A DNA stretch of 64,000 nucleotides from the NCBI RefSeq assembly GCF_964204645.1, contig NC_134035.1, positions 3,672,001 through 3,736,000 of the forward strand, in the 5' to 3' direction. The translations under genes and the position numbers were made by a program. Position 1 is the first letter of the stretch, and each line of letters starts with the position of its first letter. The notes below the pieces were generated by a model that had not been told where the DNA came from, did no database searches, and saw only the letters and a program-made list of their open reading frames with translations. Shown here in pieces: positions 1 to 64,000 of this stretch. Source of the stretch: Tubulanus polymorphus (lineage: Eukaryota > Nemertea > Palaeonemertea > Tubulaniformes > Tubulanidae).

Positions 1-408
1 CCCTTGGGACTTACATGCATTTTTAGCCCTAACAGAATTTTTGTTGGGGCCTGAAGAATCGTTATATCGGTGTTTGATTCAGATAAATTGACCTTTTCTG
101 GGCCCCCACCCCCGCCCTCCTATATATTCAAATGTCAGTTGCGGCCCTGGAACTCGAGCCCTATTTGAATTCATGGTGAGCCGAATTCATTTGTCTAATG
201 ATCCTATCATGATGATAGCTATAAGAGGAACGACACTAACATTGGCAACTCCTAAATGTGAAACCAGAAACAAAGAAAAGCGCGGAAGCGATCTATTTAT
301 AGCCTGATATAGCCTTCTGCGGAGGAAAAAATACAGCGCTATACGATACGACGATATACGTAACGATAACGTTGTTAAAACCGATCTTGAAAAAACTGCT
401 GGACTTAC

Positions 409-463
409 CTGTTGAAATGTATCCGAGAACCACTAGTAAAGTTATTGCAGCTGTTTTCTTCAT
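409..463 (-). CDS. First coding exon of a secreted or membrane protein (signal peptide exon), partial gene
   Basis: Read on the minus strand, an ATG (complement of 461-463) opens 18 codons plus one base and then meets a consensus splice donor (GTAAGTCC, 408-401). The encoded peptide, MKKTAAITLLVVLGYIST, has two Lys after the start Met, a hydrophobic core and small residues near its end, as in a signal peptide. The rest of the protein lies beyond the left edge, so the function cannot be read. The likely 5' UTR exon is the donor-bounded stretch at about 3,883-3,990, which would make a first intron of about 3.4 kb. A possible acceptor for this exon lies just upstream of the ATG, near 495. Splice and peptide logic are seen directly; the join to the upstream exon is inferred. 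Confidence 0.5.
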
Positions 464-3882
<3,419 letters not shown>

Positions 3883-4160
3883 GCAGCTTAATGTTTGGCT
3901 ATCGGAAGTCCGGGTTCTGTCGGCGGTGTTGAGAGCTGTGTTCGACGCTGCGAGCTCCTCTTCTAAACTGACACGAGATTGAAAAAACGTTCGTTCGTCG
4001 TCGTCACTCACACACAAACTCGCTGCACCGTTCTCGGCCTTTACGTCATGCGTGCGCTTTCCGATCGAGAGTTGTACCGATGGAAATAGTCGTTATGAGA
4101 CGACGGAAATCGGCGTCTCGCGCGACTGTTGATGCCGTGATGGGTCACCGCACTACCGCG
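3883..4160 (-). promoter_or_regulatory. Probable non-coding first exon and CpG-rich promoter of the left-edge minus gene
   Basis: A strong minus-strand donor (GTAAGTATAC, complement of 3,873-3,882) ends a stretch with no useful ATG and stops in the frames checked. It therefore looks like a 5' UTR exon. The sequence behind it, to about 4,160, is richer in CpG than its surroundings (runs of tcg/cgtcg), consistent with an invertebrate promoter or first-exon region. No TATA box stands out. The link to the signal-peptide exon at 409-463 is inferred from strand and order. Confidence 0.35.
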
Positions 4161-5049
4161 CAGGGACGAGAAATAGCACTCGGATTACATTTACTAATTA
4201 GTCGATGCACGGTTGTTGTTCGGAATTTAATTAATCGATTTGTAAACTGAAATTTAACGCCGGTGCTAATTTTAATGGAAGGCGACTTGCGTGAAAGTTC
4301 GCGCATCGGCCACAACTTATTGCACTCGCTTGAACGGGGAGCTAATTAACGAAAGGGACCTCGCGAATGTCGATAATCATTTCATCGGTGCTGATTGTAA
4401 AGTTAATAGTAAAGTTTACTTTTCGAAGGAGAGAATTGTGTAGGGCGCAGAAAATAAACGGATGCCATTTATATAGAATCTTCAGATAGATACAAGAAAA
4501 CTGACTTGAATGTTTATTGACGCTTTGGACAATAATACATCACACTGCTTAACATCTTACAACATTGACTATTTCGGTCACGACGACGCATTCATGACCC
4601 GAAGTTCACTGATTAGATTTAGTCAAAATATGACTTATTTCTCGTCCACATAACGCTTGAAACCTTGACTGGAAGTGGGAGTGTTTGAAAATCGACTACA
4701 TTTGTCAATGATCTTCAATGGTTCGCGCGTTTTTAATTTCACCAGGAAAAATGGAGTTAGAACTGTTTAAGCTATTCTTTTTAGAGAAAAGCAAGGCCCC
4801 CGAAAATATTGAATATTCTGACCTCTTAAAACCTTTTTTTTTCAAGCTGATGGTTAGCCACACTTTTGTTACAGCCCAGTGGCTATATCATTATGTATAT
4901 TCAATGTTTTACGTATAAGTGCCTTAAAGCAGCTGTGTTTTACTGAATAAGGCACCAAATAGAATAGATAATAGGGATTATAATGATAATATCGAAATTA
5001 ATAGTAATAATCATACATGTAATAGTAACGATAATGATTATCAAAAAAA

Positions 5050-5060
5050 TTATTATTATG

Positions 5061-5095
<35 letters not shown>

Positions 5096-5097
5096 GA
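5050..5097. repeat. (TTA)n microsatellite with flanking imperfect ATT/GATAAT tract
   Basis: About 14 TTA/ATT triplets at the core, flanked from about 4,975 by imperfect 'aatgataat' sequence. The minus-strand poly-Ile frame across it is an artefact of the repeat. Confidence 0.9.
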
Positions 5098-7362
5098 TAA
5101 CCCGAATTCCCTGTTTTTGGCGACCAACTTCGACGAGATAAAAAAAAAACTTTAACTTGCCCATAATGTTTATACGCGTGGTAAGTTTGATTCTATCTCA
5201 CGATGTTATTCGTTAATAAAATATTTAATTACTAAAAGAAATAAAGATTAAAAAAAACGTCGTACTAATTTTGGGTCGCGTGAACGTTGATTAAAGAAAT
5301 TCTATACGGCGCGTGATCAAATGCGGTTGATATTCGACACCTGCGCGCGTGACGTTGAAACCAACGACGTCGAAAGATTCATCGAAACTCTTTCGAGACG
5401 CCGGTTCAACCGCACGGGCGCGCGTAATGAGCGTCTCATAATCACGCGCGTTCGTGACTTACTAATTACAACAACTAACTATTATGTATAGATACTATGT
5501 AAAAGCCCATGTAGTAATACGAATGACCTCCGTTTGTTTCTTTTGAAAGTAAAAATTAAGCCTGTGTCAGTCAATATATAGTTTCAATCTCCCTCTTTTC
5601 GCATTGAATTATCTATCATTTCTAGTATTTGAATGTTTTGTTTTTCCGTCATCTTCAGTATGATTTGTATGTATCATGATTATTTGGCATAAAGGAAATA
5701 TTTCTTTGACAATAAAGTTATAACAAGTCAGTATATATAAGATAATGTTGTTTGGGTAATACTTCGGGAGTATGAGTGACTCGTGTGTCGAAAGCCTGTT
5801 ACGACCACCTTTTGTGATTAAGTATTTTCAAAGATATCCCCTGCATATTTTCAAATTTTTGGGCAAAGCAAAGAAATACCAAAACCGCCAAAATTATAGG
5901 TAAATATTAAACGATTATAGATAGGTTAATGTCCTGCGTCTATCAGCTGAAGTGTTATATTCATAAATTATTCAAATCGTTCGTGAAATCGGATTGTCAG
6001 TGCAATAAAATCAGGTACGTCGAAAAGCAGACATTTCTCGCAATGACATGTCGGTAATAATCAAACATGAATGATTCGGTTTTGTTTTCATCGCAGAAAT
6101 TCCCGACGAGTCAAAAATTGATTCCATGTTTCTCATTCCCGTTGAGCTTAAAAGTTGACCCAGCCGGACGTATATACAAGAAACATTGACATTTACAGGT
6201 TACACGCCAAATATGTGACTAAATGACCATTTCAAAAGTTTAGCTTTTAAGTGGTGAAGTAAATGGATTTTGAGTTGAATAAGGAATACTGCTAATTTTC
6301 ATAGCGATATTCATTGAAATATCAACTATCAAATCTGCAAACACTAGTTATAACGCGACTATTGCTCGGACTACATTTTATCGACATAATAGATGTATAT
6401 TTACATACATGCATGTATACGTGTCTAAAATGTAATGCTTTTAAAAATACGATATTTGCGTTTGAAACATAACTTTTTTTTCTAAATTTTACTAATCAAC
6501 GCAATTTCGAACGTGTCCCATTCGGACTCGTTTTATTGCGTATCTCTTCGAGCGAGGCGTTCGGTAACTCGATCCGTGCATGACCGCGATAGTAAACGCG
6601 TTCTAATGGCTGAAGCGAAACTCGAGACTATTTTCGTTAAGTTGTCTGCATTTCACGTCACTTATAGTTAAGCGCGTTGAAATGTTTAATTGTAGTTTAA
6701 ACGTTTCGATGTTTGGATATCGTTCCGAATGCTTGCGATGGGAAAACAGTCGTTCGGTCTCGCGCGGCTGTTATCTCAACATTGCAGTTGTTCGCGCTGA
6801 GGGTAATTGTAATCGCTGATGTCTCGGGCTATAAGACTAAATCCAACGAAAGAGAGCCAATTTCAAACGACTTGTAGAACAGCGATGTACATTAGCGCCG
6901 AGCAATTTAGCCATATTACACGACGAGCTTCGTTGTTTCGGTGCTGCAACGCGGCGAGTCGAAATACTTCTCTTTTCACTTAAGGAAAGGCTTTCAAATC
7001 CGAGATGTATAGTATGCGCAACGAATATCAAAAGCCGCGATCATACGGGGATGATTTGACCCCGGTAAAACCAACCTGAATCAGACCCGAGTCAAATTTG
7101 GCCCGTACCTAAAAGAGAGCGTGTTCACGCGTTTCTAAAATGCCATCAAAACGTTGCTGCTGCAAGTGAGTCACATCCAGGACAAGTAAGCGTTCACACG
7201 GAATAATTTGGCCCGATGCTAAAGTTTGCGCGGGCCTGGTCCGACGTTTTTGGTCGGGCCGAATTTGGCCGCATCAACCAGGTACACGAACCTTTTTAGT
7301 CTAGTTATCTAGCCGTTGTCCCCCAAACCGTTCCGTTGTTGCAAGGGACTGTAACAACGTCT

Positions 7363-7502
7363 GGGGCTGCAGTTGCATAGTCATGGCTTAGACTTAAGAC
7401 CAGTCTAAGACCAATTTAGTTCTATAGCCAATCTAACAACTTAATACCAATCTTAAGATTTTGACAAATTTTGGACTTAAGTCACGACTGTGCAACTGGC
7501 CA
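7363..7502. mobile_element. Foldback (MITE-like) element, family C
   Basis: Begins with 'cagttgcatagtcatggctt' and ends with 'cgactgtgcaactggcc', which are inverted matches. The inside carries 'cttaagaccagtctaag' and 'caatcttaag' words that pair imperfectly. Relatives lie at about 9,355-9,505 and 43,168-43,301, so this is a dispersed family of about 140 bp. No coding capacity. Confidence 0.6.
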
Positions 7503-9354
7503 GTGGTATTCAGACTATAACCCATTTGGCGGGAAAAAAGATTAAACCCCGGTAAATAAAAAAACGCTCGTGCAGGATCGTGGCTATACAAACGTTCACG
7601 ACGGTCAAAGATAATCTCTTTTTAAACTATACTGAAATGCTTGCTGGGTACATACAGCATTACGCGGGGTATGCACTGCGTTCAATCTATATCAGGGCGG
7701 CGAGAACCGTACAAAGTGTCTCAGTGGAATATCTTCTAATATCCGACTCTTCTCAGCCGCGACCATACGACTTTTACCAATACCCCAGCGGCAGTTACGC
7801 TGTATTGCCGCCACGTCCGTCATAGCCCTCTTGCCAGCGTGAATCATTGATGACGTCATCAACGATGAATTATTTTCCGAACGGGGGCCACTGACGCCGT
7901 TGATGGAGTCGCAAAACCCGTCGTAAAAACCGATCGGATCTGTTGCATAATTTGGTCGGTATCGCCGATCCGTCGACAGGAATTCCCCTTAACTAAGCTC
8001 AACTTCACCTGAAACATTGATGATTTTCTCGAAAGTTTGTTTTTAACCGACGCTGACAGATATTTCCTTTTTGAAACGTAAATGTTGACTCTACACTCGA
8101 GGTATGTCCCATTCTGCTTTTTGAATATTTCATTCGTATTCGCTTTACCATTAAACGCTGCAATCTTCCGATCAAATCGGTTGAATTGCACGCTAGAATA
8201 TTGTGCGCGTGCCAACCTCTGAAAAGCGCTATCAGTTACGAATTGAATATTTTTTATGTACCATTTCATTGGAATATGAAAGAACGTTAAAATTAATCAG
8301 TAAACAAGGGGTCTAAGACCTTCAGTGACACCTTCATATTTCTCTTCAAATTAATCAGTAATCAAGGGCTGTAAGACCCTCAGTATAACAACTTTACAAA
8401 CATAACATCTTAATAACATCTTAACATCTTTACATATCTTTACAAATTAATTTTGAATTTTTGACACGCTGATTGAACGCTGACTGGACCGAGCGAACAT
8501 CCAAAAATCGGCCGTAGCGTCAAAACCAGAGCCATGTTCTGGGATGATGTATTATTGTGCGGGCACAAAACCGCCGTGCGTCGTGAAATCGGTTTAAGCA
8601 ATTACACGGTTTCACTGGGAAAACAAGTCCGCAGTTTTCATCAACGGTTTACGAGTTAATGTTCGTCCGAAAACGACCGATTTGTCAATATGATGTTGCC
8701 CGTTATTGGGGTTAAATATTGTCTCGTCGGTCGATGGATGGATTTGCCAAACGACATTGATAGTGGTATAAAGACTCCCAAACAGCTTCGAAATCGGTCC
8801 GTTTCAGACGGCGGACGAATCGACATGGAAAGATAGATCGTGCGCGCGTTGCTGAATCGAGTTGACCGGACGGACCGACAAAAAATCATCTAAAGAAGAT
8901 TTGCCATATCTGTGACGACTGCGCATGATATGTTGTACATGATCGACGAAATTCACTGGAATCATTTCGACGATAACAAAACGACGCCGAGTCATTTGCA
9001 AACCGAATAAAGTTGAAAATTGTCGACAGTTTTCGTATGACTGATGAGACGTTAGCGTGCGCGTAGACATCGCGTTTTGACAACTCGTTATCGAGATAAT
9101 CCGGCATGGTGACCTCTCCCGAAGCGAGTTCATATTTCGAAATCGTTTGGGTTGTGTGCTCACGCTGATCTTCGGCTTTCTGGTATCCACCGGGTTCCGA
9201 AATCTTACAAAATATATGATAAACCACCTGTTTCGCTCCCGGCAGATGTGGTGGGTTTGCAAGGGACGCCAAATCAGAACAAATCAAATGAAATCAACCA
9301 ATTGAATAAATAATAGGGTCAACCCCTATTTAAAAAAATCAAAGATAATCATTT

Positions 9355-9505
9355 TTTTTCTATAGCTAATCTTACAACTTATGATCCAGTTTTGAATTGT
9401 TAGATTAGCTATAGAACAGAAGTGGTTATAGATCTTAAGATCCAGTCTTAAGATCTAAGTCACTAAGTGACTAAGGGCTTGAGTGACGACTGAGCAACTG
9501 AGCAC
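9355..9505. mobile_element. Foldback (MITE-like) element, family C, diverged copy
   Basis: Shares 'tctatagctaatctta' and 'ttagattagctatagaac' with the copies at 7.4 and 43.2 kb, and ends with the same 'gtgacgactgagcaactg' side. The left end is degraded. Classified by similarity of internal words and ends. Confidence 0.45.
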
Positions 9506-10049
9506 TGGTTCCCGACTGCCCGATCTCTCACAAAATAACATCAGAAATATAGAATTATGAATCGAAATCTTGACTAATGAGTTTTCGAAAGCAAATCGCG
9601 ACCTAAGGCACGGAACTTCTTGTGTCGTTTAATTTTTAGGACTATATTAACCTTCCAAATCATATCAGTTTTTCCATTTCGAAACAGATAAAAGCGCTCT
9701 GAGCAGGCGGCATTTCGAATCGAAAGTGATTTTTGCCAAAACGAAATATCAAATCGATGACATAGCTCATATTTCGGGCACAGCTCTATCCGAGCGGAGA
9801 GACAACATACTCTTCCGGGCTGATGTGACATTCGAATGAAATTTGAATATCAGCAGCGGCTTCGTCGTCGACACGCTCTCAAAAAATCTTATCGAATACT
9901 TTACTTCGCGTTGGGATCAACACAGCTCTCTATAATGACAGCGGGTTTTTTTTTCTGAAGAAAATTACTCTCTCGCTCGAGTTGCCATTGAGTACTATCT
10001 ATCAGCGATAGCTCAGAACCTTCATAGATACGTTCATTAAAATGTTTTG

Positions 10050-10135
10050 AAGTTGTACCGTGGAGCTGAGTGGGCGAGCGTTCGATTCTGTGGAGTCAAG
10101 TCGAGGGTTCGAACCCGTAAATGTCCGCGGGCAAA
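10050..10135 (+). repeat. tRNA-like SINE head (degenerate tRNA)
   Basis: An A-box-like 'gagctgagtgggcgag' is followed about 35 bp later by a near-perfect B box 'gggttcgaaccc'. These are internal RNA polymerase III promoter elements. The anticodon arm pairs ('gattc' with 'gagtc') but its loop is the wrong size, and the T-stem and acceptor stem do not close. It is therefore better read as a tRNA-derived SINE head or tRNA relic than a working tRNA gene. Confidence 0.35.
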
Positions 10136-10303
10136 TCCTCATTGCCTATCTCCATCCAGGAGTGCCTGGTCTGATAGATGACTCGTGAGCGCTGAGTAGA
10201 GTTGCTCGGGTATTACTTCCACCTCCCCCCCCCCCCCCCAAAGAGAGATGACTGCTACTTGAGATATAGGCTGGGGTAAAAACACCAACTGAATGAAAGC
10301 ATC

Positions 10304-10414
10304 AGGACCCAGTTCCACGGTTCTGACTTGAGATTTAACTCTAGGTGAACTCATTAAAAATGAACTGATTTTAACTCAGAGTTAAGTTTAACTCACAACA
10401 GTGGAACCGCGTCC
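10304..10414. mobile_element. Foldback (MITE-like) element, family D
   Basis: Left end 'ggacccagttccacggtt' is the inverse of the right end 'cagtggaaccgcgtcc'; inside, 'gatttaactctaggtgaac' pairs with 'gagttaagtttaactcac'. A second copy lies at 46,003-46,120. The whole element could form a hairpin of about 110 nt. Confidence 0.65.
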
Positions 10415-13400
10415 AGAGCCGTATAACAGCGAAAATTGGCTATGGAAGTTAAATTACTATTTTCAATATCGTTCATCTGAATAGAATGCTAAATTGCAAC
10501 CATCGTGAAAATCATTATCATTAAGCGAGCATGTTTCGATGCGATTCACCGTGAACCTTGTGGCTGATGTAACATAGGTGTTGGGTTCACGAACGGAGAT
10601 CACTGCGGATACAACCATTTCCAGGACTAGAGCGCACGCCATATCGGAAACTTTACAGATTAATGATATAACGCTTATCTTTATCCTTATTCTGATACGG
10701 GATCGGGGTATCAAATATCGAATGACTGATGGATTTCTCGAGAGATGTCGATAACTCATTTACGAGGAAATAAATGCCCGGCATCTTTTGCGAGGAGTCG
10801 ATAAAACGGCCGTATCGACGAGACGTAGATGGATATCCGTGAAACCTACAGGCTCGGCGACACTGATTTCCCTGCGGTACACCGCGTGAAACCGCGAAAA
10901 GAACAAAAAATTGATTCTACCATATAAATCACCGATGTTACGCGGATAAGGTTAACGGTCGCCTCCACGTGTCTTCTACGTGTAATAATTATATTTCGCA
11001 GCGATTTATTTGCAGCCGCGGCGAAGACAGCTCAATTTTTCGTTAATTATATACAGAATGCGTTCGTACCCGACGGTGATTTAGTAACCGGGGTGGAGAT
11101 GCGGGGGTGTCGACGGGCAGGGGAAGTCGGTAGTCATCCCTTGCGTATTGAATGCCAGTTCGTTCATTGCTTGCTCCCAGTGTATTTATTACTCTATTTC
11201 ATACATCGGATTTGCATTTTTCAAACGTTTTTGAATACGTAAATGCAGCTGGTGGAAAAAGCATGAATTAGATACTTTTTTCTCTTCGAAACAACGCGAA
11301 AGGTTTCAAACTAATGATCGATAATTCGCTTAATACGTTAATATCAACATCATCAATTTCCGATTTCAAAATCAAACCCTCTGTTTCGTCAACGGCAGGT
11401 GTGATGGGTTTGTAAGGGACACCAAATCAAAAAAAAAAATCAAACGAAATCTACCGATTAACTAAATGATAAAATGAAAGTCCCTATTTTAAGATCCAAC
11501 GTCAACAGTGTCGAGTAACACTGTGCGTCAACTTCAGACTGGTCAACGGCTGGTTGATAAGTCGACTGCCGGCTTATGCATCAACCGAACGCCGAAAACA
11601 TAAACCAAATTGTAGTTAGTCTCACTGGAAAGGAAACTTTCTATATCTTACTTCGAAATGATGTAGTTAGGCGGTTTTCTTCTTAAGTTGGATTACAGAC
11701 CCGCCGACGAACGTTTCCAATTTCTAGGTATAAAGAATATGTATTTCTATTCTTTACCCGGAGCCCCTCATTTTTAAGCATGGATTTAGAAACGAAAGTA
11801 AACATTTATAATTTCTTCCACAATGCCACATCATCCTTTGACATCACACAAAAAAATCGCGGTTGGGAATGGGTGTTCTAATGGATATATTGTCAGTAGA
11901 TAGCGTGATATGTAAAAATGGCCGCGTCATGTGTGTAGGCAATAAATAGAGAAAATATTCGAAAACATTAGGCAAAACGACCTCAAAGTAGAACGATTTT
12001 TTTTTCTAATCCCCTCCCCCGATCAATCAATTTGTAGTGAATGAATTCAATGTTTTAAGAGATTTAGAAAATTATTTCAAGTCCATCGAAATCCTCCGTC
12101 TCCCAACTTAAAATGAAAATACGGCCTTACGAATATTTCATTCGTTTGAAACATGAATTCGAAAATCCTCCCACACCGCCAGCCTGGGAAAATTTGGTTT
12201 TTGATATTGGTTTTAAACGCGATTTGAGGCCATATGTTACCAAGATTAGACTTAGAGGAAGTACTGCTACATATATACGCATAGAATAGAAATCACGGTG
12301 AAATTTTATAAGTGAATAAAAAGTACTGGATGAAATTAATGATTTGATGATTAATTTTTGCTGTAATAATGTATATTCTATCGAACAGTGCGGTCTGTTT
12401 TATCCATACTCGCTCATATTTGTATATCTCGGTCTTTTAGATTAAGACCGATATTTGAGATTAATTAAACGTTGTTGATTTTGTGTTCGGATTGCAGGCG
12501 AATTATTTGCGAACTAAGAACTCACTTCCGAAATGATTTTTTAACGTAGGGAGCGATCGTGCTAACCAGTAGACCTATAGAATTTCTAGTCAACTTGGCC
12601 AGTGGTTGTTCAGCTTGTGCTATTTGCGTAACAGTCTGAATAATCCAGATCTCCGTCATCTAAAACAGGTAACGAATCTTTTGGCATCGCCTGACCCATA
12701 ACTCTTAATAAGGAAGCTAGCAGTATTCATAAAAAAGTCGATAGTCATCGTTTTGTACATGCGTCGCAGACTGCATATGTCGATAAATGAGAACTTAATA
12801 ATATCTGTATTCGCTGTTATTGTATAACTGTATGAAAACTGTATAGAATCTAATAAAAACACTAGAATTTTTATGAGTTATGAATTTTAATCATAACCCA
12901 CCCGTAAGCGGAGACAAATGTCAAGGTCGCACAGTCGTGAGCAGTCGTGATTATCTAGGATGCACTGATTGCGGGTCTGCAGGCTGCCACGTAACATCAT
13001 CAAATACTCGGGATATGCGGTATTTCCGATTCTAAACATGCTTATTAAACTTCAAATCGTGGAGAAAAAAATCAACGCGATGTGCGGCGAAAGCTAGTGA
13101 GGGTATAATCTATAATATGTGAAATCATAATCGTTTCGTTTGAATGACAGGCTGATTAAGGCGACAGACATGTGAAATGCGAATCACAATATTTTTTAAT
13201 GAAACGGTTTAACTTCGACAATCCTTTATTTTTAGCGCGTTTTCGAATAATTTTGGATGCATGAATAATTCAATTCCAAAGGCTTTATTTCAAAGGCTTG
13301 CTGAAATGTGCATATATGTATGTATATATGACCCTTATCAGTCGCCAAGGTATGTTTTTAAGCGTGCTTTTTTGAACTCTTTTATCTTCGTATCAGGATT

Positions 13401-13761
13401 GGTAATGACAATGTTTGAATTCATTGTTCGAATCATCTTGTTTTAACGCGCAAATCTCCTCGTCGCGGATCATTTAGAAATGGTCCCATCTCCAAAGGGC
13501 AATTGATCTCTACTAAGAGTTGAAATCCAATAATATCGTTCCACGGTTCAGTCCACGCAGAAAAGAAATCCTGAATCCGTAGTAAATTGATTTCGCAGAA
13601 GATTTTACCAAACAGGTGTAGTTAACGGAATTCTGACCCATCCCTTCAAAGTTGGAAATATTCTCAAAATTTTTCGATATACTTATTGGTGGGCGCGGGG
13701 AATACGGAAGTTAAAAACACATTTGAATATTAGAAGCAGAAATTAACACCGATATATAAAC

Positions 13762-13767
13762 TTTATT
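13762..13767 (-). terminator. PolyA signal of the cyclodipeptide synthase gene
   Basis: AATAAA on the minus strand, about 80 bp past the CDPS stop codon; the canonical cleavage/polyadenylation hexamer in the expected place. Confidence 0.6.
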
Positions 13768-13848
13768 CCTTATCCTTAGATTTTCATTTATAACTTAAAA
13801 CTCAACAATTCGAATCAGTGGCGCGTTTGTGTATAATATGATACGTTA

Positions 13849-14376
13849 CTAATTGACGACGACTTCGTTTCTGAATGTCTTAACTTTACCGTCGTAGCGA
13901 CCCGAATAGAACGACCTGAAGAACTTATCGCCCGGCTCATGGTAGACATCGATGTACTCTTCGAAGCCCTTGTAGATTTCCGGAATTGCCATATCGAACG
14001 CTAGCTCTTTCAGCAGGAATTTCACTCCCTCTTGCGTGTCGACTTCTACCGGCGAGTTGGAGGGCCGGTCCAAGCTTTGAACGATCGACATGAGCACGTC
14101 TTTCGTCAGTATTTCGGCGTCCTGTTTGAACTCCGAACACGTCTCGTACAGGCGAAGTACCTCGGTAAGCTTGTTCTTGTAAGCGACTGATGTTTCTATT
14201 TCTGCTTTCCAGTCGACGAAATGGAACTTCTTCTGGTCGATATCCAAATCTTCCATCACTTTCTGAGCCAAAGTCACCAGCTTGCGCGTTTCTTTGCGAG
14301 CGATCTTCTCCGGCTTGCTTCGGCCGACTGCTATGTAATTATGAATGTACGGCACCGTGGGTATAATCACAAGCAC
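13849..14376 (-). CDS. Cyclodipeptide synthase, last coding exon (C-terminal two thirds)
   Basis: This 175-codon exon starts right after a minus-strand acceptor (TTTTTGTAG, complement 14,385-14,377) and ends at a stop. CDPS enzymes have a Rossmann-like fold and take aminoacyl groups from two aminoacyl-tRNAs to make a cyclic dipeptide. Family marks seen: the strand after the active-site loop (VLVIIPTVPYIHNYI); a Lys/Arg-rich helix (RKETRKL) of the kind used to contact tRNA; the helix FLLKELAF, whose Glu matches the conserved Glu182 of AlbC; and VYHEPGDKFF, matching the Tyr202-His203 stretch of NYH-type CDPSs. The residue at the AlbC Tyr178 position (four before the Glu) is Phe here. A polyA signal (AATAAA, complement 13,762-13,767) follows the stop. 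The GTG at the exon edge is a Val codon after splicing, not a start. The family call is strong; the product is unknown. Confidence 0.82.
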   Translation of the reverse strand: MLVIIPTVPYIHNYIAVGRSKPEKIARKETRKLVTLAQKVMEDLDIDQKKFHFVDWKAEIETSVAYKNKLTEVLRLYETCSEFKQDAEILTKDVLMSIVQSLDRPSNSPVEVDTQEGVKFLLKELAFDMAIPEIYKGFEEYIDVYHEPGDKFFRSFYSGRYDGKVKTFRNEVVVN

Positions 14377-15217
14377 CTACAAAAAGACCGAATGCTGATG
14401 TACCGGTTTATCAGTCTGTTTTTGTTTTTAAATATACTCCTCAGAAAATATTTGGAATCGACTGCAATATGTCATAGAAGATTAAACGGATTGATCCGCA
14501 ATGCGGGCGTGAGCTGTATGTTTTACATCACTTATGTCAAACTGATGGCAGGTTGGTATGTTCGTCTACAGCGCATTGAGGAAGCTTACTAATTTCACAG
14601 CAGGTACTGGCATCACGAACAAACCGCGAGTGAATTTAGGGGATGGTCTCGAGGGGTCTAGCCCCCGCCTATTTATTGAGGTCGCCCTTTTTGTCAATTA
14701 GACAACGATTGTTCAAAACCACAAATTCGACACTCATCCTTGCGAAAAAATTGCTAATTTTCGGATGTTTTTCTTCAAAAATCATGAATGAAAAACACTG
14801 AGGTTGGTACTCCGTATTTATTTGTATGATTTCTAAGGACTTTCGAAAAATCACAATTCAACGCAATATTCCTTGCAATCTTGATAAAACTATCGTATTT
14901 CGATTTTTTCGCCATTTTGGGGGGAGCGAACAGTCGTTACACGGACATCAGCTATCATCAACGGCGCTAATTAAGTCGCGTTCTCCGCCCAGCAAGATAA
15001 ATCGGTAAGTTCTAAACCTCGTTTTAAGGAAAAAATACGACCCCTATGACGACTCGGCTCTAGGTTTTTTTTTATTTCATACGATTTTTGAGTGAAAATT
15101 TCCGAATTTACGTCTATACGTCATGCAAGAAAGCATCAGGGTCCAGTTGCTTTTTAGAATAACTAACTAACGAAAGCGTACAGGGAAGTGCAAATGAGCG
15201 TATTGAAGGATTCTTAC

Positions 15218-15356
15218 CTTTTCGGCATTTTGGTCAGCGAATGCCAACATCTTTGCCATGTTCTCTTCTTTATAGTAGTATGTGTTGCCGGGACATGATC
15301 CACAAACGATCGGTAGATTTTTTCCTTTCAGATATTCCAAGTAGTTCGAATCTGAC
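15218..15356 (-). CDS. Cyclodipeptide synthase, active-site exon
   Basis: On the minus strand this exon ends ...GCCGAAAAG before donor GTAAGAATCC and joins in phase 0 to the exon at 14,376, giving DQNAEK-VLVIIP. It encodes the CDPS signature: NLPIVCGSCPGNTYYY aligns with GISAGNSYF of AlbC. The Gly-Asn of the loop is present (Asn40 of the NYH class), and the helix ENMAKMLAFAD follows as expected. The position of the catalytic nucleophile Ser37 holds Cys (G-S-C-P-G-N), with a Ser one residue earlier. The acceptor at 15,357-15,358 (AAAG|GTCAG) is weak in pyrimidines, but an in-frame stop just upstream requires a splice there. The splice and alignment are visible; activity of the Cys form is unknown. 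Confidence 0.75.
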
Positions 15357-15689
15357 CTTTATTATATAGATAAAATACATACGTGAATATGTAATCTCCA
15401 TCTATGATAAACATAGATTGACAAAAAATGAAAAACTTTTAACAATCGACAAATATGAGATTTTTCTTTGAAAATCCTTAACAAAACTCACGGGCTCATT
15501 ATGGGAGGCGTATGTGGCGTTCGGTAACCGTGCCTGTCTGTGAGGTACTGAATGGATCGCCCTTTAGTCACGATCTATTCTGTCATCGCCATATGGAACA
15601 AGCTAATGAAAAAGTTATTATCCCAACTTATATTTACCATAACTGATCTGAATGATGTGAAATTCAATAAATTACCAAGTTATTAATGA

Positions 15690-15840
15690 ACGACTGGGAC
15701 ATTTTCCTACTTTACAAATGGGACAATTTTTCCGGGGACATATTTTCCAGGGAAACTTTTTCCCTGGGACATTTTTTCCGAGGACATATTTTCCAGGACA
15801 TTTTTTCCGGGTAGATCTTTTCTTGGGACATTTTTTACCG
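15690..15840. repeat. Short imperfect tandem repeat in the CDPS gene region
   Basis: Roughly 18-20-bp units built on 'gggacattttttcc' and 'ggacatattttccagg' recur about eight times. It lies between the active-site exon and the probable upstream exon of the CDPS gene, so it is probably intronic. Confidence 0.7.
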
Positions 15841-16109
15841 TATACCTGGTAATTCATGTTATTTCCTCTTTTGATAAATTACATGATTTTTGTTGCCAGA
15901 TTCACTCAGCATCGATTTCACAGAAAAATAAAAAAATGTCCGGAGGAGGGCCACAGACCCCATAAATTGAGCCTTTGGCGCTCGCTTCTCGTGACACAAA
16001 ATGTGCCCTCTTTTCATCCTGCTTAACAAAAGAAAAAAGGATGTTGCAATGTGGAATCAACCTTAAACTACAATATTTACACAAATGCCGCTGAAAATTT
16101 CCTTCTTAC

Positions 16110-16220
16110 TTCCCTGCTAATATCGAAATCAGTTGTTGAGTTATTGTCTCGTGCGGATCTGGTAATCTTGAGACTTTGATCGGGGAATCCAGATAATCAG
16201 GAAATTCTGGGTGTCCATAC
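16110..16220 (-). CDS. Probable upstream exon of the cyclodipeptide synthase gene
   Basis: A donor (GTAAGAAGG, complement 16,101-16,109) closes an open stretch that ends in phase 2 and fits the next exon exactly (AA|G TCA gives Lys-Ser). The peptide ends in HETITQQLISILAGK, a helix-like lead-in before the first Rossmann strand, where CDPSs carry N-terminal sequence. An acceptor CAG lies at 16,221-16,223; an alternative acceptor gives a start near 16,206. The start codon exon is not identified. A donor at about 16,500 (CTA|GTAAGAAT) preceded by an open stretch at about 16,507-16,640 is a candidate for the exon before this one. Phase fit is seen; membership is inferred. Confidence 0.45.
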
Positions 16221-16317
16221 CTGTGCGAACCATGCGGGGGCACACACGCACGGACACATAGATAAAACCGTACCCCCCGGGAAGAGCGAATATGTAATCG
16301 ATCTAATATGAGAATCA

Positions 16318-16460
16318 TTCATTGGGGATGAGTACCATTTTGTTCTAGAATGCCCTTTCCTTCAGAATCTTCGCACCCGGTTCATTAAACCATTCTTTAG
16401 AATAAGACCAAGTGACTTCAAATTGATACAATTATTAAATTGTAAGGGCAAGCAGCTCTG
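16318..16460 (+). pseudogene. LINE reverse transcriptase C-terminal fragment
   Basis: Plus-strand translation reads GDEYHFVLECPFLQNLRTRF and continues with FKLIQLLNCKG, which matches the common C-terminal end of LINE-type open reading frames (an 'xDExHFLxxCPxxxxxR' motif). Nothing upstream continues the reverse transcriptase, so it is a short relic. Confidence 0.5.
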
Positions 16461-17232
16461 TAAACCTGACTCGCATTATACCGCGTAAGCTTAATTCAAA
16501 ATTCTTACTAGCGTCCCCGATGTCGGACTTCGTCGTCGTGTCCGATCTATCGAGCACTGAGTCCGCTCCAGCAGTCCGAGTTGTTCGTGTAAAATGGTGG
16601 ATGTCGTGCGCGACGATTTGTTATGAAACATTTTGCAAATATCCACTTCCAAAAAGATAACTGATATCATTTCCACAAATACACAAGTGTAAGCGTAATT
16701 TATCACTTTTACCATGTTTAAGTGTAAGGATGAGTCGGTGCGCCTGTTAATCTATCGCCCGGCTTTGAACTTACAGCTGACGAAAAGGATGGCGATTCAA
16801 TTCAATACTTTTTTATTCAAGTTGCCACGCCGGGCCCCTTCTCTCCATAGTCAGTAACCTGTCTGTGGTTTAGTTTCACATTCGGATATTTTCACAAACC
16901 ACATATCGTTGGTATATGCCCATCTGATTATAAAAAAGCTATCCACCAACGATTAGGTAACTACCCCCCCTCCCCCCCCCTCCCGGTCGACGCGACAGCT
17001 AAAAATGCCCTAAATAGAATAATCACCTAATCATTGGTTGTCTCAGTTAGGATTTCTAAAATAACAGTCGCCTTTCCGTTATGCTTGTAGTAGTGTGGAA
17101 GATTAAGCTTCAAAATTATGAATGGCTCTTTTCATTATATAAGGCTCATTATAGGGTGAAAAAAAGCCATATTACTGTAATATAAGTAATTCATTCGAAT
17201 TATTTCATTTATCGCTAATTTATTTCTTGCAG

Positions 17233-18137
17233 CTGATTGTTTATCGAACAATATGGGAGCTACGTATTCCACGGAGGCAGCTGCAGCTGTAACGACGACG
17301 ACTGGTGCGAATATCTTACCAACGACCACGACGAAAGAATGCCCGATGAATAATCAGGCATCCGAAGCCGAAACCGAACATTCCGTTCAAATGAAATACG
17401 CCGGCGAATGTCCGATGCACCGCGAGGAGGGAACCGCGTCGGGCGCGACCGCGCAGCGCGAGCATACCGTGCAGATGTCGTACGCGAGCGAGTGCCCGAT
17501 GCATTTATCGCAGCTGGCCGCCGACGAAAAGATCGACCCGACGAACATGATGCCGCCGCCGAACCAGCAACCGTCGCCGGGGCAACCGTTTCGATTGTCG
17601 ACGACGCGCGAAGTCTCGACGATTCCGAAAGGCGGCGCCACCGCCGATAACGCCGGCCAGAACTGGGTCTACCCGTCGCAGCAGATGTTCTGGAACGCGA
17701 TGATTCGCAAAGGCTGGCGCTGGGAGGACGATGCGTTGTCGGCGAACGACATGGCGCACATCATACGCATACACAACGCGAACAATGAACACGCGTGGCA
17801 GGAGGTGTTGCGCTGGGAGGCGTTGCACGCGCGCGAATGCGACGACCCGAAGCTCGTGCGGTTCGGCGGCAAGGCGAAGGAGTTCTCGCCGCGCGCGCGC
17901 ATACGCGGCTGGATGGGTTACGAGTTGCCGTTCGATCGACACGACTGGATCGTCGACCGCTGCGGTCGCGAGGTGCGCTACGTGATCGACTACTACGACG
18001 GCGGCGCGGTCGACCCGGCGACGAGTCGGTTCACGTTGCTTGACGTGCGGCCGGCGTTGGATTCGTTCGAGGCGTTGTGGGATCGCATGACGGTCGCCTG
18101 GTGGCGGTGGACGTCGAAGGATCAGTCGGAAAGTTGA
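17233..18137 (+). CDS. HCCS: Holocytochrome c-type synthase (cytochrome c heme lyase)
   Basis: The coding part is 17,253-18,137 (294 residues), in one exon whose 5' UTR starts after an acceptor (TTTCTTGCAG) at 17,232. HCCS works in the mitochondrial intermembrane space and attaches heme to the CXXCH motif of apocytochrome c. Diagnostic stretches are [14 protein letters not shown] (about 137-150), [14 protein letters not shown] (173-186), whose first His (174) matches the heme-ligating His154 of human HCCS, and [13 protein letters not shown] (226-238). The N-terminal third has three Cys-Pro-Met heme regulatory-type motifs (Cys 30, 53, 81); the second and third sit in a repeated block ([28 protein letters not shown]). 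The core is collinear with the human protein (268 aa); the extra length is N-terminal. The coding sequence is much more GC- and CpG-rich than its flanks. The upstream 5' UTR exon was not located. Confidence 0.95.
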
Positions 18138-18257
18138 TAACGTTCACGCGCTACAACTGCTGTCGATCGATCCTTACTCTCGGTCTTGTGTTGATAAACA
18201 CCCCGCAATTTGTTTAAATTTACGAGAAAATCTATTTGGAAAACTGTTATTCGTGTG

Positions 18258-18580
18258 ATTCTATATTCAGTGAATTATTTACAGCAGTCACAATGCTATT
18301 GAGTTCCCTGATTCTCAACTCTGTGAGATATTTACAGCAGTCCTAACGCTACCGAGTTCCCTGATTCTCAACTAGGTGAAATATTTACAGCAGTCCTAAC
18401 GCTACCGAGTTCCCTGATTCTTTATTCAGTGAACAGCAGTTGCAATGTTACTGAGTTATCTGATTCTCAACTCAGTGAGATTTCCAGCAATCCCAGCACT
18501 ACTGAGTTCCCTGATTCTCAACTAGGCGAAATATTTACAGCAGTCCCTAAACGCTACCGAGTTCCCTGATCCCCAACTGC
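18258..18580. repeat. About 61-bp tandem repeat, 5-6 copies, 3' of HCCS
   Basis: Units contain 'atatttacagcagtcctaac', then 'gctaccgagttccctgattc' and 'tcaactaggtgaa'. Copies differ by substitutions and small deletions (one lacks part of 'atatttac'). A single inverted relative occurs at about 47,880-47,965 in MED25 intron 18, so the unit is dispersed as well as tandem. Confidence 0.8.
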
Positions 18581-18835
18581 TATCAATAACTAATTTTCGT
18601 TATTTATCCGCTACATTGTGGGGTTTTCATGTACACTATATAGACAAGTCCACTGCAGACCGAGTAAGGCGCGGTTAACTGCATAACAGAATGAACAGCT
18701 GACTGTAAATTGAAATAATCAAATGAATTGTGATATTTAGTCATCAATCGAAAAATGTATAAAGATATCAGTAGATAAAGGATAGATTCGATGGTAAACG
18801 TACATAATGAACTGCCCTTATTCAGACTTATCAGT

Positions 18836-18841
18836 AATAAA
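18836..18841 (+). terminator. Candidate polyA signal of HCCS
   Basis: AATAAA about 700 bp past the HCCS stop; the first canonical hexamer I noticed downstream. If used, the 3' UTR contains the ~61-bp tandem repeat. Confidence 0.4.
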
Positions 18842-19910
18842 GACCTCAAATGATTTATCTAACGGATGAATTTTATCAGTTGTAAGTATTGATTATCGCG
18901 TGTGTTCACTACTATTAGCCATGTAATTATTAGATTGTCATATTCCGGTGGTGTTTTGTAGATTTTGATTGTTACGAATGGAGGTTGTTTTTTTTTTAGT
19001 TTTAATCGATAGTAAAATTCCGTCTATTATTGATATCGATGATTCAACTCATTTTATTCGGAGTTTTGGTTTCAATTTTTCCCGCGTTGACAAATTGATT
19101 GTTTGATTGAGGTTGCAGGTGACTGTCGGGGCACTTTCGTAGTCCATGCAAGAGAATCTCATTACTATATACATATATCACAATCGGGTGAATTATACAT
19201 AATCACCATTGAAGAGACACTATATCCGTGTTGTGTGACGATCATATATTACGAGGATCCTACAAAGAAAAGTCCGAAAATGTTTTTCTTGAGCTATACA
19301 TAATGATTGGGATGGCCGTTATTGAGGAGTGGAACTACATACATTGCCTATTTTGACAAGCCCTGTAATAATGGCTAATTCTTTTCTGCGCAACTTAACT
19401 AAGGATTCTTAGTACTCGAAGGGCAGATTTCTGTCCAGATAACATTATTGCGTGGTAAATTTGTTTTAGGATCACTCTAGATGCTCAGAAAATAATCAAT
19501 TATTCAGATTTTCTCGAGGGAGGGCCCCCAAAACCGCCTAGGTTCCATTCGAGATTGCACAGTGGAAGAGGCCTGTAAACTCAGGATTCGTCCCCGCTGG
19601 TGTCAAAATATAAAAGATTTGAATTGAATTGTCCGAGATTGATAATTTTCAAGCAACATGGTGCATAGATAGATGGCGCTGATTGTAAATTAAAGACAAA
19701 TTCAACGAAAATATATTACAGTTCGTTATTAGATTTCGTTTTATTTCAATTTTTCTGATTAAAACCTGTGCAAATACTGTAGTGTCTGTACGTCAACTAC
19801 ACCAAGAAATCGAGAACGAGTTGTGTGAGTCACTTGTCTTAAGCTTAAGGCCTTTCTTAAATGTTTTTTTTTGAGTGACTTTGTTTTTAGGAATAGGATT
19901 GTCAAAACTG

Positions 19911-20246
19911 AGGCCTTTTTATGAACACTCGATTAGTATATTCGAGTATGCAAAACGTTTTTATGAGCATGGATTATGTCATAATCCGTCATTTTTATGA
20001 ACATTGGTTATCATAATCGATTAGCATGCTCAGCATACTCGCTCGGCGAGCAAGTATGCCGATTATCTAATCCAACCGATATGGTGTTCTCGGTAGAAGT
20101 CGCTGCTGAGTAGGCCATAATTGAATAATTTCTACCTGGCGTTTTTATCAACCAACATACCCGGTTATGCTAATTGACACTAATCGGCTATATAATCTAG
20201 ATAGCTAATCTATTTCGATTTTGCTGGTTCATAAAAAGGCCTCTGG
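19911..20246. mobile_element. Foldback (MITE-like) element with 17-bp terminal inverted repeats
   Basis: Left end 'gaggcctttttatgaac' is mirrored by 'gttcataaaaaggcctc' at the right. Between them are repeated 'cgattag', 'tcataatc' and 'gcatactcg' words in both orientations. Non-coding, about 337 bp, between HCCS and MED25. Confidence 0.6.
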
Positions 20247-20299
20247 TCTGAAACTTAAGTGAAACTCGAAAAATTTAACCAACACAACATTGGTGTTGT

Positions 20300-21200
20300 A
20301 TCGCGGGATCATTGATATGGCTAAGAATCAAAAGCCTTCCCTTGGATGCTGTAAACTTCCAGCTTTAAGAGGAGGCGTTGATGAGGCACAACGCCTTCGT
20401 TCATGAAATCCATGTAAATGTCTCAATGCTCACTCCTCGATGAGAATCTCCGTCCAGACTTCCATCATGTCCAATAGTTGTGTAACGCAGGCTTTACCGT
20501 GTACAAAACCGTGCTGCTGCTTGCTGAAGAATTGGTTTTCACTTAAGTGTTTGATGACCTTTTCTCTGATGAGTTTTCCCATCATCTTACAGAGTAATGC
20601 ACGTGAGGCTAACTGGTTTATAGTTGCATGGTTGTAGGCGGCTTCTAAGATAGGTGTGACAGTTGCTTTTCGCCAGTCCTGAGGAACTTGACGCTCTGCA
20701 ATGCAAGTGATTTGCAGAAGAGTAGCGTGACTGGGCGAGCCAATATATCCGCCGCTTTTGATAAAACCAGGGGATTGATGCCGTCTGGGGCCTGTAGCTT
20801 TAGTGTGTCTTCAAGGTCTGAAGCATGCTCAGTACTTTCTCCTCTGAGATCACGAAGTCCTCCGAGGTCATACTATACTCAGCTTTTGGTGGGTCAGGGA
20901 GAGGACCATCACCTTCGCAGGTAAACAAACACACTGAAGGAAATCATTCGATAGCTGTGCTTTTTCTTCATTGGATGAGGATTTATTACCGTCTTCTTTC
21001 TTCAAATCACCTACGCCCGAACGCGTTGTTGTTTTGCTCTTTACGTACGACCAGAAAGCTTTGGGATTCTCTTTTGCTTCACTGGCCGCAGTGGCTTCCA
21101 GTCTTCTTTTTGCTTTCCTTCATTCACTGCTGGCTTTGTTCCTTGTCTTGAGGTAAACTGTGTTATCGCTCTTTTCTCATGTTCGCTGCTGTTCGAGCTG
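20300..21200 (-). pseudogene. Decayed CR1-like non-LTR retrotransposon (reverse transcriptase fragment)
   Basis: Minus-strand reading, with frameshifts and stops, recovers a typical non-LTR lead-in (ENPKAFWSYVKSKT, complement of about 21,030-21,075), then LQAPDGINPLVLSKAADILA, then a segment like QVPQDWRKATVTPILE and QQHGFVHGKACVTQLLD. These are the linker and the first reverse transcriptase motifs of CR1/Jockey-type elements. No intact frame remains and catalytic YADD was not found, so it is a dead fragment. Confidence 0.7.
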
Positions 21201-21457
21201 TTATTTTCGTCCGTTGAGCTTATGATGAACTCCTCAGACAAAACTGTTAAATCCACTGGGGCCTGACACAAAAAGTTTTGGACCCCCAGTATACCCATCC
21301 TAGGTATCGGTACTATGAAATTTTTTGCCGTTGGTTTTGCTCCTTTTCTGGCTTAACTGAATACTGAGATTAATATCAGTCGGCTAATCAACTTATCTTC
21401 ATCGTCTTTATAGAATACACATAGCAGTGTGACGTGTACGATCTGGATACCGGCGAC

Positions 21458-24400
21458 ATGTCGGTCAATCAACAACAACTTCAGCAACAACAACAACAAC
21501 AGCAGCAGCAGCAGCAGACCGGTCAACAACAGAGTAATACACAACAGCAACAACAACAGCAGCAACAACAACAACAACAGAATATAGAAACCGCTCATAC
21601 GACGTACGATGTTGTAGTTGTTGTGGAAGGAACTGCGAATCTCGGCGCTTATTTCAACTCGTTAAAAGAGCACTACATTCTACCCTCATTAGAGTAAGTA
21701 CTACATTCTACTATTGTAGATAGTTGGGACTATTTCCAGTCTTCATGAACAGGGATCAAAATTTGCTGTTGTAACCACCCGAGATGCACAATAGATATTT
21801 TTCCTAAATATACTACTATAAAAATATATATGTTTCTTGACTAAATGCCTCTCAGAGATGCTCAGAAAACTCTAAAATGATAGTAAAATTTCAAAAAAAT
21901 TTTGCTGATATGCCTTTCCGCCCTAAATCAAGAATATATGCCCTTTTTATTGGTCAACATAGTCACAACATGCACCTGGAGTATCAATTTTTTTAGCCTA
22001 AGCTTTAACTTTTTCATGAAACTGATCCTGAACCTGTTTCACGAATTATGTCTAATATCCATTGTACAAAGTGTGTGTAGATTTAGGCCATCGTGGGTAT
22101 TTCACGTACACGTACTGCCGGGCTTATCCCGAGTTCAGAGTTACTTTGAATAGATGTGGCAGTTTCAACAGTAAGCTGATGTTGGCCATAAACTGGCTGA
22201 AGTTGAAGATGTGCGTACCGTTAATGTAAGCTGATATCTTTTTTTTATATAGATATTTTAGTGGCGGTCCACCGGAGGAAGTCGATTATGGATGTGATGT
22301 AAGTTTTGACACTTAAAGCTATTTATCAATTCATGAGAGATAACATTTTCTTTGATATTTTGCTTAATTTCTCCGATGAAAAACGAGAAGTTCAATTTGA
22401 AGCATCTCCAATGTTTTCTTATTCTAATTGAGTTTAGAAATTAGATAGTTTGAAATTTCTTGACAGTTTGAAAATTGTTACCAAACCCATAAACTCAATT
22501 TAATTATATTTCTTGAGGGGTCACCGGCGACATAGGTTTTCAAGCAGTGATTTTGTATTGAATGGCTCATCAGAATAGGAAACTGACCTATTGCAACTTA
22601 ATACGCGAAAGTGAAAGCAAAAACGAACCCAAAATTTTGATTGTAACGGGCGTAACATACTCTCTACCGGGCGATTCTAGTTAGTATATCAGGTTTACAG
22701 ATTACACTTACTACCCCGGAATCAGTGCGGTGTATTGCGGTCGAAATGAATGCGCCAGAAGAGAATTCCAGAATCGGTATAGAGGGCGCAATCAAAACCC
22801 GCCACGTCGTACATCTTCGTTTCGCAAATCTGGATGCAACGAACTAAGTGAACGAGTTCATAGTCTGATTGGTTTACATGAACCGGGATTGAAAAGAAAA
22901 TTCCACACAATCGACCGATTATCCAAGTGGCTGCCCTGTAAAATGAAAAGGTTTCACTTACATGGTTTTTTTTTTTGTTGGGCTACACACGACGCTAGAA
23001 AATCTGCCGCTTTGATTGGAAATCGAATCAATCGAATGATCTAAACAAAATGCTTCTGCAACCCAGTTCGATGCAAGCTGTCAACTGTGTCAGTTTCGGC
23101 ATCGCAGCTGCACCTGTTAGCTTTTGTGAAAAACATCGAAGATAGACCGAGTATTTCCAGTGCGATATGCGGCATTATGGATCATGTGTTTCAGAGGCCT
23201 GTAGATTCCCCGTTGTTCACAGGATTATTTGTCTGCCGATCGATATGTCAGTTTTTCAGAGGCGTCATTCGCCTATTTCTGTGTGAAATGTCAAAGATTA
23301 AATGTATATCTGTTGGAATCATTAAAACTAATAATTACACGGATGTGATGCAAATGTGGAGAAAAAAAAACGTGAACATTTCTGAATAGTAAATTTTTGT
23401 GTGAAAAACGTGAACATTTTGGAAAACATGTGAAACTTTTTAAAAAAAGATTTATGTAGTTTTTGTAGGCTGTATATATATATGTCCTTTTATCTCTGAG
23501 CTCTGCTTTAAGAGTAAATGTATATCTGTTCATTGTCTAGTATCCGTCATTGATTGGTATGTACCATAAAAATTGGTCTTGCAATAGGAAAACTAGGTGA
23601 ATCACGCGTCTCAATAAATTCTGATTAGTCTTTAGTTATGATAAGATTTTGATTGAATTTGAATAGAAATCCGGCGTCAATGTCGTACTGTACGCTAGAG
23701 ACACCTGGCGAACTCGTATCGATTCTTATTCTTTTATTTCATTTACAGAATAGTTGTACGTTATTCTGTCTGGTCGTTTTCACTGCTGCTGACTACGCTC
23801 CCGGTCCGCCGGTGAAGTGTATAGCTCCGACGGCTAGCACGCACGAATTCATGAAATGGATGGACCAGATTTTGTACGTATTTTGCGAAAATTCAACTCC
23901 ATAAGCCGAGCACATTCGGAATAAACTGTTGTATCTAATTAACAGATTTATAGGCGGTGGTGGAGAGGCTTGTAGTCATGTGGCTGAAGGTTTGAGTACG
24001 GCCTGTCAAGTATTTGATGACCTGCAAGAACTCAGAAAATCCATGTAAGTTTCCCTGGTCTATATCTGTAACTGTTTATCAGTCATCTCTACCTAGAGAG
24101 AAGTGATATTGGTATTATTACCCCTAGCCTATATCTGTTACTGTGTATCAGTCATCTCTCCCTGGAGAGAAGTGATATTGGTATTATCCCCCCTAGCCTA
24201 TATCTGTAACTGTGTATCAGTCATCTCTCCCTAGAGAGAAGTGATATTGGTATTATAACCCCTAGTCTATATCTGTAACTGTGTATCAGTCATCTCTCCC
24301 TGGAGAGAAGTGATATTGGTATTATGACCCCTAGTCTATATCTGTAACTGTGTATCAGTCATCTGTACCTGGAGGGAAGTGATATTGGTATTATCACCCC

Positions 24401-27400
24401 TAGTCTATATCTGTCACTGTGTATCGGTCATCTCTACCTGGAGAGAAGTGATATTGGTATTATTACCCCTAGTCTATATCTGTAACTGTGTATCAGTCAT
24501 CTCTACCTGGAGGGAAGTGATATTGGTATTATCACCCCTAGTATATATCTGTCACTGTGTATCAGTCATCTCTACCTGAGAGAAGTGATATTGGTATTAT
24601 CACCCCTAGACTATATCTGTAACTGTGTATCGGTCATCTCTACCTGGAGAGAAGTGATATTGGTATTATCACCCCTAGTCTATATCTGTAACTGTATATC
24701 AGTCATCTCTACCTAGAGAGAAGTGAGATTGGTATTATCACCCCTAGCCTATATCTGTTACTGTGTATCAGTCATCTCTACCTGGAGGGAAGTGAGATTG
24801 GTATTGTCACCCCTAGCCTATATCTGTTACTGTGTATCAGTCATCTCTCCCTAGAGAGAAGTGAGATTGGTATTATCACCCCTAGCCTATATCTGTTACT
24901 GTGTATCAGTCATCTCTACCTGGAGGGAAGTGAGATTGGTATTGTCACCCCTAGCCTATATCTGTTACTGTGTATCAGTCATCTCTCCCTAGAGAGAAGT
25001 GAGATTGGTATTATCACCCCTAGCCTATATCTGTTACTGTGTATCAGTCATCTCTACCTGGAGGGAAGTGAGATTGGTATTGTCACCCCTAGCCTATATC
25101 TGTTACTGTGTATCAGTCATCTCTCCCTAGAGAGAAGTGAGATTGGTATTATCACCCCTAGCCTATATCCGTTACTGTGTATCAGTCATCTCTACCTGGA
25201 GAGAAGTGATGTTGGTATTATCACCCCTAGCCTATATCTGTCACTGTGTATCAGTCATCTCTACCTGGATGGTAGTGATATTGGTATTATTACCCCTAGC
25301 CTATATCTGTTACTGTGTATCAGTCATCTCTCCTTGGAGAGAAGTGACATTGGTATTATGACCCCTAGCATTTATCTGTAACTGTATATCAGTCATCTCT
25401 ACCTGGAGAGAAATGATATTGGTATCATTACCCCTAGCCTTTATCTGTAACTGTATATCAGTCATCTCTACCTGGATGGTAGTGATATTGGTATTATTAC
25501 CCCTAGCCTATATCTGTCACTGTGTATCAGTCATCTCTACCTGGAGAGAAGTGATAATGATATTATCACCCCTAGTCTATATCTGTTACTGTGTATCAGT
25601 CATCTCTCCTTGGAGAGAAGTGACATTGGTATTATGACCCCTAGTCTTTATCTGTAACTGTATATCAGTCATCTCTACCTGGAGGGAAGTGATATTGGTA
25701 TTATAACCCCTAGCCTTTATCTGTAACTGTATATCAGTCATCTCTACCTGGAGAGAAGTGATATTGGTATCATTACCCCTAGCCTATATCTGTAACTGTG
25801 TATCAGTCATCTCTACCTGGATGGTAGTGAGTGATATTGGTATTATTACCCCTAGCCTATATCTGTTACTGTGTATCAGTCATCTCTCCTTGGAGAGAAG
25901 TGACATTGGTATTATGACCCCTAGCCTTTATCTGTAACTGTATATCAGTCATCTCTACCTGGAGAGAAGTGATATTGGTATCATTACCCCTAGCCTTTAT
26001 CTGTAACTGTATATCAGTCATCTCTACCTGGATGGTAGTGAGTGATATTGGTATTATTACCCCTAGCCTATATCTGTTACTGTGTATCAGTCATCTCTCC
26101 TTGGAGAGAAGTGACATTGGTATTATGACCCCTAGCCTTTATCTGTAACTGTATATCAGTCATCTCTACCTGGAGAGAAGTGATATTGGTATCATTACCC
26201 CTAGCCTTTATCTGTAACTGTATATCAGTCATCTCTACCTGGAGGGAAGTGATATTGGTATTATTACCCCTAGCCTATATCTGTAACTGTGTATCAGTCA
26301 TCTCTACCTGGATGGTAGTGATATTGGTATTATTACCCCTAGCCTATATCTGTCACTGTGTATCAGTCATCTCTACCTGGAGAGAAGTGATATTGATATT
26401 ATCACCCCTAGTCTATATCTGTTACTGTGTATCAGTCATCTCTACCTAGAGAGAAGTGAGATTGGTATTATCACCCCTAGCCTTTATCTGTAACTGTATA
26501 TCAGTCATCTCTACCTGGAGGGAAGCGATATTGGTATCATTACCCCTAGCCTATATCTGTAACTGTATATCAGTCATCTCTACCTGGAGGGAAGTGATAT
26601 TGGTATTATAACCCCTAGCCTTTATCTGTAACTGTATATCAGTCATCTCTACCTGGAGCGAAGTGATATTGGTATCATTACCCCTAGCCTATATCTGTAA
26701 CTGTGTATCAGTCATCTCTACCTGGATGGTAGTGATATTGGTATTATTACCCCTAGCCTATATCTGTTACTGTGTATCAGTCATCTCTCCTTGGAGAGAA
26801 GTGACATTGGTATTATTACCCCTAGCCTTTATCTGTAACTGTATATCAGTCATCTCTACCTGGAGGGAAGTGATATTGGTATTATTACCCCTAGCCTTTA
26901 TCTGTAACTGTATATCAGTCATCTCTACCTGGAGAGAAGTGATATTGGTATCATTACCCCTAGCCTATATCTGTAACTGTGTATCAGTCATCTCTACCTG
27001 GAGGGAAGTGATATTGGTATTATTACCCCTAGCCTTTATCTGTAACTGTATATCAGTCATCTCTACCTGGAGAGAAGTGAGATTGGTATTATCACCCCTA
27101 GCCTATATCTGTAACTGTATATCAGTCATCTCTACCTGGAGGGAAGCGATATTGGTATTATTACCCCTAGCCTATATCTGTAACTGTATATCAGTCATCT
27201 CTACCTGGAGGGAAGTGATATTGGTATTATTACCCCTAGCCTTTATCTGTAACTGTATATCAGTCATCTCTACCTGGAGAGAAGTGATATTGGTATCATT
27301 ACCCCTAGCCTATATCTGTAACTGTGTATCAGTCATCTCTACCTGGATGGTAGTGATATTGGTATTATTACCCCTAGCCTATATCTGTTACTGTGTATCA

Positions 27401-29214
27401 GTCATCTCTCCTTGGAGAGAAGTGACATTGGTATTATGACCCCTAGCCTTTATCTGTAACTGTATATCAGTCATCTCTACCTGGAGAGAAGTGATATTGG
27501 TATCATTACCCCTAGCCTTTATCTGTAACTGTATATCAGTCATCTCTACCTGGAGGGAAGTGATATTGGTATTATTACCTCTAGCCTATATCTGTTACTG
27601 TGTATCAGTCATCTCTCCTTGGAGAGAAGTGACATTGGTATTATGACCCCTAGCCTTTATCTGTAACTGTATATCAGTCATCTCTCCTTGGAGAGAAGTG
27701 ACATTGGTATTATGACCCCTAGCCTTTATCTGTAACTGTGTATCAGTCATCTCTACCTGGAGGGAATTGATATTGGTATCATTACCCCTAGCCTATATCT
27801 GTCACTGTGTATCAGTCATCTCTACCTGGAGAGAAGTGATATTGGTATTATTACCCCTAGCCTATATCTGTAACTGTATATCAGTCATCTCTACCTGGAG
27901 GGAAGTGATATTTGTATCATTACCCCTAGCCTTTATCTGTATCTGTGTATCAGTCATCTCTCCCTAGAGAGAAGTGAGATTGGTATCATTACCCTTAGTC
28001 TATATCTGTAACTGTGTATCAATCATCTCTTCCTGGAGAGAAGTGACATTGGTATTATCACCCCTGGTCTATATCTGTAATTGTATATCAGTCATCTCTG
28101 CCTGGAGAGAAGTGATATTGGTATTAGGGCCCCTAGCCTGTATATTTAACTGTGCCAGTCAGTCTGTCAGTCAGGCAGAATTTGTCTTATCATTTGGTTT
28201 GCCGTTGGTCTGGCGTCTCAGGAATATTTCTTTCCCTGCCATCCTTGACGTATACTTTTAAGGATTAGTGTCTTGATCGCAGACATAGGGTGTCGTCTCA
28301 ATTCCTGCTGCGCGAGATACGTTATTGTTTTTTGTATATTTCAGCACTTCAACCCAGAAGCATTGTATTCTAGTGTGTAATTCGCCGCCGTATCAAATTC
28401 CCAGTCAAAACAACATTAACTACATGGGTTACACGGCTGACGAGCTGGCTACGATGCTTGGAGAGGTAGGATTAATGTCTATTTCAACTTGACTCGATAG
28501 CACATCATGTGGCCTAGCTTGGTCAGTTTTGGTGTTACATACCGATAAAAGTCAGGACCAGCAAGGACTGGCATTGATTTTAAATCTTAAACTGTATCTA
28601 AGGATATCCAAAAAGTCTTCATTGAAAGGGGTTCATGAGAGAGAGGCCATGATTTGAAAGTTTGACAATATGTTTCCTTGCCTACATACCAAACTTCAGT
28701 GGGTAGGCATGAAATCATACTGTTAAACTTTCAAATCATGGAGTCACCATTCATTATTCAAACCCTTTCAATTCAGACTTTTCTGCAATCCTTCAATTCT
28801 GTCAAAAATGGATTGAAAAACGATATTTTAGGTCAACTGTCCACCCATTCTGGTCCTAATAAGATTTTTATCAGGTATGTAGCACCAAAATTGACTTGAG
28901 CTAGGCCGGCTGATGTGCACGGAGTCCCAATTAAGGTCGTTGACTTGGCAGGTTTATCCGAGAAATGCCCTTTCTTCTTCTGGACTCCGGCCTCCCAAGT
29001 TTCCTAGATCCGCTCCCCTGCAAACTACTTGAAAGCATACGCCGTTGATTTTGTTTTCAGCGTGGAGTGCATTTATCGATAGTCGCGCCGCGTAAATTGC
29101 CCGTGTTGCAGAAACTGTTCGATCGAGCGTGCGGCGACATTCAGCTGATGGCGCAAAAAGATTACACGATCGATTCCCGACATATGGTGCTATTGAAAGG
29201 ATATCAGTTACAAG
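21458..29214 (+). CDS. MED25: MED25 exons 1-6: polyQ leader and VWA domain
   Basis: Six exons encode the Mediator-binding VWA domain. Seen: [96 protein letters not shown] and [13 protein letters not shown], in the same order as human MED25 (for example its [49 protein letters not shown]). Unlike the human protein, the domain is preceded by two Gln runs (residues 5-20 and 29-41) coded by mixed CAA/CAG. Exon 2 is only 46 nt. Intron 4 holds the first 69-bp repeat array. Confidence 0.93.
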
Positions 29215-32200
29215 GTAGCGCGCTTCAGTATCTATTCTTAAAGGGCAAATGCCATCAAAATTGTACTTTCCGCGATTTCTTAACCAGAAGAAACTTTAGT
29301 ATACATATAACTATCACCACTACTACTATCACTCCTAAAACGATAAAATACCGCATGAAATGTCTAGTGAAATGACTGGAAGCGGCGTTCAGAGATGGCT
29401 TCAGAAACACGCACCTGCTAACATAAACAATAACAGTGAGCAGGTGCTGAAATTGCCAATTTAAAAGTGATATTTCTCAGTAATGGCTGAACTAAAATTC
29501 AAACCAGTTCCATATTTGATATTTGTGAATACATCACATTTGAAAAAGAATTTTACACAATATTATATTTTGATGGCATTTGCCCTTTAAGTCCATTGGC
29601 GGAGGGGGCTTTCGTAGATTGGGTATCGTCATACAGGGTGATGCCACTGACCTGGAAAACTCATGGAATCAGAAAAGTGGAATAGAATTCAGGTAAAATT
29701 CCAGGGAATTCGACATTTTTACCGAATACCTGGAAAACATTGGGAAAAAGTCTGGAACTTTGGAATAATTCCCGGTTTGGAAATGATAGGGAATTTGGAA
29801 AATTTTCCTCAAATCGGGGAAATATTTGGGAAATTCATTTACATTTCACGTATTGCATTTGCGGAGGGCAACTTTCTTCAGTTTCTTTTAATTTCCCTTG
29901 AGAATTACCTTTATCAACCAGTCACCACTAAAATGTTGATTGTAGGATGATGGTGTCTGTTCCTTGTGAAAATTGAACAATCACTCATGAAATACTTGTG
30001 AAAAACTTGGGAATTATGAATTCATATAACTGGGAACCATGCCATAAGTAATTCTTAAAATATTCCTGATGTTATTTTGCCCCAATGTCAATGATACTGG
30101 GCCCAGAAGTTAATCATATATGTGTTTGGGACTGAAATATTGATTATCTCCTTCTAATTGTTACAGAACGACCTCCGAGTCCATCCGCTGAGAAAGAGAA
30201 ACTCATGAATCAACAACCGATCAAACAGGTTGGAAGTCCAGCTGGTTCCCGTGAGTATACGTGTATTTGTGTCTCCGTGATTACAAAATGTGCCGTAAGC
30301 CTGGGAGGGTCCCTACGACTCCTTGATTCCTTGAAAACTCCTTCTGTACTGAAAGTATGCTTTTAAAGGTGCTCGAAACTCCTTTAATTTGAACAAAATG
30401 CCCAAAACTCCTTCAATTTTTAGAAATAGGCAGACCAGTTTGGAGTTGTAGACTAGGTGTAGAAATCGTAATTATTGTACGGCAGGGGTCCAAAAGAAAA
30501 ATCTGAAGGGCTTTTCTGGAATAAGTAGCCTTGCTAAAAGTTGTGTGCAAGGTCCCCTCGGCTTAAAAAAATGAGGGGATTTGATAAATTCTACCAAAAA
30601 CCTGGAAAACTTAGGGAATTCGGATGATGCTATTGACCAACCGTGTGATTCAATGAAAAATTAATGAATTGAAACATTTTGAACTTAGAAATTTCTCGGA
30701 TTCACTTCAGGAATTTTGTATTATAACATGGAAAGCCCAAGGGATTTGTAAATAGGCAGAAAATGGCGCCAACTTGCGAAAGAATGAGTGTCGAAATTTG
30801 CAGGTTTTGATGAAAAGATCAACCTCAATACCTAGGTGTCCAGACCCCCGAACTGTTCCCCTCTAGATCCGCCCCCCGCCCCCCTAGTATATTGTTCGTC
30901 GATAAGATTGTTTTGAATATTTTTTTCATCAGTGATTCCTCACAGTCCGAAACCTGTCTCAAACATTCCGAAGCACGGCAATTCTCCGGCCGGTTGTCTA
31001 ACCAGCGACGGAACGTTCAAAGTACCTACGCCTGCTGCCCACGGCGGACAAGCTCAAGGTAAAAAAATAGGTCATTTTTAATGAGTGAATAAATGATGAG
31101 AATAGACTGATATTATCCTCGGAATTTAGATACAATAACATTCCCACAATATCTAGTTTAATTGCTAATAGTTTCAAGGTTTCAACTTATTGACACACAT
31201 ACGACTGTCAGCAGAGATTAACAGGATATTCTATGAACAGTTCGAAGTTTTATTTTGTCCAAACATGTTTATTTTCTGTTTCGATATTTCGATTGACTCT
31301 GTCTGAATTTCTTATCGTGTAGGTTTGCAGCATCCGGGTCAAGTCAGTATCAGACAGAATCAGCCCGGTATGGCAAATATTGTCTCGCAGCAGGTAATTA
31401 CCGAAATTTTAGTGATAAGTGTTGGTTCTCGGGCTTCCGGGAGGCCCTTATTCCCGCACTCTCGATCTGTCTGTGTCAGGGGCAAGTTGCTCCAAAGTAA
31501 GCTAAAGATAACCAGTGGATGAACACCATAGTAACAATGATCATTTAATTGTCAACTATCCTCTGGTTAACTCTAACCAACTTATGAGTAACTGGCCCCT
31601 ATATTTCAGCTGCTTAGCTTTGTTAATAGTGTAGGCGATCTTGATGAAACTTTGGGGTCTAGTTGTGCAGTGCAAAGAATGGGCTGGCGCGCCAACTAGC
31701 GGCAGAACAAGGCACTAAAAACTCTTCAGCGACATGACCTTGTACAACATATCTATAATGCAACGGGAGCTAACGTATAGGAATTTCAGGGTTTGAGCCT
31801 GAGCCCGAGAACCGTTGTCGCTTATGGCTTGTTCATTTAATTTTCGTATTCACTTAATTGAGATGTAGAGATATAGTCGTGATATGAAATGATAGATAAA
31901 TGAGGGCACGTAATTTCAGTCAAATGTACCGATAAGGCCGGGGGCGCCACAAGCGGCACATGACATCGCCAATGCGATTAAAGCGATGGTCAGTCAGACT
32001 CCTCAACCGGTCGTAAATCCGGCTAACCAAGCGATGATCTCGCAACAACACAAAACGCTGCAAGCGACAAGGCATTTACAACAATTGCAACAACAGCAAC
32101 AAATGTTACAGCAACAACAACAGCAACAGGTAAAACCCTGGGGGCGGCTTTATAGACTGGTCTTAACTCTAATCCGGAGGCTAACTCGATTTGTTGTCAA

Positions 32201-35200
32201 TTGAGTCAAAGTAATACCAGTCTATTAAACCACCTCCTGATGTGCACTGCATTGATAAACATAAAAGATTTTTCTTTGTAATACAGGGTGTCTCAGAAAA
32301 TACGTTACCCTTTGCCTTAAGGTTACTAATTCATTAACAATGATTTTAATTATTATTTCGGGAGGTATAGTTGGTAGACCTGGATGTTTACTTGAGAATG
32401 TTGAAATGAAAAAAAGTCATGCATGGCTGAGCACTAGCAGGTTTATGAATCGCCATTCGAATGCTGTCGAACCATATTTGCGGATTGTTTCATCGTGTAC
32501 GTCTATTGTTCAATAACCACCTGCCTGTTGGAAAATTGATTTAAAATCACAAAATCATTGAATTTCACTCCTTGTGATTTTATTTCCTGTCGGGAAATGT
32601 AAAAACTAGGTAATTCAAAAGACCATCAGTAGGAATCAAGGACTTAGTGTGCGGAAAGTAACACATTTTGAGAAATAGTGAATCTGATGTATCATAATTC
32701 AACGTTGAGCTTAACTGTGCATTGGTAAAAAGGTGATGATATCGAACAAGTCCCGGAGAAGCTTAATTAGTCATGAGTACCAACAATTTTTAGTAGAAAT
32801 CTGCTTCAGTTAATTTAATTTAATCTAATTAAGTGAAAGCTGAACATTTATCAATAAGCGTATATAATGCAATGATCCTTATTTCTTGTATTGGTTCGAC
32901 TCAATTTTAAGGACCATTCAAAAACATGGTCAGCCATGCACTACTTATTTCTTGCATTTAAACATTCCATCCTTGAGTAAACATCCAGGTCTACCGACCT
33001 ACCCCTAAAAAAATCTTATTTCAATTATCGTTAATGAATAAATAAGCTTTAAGCTATGGTAACACATTTTTTGAGACACCCTGTAGACATAACACTGCGA
33101 AACATCTAGCGTGTTGCTCTGATGCACGCAGCTTACCAAAACATCGAGCATGTTTTTCTGCCAAGCCTCAGTGCAATTTGAGACGGTAACATATTTCTTA
33201 ATGACGCTCATTGCCAAAATCAGGTTGAAAAATGAATGTTTCACAGTGCCGTGTGCGTTAGACTTATTTGATATCCTTCCTTTCAATGTTTCTAGTTGTA
33301 CAGGGTTCGTCGCGTTGCTTGAAAAGCTTGAAATGGCTTGAATTTGAGAAATACTACTCAAGCGCTTGAAAACAGCTTGAAAATAGATCGAAAGCTTGAA
33401 ATAATTATTTTTGACTTGAAATAAAAAGATATGGCTTGAAATGCTCGATTATCACAAATTTTCTTCTTCGCAAATTTTTTTCGATGAAAACTCTCCGGTG
33501 TCTGGAGACTTGAACATATGGGGAAATTTTGGTCATGCATGTTATCGAGCATTGATGTAAAATGGCATTGAAATCCCACACCAGGTGTGAGAGCCATGTT
33601 GAAGGCACCGCGACCTAGTCAAAGTCATTGAACATTACAAATTTGGTATTAGGCCATCCAAAAATAAAGGTCTGTTTGCCGTCACCCGACCGACCCGACT
33701 TCAAAGGTACCGAGTGGAAACTTTTTTCTTGGATTCATTGAAATAAATTTTATTTTTGATACAAATGGCCGACCCACTGCCGATGTATGAGCTACGTATG
33801 TTTGAAGTTAAGTGTGCATCGCGTGAAAACATGCCTCGACTATAGTTGATGTTTTCCAGGAAACTGGCAGTGTTCCAATAAGCTGCCATTCATTCTTAGT
33901 GACTATATTAAAGCTGGTTATGTTATAGCGTGCATATATTCAATCTACTGTTTCATTTTGAACGCAGATTTGGGATATTGTTTCCACTAAAAGAGGTGAT
34001 GATAAATTTGTTGATTTTTTTTGCCACAAAATTTTGCAAATAAAAATGATTCTACCTTCCTACTGACTTATCCCAAAAATTTTAGTAGGTGTAACGGCAA
34101 AACAGACAATTAATTTGGGATGGCCTAATATCCAAATCTTGATTGATATGAATATTTAAGCTAGGAAATGCTGAAAATCATTGTGATAAACGGGTTTCAT
34201 CTCTAACAGAATCGTATCAACTCGGAGGTTCCACTGGAATCAAAATTTTACCTCTTTTTTAACATTTTTATACGAACCTGTTAAAAATAGGCAAATTGGC
34301 TGCGACTATCGAAAATTGCTTCCAACGTGCCTTAAAAAATAGCTTGAAAATGGTATAAATCTAGCTTGAAATGGCTTGAATTTCACCTGAGCTTGAGACA
34401 ATGAACCCTGTTGTAACACCGGTAGCCGGTAGGTCATTGATTATTTTGTTTTGACTGATCGGTTTTGTTTAATTCAGGGAAACGTCATGCAACAACAACA
34501 GCAACAATCGCCGATGAATTCTCAGCCTCAGGTCGTCGCCAGCAACCAAAACCCGATCATGCAACAGAACCAAGGAATGCAAAGCATGATGGGCAACGCG
34601 GGCATGATGGGTAATCAAGGCAACCCGAACATGCCCGCACAGATGGGTCAAGGCCATCAGATGAACCAAAATCAAATGGTGCAACAGGGTCAAATGGGGC
34701 AACTCGGGCAGATGGGCCAGCAAGGGCAGATGAATATGAACCCGAATCAGCAGGTGTCGCAACAAGGTCAAATGATCGCAGGCCAGCAGCAGATGAACGT
34801 TCAGAGTCAGATGATCGGCGCCGGCGGTCAGCAAGGGGGTCTTACGCAACCGGCCGACCCGATGCATTCGCAGGGTCAGATGACGAACACAGCTCAGCTG
34901 CCGGTGATCAGAATCTGGACGGGACAACTGGAATACCAGGAGAAGGTGAAAGCGCACGCGAAAGACACCGGCACGAAGGTGACGCGGTCGTTACAGTGCG
35001 AAGTGTTCTCGCATCAAGGAGTAGAACTGTAAGCTCTTTTCATTCATTGCAGGGGAGGGGGCATCTGACCTGGAATGAGACAAATCTAGGATGAAATCAG
35101 TGAAAATTCAGGGAATTCGATAAATTTTGCCAAAAACCTAGAAAACCAAGCGATTCAAATAACCACTAATTTCTTTTATCTATTGGTGATTCGTGATATA

Positions 35201-38200
35201 TGAATAGATTAGAACATTTTAAAGATATATTTCCATTCACCTGCCACACATTCACTTGGGAAATCTCAGGGGATTTGTAAATTGACGGAAAGCAGTCACA
35301 CTGATAGATCGATTACTAATTTATTGATGTATGTTTTCTATATTTCAAAGTGGAAGCGCCAGATGGCCGCAGCGACTGATCATGCAGCTCATTCCTCAAC
35401 AGTTACTGGCTCAGCTGCACAGTTTATTCAAAGAAGCTCGAAACGTCGAGTTCAGATTCCCACAAGTCGACGATTCACTTAATAATCTACGCAGAGTGAT
35501 GTCTAATGGATTCGTAAGTAACGCAACCCGATGATGAGATTGATTTGGTGATAAGTGATGATTTGACTTAAAAGGATTTGAGTGAAGAGAAATATACATC
35601 ATTACCTCTAGCCTTTATCTGTAACTGTGTATCAGAGATCTCTCCCTGTAGAGAAGTGATATTGGTATTATTACCCCTAACCTATATCTGTAACTGTGTA
35701 TCAGTCATCTCTCCTAGAGAGAAGTGATATTGGTATTATCACCCCTAGCCTATATCTGTAACTGTGTTTCAGTCATCTCTACCTGGAGAGAATTGATATT
35801 GGTATTATCACCCCTAGCCTATATCTGTAACTGTGTTTCAGTCATCTCTACCTGGAGAGAATTGATATTGGTATTATCACCCCTAGCCTATATCTGTAAC
35901 TGTGTACCAGTCATCTCTACCTGGAGGGAAGTGATATTGGTATTATTACCCCTAGCCTATATCTGTAACCGTGTATCAGTAATCTCTCCCTAGAGAGAAG
36001 TGATATTGGTATTATTACCTTTAGCCTTTACCTGTAACCGTGTATCAGTCATCTCTACCTAGAGAGAAGTGATATTGGTATTATTACCCCTAGCCTTTAT
36101 CTGTAACTGTGTATCAGTCATCTCTCCTTGGAGAGAAGTGATATTGGTATTATTACCTCTAGCCTTTATCTGTAACTGTATATCAATCATCTCTACCTGG
36201 AGAGAAGTGATATTGATATTATTACCCCTAGTCTATATCTGTAACTGTGTATCTGTCATCTCTCCTTGGAGAGAAGTGATATTGGTATCATTACCTCTAG
36301 CCTTTATCTGTAACTGTATATCAGTCATCTCTACCTAGAGAGAAGTGACATTTGTATTATGACCCCTAGCCTTTATCTGTAACTGTGTATCAGTCATCTC
36401 TCCTTGGAGAGAAGTGATATTGGTATTATTACCTCTAGCCTTTATCTGTAACTGTATATCAATCATCTCTACCTGGAGAGAAGTGATATTGATATTATTA
36501 CCCCTAGTCTATATCTGTAACTGTGTATCTGTCATCTCTCCTTGGAGAGAAGTGATATTGGTATCATTACCCCTAGTCTATATCTGTTACTGTGTATCAG
36601 TCATCTCTCCCTGGAGAGAAGTGATATTGGTATTATTACCCCTAGCCTATATCTGTAACTGTGTATCAGTCATCTCTCCTTGGAGAGAAGTGATATTGGT
36701 ATCATTACCTCTAGCCTTTATCTGTAACTGTATATCAGTCATCTCTACCTAGAGAGAAGTGACATTTGTATTATGACCCCTAGCCTTTATCTGTAACTGT
36801 GTGTCAGTCATCTCTACCTGTAGGGAAGTGATATTGGTATCATTCCCCCTAGCCTATATCTGTAACTGTATATCAGTCATCTCTACCTGGAGAGAAGTGA
36901 TATTGGTATTATTACCCCTAACCTATATCTGTAACTGTGTATCAGTCATCTCTCCCTGTAGAGAAGTGATATTGGTATTATTACCCCTAGCCTATATCTG
37001 TAACTGTGTATCAGTCATCTCTCCTTGGAGAGAAGTGATATTGGTATCATTACCTCTAGCCTTTATCTGTAACTGTATATCAGTCATCTCTACCTAGAGA
37101 GAAGTGACATTTGTATTATGACCCCTAGCCTTTATCTGTAACTGTGTGTCAGTCATCTCTACCTGTAGGGAAGTGATATTGGTATCATTCCCCCTAGCCT
37201 ATATCTGTAACTGTATATCAGTCATCTCTACCTGGAGAGAAGTGATATTGGTATTATTACCCCTAACCTATATCTGTAACTGTGTATCAGTCATCTCTCC
37301 CTGTAGAGAAGTGATATTGGTATTATTACCCCTAGCCTATATCTGTAACTGTGTATCAGTCATCTCTCCCTGGAGAGAAGTGATATTGGTATTATTACCC
37401 CTAGCCTATAGCTGTATTTGTATATCAGTCATCTCTCCCTGGAGAGAAGTGATATTGGTATTATTACCCCTAGCCTATATCTGTAACTGTGTATCAGTCA
37501 TCTCTCCCTGGAGAGAAGTGATATTGGTATTATCACCCCTAGTCTATATCTGTAACTGTGTATCAGTCATCTCTCCTTGGAGAGAAGTGATATTGGTATT
37601 ATTACCCCTAGTCTATATCTGTAACTGTGTATCAGTCATCTCTCCTTGGAGAGAAGTGATATTGGTATTATTACCCCTAGCCTATAGCTGTATTTGTATA
37701 TCAGTCATCTCTCCCTGGAGAGAAGTGATATTGGTATTATTACCCCTAGCCTATATCTGTAACTGTGTATCAGTCATCTCTCCCTGGAGAGAAGTGATAT
37801 TGGTATTATCACCCTAGTCTATATCTGTAACTGTGTATCAATCATCTCTACCTGGAGAGAAGTGATATTGGTATCATTACCCATAGCCTATATCTGTAAC
37901 TGTGTATCAGTCATCTCTCCCTGGAGAGAAGTGATATTGGTATTATCACCCCTAGTCTATATCTGTAACTGTGTATCAGTCATCTCTCCTTGGAGAGAAG
38001 TGATATTGGTATTATTACCCCTAGTCTATATCTGTAACTGTGTATCAGTCATCTCTCCTTGGAGAGAAGTGATATTGGTATTATTACCCCTAGCCTATAG
38101 CTGTATTTGTATATCAGTCATCTCTCCCTGGAGAGAAGTGATATTGGTATTATTACCCCTAGCCTATATCTGTAACTGTGTATCAGTCATCTCTCCCTGG

Positions 38201-41200
38201 AGAGAAGTGATATTGGTATTATCACCCCTAGTCTATATCTGTAACTGTGTATCAATCATCTCTACCTGGAGAGAAGTGATATTGGTATCATTACCCATAG
38301 CCTATATCTGTAACTGTGTATCAGTCATCTCTCCCTGGAGAGAAGTGATATTGGTATTATTACCCCTAGCCTATATCTGTATCTGTGTATCAGTCATCTC
38401 TCCCTGGAGAGAAGTGACATTTGTATTATGACCCCTAGCCTTTATCTGTAACTGTGTGTCAGTCATCTCTACCTGTAGGGAAGTGATATTGGTATCATTC
38501 CCCCTAGCCTATATCTGTAACTGTATATCAGTCATCTCTACCTGGAGAGAAGTGATATTGGTATTATTACCCCTAACCTATATCTGTAACTGTGTATCAG
38601 TCATCTCTCCCTGTAGAGAAGTGATATTGGTTTTATTACCCCTAGCCTATATCTGTAACTGTGTATCAGTCATCTCTCCCTGGAGAGAAGTGATATTGGT
38701 ATTATTACCCCTAGCCTATATCTGTAACTGTGTATCAGTCATCTCTCCCTGTAGAGAAGTGATATTGGTTTTATTACCCCTAGCCTATATCTGTAACTGT
38801 GTATCAGTCATCTCTCCCTGGAGAGAAGTGATATTGGTATTATTACCCCTAGCCTATAGCTGTATTTGTATATCAGTCATCTCTCCCTGGAGAGAAGTGA
38901 TATTGGTATTATTACCCCTAGCCTATATCTGTAACTGTGTATCAGTCATCTCTCCCTGGAGAGAAGTGATATTGGTATTATCACCCCTAGTCTATATCTG
39001 TAACTGTGTATCAATCATCTCTACCTGGAGAGAAGTGATATTGGTATCATTACCCATAGCCTATATCTGTAACTGTGTATCAGTCATCTCTCCCTGGAGA
39101 GAAGTGATATTGGTATTATTACCCCTAGCCTATATCTGTATCTGTGTATCAGTCATCTCTCCCTGTAGAGAAGTGACATTGGTATTATTACCCCTAGCCT
39201 ATATCTGTTACTGTTTATCAGTCATCTCTTCCTGGAGAGAAGTGATATATTGGTATCATTACCCCTAGCCTATATCTGTAACTGTGTATCAGTAATCTCT
39301 CCCTGGAGAGAAGTGATATTGGAATTATCACCCCTAGCCTATATCTGTAATTGTGTATCAGTCATCTCCCCCTGGAGAGAAGTGATATTGGTATTATTAC
39401 CCCTAGTCTATATCTGTAACTGTTTATCAGTCATCTCTTCCTGGAGAGAAGTGATATTGGTATCATTACCCATAGCCTATATCTGTAACTGTGTATCAGT
39501 CATCTCTCCCTGGAGAGAAGTGATATTGGTATTATTACCCATAGCCTATATCTGTAACTGTGTATCAGTCATCTCTCCCTGGAGAGAAGTGATATTGGTA
39601 TTATTACCCATAGCCTATATATGTAACTGTGTATCAGTCATCTCTTCCTGGAGAGAAGTGATATTGGTATCATTACCCATAGCCTATATATGTAACTGTG
39701 TATCAGTCATCTCTCCCTGGAGAGAAGTGATATTGGTATTATTACCCCTAGCCTATATCTGTTACTGTTTATCAGTCATCTCTTCCTGGAGAGAAGTGAT
39801 ATATTGGTATCATTACCCCTAGCCTATATCTGTAACTGTGTATCAGTAATCTCTCCCTGGAGAGAAGTGATATTGGAATTATCACCCCTAGCCTATATCT
39901 GTAACTGTGTGTCACTCATCTCTTGCTGGAGAGAAGTGATATTGGTATCATTACCTCTAGCCTTTATCTGTAACCGTGTATCAGTCATCTCTCCCTGGAG
40001 AGAAGTGATATTGGTATTATTACCCCTAGCCTATATCTGTAACTGTGTATTAGTCATCTCTCCGAAGTGATATTGGTATTATCACCCCTAGCCTATATCT
40101 GTAACTGTATATCAGTCATCTCTCCCTGGAGAGAAGTGATATTGGTATTATTACCCCTAGCCTATATCTGTAACTGTTTATCAGTCATCTCTTCCTGGAG
40201 AGAAGCGATATTGGTATCATTACCCCTAGCCTATATCTGTTACTGTGTATCAGTCATCTCTACCTGGAGAGAGGTTATATTGGTATTATTACCACTAGCC
40301 TATATCTGTAACTGTGTATCAGTCATCTCTACCTAGAGAGAAGTGAGATTGGTATTATCACCCCTAACCTATATCTGCAACTGTGTATCGGTCATCTCTA
40401 CCTGGAGAGAAGTGATATTGGTATTATCACCCCTTACCTATATCTGCAACTGTGTATCGGTCATCTCTACCTGGAGAGAAGTGATATTGGTATTATTACC
40501 CCTAACCTATATCTGCAACTGTGTATCGGTCATCTCTCCCTGCTGAGAAGTGACATTGGTATTATTACCCCTAGACTATATCTGTTACTGTTTATCATTG
40601 CTACCATCTTTCAATAGAGATAAAAAGTAATTAGCGATAGCATTAATGCACCCCAATGTGGTGTAGATGCAATGAAAGGGTTAAACGGGATTTATTACTG
40701 AAGATACTGAATACTTTTGTTTCCAGGCCGGATGTGTTCATTTCCCCCAAGCTCAATGTGACGTGCGCATATTGATGCTGCTTTACAGCAATAAGAAAAG
40801 TCAGTTCATCGGCGTCGTGCCGAACGACCAGGAACGCTTCGTACAGGGCATGAGAAACGTCATCACTAATCATAAAAACGCACAGCAACAGAAAAATCAA
40901 CAACAACAAAAGGTACGTCTAGCCAGAAACATGTTATGAGGTATCCCATACTTCCAGGTCAAAACCTTTTATGTCCCTTGGGATTTTATAAATAGATATG
41001 AATTAATACTTCATGACAGCCATCAAATAGCCTTTTAGAACACCATAATTTCAACATTCAGCGCTCGCCACATTAGGGTGCCCTTCGTATTTATTTGTTT
41101 CCTTTGTGATTACTTATGTGCCCTTCAGTACCCTGGTCCCCCACCTTCCAAAAATCTTGGCTCCACCCTTGCAGGTCTTTGAAAGTTAGAGAATTTCAGC

Positions 41201-44200
41201 TATTTTCGCCCGAATAACTGAAATCACAGAATTTTTGGTGTAATGATATTGTCATATTTTCTGGTCTTGATTGAGTATCTTTCTCTTGGCTATGACTATC
41301 TTCTGGCACGAGTTGAACTTTCCTAGACATCTAGGGCCAGTTGCTCAAAAGTTGGTTAAAGATAACCAGCGGATAAATACCATAGTAACAATGAACTCTT
41401 AATTGTCACTATGTCAACTATCCACTGCTTAACTGTAACCATTTTTTGAGCAATTGGCCCCAGGGATGTCGTGGAATTCGGAAGAAAGGTCATGGAAATC
41501 AGTCAGCGCAGGAGTTTTATTGTGTTTGTATTTCTTTATAGATGATGCAAATGAATCAACAACCGGGACAACAACAACAACAACAAGGGAACGCGCAATT
41601 TACTCAACAACAAGGCGGAATCCCACAACAGAATCAGGTGCGTAATAGCGTCAGCTCTTACACTAACCCTTTGCAAATCCATCATGTAGACGGGTTTTAT
41701 CATAGACATCAGTAACAAAAATAACAGAAAAATGTATTTCTATAAACCTGGGGCTAGTTGCCGAAAAGTGGGTTATAGTTAACCAGTAGATAGTTGACAA
41801 TGTTACAATTGAAATTGCTTCGTTACTACGGAATTTACCCGCCGATTATCTTTAAGCAACTTTTGAGCACCTGACCTCTGGCAATTAAAATGTACAAAAA
41901 GAAACCCAAAGGAGGTATACAGTAGTAAAGTCCTTAATAACTGTTGGAAACAATGTAAGACATGGTGTTATAAAAGATTTGGCAGCATTATGAGAAATAA
42001 TACTTTCTGGCGGACTGATATTATTCTCAGTTTACAGTTTAACTACTGCTGATGATGGGGTTTAGAAGAAACCTCAAAACTGTCACATAACAAAACTTAT
42101 CAACATCTACTGTTTTTACTTGTTAATAGTATTTCCATTGAATTTGAGTTACATCAAGCAATATTGTTCCCTGGCGTTAAACATTGGCGTTAAGTGAGCG
42201 GTGGCATTTAAAAGGATGCCAGCGTTATGACGGACTTTGCTTAAATGCCTAATTCCTTTGAAGAAACATCTATAGATAATGAAATTCATGTTATTCTATT
42301 CGCAGCTGCCTAATGCCCCGAATATGGGCGCAACTAACGTTCCGCCGAATATGGTGAATCAACAGGCGCAACAGGTAAGCGAGCATCTTCAACTGACGTA
42401 TTGATATAACTATTTTCGATCGACGATTGTGATTGCATTGATACGTACGTAGCTCATTTGGAGCAAGCTTCTTCGATGATATGAATTCCCACACACTAGG
42501 AATAAGCGAAGAGTCTGAAATGTTTGCTTGAGCTGATTATAATTTGAAGTTTCGACTGAATCCTGATGAACCGGGCTTCGCTTGCCTTGACATCAGGGAA
42601 TAGTCGGGGAATTTTGTAAAAAAAAAAAAAGGTTAAAAATCAGTCCACCCTGATAAATAGTCATCCTCAGGAACACTGATGTTACCTTGGGCTAGTAGTA
42701 CATTCTATATTTCGTCTATATCTTATTATTCATCTTCAGAAGTGCTAGTGTTAAAACAAGATTATGAGATACAAACGCAATTCAAAGCATACTTTAACAA
42801 GTTTAAGCAGAGCAAACTACGTAGGGGTTACTTTCGGAAATAGTCATGACGTTGGATTAGCTACTAGCTCAAGGAAACATTCCAGACTCGGTGGGATTTT
42901 GTATTATCATTTCGACACGGACTCGGAGTGTTTTATCAATGGTTACAGATCTGCTTTCACTTCACACCGCCGCTTGTATTACACGATAACCATAACTTGT
43001 CACTGATCGAGTGAGAGGGGCGTCATCCATTCATAGACATACCGTCAAAAATACGTAAAGAGGATGTATTTTTGGTACCGTCTATAGCTAGGAGGGGCAT
43101 GCAAATTCTAACACAGCGTATCATAGACGTGTTGCCAGTGCAGGAGACTTGCCATACGTAACAACCGGACCCGGTTGCATAGTTATGGCTTGGACTTTTA
43201 AGACCAGCTTAGTTCTATAGCCAATCTAACAACTAAAGATCAATCTTAAGGTTTAGGACCACTTTTGGACTTTAGCCACGACTTTGCAACTGACCCAAGA
43301 TGATTATCTGGAGCTGGTTTTACAGACGCGTAGTACCTTTAACCCGAGGGCTAACTCAATTCATTTTCAATTGCGTTAGCCCCAGGGTTAAAGGTAATAC
43401 CGGTCTATGAAACGGAACCCCGGGGATTTACAAACTTCGATGGTCCGTTTAATCAAAGCTAAATGCCATTGTTTTTTGCGAGTTTAATAGTTGACAAACC
43501 AATAAATTCGCTTCAGTTTTTACCGTAGAATATTCCGATCATAACTCCAAGTATAGCAACTCGTCAAGCTTCAGTTCAAAGAGTTTCGCATTTATTTCGA
43601 CTAGTATGTAGCCCGGTTGGTAAACTCGTCGCAACTCAGCGGCTTCATGAAACGAGAAACATTCTTCCGATTGTCCGTATGGAGATCGTCCGGAGTGTAT
43701 GATAGGGGAGCGAACTAGCAAAATCTGTTTCTTGTTTCGATGTTGTTCTCGCTGGGCACGCGCGAGCTAGCCTTAACGTCTGGAGATGCCTGCCCCTCCT
43801 CGATGGATGACCCCCCTCGTCTCTCGCGATTATAACATATTTCTGCTCGCCGCAAATGATCACGTTCTATTCAACAGGATCTAGTCGACTGGTCTCTCGA
43901 TGAACAGGTTTGTTGCGTTCTCGTCGATATGAATATTATATTAATTAACCGTTTCAATGTTGGTTCTTTGTTTTTTTTTCTTTGATTTTTGTATTTTCCA
44001 TATTTCATGTACTCGTGTAAAACGTATGGTTAGGGAGGGGCCTGTTTGTAAAGTACAATATGCGCAATTTCTATAATAAGCATTCTGGAGGCCTACATTG
44101 AGAGAAGTAGCCAATTTTGATAACCAGGCTGCTAATTCAAGGATTATCTAAACGGGGAGAAGTAGCCAATTTTTCAAGGTCCTATACTTCTGGGCTGATT

Positions 44201-47200
44201 TTCAGTTTTCTTCTTTGAAAATGGGTTTAAGTAGAATTGATAAAGTTCTTGATAGATTCTAGGATTTTTCGATGTTTTAATAACTTTTCGGTCCCAGCAT
44301 TCTAACCTCTACAGGAAGATGTGGCCCGTCTAAAACAATCCTCCCACCTTTCCTCCATTTATATGTAAATATACTTTATGAATGGCTCCTTATGTTTTGT
44401 ATATGATTACGCATATTTTTCGTTGATTATTGAATTTTTTGTATTGTTCGTGTCTATCAAATGTTTTCCGACTTGATCTTCCACTCTTAACCATAGCAGT
44501 GTCATCATCGTCAACGCGACCTGACGCGACATGTAGCTGAGATTACGTAGGCGTAGATTAAACTGATCCGAATAAAGCAAGTTTGTTTGTAGTTGTCGTT
44601 GAAGGATTAACTGAATTTGGATTCTTCTACAACAGTTACATCTTGTAGATTCTAGTTAACGGTAGACTTCTTCTCTAACTCTGAATGAATTCATGACATA
44701 CCAGCGCATCCAAAAAGCCTTTATGATGTCCAAAAAGCAATATAAGGCACACTACCGCATTGAGATGCACCACTTTTCCTTGCTGACAAAATGGAATAAG
44801 GGCACTCAAGAAAAAATTTGTTGGACTTGCACAAGTCTCACAAGGCTCCCCCTGGATCCGCGCATGAATTCGATGTTAAAAGGACGAGTCTACCGTTTAC
44901 GCTTTGCTTGGGGTTTGCTTTAATCTAGAAGAACCCAGCGATGTTTACGATAAATGTTCTCCCCAAACGTCCTCCCAGGATGTTATATAAAACTGTGTTA
45001 TCCAAATATTGTTCGTTCAGTGTTCATCCTAACAATATTGACTCCTTCCTTCCTTTAAGGCTGAAAAATGATACCTTCTTTCTCCTAATCGGCTTGGTCA
45101 TTTTGTAGACTGCAGTAAAATTTGTCATCAGTTCATTTCTATAACTGCCAGGTCTTAGCTTGTTCGTAATTTTGAGAAAAAGTAATGTACAAGGTAGATA
45201 GGCGGCTGCGGCAACTTAATAAGCTCGGCAGAAAAGAGAAACAAGGTATCAAATGTTTTTAGTCTCAATGATAAAGCATTTTCTTCAAAGGATGAACACA
45301 ATCTGAAACAAGACGTCTTAATGTATTCATCAGTTTCCATCAAAGTTTCAATTCAATTGAAGAATGTAAGCCACAACAAGATAGAACTATTAGAGCATTT
45401 TGACCTTTTGAAGTGCAATGAGCCATCTTCAAATTTCGTTGGTATTCTTTCTGTTTCTGAAAACGGCTCATAGCATTCGAGTTGAAATGTCAAGATCTTC
45501 TTACAGTTTTTCTTTGATTGAGGGTTTTAGTCTTAGTAGAATTTATATGTGTATATTTACGGCGGAACTTCGTTTCTACGATCTTCACGCAATTGCTCGG
45601 CAAAATCTGCTGCTCCTTATTGTCAATAGTTCATCATGAAATTGTATAATAATACAATATGAAATTTCTCATCCAATTCAAAAGTCATGTTCGGTCTGTT
45701 GTGTTAAGATAGTGTTACAGGGTGGCACCACTACCTACCTGGAAAAACTAAAAAACCTCATGAGAATCAGAAAATAATGAGAAAAACTCTTACAAAGACA
45801 ACTTCGAAAACCTAAAGAATCATGAAATTTGGATAATACTATTGACTAAGAGTAATCGGTACATGATTCGAAGAAAAATGAATGAATTGTTACATTTTAA
45901 CCTAGAAATTCACGCGGGGAATTTCGTACTTGGGGATGAATTTGGCAATTTTGAATTCCTAAATCTGCAGGGGCCATGTCCTTGAAATGTCAGACCTGTA
46001 GCGTCCTGAATCCGGTTCCACAGTCGTGAGTTACGATTTGACTCTGAGTTAAAACATTGAAAACGAACTGATTTTAACGCAGAGTTAACTCTAACTCACA
46101 ACTGTGGAACTGGGTCCTGGGATTTAACGTAAACGAGGTTGCGCCATTGATCGAATGTTTAAACGTCGATGAAATGCATGCGTCGTTTCTCTCACATTTT
46201 GCAGGATATCGTGAACTGGACGCAGACAATCGACGGCAAGGTTTGTTTTTCGTGTCAGTTTTTAGACGGCGACGTCGCGTAAATATCGGCAGCGGAGTCT
46301 GCAGTTTCACTCGAGAACATAGATCATAGATCATCGATTAAACTAGTTGAATAATTCTAATTCGTACCACCCAAATCGATTGGACTCTTGAGCCGAACCT
46401 ACAATCTGACTTGAATCTACCGTCGATTAGGTTTAGGTGAAACTGGAGACTAGAAGATTCCTCTGTTTTTATTGAGGCTGGAAGAAAAATCGATACCTTG
46501 TTTCTCATTTCTGCTGAGCTTAGAAGTTGACGCGGCGGTCGCCTTCCCTCCTGTTCATAACTTTTAATCAAGTTAACTATAACAGACCAGCAGCTATAGA
46601 ATTAAGCTGATTACAAATTTTATTGCAGTTTACTAAATGACCTGCCCTATTAGGAGAAACAAGGTATCATTCTTTTAGTCCAATGCCGCATGCAGGAACT
46701 TCTGTGCAAGATTTTGCGCATTGACCAACTTTCTCATTAGAAGTAATTAAATAATTCGATATTTTTTTCATTCCAGTTATTTTTTCCTGTGCTGTCCTCT
46801 CGACCCTTGTACAGTTTTTTATACGACTCTTTAACTACTACAGTTTTTCTCTTGCTGTTGATTTTTTTTTTCGTGATTCGTTTAGAAAATTCCCTCGCGT
46901 TATTTTCTCTTGCTGATTACCTTAGAAAACCACTTCCGTATTTTTGTGTATAGCGTGTCCATTCAGAAATGTACGTCGCGGCGAAATTCCTCAAGTTCTC
47001 GGAAGCCGGTTTTATAGACTGGGCATCATTCGGTTGCAGGTGATCCTTGAGTAATTTGGTTTGAATTTGGTTCTCATACTTTAAGGGCCGGTTTTATAGA
47101 CGGGTATTACCTTAAACGCTGGGGCTAATTCGATTGAAAATGCATTGAGTTAGCCCCGGGGTTAAAGGCAATACCAGTCTATAAAACCAGCCCTAGAAAA

Positions 47201-50200
47201 TTAAGACCAGTTTTTAGATTAGAGGCCACTACTCGACTTAATCTGTCAATGCGTTACCAGGACTAAGCTTCCCGGTCAAATGCTTCAGATTCAAGACCAG
47301 TCTAAAACTTAAGACCAATCATCTGTTTTAGTGTTTTAGTCGCAATCGACTATACACCAACGCCTTGAAAGTTAGCTTTGTAAATGTGGTCAAATCATCT
47401 TGAATTAATCATCATCTTTAATCGTTATAAGCCCAGTCAATGAAACCGGCTTGAAGGGCAGCAGTAGACAGTAGACCCTGCTTGACCATTAGATTCAGTT
47501 TCAGCCGACTCTGGGACCGTCGGAGCGTCGATTTGTCGATTTTGGAGCGGGGAATGTTTTGTCGCGATGATCGCGAGTCAATCGACGTAGCAAGCGTTGA
47601 GTCTACTGTTGTTGATATTGAAGAGAATTTCTGATTCGATCCAGCTGTACGGATGCGAAAAGACTTTGTTTTGGATGCGTTAATTGTCGGGTTTTTGTTT
47701 TTAGATCAATTCCTTGAACAGCGGTCAACTGCCGCCTCAGAATAGCGCCGGTATCGTGTCGATGGACGATCAGGTATAACAACGCAAGCTAAACAAATCA
47801 TTTCATTTTAGTTCTTTTTCAATCGTTATGTATTCATTTAATAGCTTTAGCTTCATCTGCCTTATTCGCTAGCATTGGGACTGCTGTGAATATCTCACCG
47901 AGTTGAGAATCAGGGAACTCAGTAGCGTTGCGACTGCCGTGAATATTTTACCGATTTTAGAATCGGGGAAATAGAAGGTTTTGCAATTTAATTCTGGTAA
48001 ATTTCGTCGCACTTTGAGAGGAGTTTCACAATGAGACGACCGGTACCGAGTTTGGAGGAGCAGTATTGTAATTTCGCTTGGCTTGCCGTTCGATCTTCAG
48101 TTATATTTATTTCATTTTCGCTCTCGTATTTATGTATGTTATATTCTTTTTTCTTGTTTTTAGTTTATTATACATGCAGTAAACTCAGCTTTATCCAGTT
48201 GCGTTCGAAATGGAAATATTTCACCCTGAGTTGTGAAACAGGACCTGAATCCACAGTTTACGATTGAAGATTGACTCAATGAATACAAGGGCAGATCCAG
48301 GGGGTCGTGTGAGACAAGAAAGTGCCCTTTTGGGATGTGACGAGTTCAAAATTGGTCTCTGGATTTCCTCTATGTAATACGAATTTGGATCTATTATGAA
48401 TGTCATTTATGGTCGACCTACAAATGAATTTGTGTACATGTACATCAAAGTGCCATTTTGGGATGTGGCAAGTTCCTCAAAACTGGCCCCTCAGTCGGGA
48501 GTTCACGTGATATTGCCTTTTTGGACAACTACATGCCATTTTGGGATGTGACAAGTCCTTCAAAATTGGCTTCTGGATCCGCCCCTGGTAGTGAACTGCT
48601 GGTAATTAGAAATGAATTGATTGAATTGAATCAAACTTCGTCGGCAACCGTGGATTTTGCAGATTTTTTTTCTCTAATTTGGCTTTTCATTCATCTAATG
48701 AATCAGATTAATACATCGCTTTCAATATAATTCTGTTTGTCTGGTAGATAGTCGTACGGAATTGATGTCTTCATTTTAGCACATGTCAATTTGAAATGAC
48801 CGATAAACCGTTAGGTTTTTATGACGAGGCTGTATTTGACGAGCAATTACGGACCGGCGGTCGATCGTGAAATATTCGCGTCAAATTTTTGAAATACGTT
48901 CTATCGTCTTTTTGTAGATGAAAATGGAAATGTTGAAGCAACAAAAAGAAAGGCAACACATGGAAGCGGCCAGACAGCAACAGATGCTCGGTATGTGATA
49001 GTTAAAAGGCTTTTATGATCTCTATATGCAGGCTGGCCAATCGTGTGGAAAACCCAGGGCCCGGTCTTATAGACTGATTTTACCTTTAACCCGCGGGACT
49101 GACTCAATACATAATCAATTGAGATAGCCCCCGGGTTAAAGGTAATACCAGTCTATAAAACCGGGCCCAGGGAATCTGAAAAATCTAGAAAAATCAGGGA
49201 GAACTCGGGGAATTTGGATGTGTTATTGACCACGCGTTTCTTTATCAATAAGTGAATCTGATGCTAACATTCTAGACCTAGAGTTTTCTATGATTTACTC
49301 ACATTACTTACTTACTTACTGGAAAATCAGGGAAAACTCTGGGAATTTGTTAATTAGTGGAAAGTGGCCACCCTGCCTGATGAAACATGGAAAATTAAAC
49401 CTGGGCTTTGCGGAATCATTCGGACTAAAGAACGAAGAGAAGTACTGACGATATTATAATACATATTTCGTATTTTCATAATTTCTAGCGCGACAACAAA
49501 TGATGCAGCAACAACAGAGAATGCAGTTTCCGCCGCAACAACAACAGCAGCAGCAGCAGCAGCAACAACAACCACAGCAACAACAACAACAGCAACAGCC
49601 TCATTCGGCTCAACAGTTACGCCATATGCTGCAAGCAGTAAGTTCACACTTCACAGGCCAGTTGCTCAAATGGACTTTAGATTGTCAACTATCCACTTGT
49701 TAACTTCAACCAACTTTTGAGCAACTGGATCCAGGGATTGAGAACGGATTCAAAACGGTTAATTATTAGTGGTTGTCTTCATTGAAAGCATTTTAGTTCA
49801 AACATTTGAGTTAGCCGTGAAGTTGGGCCCAGGAGTTTGAAGTAAACACTGAACAGTGCATAGTGGCTATTAATACATATTGATACCACCTACAGTTGCT
49901 GGTTTAGTTGAAGCTGTTTCAGTTAGAATCACAATGTCACAAGTCTTGTCACCAACAAACTCCAGGGGCCTGTTTTACAGATTGGTATTACCTTTAACAC
50001 GGGGGCTAACTTAATTCATTTTCAGTTTAGTTAGCCCCTAGGTTAAAGGTAATACAGTCCTGGAGACCAGAAAATCTGTTAGTTATAACCAATAGTTTGT
50101 TGTATCTAGCATGAAATTATTAGATTGACCGATTTGGAACGTAGGTCTGTGTTTGTTACCGATAAATCTTTATATCCTAGGCCGTAAGAATGAGGTTCTA

Positions 50201-50427
50201 CTGTAGTTCTTTTTAAATGCATTATTCTCTATTTTCAGCAACAAATGCGTCAACAACAGCAACAAATCATATTACAGCAGCAGCAACAGAGACAGAGGGC
50301 TCCGGTGCCGCAACCTCAGCAACAAACGCAACAACCATCGCAACAAATGCAGATGGCGACTGGACAAATGGGTGGGCAACAAATGCCGCAACAATTGCTG
50401 CCCGATGACTTTGGTTTAGATTTCTAA
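21458..50427 (+). CDS. MED25: Mediator complex subunit 25 (complete gene, 21 coding exons)
   Basis: MED25 links DNA-bound activators to Mediator and RNA polymerase II in the nucleus. Coding exons read from GT-AG borders, all in phase: 21458-21693, 22253-22298, 23749-23873, 23946-24044, 28345-28465, 29061-29214, 30167-30250, 30933-31058, 31323-31393, 31920-32129, 34478-35028, 35351-35513, 40727-40912, 41542-41637, 42306-42374, 43878-43907, 46205-46240, 47705-47773, 48918-48990, 49489-49637, 50239-50427. They sum to 2,883 nt, 960 residues. Order: polyQ leader (5-41), VWA domain (about 50-258), Pro/Gln/Met-rich linker, ACID/PTOV domain (about 565-712), Q-rich tail ending LPDDFGLDF. Human MED25 is 747 aa; the excess is mostly Gln-rich. 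The start is the first ATG after an acceptor at 21,427 preceded by an in-frame TAG. Terminal-intron splice choices could vary by isoform. Confidence 0.93.
24056..28160. repeat. 69-bp tandem repeat array in MED25 intron 4 (about 59 copies)
   Basis: Head-to-tail copies of a 69-bp unit with the words 'tgatattggtattattaccc', 'ctagcctatatctgtaactg' and 'tgtatcagtcatctctacct'. The array starts about 12 bp after the exon 4 donor. Because 69 is 23 codons and the unit lacks stops in one frame, it creates long false ORFs with a repeated 23-residue pattern ([14 protein letters not shown]-type). Each unit holds an inverted core, tctctcc-ct-ggagaga. Copies vary at a limited set of positions and combine into higher-order units, for example a 138-bp two-unit block repeated about three times at 24,730-25,140. 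Confidence 0.97.
28500..28920. mobile_element. Foldback element in MED25 intron 5
   Basis: 'cacatcatgtggcctagctt' and 'ggtgttacatacc' on the left are matched in reverse by 'ggtatgtagcacc' and 'gagctaggccggctgatgtg' on the right. A central palindrome around 28,648-28,742 pairs 'ccatgatttgaaagttt' with 'aaactttcaaatcatgg'. About 420 bp, non-coding. Confidence 0.65.
29242..29586. mobile_element. Short piggyBac-like non-autonomous element (TTAA flanks)
   Basis: Inverted ends 'agggcaaatgccatcaaaat' and 'attttgatggcatttgccct' are each flanked directly by TTAA (29,238-29,241 and 29,587-29,590). TTAA duplication is the hallmark of piggyBac-type transposition. The 345-bp inside has no transposase frame. 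It lies in MED25 intron 6 about 25 bp past the donor. Confidence 0.75.
29633..29980. repeat. Dispersed 'cagggtg ... ctggaaaact' repeat, copy 1
   Basis: Starts 'cagggtgatgccactgacc' and continues with 'cctggaaaac', 'gggaattcgac' and 'ttaccgaatacctgg' words. Relatives: about 30,535-30,780, 35,050-35,290, 45,717-45,985 and 49,170-49,380, the last ending 'gtggccaccctg'. Ends of the CAGGGTGGC...GCCACCCTG type are common in hAT-like MITEs; the class is inferred. Confidence 0.5.
31479..31600. mobile_element. Foldback (MITE-like) element, family B
   Basis: 'ggggcaagttgctccaaagt' at the left is the inverse of 'ttatgagtaactggcccc' at the right; 'gataaccagtgga' pairs with 'tcctctggttaact'. The same family occurs at 41,334-41,461, 41,750-41,879, 49,656-49,732 (truncated) and about 59,628-59,700 (partial). 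Confidence 0.65.
32141..32237. mobile_element. Palindromic (MITE-like) element, family A
   Basis: 'ggcggctttatagactggt' and 'accagtctattaaaccacc' are inverted ends; 'ggctaactcga' and 'caattgagt' pair inside. One of five copies of the same ~105-bp hairpin in the window; this copy has lost part of one arm. Confidence 0.6.
32284..33083. mobile_element. 800-bp non-autonomous Tc1/mariner-type element in MED25 intron 10
   Basis: Inverted ends 'cagggtgtctcagaaaa' and 'ttttttgagacaccctg' are flanked by TA on both sides (32,282-32,283 and 33,084-33,085). Inverted similarity continues inward ('gtagacctggatgtttact' against 'agtaaacatccaggtctac'), so the ends fold over a long distance. TA flanks and CAGGGTGTC ends fit the Tc1/mariner superfamily. 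No transposase frame is present. Confidence 0.75.
33300..34412. mobile_element. Non-autonomous element with short CAGGGTTC/GAACCCTG ends
   Basis: Short inverted ends 'acagggttc' (about 33,300) and 'gaaccctgtt' (34,404-34,413). Just inside each end is the directly repeated word 'gcttgaaatggcttgaattt', with further 'gcttgaaat' repeats. No protein frame was recognised. Ends of this kind occur in hAT-like elements, but the target duplication is not clean, so the class is open. Confidence 0.4.
34478..40912 (+). CDS. MED25: MED25 exons 11-13: Met/Gln/Gly linker and ACID/PTOV domain
   Basis: Exon 11 (551 nt) encodes a low-complexity Gln-Met-Gly linker with repeated GQMGQ-like units and then starts the activator-interacting (ACID/PTOV) domain: [26 protein letters not shown]. 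Exon 12 gives [18 protein letters not shown], almost identical to the human [15 protein letters not shown], and RRVMSNGF. Exon 13 gives [33 protein letters not shown], and MRNVITNHK. This is the seven-stranded barrel bound by acidic activation domains. Intron 12, inside the domain between GF and AGCVHF, holds the second 69-bp array (about 5 kb). Confidence 0.94.
35600..40597. repeat. 69-bp tandem repeat array in MED25 intron 12 (about 72 copies)
   Basis: The same 69-bp unit, same strand, as in intron 4. Variants here more often carry 'tctctccctggagaga', a perfect 7-bp inverted core. Longer blocks recur exactly: a 345-bp (five-unit) block at 36,069 and 36,414 and again at 36,801 and 37,146, with a related block from 38,456. 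The false ORFs across it (up to 270 codons) are not genes. Short deletions are visible, for example near 40,060. Confidence 0.97.
41334..41461. mobile_element. Foldback (MITE-like) element, family B, best copy
   Basis: 'ggccagttgctcaaaagttg' and 'ttttttgagcaattggcc' are inverted ends; 'aagataaccagcgga' pairs with 'atccactgcttaac'. About 128 bp in MED25 intron 13, some 80 bp before exon 14. Confidence 0.75.
41750..41879. mobile_element. Foldback (MITE-like) element, family B, diverged copy
   Basis: Has 'gggctagttgccgaaaagtg', 'gttaaccagtaga' and 'aagcaacttttgagcacctg' in the order and orientation of the family. Confidence 0.55.
43168..43301. mobile_element. Foldback (MITE-like) element, family C
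   Basis: 'ccggttgcatagttatggct' against 'agccacgactttgcaactg', with 'ttctatagccaatctaacaa' shared with the 7.4 kb copy. In MED25 intron 15. Confidence 0.6.
43311..43425. mobile_element. Palindromic (MITE-like) element, family A
   Basis: 'acctttaacccgagggctaa' is mirrored by 'ttagccccagggttaaaggt', and 'ctcaattcattttcaattg' forms the loop region. Directly follows the family C copy. Confidence 0.75.
43878..46240 (+). CDS. MED25: MED25 exons 16 and 17: two tandem Trp-motif micro-exons
   Basis: Exon 16 (43,878-43,907, 30 nt) encodes [10 protein letters not shown]; exon 17 (46,205-46,240, 36 nt) encodes [12 protein letters not shown]. Both are phase 0-0, both follow good acceptors (TTCAACAG, TTTTGCAG), both begin with GAT and both are followed by the same donor gtttgtt. 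The shared D-[LI]-V-[DN]-W-[ST] pattern suggests an exon duplication. Spliced together they put two acidic Trp motifs side by side in the Q-rich tail (about residues 780-801). Because each is phase-neutral either could be skipped. I know no such motif in human MED25. Exon status rests on splice sites and motif similarity, not transcripts. Confidence 0.65.
45068..45251. mobile_element. Foldback (MITE-like) element, family E, diverged copy
   Basis: Left 'gataccttctttctcc' and right 'gagaaacaaggtatc' are inverted. Same ends as the copies at 46,491-46,669 and 52,264-52,441. Confidence 0.5.
46003..46120. mobile_element. Foldback (MITE-like) element, family D
   Basis: 'gttccacagtcgtgagttac' is mirrored by 'gagttaactctaactcac' and 'aactgtggaactgggtcc'. 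Second copy of the element at 10,304-10,414, about 85 bp before MED25 exon 17. Confidence 0.65.
46491..46669. mobile_element. Foldback (MITE-like) element, family E
   Basis: 'gataccttgtttctc' is mirrored exactly by 'gagaaacaaggtatc'. The inside shares 'gagcttagaagttgac' and 'cggtcgccttccc' with the copy at 52.3 kb and with about 6,130-6,170. About 180 bp. Confidence 0.7.
47085..47194. mobile_element. Palindromic (MITE-like) element, family A
   Basis: 'gggccggttttatagac' is mirrored by 'gtctataaaaccagccc', and 'taccttaaacgctggggcta' by 'tagccccggggttaaaggca'. The hairpin is nearly complete. Confidence 0.8.
47705..50427 (+). CDS. MED25: MED25 exons 18-21: Gln-rich C-terminal tail and stop
   Basis: Exon 18 encodes [18 protein letters not shown] and MDDQ; exon 19 a charged, coiled-coil-like [18 protein letters not shown]; exon 20 a long Gln run ending [12 protein letters not shown]; exon 21 another Gln-rich stretch ending LPDDFGLDF and TAA at 50,427. 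The acidic-hydrophobic final residues resemble in character the human MED25 end (DDILMDLI). No AATAAA was seen close to the stop, so the 3' end is not placed. Confidence 0.85.
48290..48592. repeat. Three diverged direct repeats in MED25 intron 18
   Basis: Three copies of a block with 'ttttgggatgtgacaagt', 'caaaattggc' and 'ctggatccgcccctg' words, spaced about 80-160 bp. Their origin is not clear. Confidence 0.55.
49057..49169. mobile_element. Palindromic (MITE-like) element, family A
   Basis: 'gggcccggtcttatagactg' is mirrored by 'cagtctataaaaccgggccc'; 'acctttaacccgcgggactg' pairs with 'agcccccgggttaaaggt'. The ends meet in a near-perfect inverted repeat. It sits in MED25 intron 19. Confidence 0.8.
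49656..49732. mobile_element. Foldback (MITE-like) element, family B, truncated copy
   Basis: 'ggccagttgctcaaatgg' and 'acttttgagcaactgg' are inverted ends around a shortened inside that keeps 'ttgtcaactatccac'. Confidence 0.55.
49965..50062. mobile_element. Palindromic (MITE-like) element, family A
   Basis: 'acctttaacacgggggctaa' is mirrored by 'ttagcccctaggttaaaggt'; the outer right arm is degraded. In MED25 intron 20. Confidence 0.65.
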
Positions 50428-51179
50428 CTGACTAGGATAGCAGTGTTCTCCTTAAGCTATCCCGGTGATAGATTGTGAAATTATTGTTACGTATTGTTGG
50501 TTGAATTATGTCTATCGCCAAACTTTGTAAATCGTCTTCGGATAAGGTGTTACATTACTTAACCCTTTCAGTGCTGACTTATTAATACCCGAATATGCTG
50601 GGGTTGTAATTTAGGATTTTTAAAAATTCCACCCCAGTGCGTTGAATAACAAGCATTCTGCTGTAGCATGTCTACACCACAGTGTGATGTATCATTAGTA
50701 ACTAATATTTCACTATGTTTAATGCCATCTTTCAATGGAGATGTTAAAGTCTTTGTTAATTTGAGTCCCAGTTTGTATTTCTAATTCAATTTGCATTTGA
50801 ATAAGTCGTCAACATAATGATCTTCCCTAATGTGACGACTTAAACGTCTATACGCTGATAATGATGTTATGTGTTCAATGATAAATTATGTATTTATTGC
50901 GTCATCTTTTGCTATGTAAGTAAAGAATATTTGTGTTAACTATTGAAACGTATGTTGTAAATTATTGTGAATATAGCATAACTTAATAATACGTTCAACG
51001 GAAGATTGTATTATTGTTTTTTCTAATTTTGTCATTAATTGTCTGTACGTCAAAAGCTCAGAGGACTTTTCTCTCCGTTACAGGGCCCAGTTCAACATTC
51101 GTAGCTTAGATTTAAGACCAGTTTATGCCAGCCACGGTTGCGTTACAAAATCTTTTTCGTAATTCAACCATGATGACTG

Positions 51180-51990
51180 GGCAACTGAATGACTGTACCA
51201 CTGGATGACTGGTGATCTGGATACTGTACGACTGGATGACTGTACCACTAGTAACTGGTTATCTGGATGACTGTACCACTAAATGACTGGTCATCTGGAT
51301 ACTGTACGACTGGATGTCTGCATGACAGTACTACTGGATGACTGGTAGATTGGTAGCATCACCATCATCTACATCACTGCCATCGTCATCACCATCGTAA
51401 CCATCTACACCATCACCACAGCGTCACAATCATCATTACCACTTTCTTAACTATCTGCACCATCACCACAGCATTGTCATCACTGTCACCTTCAGCATCA
51501 CTATCTGCATTACCGGCATTACCTTCTTCAGTATCACCACCAACATCCTCATCACCACTATCATCTACATCATTATCATCACTGTCTCAACCATCCGCAA
51601 CAGCACCTCCAGCGCATCACTGTTTCCATTACTAGCATCACCTCCAGCAGCTTCATTATCACTATCACCATCATCTACATCACTGCCATCTTCACCACCA
51701 TCTGCACCTTCAGCATAGCATCGCTACCATCATCATTACAGTAACCTCCAGCATCACTATCTCCATCACCAGCATTCCTTCTCCAGCATCACCACTATCT
51801 GCACCTTCAGCATAGCATCGCTACCATCATCATCACAGTCACCTCCAGCATCACTATCTCCATGATCAGCATTACCTTCTCCAGCATTACCACCATCTGC
51901 ACCTCCGGCATCACTATCTCCATCACCAGCATTCCTTCTCCAGCATCACCACCATCTTTAGCTTCACTATCTCCATCACCAGCATAACCC
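51180..51990. repeat. Low-complexity tracts downstream of MED25
   Basis: 51,180-51,345 is an imperfect repeat of 'ctggatgactgtaccact' and 'actggtcatctggat'. 51,350-51,990 is a quasi-periodic 'catcaccatc' tract with longer blocks around 'ctccatcaccagcattcc' and 'ttctccagcatcaccac'. No reading frame across it is convincing as protein. Confidence 0.75.
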
Positions 51991-52019
51991 TATTGCGATT
52001 AAGTACACGTATTTTCATA

Positions 52020-52310
52020 TAATGTCCCCTGAATATTTTAAAATGTTAAACAACACAGTAATACCAAAACGCCCAAGATTGTCTAAGAGAGGTCCTTAAA
52101 TGCATCTGTTGATTCAAATGACAAACATCTATCTTCAAAACGTATTTAATCGGATTGTCAGGTCCTTTGAAAAGCAGACATTTCGCGAAATGGCATGTCG
52201 GTAGCAATCAATCAAACATAAATGTTTTGTTTTCATTGCTGGAATTACTGATGAGACAAAATAGTGATACCCTGTTTCTCATTTCCGTTGATCCGGCTGG
52301 TCGCCTTCCC
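52020..52310. repeat. Dispersed repeat shared with 5,860-6,190
   Basis: Both loci carry 'taccaaaac', 'aatcggattgtcag', 'gaaaagcagacattt', 'atgtcggta' and 'ttgttttcatt' in the same order, then run into family E-like sequence. This indicates an older copied element of at least 250 bp. Confidence 0.55.
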
Positions 52311-52441
52311 TATACATAACTATTTTCTAAATCATAATTAAGCAAACAATAACAGATCAGTCTGTTTTAGCTATGAACTGATTGTTAATTTCATTGCAGT
52401 TTACGAAAGTGACCCAGACGATTATGAGAAACTAGGTCTCA
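52264..52441. mobile_element. Foldback (MITE-like) element, family E
   Basis: 'gtgataccctgtttctc' and 'tatgagaaactaggtctcat' are diverged inverted ends; the inside matches the copy at 46.5 kb ('gcagtttac' and 'gtgaccc' words). It overlaps the left arm of the long inverted duplication. Confidence 0.55.
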
Positions 52442-54680
52442 TTTTTTAACCTAAACAAAGTCGATCATCGCCTCATTAACTAATTAATGAGACTCATTAA
52501 ACCAACCGTTACTGTAGAATTCGTGCGCATTTGTCCATTTCGAAAAATCACCATGTCATGTTTTTCAAGTTGGAGGCGCAAGTTGCATATTTGAACAATG
52601 TCCTGTCGCGCTCGACTAACTGGAAACATGGCCGTGACCGGGACGTGATTAGCTTATATACATTCTGTGCATTAGTCAGAGATATATCGACTGTCATACG
52701 AGACACACGTAAAGTTTTGTAGGGATTTAGGATATCGACTCTGCGAGAAATACATTGGATTTTTAAAGGGAAACACTTCATTTGGAAATCTCATCGTTCG
52801 TATTTAGATGCGGCAACGATGAGTATATATTAACAGAGTTTCAAGGTATATTTACTTCGGAGCTGCAAGAAAATATATCAGTTTTTGAAGTGGGAATACC
52901 TATTCAGCTAAGACAAATTGGAATTCTCGAATTCATCGTTCACATCTGGATGAACTGCAGCATCAGTGTTAGAGCTGATGATGTCGTAGAATGGATTTTC
53001 GATTTCGTTGAAGATGGTGACGCTGAAAGAATAAACTTGCGTTACCGGTATATCGGGATATAGTAAGCTGATATCCAGTGTATCGTACGTGATCATATTG
53101 GAATAATAAACAAATGCGATCGCTAATCTTTCAAAACGTTGATAAGGCATGTCTATTAACCGGACCAATACTCGCTTGCCAGGGCAAAAAGGAGCCTAAA
53201 AGGCCCAGGAGAGGCAGGCATTTTACGGACGCGGACCTATAATATGCGTGACCGGACCAATACTCGCTTGCCAGGGCAAAAAGGAGCCTAAAAGGCCCAG
53301 GAGAGGCAGGCATTTTACGGACGCGGACCTATAATATGCGTGACCGGACCAATACTCGCTTGCCAGGGCAAAAAGGAGCCTAAAAGGCCCAGGAGAGGCA
53401 GGCATTTTACGGACGCGGACCTATAATATGCGTGACCGGACCAATACTCGCTTGCCAGGGCAAAAAGGAGCCTAAAAGGCCCAGGAGAGGCAGGCATTTT
53501 ACGGAAGCGGACCTATAATATGCGTGACCGGACCGATACTCGCTTGCCAGGGCAAAAAGGAGCCTAAAAGGCCCAGGAGAGGCAGGAATTTTACGGAAGC
53601 GGACCTATAATATGCGTGACCGGACCAATAATCGCTTGCCAGGGCAAAAATGAGCCAAAAAGGCCCATTCGAGCCATGACGTGGGACCGGACCGAAAATT
53701 CCGTAGTCAAAAATTCCCAATAAGAGTGGAATGAATGAAACAATAAATAACAAACAATATCATATAAGGACATTAATTTATTCATGTTCAATGGCTAAAA
53801 ATCATACAGAAATAAATTAACAAAGAACAAATTGGAATTCAACACTTCCTCCCCCCCACCTCCATTTGACAATAAATGAATTATCAATTACCTCACTAAT
53901 TATCATAAGAATGTCTCACCAACTGTTTAATCAATTAGCGATCACATTTGATTATCAATCCGATGATAATTGTCCAATGCACTGATTATGAGCTTATTAT
54001 ATCCTGATATTACACGTATAAGTTTATTCCGAACAGATTTCGTGGTGTCAAAATCTTCAACGTAATCAAGAATTCGACATTCTACGATATCATCAGCTCT
54101 ATCACTGATTGCTGCAGTTTATCCAGATGTTAACGATGAACTCCAATTGGTCTAAGTCGAGTAGCGAATTCCCGTTTCAAAAACCTGCGTACGTTCTTGC
54201 AGCTCCGAAGTCAATATTTTGAATCCGCTCTACAAGATCGTTGCAGCGTCCAGATACGAACGATGATGAAAGTCTTTTTGAAAGTCTGAATTTGTGAGTT
54301 CCAAATAAAGTGTTTCAGTTTCGAAAATGCCGTGTATTTTCTCGCAGAGTCGATATCCTAAATCCCTACAAAACTGTACGCGTGTCTCGTATGACAGCCG
54401 ATATATCTCTGACTGACTCATGTACAGAATGTATATAAGCTAATCACGTCACGGTCACGGTCCCAGTTAGTCGACCGAAATTGTTCAAAAATGCAACTTG
54501 CGCCTCCAACCTGAAAAATGATATGATACAATTTGTCGTCTAAATAAATGAACAAATTTTGTGCATATCTTATACAATATGGATTGATCTCAGTTAATGA
54601 GGCGATGACCGACTATATTTTCAGCTTAAAGCTAAAGATACCTTGTTTCTCAATCGGCCGGGTCACTTTCGTTAACTACA
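52395..54680. repeat. Long inverted duplication enclosing a tandem array
   Basis: The sequence at about 52,395-53,075 is found again, inverted and diverged, at about 53,985-54,680. Paired words include 'gttggaggcgcaagttgcat', 'gattagcttatatacattct', 'gtcatacgagacac', 'agggatttaggatatcgact' and 'catcgcctcattaac'. The arms are about 680 bp apart from small gaps, and the ~900-bp centre carries the 92-bp repeats. Open frames inside the arms (52,531-52,722 plus; 54,230-54,421 minus) derive from the same ancestral stretch and are now broken. Their protein family is not recognised. Confidence 0.7.
53160..53690. repeat. 92-bp tandem repeat, six copies
   Basis: Units with 'ggaccaatactcgcttgcca', 'aggagcctaaaaggcccagg' and 'gacctataatatgcgtgacc' recur every 92 bp; 'cttgccagggc' is at about 53,175, 53,267, 53,359, 53,451, 53,543 and 53,635. 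The first four are near identical and the last is diverged. Minus-strand ORFs here are repeat artefacts. Confidence 0.95.
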
Positions 54681-54796
54681 CATCTTATACAATATGGATT
54701 GATCTCAGTTAATGAGGCGATGACCGACTATATTTTCAGCTTAAAGCTAAAGATACCTTGTTTCTCAATCGGCCGGGTCACTTTCGTTAACTACAC
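54569..54796. repeat. 114-bp perfect tandem duplication
   Basis: The block from 'tcttatacaatatggattga' to 'gggtcactttcgttaactac' occurs twice in a row with no difference I can see. It lies at the outer edge of the inverted duplication. Confidence 0.9.
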
Positions 54797-55192
54797 ACGC
54801 GGACGATTTATTCTAAACAAGTTCATTTCTCTTGTCGTCGGGTCTGTTGCGTTATGATTATAGCTTCATCGTGATTTTTCTTAAAGGCACAGGGTCGGGT
54901 CAAATTTTAAGCTCAACAGATGTTCGACCTGGATTGTGTTTAGTCCTCGTGGACATAAAGTTAACTATAACTGAGGTCAAGTTCTCCCAATATGTGTTCG
55001 TTTGTTTGTTTATCCTCCGGGTGAGTTCTAACGCTGCCGACACATATTTATCCAGTTCATCTGATGTAGAGTCCTGATCATCAAACACTTCAATGGTTCC
55101 ATCCTAATGATGACAAACATCCTAAAAAATATACACGAAACTTAATAGATTTGAGGCCACCAATCAAAGTTAAGTCTAGTTACCGGTGTATC

Positions 55193-56820
55193 ACAAAATG
55201 AGTGTCAGGGGTCAAATATTTTTTGTCTCCGATTTCGATGAAATTCAGTATAGACATGTATTGTTGGGTGCTGATTACAAATCTGAAAGAATTTTTCGGA
55301 TCTGAGGCCCAGAAAATGAGAAATTCGAATTTTTGGGGGGACCCCCTAAATTTTCAAAAGGCCTTGGACCCCAGAGTTTTTGAGATATTCAAAATCTAAT
55401 TGCAGATTTGGAATCAGCGCCCCTAAAAATATAGAGGACTTAAATTTTAAGCAAATCGAAGAGATTCGATTTTTTGGCTAAAAATGGCAAAAATCCAGGA
55501 GTTTTTTTTCGGCGAAAAATTTTTTTTCTCTGATTCCTTCGAAAATTAGTAGGAATATGTATTCTGAGGTGTAGATTCCGGATCCGCAATCAGATTTTGA
55601 ATCGGAATTCATCTTCATGGGCAAATAAGGGTTTTAATGCCCAAAATATGCACCCCAAAAATGGGGTAGAAAGTCAAAATTTTTGTCCAATACTTGACCA
55701 GTACTGACCAGTTATCAGTGCTAACCATAACCCCCCATAAGTAATTTATATGTTTAGTAAAGCCATAAAATCGTGTTTGGGCGTCGAGCGACTAAATATG
55801 GCGCGGGCTATGATCTAACAACTATTTAACTGACCAATTTTTTTACCAATACTGACCTTTAAGTAATGTGTGTATTTTAGAAGCAACACAGTCGTGTTTG
55901 GTGTCTAATAATTAGACATTGTTTGGGCTTTCATCTAACAACACTATTCCAACTGACCAAATCTTGACCAATACTGACCACATAGCTATATTTATCTGTT
56001 TCAGAAACAAAATGAGTGTCAGGGGTCAAATATTTTTTGTCTCCGATTTCGATGAAATTCAGTATAGACATGTATTGTTGGGTGCTGATTACAAATCTGA
56101 AAGAATTTTTCGGATCTGAGGCCCAGAAAATGAGAAATTCGAATTTTTGGGGGGACCCCCTAAATTTTCAAAAGGCCTTGGACCCCAGAGTTTTTGAGAT
56201 ATTCAAAATCTAATTGCAGATTTGGAATCAGCGCCCCTAAAAATATAGAGGACTTAAATTTTAAGCAAATCGAAGAGATTCGATTTTTTGGCTAAAAATG
56301 GCAAAAATCCAGGAGTTTTTTTTCGGCGAAAAATTTTTTTTCTCTGATTCCTTCGAAAATTAGTAGGAATATGTATTCTGAGGTGTAGATTCCGGATCCG
56401 CAATCAGATTTTGAATCGGAATTCATCTTCATGGGCAAATAAGGGTTTTAATGCCCAAAATATGCACCCCAAAAATGGGGTAGAAAGTCAAAATTTTTGT
56501 CCAATACTTGACCAGTACTGACCAGTTATCAGTGCTAACCATAACCCCCCATAAGTAATTTATATGTTTAGTAAAGCCATAAAATCGTGTTTGGGCGTCG
56601 AGCGACTAAATATGGCGCGGGCTATGATCTAACAACTATTTAACTGACCAATTTTTTTACCAATACTGACCTTTAAGTAATGTGTGTATTTTAGAAGCAA
56701 CACAGTCGTGTTTGGTGTCTAATAATTAGACATTGTTTGGGCTTTCATCTAACAACACTATTCCAACTGACCAAATCTTGACCAATACTGACCACATAGC
56801 TATATTTATCTGTTTCAGAA
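55193..56820. repeat. 814-bp tandem duplication, two near-identical copies
   Basis: Everything from 'acaaaatgagtgtcagggg' (about 55,193) to 'atttatctgtttcagaaac' is repeated 814 bp later. I found no difference by eye, so the event is very recent or an assembly artefact. The 65-codon ORF at 55,202 and 56,016 is the same sequence twice and has no recognised domain. Confidence 0.92.
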
Positions 56821-58640
56821 ACAACTTAGTCGTGTCTGGTATCAAATGATTTCATTTGGCCTGAACGTAAATATAACATCTCTTTTACATGTATAAGCTA
56901 CACAAGTACTCTCTAATTACCGGTTAAATGTTTTTAGAAATGACACGGGGTTTTGACTGAACCCTTCGTTAGTCCTACTAGCTCTTATATTTAAATTTGT
57001 CGCTTGAAAAGTCTTGTCAGATTTTTATAGTAGGTAGCGAGCTAACTTTGGAATTTCCTACTAAAGTCTATCCCAGTGGTTATGATCGCGGTGCATCAAA
57101 CAGTTCATATCATCGCAGATCTGGAACCCTGTGGTTTCTATGTGCTCAACCCTACAAGTAACTGAGGTCAGGCAACTACTACATTCAAGAGTGAATAATA
57201 CTAAAGTTTTCCCATCCTGGTCATTCACTTCTCTTTATTCCTCTAGATTTGGTTTTTTCTTGTATATTCTCAAAAGTGCTGCCAAATAGCAGTGAAAACG
57301 TGTGGACTCCAGTCAGGTCCAGGCTTCTACTTATCAGAAATTATTGAAACATGAAACATGAAGCTAGGTCAATAAGCAATTTCTTTTTATGAATGACTTT
57401 AAGAAAACTGGAAAAAGAGAAACATCTGTACCGGTATCGTACCGGTACATTTTTTTGCCATTATGAGAATGCCGGTTTGCTAGCGTATCTATTTAACACC
57501 CGTATTGCTCGGGTTAGTTTTACTACCAACGGGTGGCGCTGTATGTAAATTTCACATAAATCAACGACTTTCGGCTATTAGCGGTACTTAAGACCACTTG
57601 AAAACATCATAGTCAATTACGGTAGTAGTGAACATAAAAAGATACAGTACAAAGATACAGTGCGGTGTACAGTTAAGGACATGATTCCATAGCACCCATA
57701 CTAGAGATATTTTATTCAGACAAGGACTATTAGTTAAACATAATCTTCATGACATTTTCAGCAATTAATGATCTGTTGAATTAATTAGTAATTCAGTCTT
57801 TCGGTGGTTCGAGATAAAATGCCCGCAAAATAAGAACCTAACGAACCAGGGCTGACCACAAATTGCCCACCAGATAAATTTTCGAAACGACACAATCCAA
57901 TCATGTTTGGTATCAAATAACTCGTGGCTCGGACCATGGTCTATTAACTGACCACTGCATGACCAGTACCATATATAGTAAATTATTTGTTTAGCAAACA
58001 ATTAAGTTGTTTGGGTCAAATAACTAGAAATGATGTTGGCATTAATCTAAAAATTGTTTAACTGACCAATACTTGACCAGTACTGACCAGTTATCAGTGC
58101 AAACCATAACCCCCCATAAGTAATTTATATGTTTAGTAAAGCCATAAAATCGTGTTTGGGCGTCGAGCGACTAAATATGGCGCGGGCTATGATCTAACAA
58201 CTATTTAACTGACCAATTTTTTTTACCAATACTGACTAATACTTTAAGTAATTGGTCTATTTTAGAAGCAACACAGTCGTGTTTGGTGTCTAATAATTAG
58301 ATATTGTGTGGGCTTTCATCTAACAACACTATTCCAACTGACCAAATCTTGACCAATACTGACCACATAGCTATATTTATCTGTTTCAGAAACAACTTAG
58401 TCGTGTCTGGTATCAAATGATTTCATTTGGCCTGAACGTAAATATAACATCTCTTTTACATGTATAAGCTACACAAGTACTCTCTAATTACCGGTTAAAT
58501 GTTTTTAGAAATGACACGGGGTTTTGCCTGAACCCTTCGTTAGTACTACTAGCTCTTATATTTAAATTTGTCGCTTGAAAAGTCTTGTCAGATTTTTATA
58601 GTAGGTAGCGAGCTAACTTTGGAATTTCCTACTAAATGCA
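55690..58640. repeat. Diverged satellite-like units (about 120-140 bp)
   Basis: Units share the order 'ttagaa(g)caac', 'tcgtgtttggtgtc', 'gggcttt/atgatctaacaac', 'ttaactgaccaa', 'ttgaccaatactgacca' and 'agtaatttatatgtttag'. At least eight occur at irregular spacing from 55.7 to 58.4 kb. The stretch 58,061-58,636 is a larger, slightly diverged copy of about 56,490-57,073. No gene is visible among them. Confidence 0.7.
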
Positions 58641-58924
58641 AAATATTTATCTCGTGGGGTTTTGAACGAACAATGTTTCGATTTGTAATTGTAACGTGCG
58701 CATTTGAGCCTGTAACGTGCACATTTCACTCGCGTGAACGTGCGTATCGGTACCATTATGCGAGACTTGTTCAAACTGAACATTAAAGAAGATATTATAT
58801 CATATCATATATATGAATATAGAAGGAATGATAATGTAGTAGTTTCGTAGCTGCTGTCCACTGACCACAGATTAAAGTTAATCGCCTGATATGAAGTATA
58901 TATTGTTATAGGGATGTAGTAGTT

Positions 58925-58995
58925 CAGCGAGAATTCAAACTTATGGGTAATTCTGAGTGATCACTCAAAATTACCCATAAGTTTACGCTGACCAA
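58925..58995. repeat. Perfect-arm hairpin
   Basis: 'aaacttatgggtaattctga' is mirrored by 'caaaattacccataagttt' around 'gtgatcac'. A short palindrome, possibly a MITE remnant. Confidence 0.7.
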
Positions 58996-60384
58996 TAGAG
59001 AAAGCTGTAAGGCCTAAGAAAAGATGCATTAAGTATAACGTATCTTTCAATATAATGAAGAAGTATTCAATTGGCCATCTGATCACAACAATAGTGTGAC
59101 TTGTCTTATTGAAGCAATTGTAAAATACCGGAGAGTAAATTGGAGAACCCTGAATTCAAAACAATTCCACACTCAATCGTTTACTTTGAAAACACAATTT
59201 ACAATTAGTGGACATGCATTTTTTCTGCACGAAAAGCATGAAGTATATTATATTTGCTTGTAAAAATTTGAAGTTTTCGGGGAAGATTTTTGGCCTAACC
59301 TGTGAACACGTCCTTGATATATTTTCTTCATATAAGACCGACCCTTGAAATAATGCTGAGAGTTTCGAGGAAAATTGTGGTAGGATGTAAACTTAGGCCG
59401 CTTCGTATCCGTGGAAGGTTGCTAATTATTGATTCTATACACAATAATCATAAGTACGTAACATGAGACTCGATAGAATATCGTTTTTCAATCATACGTA
59501 CGCGAATTATCGCGTTATAAAGATAAATGGCACTTTAATATACTTGTTAAGTCTTATAATGTATATTTCTTTAGTAGTACAAATCAAGAGTGGATCTGCA
59601 GGCCACCTGAGACTATTCCACGATCTAAGGTCAGTTGCCAAAAGTTAGTAAGTTTACCAGTGGATAGTTAACATTAATAATGACGATTAAAACTTCATTG
59701 CTAAAATAACTTTCTACTTGTAAAATAGTCACACTCAAATGCGGAGAATCGATAATACGATAATACGATACGAAAACTCACTGTGTACAAACAAATTCAA
59801 AAAGAAGATCTCTAGTGAGAAATTGAACGTTGTGTCGTAATGTTCTAATGATAAAACTTGGTTTGAAATTTGAAATGTGTACATAGTGGATCTTTTACAT
59901 ATTAACAGTGTATTTGGCCATGTATCATATTGTATAATGGTTAATCTAAACTAACTGGTCCCAGAGTTGTATCCTTAATTCCTGTAATAGAGGATGCAAT
60001 CTTTTTGTGGCAAACAGTACAAATACCTAGAAAAAGCAACGATAGTGCATTGGCAAACTTAAAGCAAGCGTACATTGGTTTGTTTAGGTTTTTCATTGGG
60101 AAAATTAATGTTTAATCATTATTGAAATATCCGAGGCGAGCTTTTCCAGGAATTTACAAAGTTGAGCTTTACACAAGGAATGCTTTTGTAGTCCGATATC
60201 CGTGATTACCTCTGGCGTGGAGAGATACAATCTAAAACGTAGTCAAATATTTTACCACAATTTTCTATGATTAGTAAAAAGATTGAGTACCGGTAATAGA
60301 CATAAACATGCAAACAGTAATATCTGAATTCCACTCCATTTCAAACTCATTCATCTTTACACAAACTCCAACTTGTTGAACCGT

Positions 60385-60900
60385 TCAAAATCGCGTGGCT
60401 TGAATTATTGCGATAGCTAAAATTAGGGACCACGATACTTGCTCATCTACACTGGCTACCAATTTAACAAAGGATTGAATTTGTGTGTTTGATGTTGTTA
60501 CAATACCATACTGAATTATGGATTCAGTTTCTACTTTTTGATTGAACATTTATATCACATATTGGGCATCATTTTTACCAGTATATATGGAATAACTTAT
60601 CCATATATCATTTTTGATTTTATATAATCTGACTTTTGAGATGTCATTCAATCAATGCATTCATATGCGGTCGTCGCTTTCAATAGCCACCACGGACTGG
60701 CTCCTTAATATCTCCTTAGCGTTACCTTGGCGGACGATCTCATACGTTTCTTGCCCCAGCCCTAGAATGCTCAATTATAGTCGATATGAACACTCGATTT
60801 GAATTCAAATTCTTAAAGACTCCTAAAAACACACCTGTTAATTCGATTACTCAAAAGCGCCTTTGAACATTTATATACAAGAACCAGTGAAATTGGCGCT
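60385..60900 (+). pseudogene. LINE (CR1/L2-type) reverse transcriptase C-terminal relic
   Basis: Plus-strand reading with stops gives ILAHLHWLPI-stop-QRIEF and then FNSHHGLAP, the order seen in the C-terminal part of CR1/L2-clade reverse transcriptases ('HLHWLPVxxRIxFK', then 'GxAPxYL'). Several stops and shifts show that it is dead. Confidence 0.5.
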
Positions 60901-61970
60901 TTATCAGTTGTATTCATCATTCGAACCCACAATTCTCCTTATCCTATGAATGTGGAGACCCATCCTCGTTAAGAGAATGAATATATAGGCTCTGTCATTT
61001 GATAAGAGGCTACGCGTCATCTTTAATTGAAATCATGTGATTTCAATTAAAGATGACCGTGGCCTCATATCATTACGTTATGTTTTTTTAAAGGCTGGGC
61101 GAGAATATGTTCTTATGTTTTTGTTTCTGTGAATGTTGCTATTTAAGAGTTCAATAATTTCAGTCTACCAAACAAAGGGTTTTTCTTTATGTTTCGTGTC
61201 CTGTTTTTCCATAACCCTATCGCATTTTAGGTATCTTTTCGCGGATGACCAAAAGTTGCTGTCCCTTTCTAGTAATTTGATGATATATGTCGAATTTAAA
61301 TTTTAAAAAGGAATCAGGCATATCTCCTTGTTTGACTAAGTATGAACTCAACTTTAAGGGGCACTCCCTTAAAAGGCACCGAAGTGAAATCATGTGTCGA
61401 GTGGAGATGACAGAATTTCTTCAAAATCGGCGGAGAAAATTGAGTATTTTGGAAAATAATAATTTTACATGTATGCAAATCCGTTATATCTCTCTAGAAA
61501 TAACAATACGACGACAAGCACTTTCGAATCCGACCACGATATTCGAGAAGTTTCACTAGGGCAGTGGTGGTCAGTGATGGTCATTTATGATTTTTCAATG
61601 GCGAATCCTTTCTAGTTTGACACCGTAACATGCGGTGAGCGTATTATTATGAAATCTTTTTTTTTTTAACCACGGTACCACGAAGTAATAAGCATCGTTT
61701 AAGCACTTGAAACACCCATTAACCACTTGAAACTGTCAGATCAAACATCATACCGCATCCCCGCAAAGAGGGGTAGTTCAGCAAACCGGAGTTTTCATCG
61801 GTCTTTCTAGACTACCCGGAAAACTCATAATGGCCGGGAATCGGGGCGGGGTTAGGTTTAGAGATAGAGGTTAGGGGACCAAACCGAAGGTTTGGAGACC
61901 CCACTAGTGCACGGGCAGCGGGTTATCCCTGTAAAAAAGTAGTAAGAGTTAATTGTTGTAGTGAGGCGGT

Positions 61971-62798
61971 CTACGGGACGTTCATGCCTCGGGGCGTGTT
62001 CGTGTCGAGTCGTCGTATCCAGTGTTGTTCGGCTGCTTCGCGGATCGGTCTCGTGGAGCCTGGTAGGTGTTGGAGACCGTACACCCGAAAGTGTTCGCGG
62101 GTGTGGTCGACTTGGTTGAAGTGGTCCGAGACTGGAGTCGAATTCTTCGTTCTGATGCGTGAGACGTGATGAGTGACGCGTTCTCGTAGAGACATTCCGG
62201 TTTGGCCGACGTACAGCATGTTGCACTTGGTGCATTCGATGCAGTATACATTTTCACGGGTCGCGCAATTAATTGTGCTGCCGATCGCGTGCATTTTGTT
62301 GTGGCTGCGGCAAACGGTTGTTTCTCGGACGAGTGGACACGTACGACATCTCGGTGTTCTGCATTTCTTGGTGCCTCGTCGGGTTGACGGAGTTCTTTGA
62401 GTAGACCTGGGAATAGAAAAATTGGAACCAACGGAAGTATTTCTGTTACGATGCGGTGAAGAGGGGACTCGGGGAGGGGGTGGCTCCGTGGGTTTGAGCT
62501 GCGACGAAGTTAGGAGATCTTTGAGACTCTTGTGCTTGGTGTAGGCGGTGACCGTGGTTACCTCGTCCGACCGGCCGGTGGCCGTAGCCAGTTCCGTAAA
62601 TCTGGTTCGGATGTTACGGGCTAGGGTTCGGTTGGCTTCGGAGTGAGGTAAGATAAGCGGTAAACGCTTTTTCGGCGGTTCGTTGGCCCGTTGTTGTTCT
62701 CGTAGATCTCGTTCGGCGTGGTGCCGTAGAGCTTGGCTTTTGATGTGTCGCAGTTCGCGGTCTTTGTAGCCACGACCTCTGAGTACTTTAAGTTTTAG
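61971..62798 (-). mobile_element. Penelope-like retroelement, 5'-truncated, with open GIY-YIG endonuclease domain
   Basis: One open minus-strand frame runs from a stop at 62,799-62,801 to the stop at 61,971, about 275 codons, although its first ATG is internal (62,294). It reads, in order, a basic segment (GRGYKDREL), RLPLILPHSEANRTLARNIR, a Pro-rich spacer, a Cys cluster (CRTPRCRTCPL) and a GIY-YIG domain: NVYCIECTKCNMLYVGQTG, then SLRERVTHH, PVSDHFN, EQHWIRRL and TPRGMN. This Cys motif plus C-terminal GIY-YIG nuclease is the layout of Penelope-like elements, which use it to nick target DNA. The reverse transcriptase proper is missing upstream. High CpG and lack of stops suggest a young insertion. 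Confidence 0.8.
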
Positions 62799-62865
62799 TT
62801 AGGGGTCATAGTAGTTAGTTATCTAGTAGTAGTTAGTTGCTCTTCGCAAATTTGTGAGCAATAAA

Positions 62866-63345
<480 letters not shown>

Positions 63346-63425
63346 AATCGTTGGTGGTAAGCTTTTACAATCGGATGGGCTTATACTTATGGTTACGTTA
63401 GGAGTTATAGATGTTATAAGTGGTG

Positions 63426-63500
63426 TCGGGTCAACACGTCCTCGCAGACCCGGTCAAAACGTCCTCGCTTTCGTCGGTCAAAACGTCCTCACTCACGCCA
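63426..63500. repeat. Three short direct repeats
   Basis: 'ggtcaaaacgtcctc' (first copy 'gggtcaacacgtcctc') occurs three times at about 25-bp spacing just upstream of the GPCR relic. No known site is recognised. Confidence 0.6.
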
Positions 63501-63565
63501 GAATAATTACAAATAATTACAACTCACAAAAACATCATGATATCAAACACTAAGAGGCCTTCCCC

Positions 63566-63643
63566 GTTATGGTCGTAATTGTATTTGTAAAACTGAATAC
63601 AAGAAACTGCTGCATTTATCTATTGATGAAATGTTTAGTTTAA
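63566..63643 (+). pseudogene. GPCR relic (TM1-TM2 junction), tandem to the intact receptor
   Basis: Plus-strand reading VMVVIVFVKLNTRNCCIYLL-MKCLV-stop closely matches residues of the neighbouring receptor (MIIVVFVKLKTKNRCIYLL-KCLAV) in both protein and DNA. It has no start region and stops at once, so it is a fragment left by a tandem duplication. Confidence 0.65.
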
Positions 63644-63671
63644 TTCATCAGTTCTATCATAGAGAACGAGG

Positions 63672-64000
63672 ATGAACGCAACGATTTTCAAGAGGTCGTA
63701 CGTCGACAAATGGATTTTGGCCGCATATGTATTGCCGCCTCTAATCCCGGTCGGTGTTGGTTTAAACGCGATGATCATCGTCGTATTTGTCAAACTGAAA
63801 ACTAAAAATCGCTGCATCTATTTACTGAAATGTCTCGCTGTTGTCGATATCATATTTCTGGTGACGAAACTCATTCAGGACCCGGTGCGGTTTTATATTC
63901 ACTATGCCACGTGCGGTGATATGATCATTTATTTCGTAGCGCCGCGAATTTCCCCGTACATTTACATATGGCTGACAATGTTGAATAACGGATTTCAAAT
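63672..64000 (+). CDS. Rhodopsin-like G protein-coupled receptor, 5' end, cut by the window edge
   Basis: From ATG at 63,672 the frame stays open for 109 codons to the edge. TM1 (LAAYVLPPLIPVGVGLNAMI) has the GxxLN pattern of class A receptors, with Asn at the 1.50 position. A basic loop follows (KLKTKNRC), then TM2 (CLAVVDIIFLVTKLI) with the LAxxD motif and Asp at 2.50. The next segment (FVAPRISPYIYIWLTMLNN) looks like the start of TM3. A Cys before it (YATCGD) could be the TM3 disulfide partner. The ligand is unknown; the style resembles the peptide (FMRFamide-like) receptors expanded in invertebrates. There is no intron so far, as is common in tandem receptor families. Confidence 0.8.
   Translation, partial: MNATIFKRSYVDKWILAAYVLPPLIPVGVGLNAMIIVVFVKLKTKNRCIYLLKCLAVVDIIFLVTKLIQDPVRFYIHYATCGDMIIYFVAPRISPYIYIWLTMLNNGFQ

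Follow-up and report, generated by a model that had tools for sequence, protein, structure and literature searches.

A gene of the cyclodipeptide synthase family in an animal genome with cysteine at the position of the catalytic serine

The chemistry of cyclodipeptide synthases (CDPSs) has so far been described by way of an acyl-serine ester. The NYH and XYP CDPSs are reported to have a common mechanism that uses S37, Y178, E182 and Y202 in AlbC numbering (PMC13062777). The window, which is the whole 64,000-nucleotide stretch of DNA analysed here, carries on its minus strand a gene whose product has cysteine at the position of Ser37 and phenylalanine at that of Tyr178. The question is whether such a product could still be a working CDPS or is a fold that has been turned to another use.

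A product of 222 aa was obtained when exon 15356-15218 was joined in phase to exon 14376-13849 on the minus strand. Exon 2 (15218..15356, 139 nt) was identified by its GT-AG splice sites (acceptor AAAG/GTCAG, donor AAAAG/GTAAGA) and by the phase that it keeps with exon 3, and it encodes strand beta1, the loop V-C-G-S-C-P-G-N and helix alpha1. Exon 3, the last coding exon (13849..14376, 528 nt including the stop TAG at 13849-13851), begins at the acceptor TTTTTGTAG/GTG and covers the CDPS fold from strand beta2 to the C-terminus. The intron between them is 841 nt long and has GT-AG ends. A likely polyadenylation signal, AATAAA (13762..13767, minus strand), lies about 80 nt past the stop. The intron upstream of the loop exon contains short imperfect repeats, variants of gggaaaaaatgtccc, at 15676-15857.

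The 5′ part of the gene was harder to define. A putative upstream coding exon (16110..16220, minus strand, ...TITQQLISILAGK) is open in the right phase and has splice-like sites at both ends. Its assignment is tentative because it added no family score (62.1 bits with it and 62.8 bits without it for TIGR04539). With the in-frame ATG at 16318 as candidate start, the ORF would be complete at 291 aa; this ATG is among the nine ATG-exon candidates listed for either of two acceptors that the middle exon may use. No convincing first exon was found among the listed ATG exons and split-ATG donors. The GC content of the CDPS exons (0.42, 0.41 and 0.49) was not far above that of the introns (0.36 and 0.40), and the GC3 of the joined frame was 0.58, against 0.80 in the neighbouring heme lyase gene, so composition argues only weakly for a coding frame.

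The joined 222 aa scored 62.8 bits against NCBIfam TIGR04539, tRNA-dependent cyclodipeptide synthase (E 3.3e-17, cut-off 45), and 47.8 bits against Pfam PF16715, CDPS (E 1.9e-12, cut-off 27). Exon 3 by itself reached 44.2 bits with TIGR04539, just under the cut-off of 45, and 30.9 bits with PF16715, above the cut-off of 27; exon 2 searched alone against NCBIfam gave no match. Joining exon 2 to exon 3 raised the score against a profile built from the collected prokaryote CDPS rows from 52.5 to 70.4 bits, a gain of 17.9. As controls, 6000 stop-free 46-aa peptides from the window were joined in place of exon 2, and none reached the score of exon 2; the best gave 64.6 bits (gain 12.1). An earlier note on this DNA had proposed that the two exons join in phase, and the GT-AG sites and the 62.8 bits with TIGR04539 bear this out. 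The same note held that a match to a different family would overturn its reading. We rejected a different family, since the models that passed their cut-offs were CDPS models only. The best solved-structure match by sequence was BtCDPS, with E 6e-5 over 185 residues. Judged from its sequence, with the curated cut-offs of PF16715 and TIGR04539 passed, the window protein is a member of the homologous CDPS family, a membership that does not imply enzyme activity. N40, Y202 and H203 are present in the alignment to AlbC, which places it in the NYH subfamily.

The genome has a total length of 267.8 Mb, spread over 77 contigs. A search for the Wnt family, whose genes are those of animals, gave 39 exon matches on six of these contigs and none in 14 control genomes. 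The host genome is an animal's, in agreement with what the earlier note had supposed. Bacterial contamination is unlikely because the gene has introns, adjoins a heme lyase gene and lies in a genome that carries Wnt. This neighbour, a cytochrome c/c1 heme lyase gene (17253-18134, plus strand, PF01265, 4e-62), has a single open frame and stands head to head with the CDPS gene, so that the two are divergent. Between them lies an ORF read from the sequence at 16312-16488 (DEYHFVLECPFLQNLR), which presumably encodes the C-terminus of a non-LTR reverse transcriptase. Six-frame searches of the whole genome, two with family models and one with a protein, found no second CDPS among their best candidates, and none with the serine; among these candidates, then, nothing makes the gene look like a spare paralogue.

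Other features of the window were also recorded. Two large arrays, one of 59 copies at 24053-28154 and one of 72 copies at 35601-40597 (91% matches), apparently repeat one and the same 69-bp minisatellite and carry long open frames on the plus strand. A minus-strand ORF at 61974-62798 has a GIY-YIG domain (26 bits, cut-off 22.6); GIY-YIG domains of this sort occur in some retroelements. A Gln-rich ORF at 34433-35029 has a weak Med25 match at its end (23.6 bits, below the cut-off of 25) and may represent a mediator subunit 25 exon.

The alignment placed V-C-G-S-C-P-G-N on L33-I-G-I-S37-A-G-N40 of AlbC. The column of the nucleophilic serine in the loop GxSxxN is thus occupied by cysteine (Cys22 of the 222-aa model; codon TGT, 15293..15295, minus strand). 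Tyr178, a second catalytic residue of the family, is replaced by Phe (codon TTC, 14017..14019, minus strand). The other catalytic positions are kept in the same alignment: Glu182 (codon GAG, 14005..14007), Tyr202-His203 (codons TAC CAT, 13939..13944) and Asn40 (codon AAC, 15286-15284), all on the minus strand. Glu182 and Tyr202 of the shared mechanism are therefore both present, and Asn40 completes the NYH signature with Y202 and H203. The CDPS loop, Glu helix and YH stretch described earlier were confirmed, with E on E182 and YH on Y202-H203, as were Cys at Ser37 and Phe at Tyr178. A second cysteine falls on Ile34 (codon TGT, 15302..15304, minus strand). Cys34 and Cys37 form C-G-S-C, a CXXC, at the end of strand beta1. 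This motif recalls thioredoxin-like proteins.

The serine next to the cysteine, in G-S-C, was considered as the true nucleophile under a shifted alignment. It was rejected because the spacing of G35 and N40 is kept and 224 of the 229 comparison rows have V, I or L at position 36, where the window protein has Ser. The claim could also have failed, by the earlier note's own account, through an alternative exon that brings the serine back. A six-frame scan of the ORFs overlapping 13000-17300 gave two matches to G-x-S-x-x-N/D, at 13159-13269 and 15442-15477 (a 12-aa ORF), both on the minus strand. Neither is preceded by a beta1-like strand, so no alternative Ser exon is seen and this explanation was rejected. 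In the acyl pocket (P1), with positions taken from Gondry 2018 (PMC5816076), the window protein has Asp at 186 and Asp at 200; the 229 comparison rows have no acid at 186, and at 200 no Asp and five Glu. The net charge of the alpha4 region is +4, compared with a mean of 4.6 (SD 2.6) in 225 comparison rows. In CDPSs, this region binds tRNA.

To judge how unusual these residues are, 229 rows were compared, of which 226 are distinct CDPS ORFs from prokaryotes and the other three are reference stretches. These comprise 143 profile-found rows, 78 pattern-found rows and eight others (three solved-CDPS stretches and five plasmid ORFs). The ORFs derive from 255 loci, of which L001-L004 stood outside the profile scan and L010, L100 and L101 had no hit; 250 ORFs reduced to the 226. 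Cys at 37 and Phe at 178 each occur in 0 of the 229 rows, a set that is purely prokaryotic (fungal, diatom and animal CDPSs are absent) and in which Bacillota enter through plasmids and solved structures only. The 78 pattern-found rows (80 loci) say nothing on position 37, since the search patterns held the catalytic Ser or its neighbourhood.

The 143 rows came from Pfam-profile searches, and most belong to relatives of a single Streptomyces, Amycolatopsis or Legionella, so that they are heavy in Streptomyces, Pseudonocardiaceae and Legionella. Position 37 in these rows is Ser in 136, Gly in three, Ala in two, Pro in one and a gap in one, with no Cys. Position 178 is Tyr in 133, His in three, Ser in two, Gly in one and a gap in four, with no Phe. 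One of the 143 (L201) falls in a pattern-found locus as well; leaving it out gives 135/142 for Ser and 132/142 for Tyr. After thinning (60% identity, at least 180 aa), 53 rows remained, 51 with Ser at 37 and 51 with Tyr at 178. Phylum-wide draws, centres included, had matches at E 0.001 in 1/398, 6/296 and 3/294 genomes, and the sampling of profile-found rows left out 15 listed matches (9, 0 and 6 in three of the searches). Cys34 was seen in one of the 143 rows (L191), which has Ser37.

The rows without Ser37 are of several kinds. Three of them (L252, L253 and L254) have G37, D40, S or G at 178 and Q202; they lost several sites jointly and look like dead enzymes from their sequences. Another (L236) has Ala37 with the remaining five sites intact, L228 is a short ORF changed at 37, 40, 178, 182 and 203, and L214, with a non-Ser residue at 37, is a fragment of a broken gene. 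A close prokaryote or phage relative of the window protein was rejected: the contig search returned 28 matched stretches with no relatives among them, and the phages gave none. The plasmid search gave a single match (21%, E 0.03). A match on a viral contig (L002), short and inside a 267-aa ORF, was judged unrelated from its translation, and a locus found with AlbC (L010) yielded no CDPS ORF in the profile scan.

None of the 57 other rows of a 58-row tree is more than 24% identical to the window protein, whose end branch is 3.87 changes per column long, compared with a median of 0.74. In this tree, made by a quick method, it falls among 28 of the 58 rows together with AlbC, Rv2275, YvmC and BtCDPS (SH-aLRT 97); its exact place is unsafe because its branch is very long. 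It keeps six of the 13 columns with a conservation of at least 90%, and the near-invariant columns W54F, F59A, A85P and P184A are changed. The long branch and low identity, taken with the retention of N40, E182, Y202 and H203, suggest that the sequence drifted far while the catalytic frame stayed, apart from two conservative swaps.

We favour a working thiol-based, tRNA-dependent animal CDPS of NYH type with Cys22, at the Ser37 position, as nucleophile, and we put the chances of this reading at about even. Aminoacyl groups would still be taken from tRNA. The first would be held on the cysteine as a thioester in place of the ester, a second aminoacyl-tRNA would extend it, and cyclisation would follow with Tyr202 as proton relay. 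This reading draws on the retention of N40, E182, Y202, H203 and the basic alpha4 region despite the divergence. It also draws on the small size of both swaps, from O to S and by one OH lost, as against the multi-site loss in L252-L254. The curated family scores, the open joined frame with its splice sites, AATAAA and GC3, and the lack of a second CDPS among the best candidates of the genome searches speak for it too. Since a thiol can replace the role of serine, the cysteine need not mean a dead enzyme. BtCDPS S33C is reported to have about wild-type activity with Leu-tRNA; with a small activated ester it gave 2.4 uM product per uM enzyme, compared with 0.8 for the wild type, and S33A was inactive (PMC8084100). 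Tyr202 and His203 are kept, which argues that cyclisation remains the end step.

The main objection to a thiol-based CDPS is the lost Tyr178 hydroxyl. In AlbC, Y178F is described as substantially impairing activity and the aminoacyl-enzyme step (PMC5935735), and AlbC S37C loses more activity than BtCDPS S33C (cited in PMC8084100). The changed near-invariant columns, Ser36 and the weakly coding-like composition also count against it. A more acidic nucleophile may dispense with the hydroxyl, and we infer that the thiol compensates for it in this way and that the protein is active through a thioester. We speculate that Asp186, with Asp200, points to a first residue of the product that is polar or cationic. 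Of the earlier interpretation, the family, the host kingdom and both substitutions stand; the altered chemistry is still something that we infer, and an engineered Cys CDPS is active (PMC8084100). The present analysis adds to it the CXXC motif, the acidic residue of the acyl pocket, the several candidate starts at the N-terminus and the published S-to-C work.

Several other explanations were weighed. The CDPS fold may be repurposed or inactive, with the gene kept and cyclic dipeptides no longer made; such a pseudo-enzyme may bind aminoacyl-tRNA or a small ligand. The joint loss of the catalytic Ser and Tyr178 fits this, as do the acid in the acyl pocket, the very long branch with its other changed near-invariant columns, and the occurrence of apparent dead CDPSs in prokaryotes as well (L252-L254). 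However, Glu182, Tyr202, His203, Asn40 and the loop frame are retained, the swaps are conservative, and Cys is a nucleophile, which the Gly, Ala or Pro in the six rows without Ser37 are not. We regard this explanation as rather unlikely. A related idea is a thioester-based aminoacyl-transferase or aminoacyl-tRNA deacylase, in which the Cys would hand the aminoacyl group to water, another amine or a thiol. Thioesters react more readily than esters, the altered P1 pocket could suit another substrate or acceptor, and BtCDPS S33C, unlike the wild type, is reported to accumulate no acyl-enzyme with the activated ester (PMC8084100). The cyclisation residue Tyr202 is kept, however, and nothing positive speaks for another acceptor, which makes a transferase or deacylase distinctly improbable.

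The cysteine could also reflect a sequence artefact, a recent pseudogene or an allele. A single base separates TGT from a Ser codon, a convincing first exon was not found, the retroelement-like ORF at 16312-16488 adjoins the 5′ part, the composition is weakly coding-like, and the gene may have no expression. Against this, the joined frame is open, the splice sites and AATAAA are in place, and one base error cannot account for Phe178, Cys34 and Ser36 too. We hold it to be the least probable of the explanations. The thiol-based CDPS might further be redox-gated: a Cys34-Cys37 disulfide would turn the nucleophile off and reduction would turn it on, with thioester loading, a dispensable Tyr178 and an acidic pocket that takes a different first residue. 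To this fuller scheme we give a small chance. If true, it would be both a natural thiol CDPS and a redox-controlled peptide-making enzyme in animals.

A natural animal Cys member would show whether the ping-pong reaction runs on a thioester in vivo and which residues change with the nucleophile, for which Tyr178 is the candidate. It would set a natural enzyme beside the engineered S-to-C variants, one of them designed to trap an intermediate. The open-access literature searched contained no report of a naturally occurring Cys CDPS. The large survey Gondry 2018 describes the removal of sequences without the catalytic Ser, and it counts at least five NYH sequences from animals, Nvec-CDPS2 plus four more recent ones (PMC5816076). 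By this rule its animal members should have Ser, and natural Cys variants would be overlooked. The earlier note would have lost its point if all animal CDPSs had Cys and Phe, and the survey's rule makes that unlikely (PMC5816076). The locus also exposes a blind spot, as surveys that discard Ser-less sequences drop exactly such cases. Elsewhere in eukaryotes, a review counts twelve CDPSs in four phyla, including Annelida and Cnidaria (PMC11610984), and candidate CDPS genes are described from diatoms (PMC8027222).

Among known systems, AlbC (Streptomyces noursei, NYH; PDB 3oqv) resembles the window protein in family by profile, in the loop frame GxxxxN and in N40, E182, Y202 and H203, and differs in having Ser37 and Tyr178 where the window protein has Cys and Phe. 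In PDB 4q24, AlbC S37C, the Cys at 37 was engineered to attach a substrate analogue (PMC5935735), whereas in the window protein the Cys at the same place is natural. BtCDPS (Bacillus thermoamylovorans; PDB 6ztu, 7azu) is the best solved match and its S33C variant is described as active (PMC8084100), but its natural nucleophile is Ser33 and it has the helper Tyr175. The animal NYH CDPSs, among them Nvec-CDPS2 of Nematostella, share the animal host and the subfamily; by the survey's rule they are expected to have Ser (PMC5816076). The Platynereis CDPS, which is reported to be induced in the antibacterial immune response, is likewise a stand-alone CDPS domain in a marine animal, and it is set apart by its description under the family signature GxSxxp (PMC2922099).
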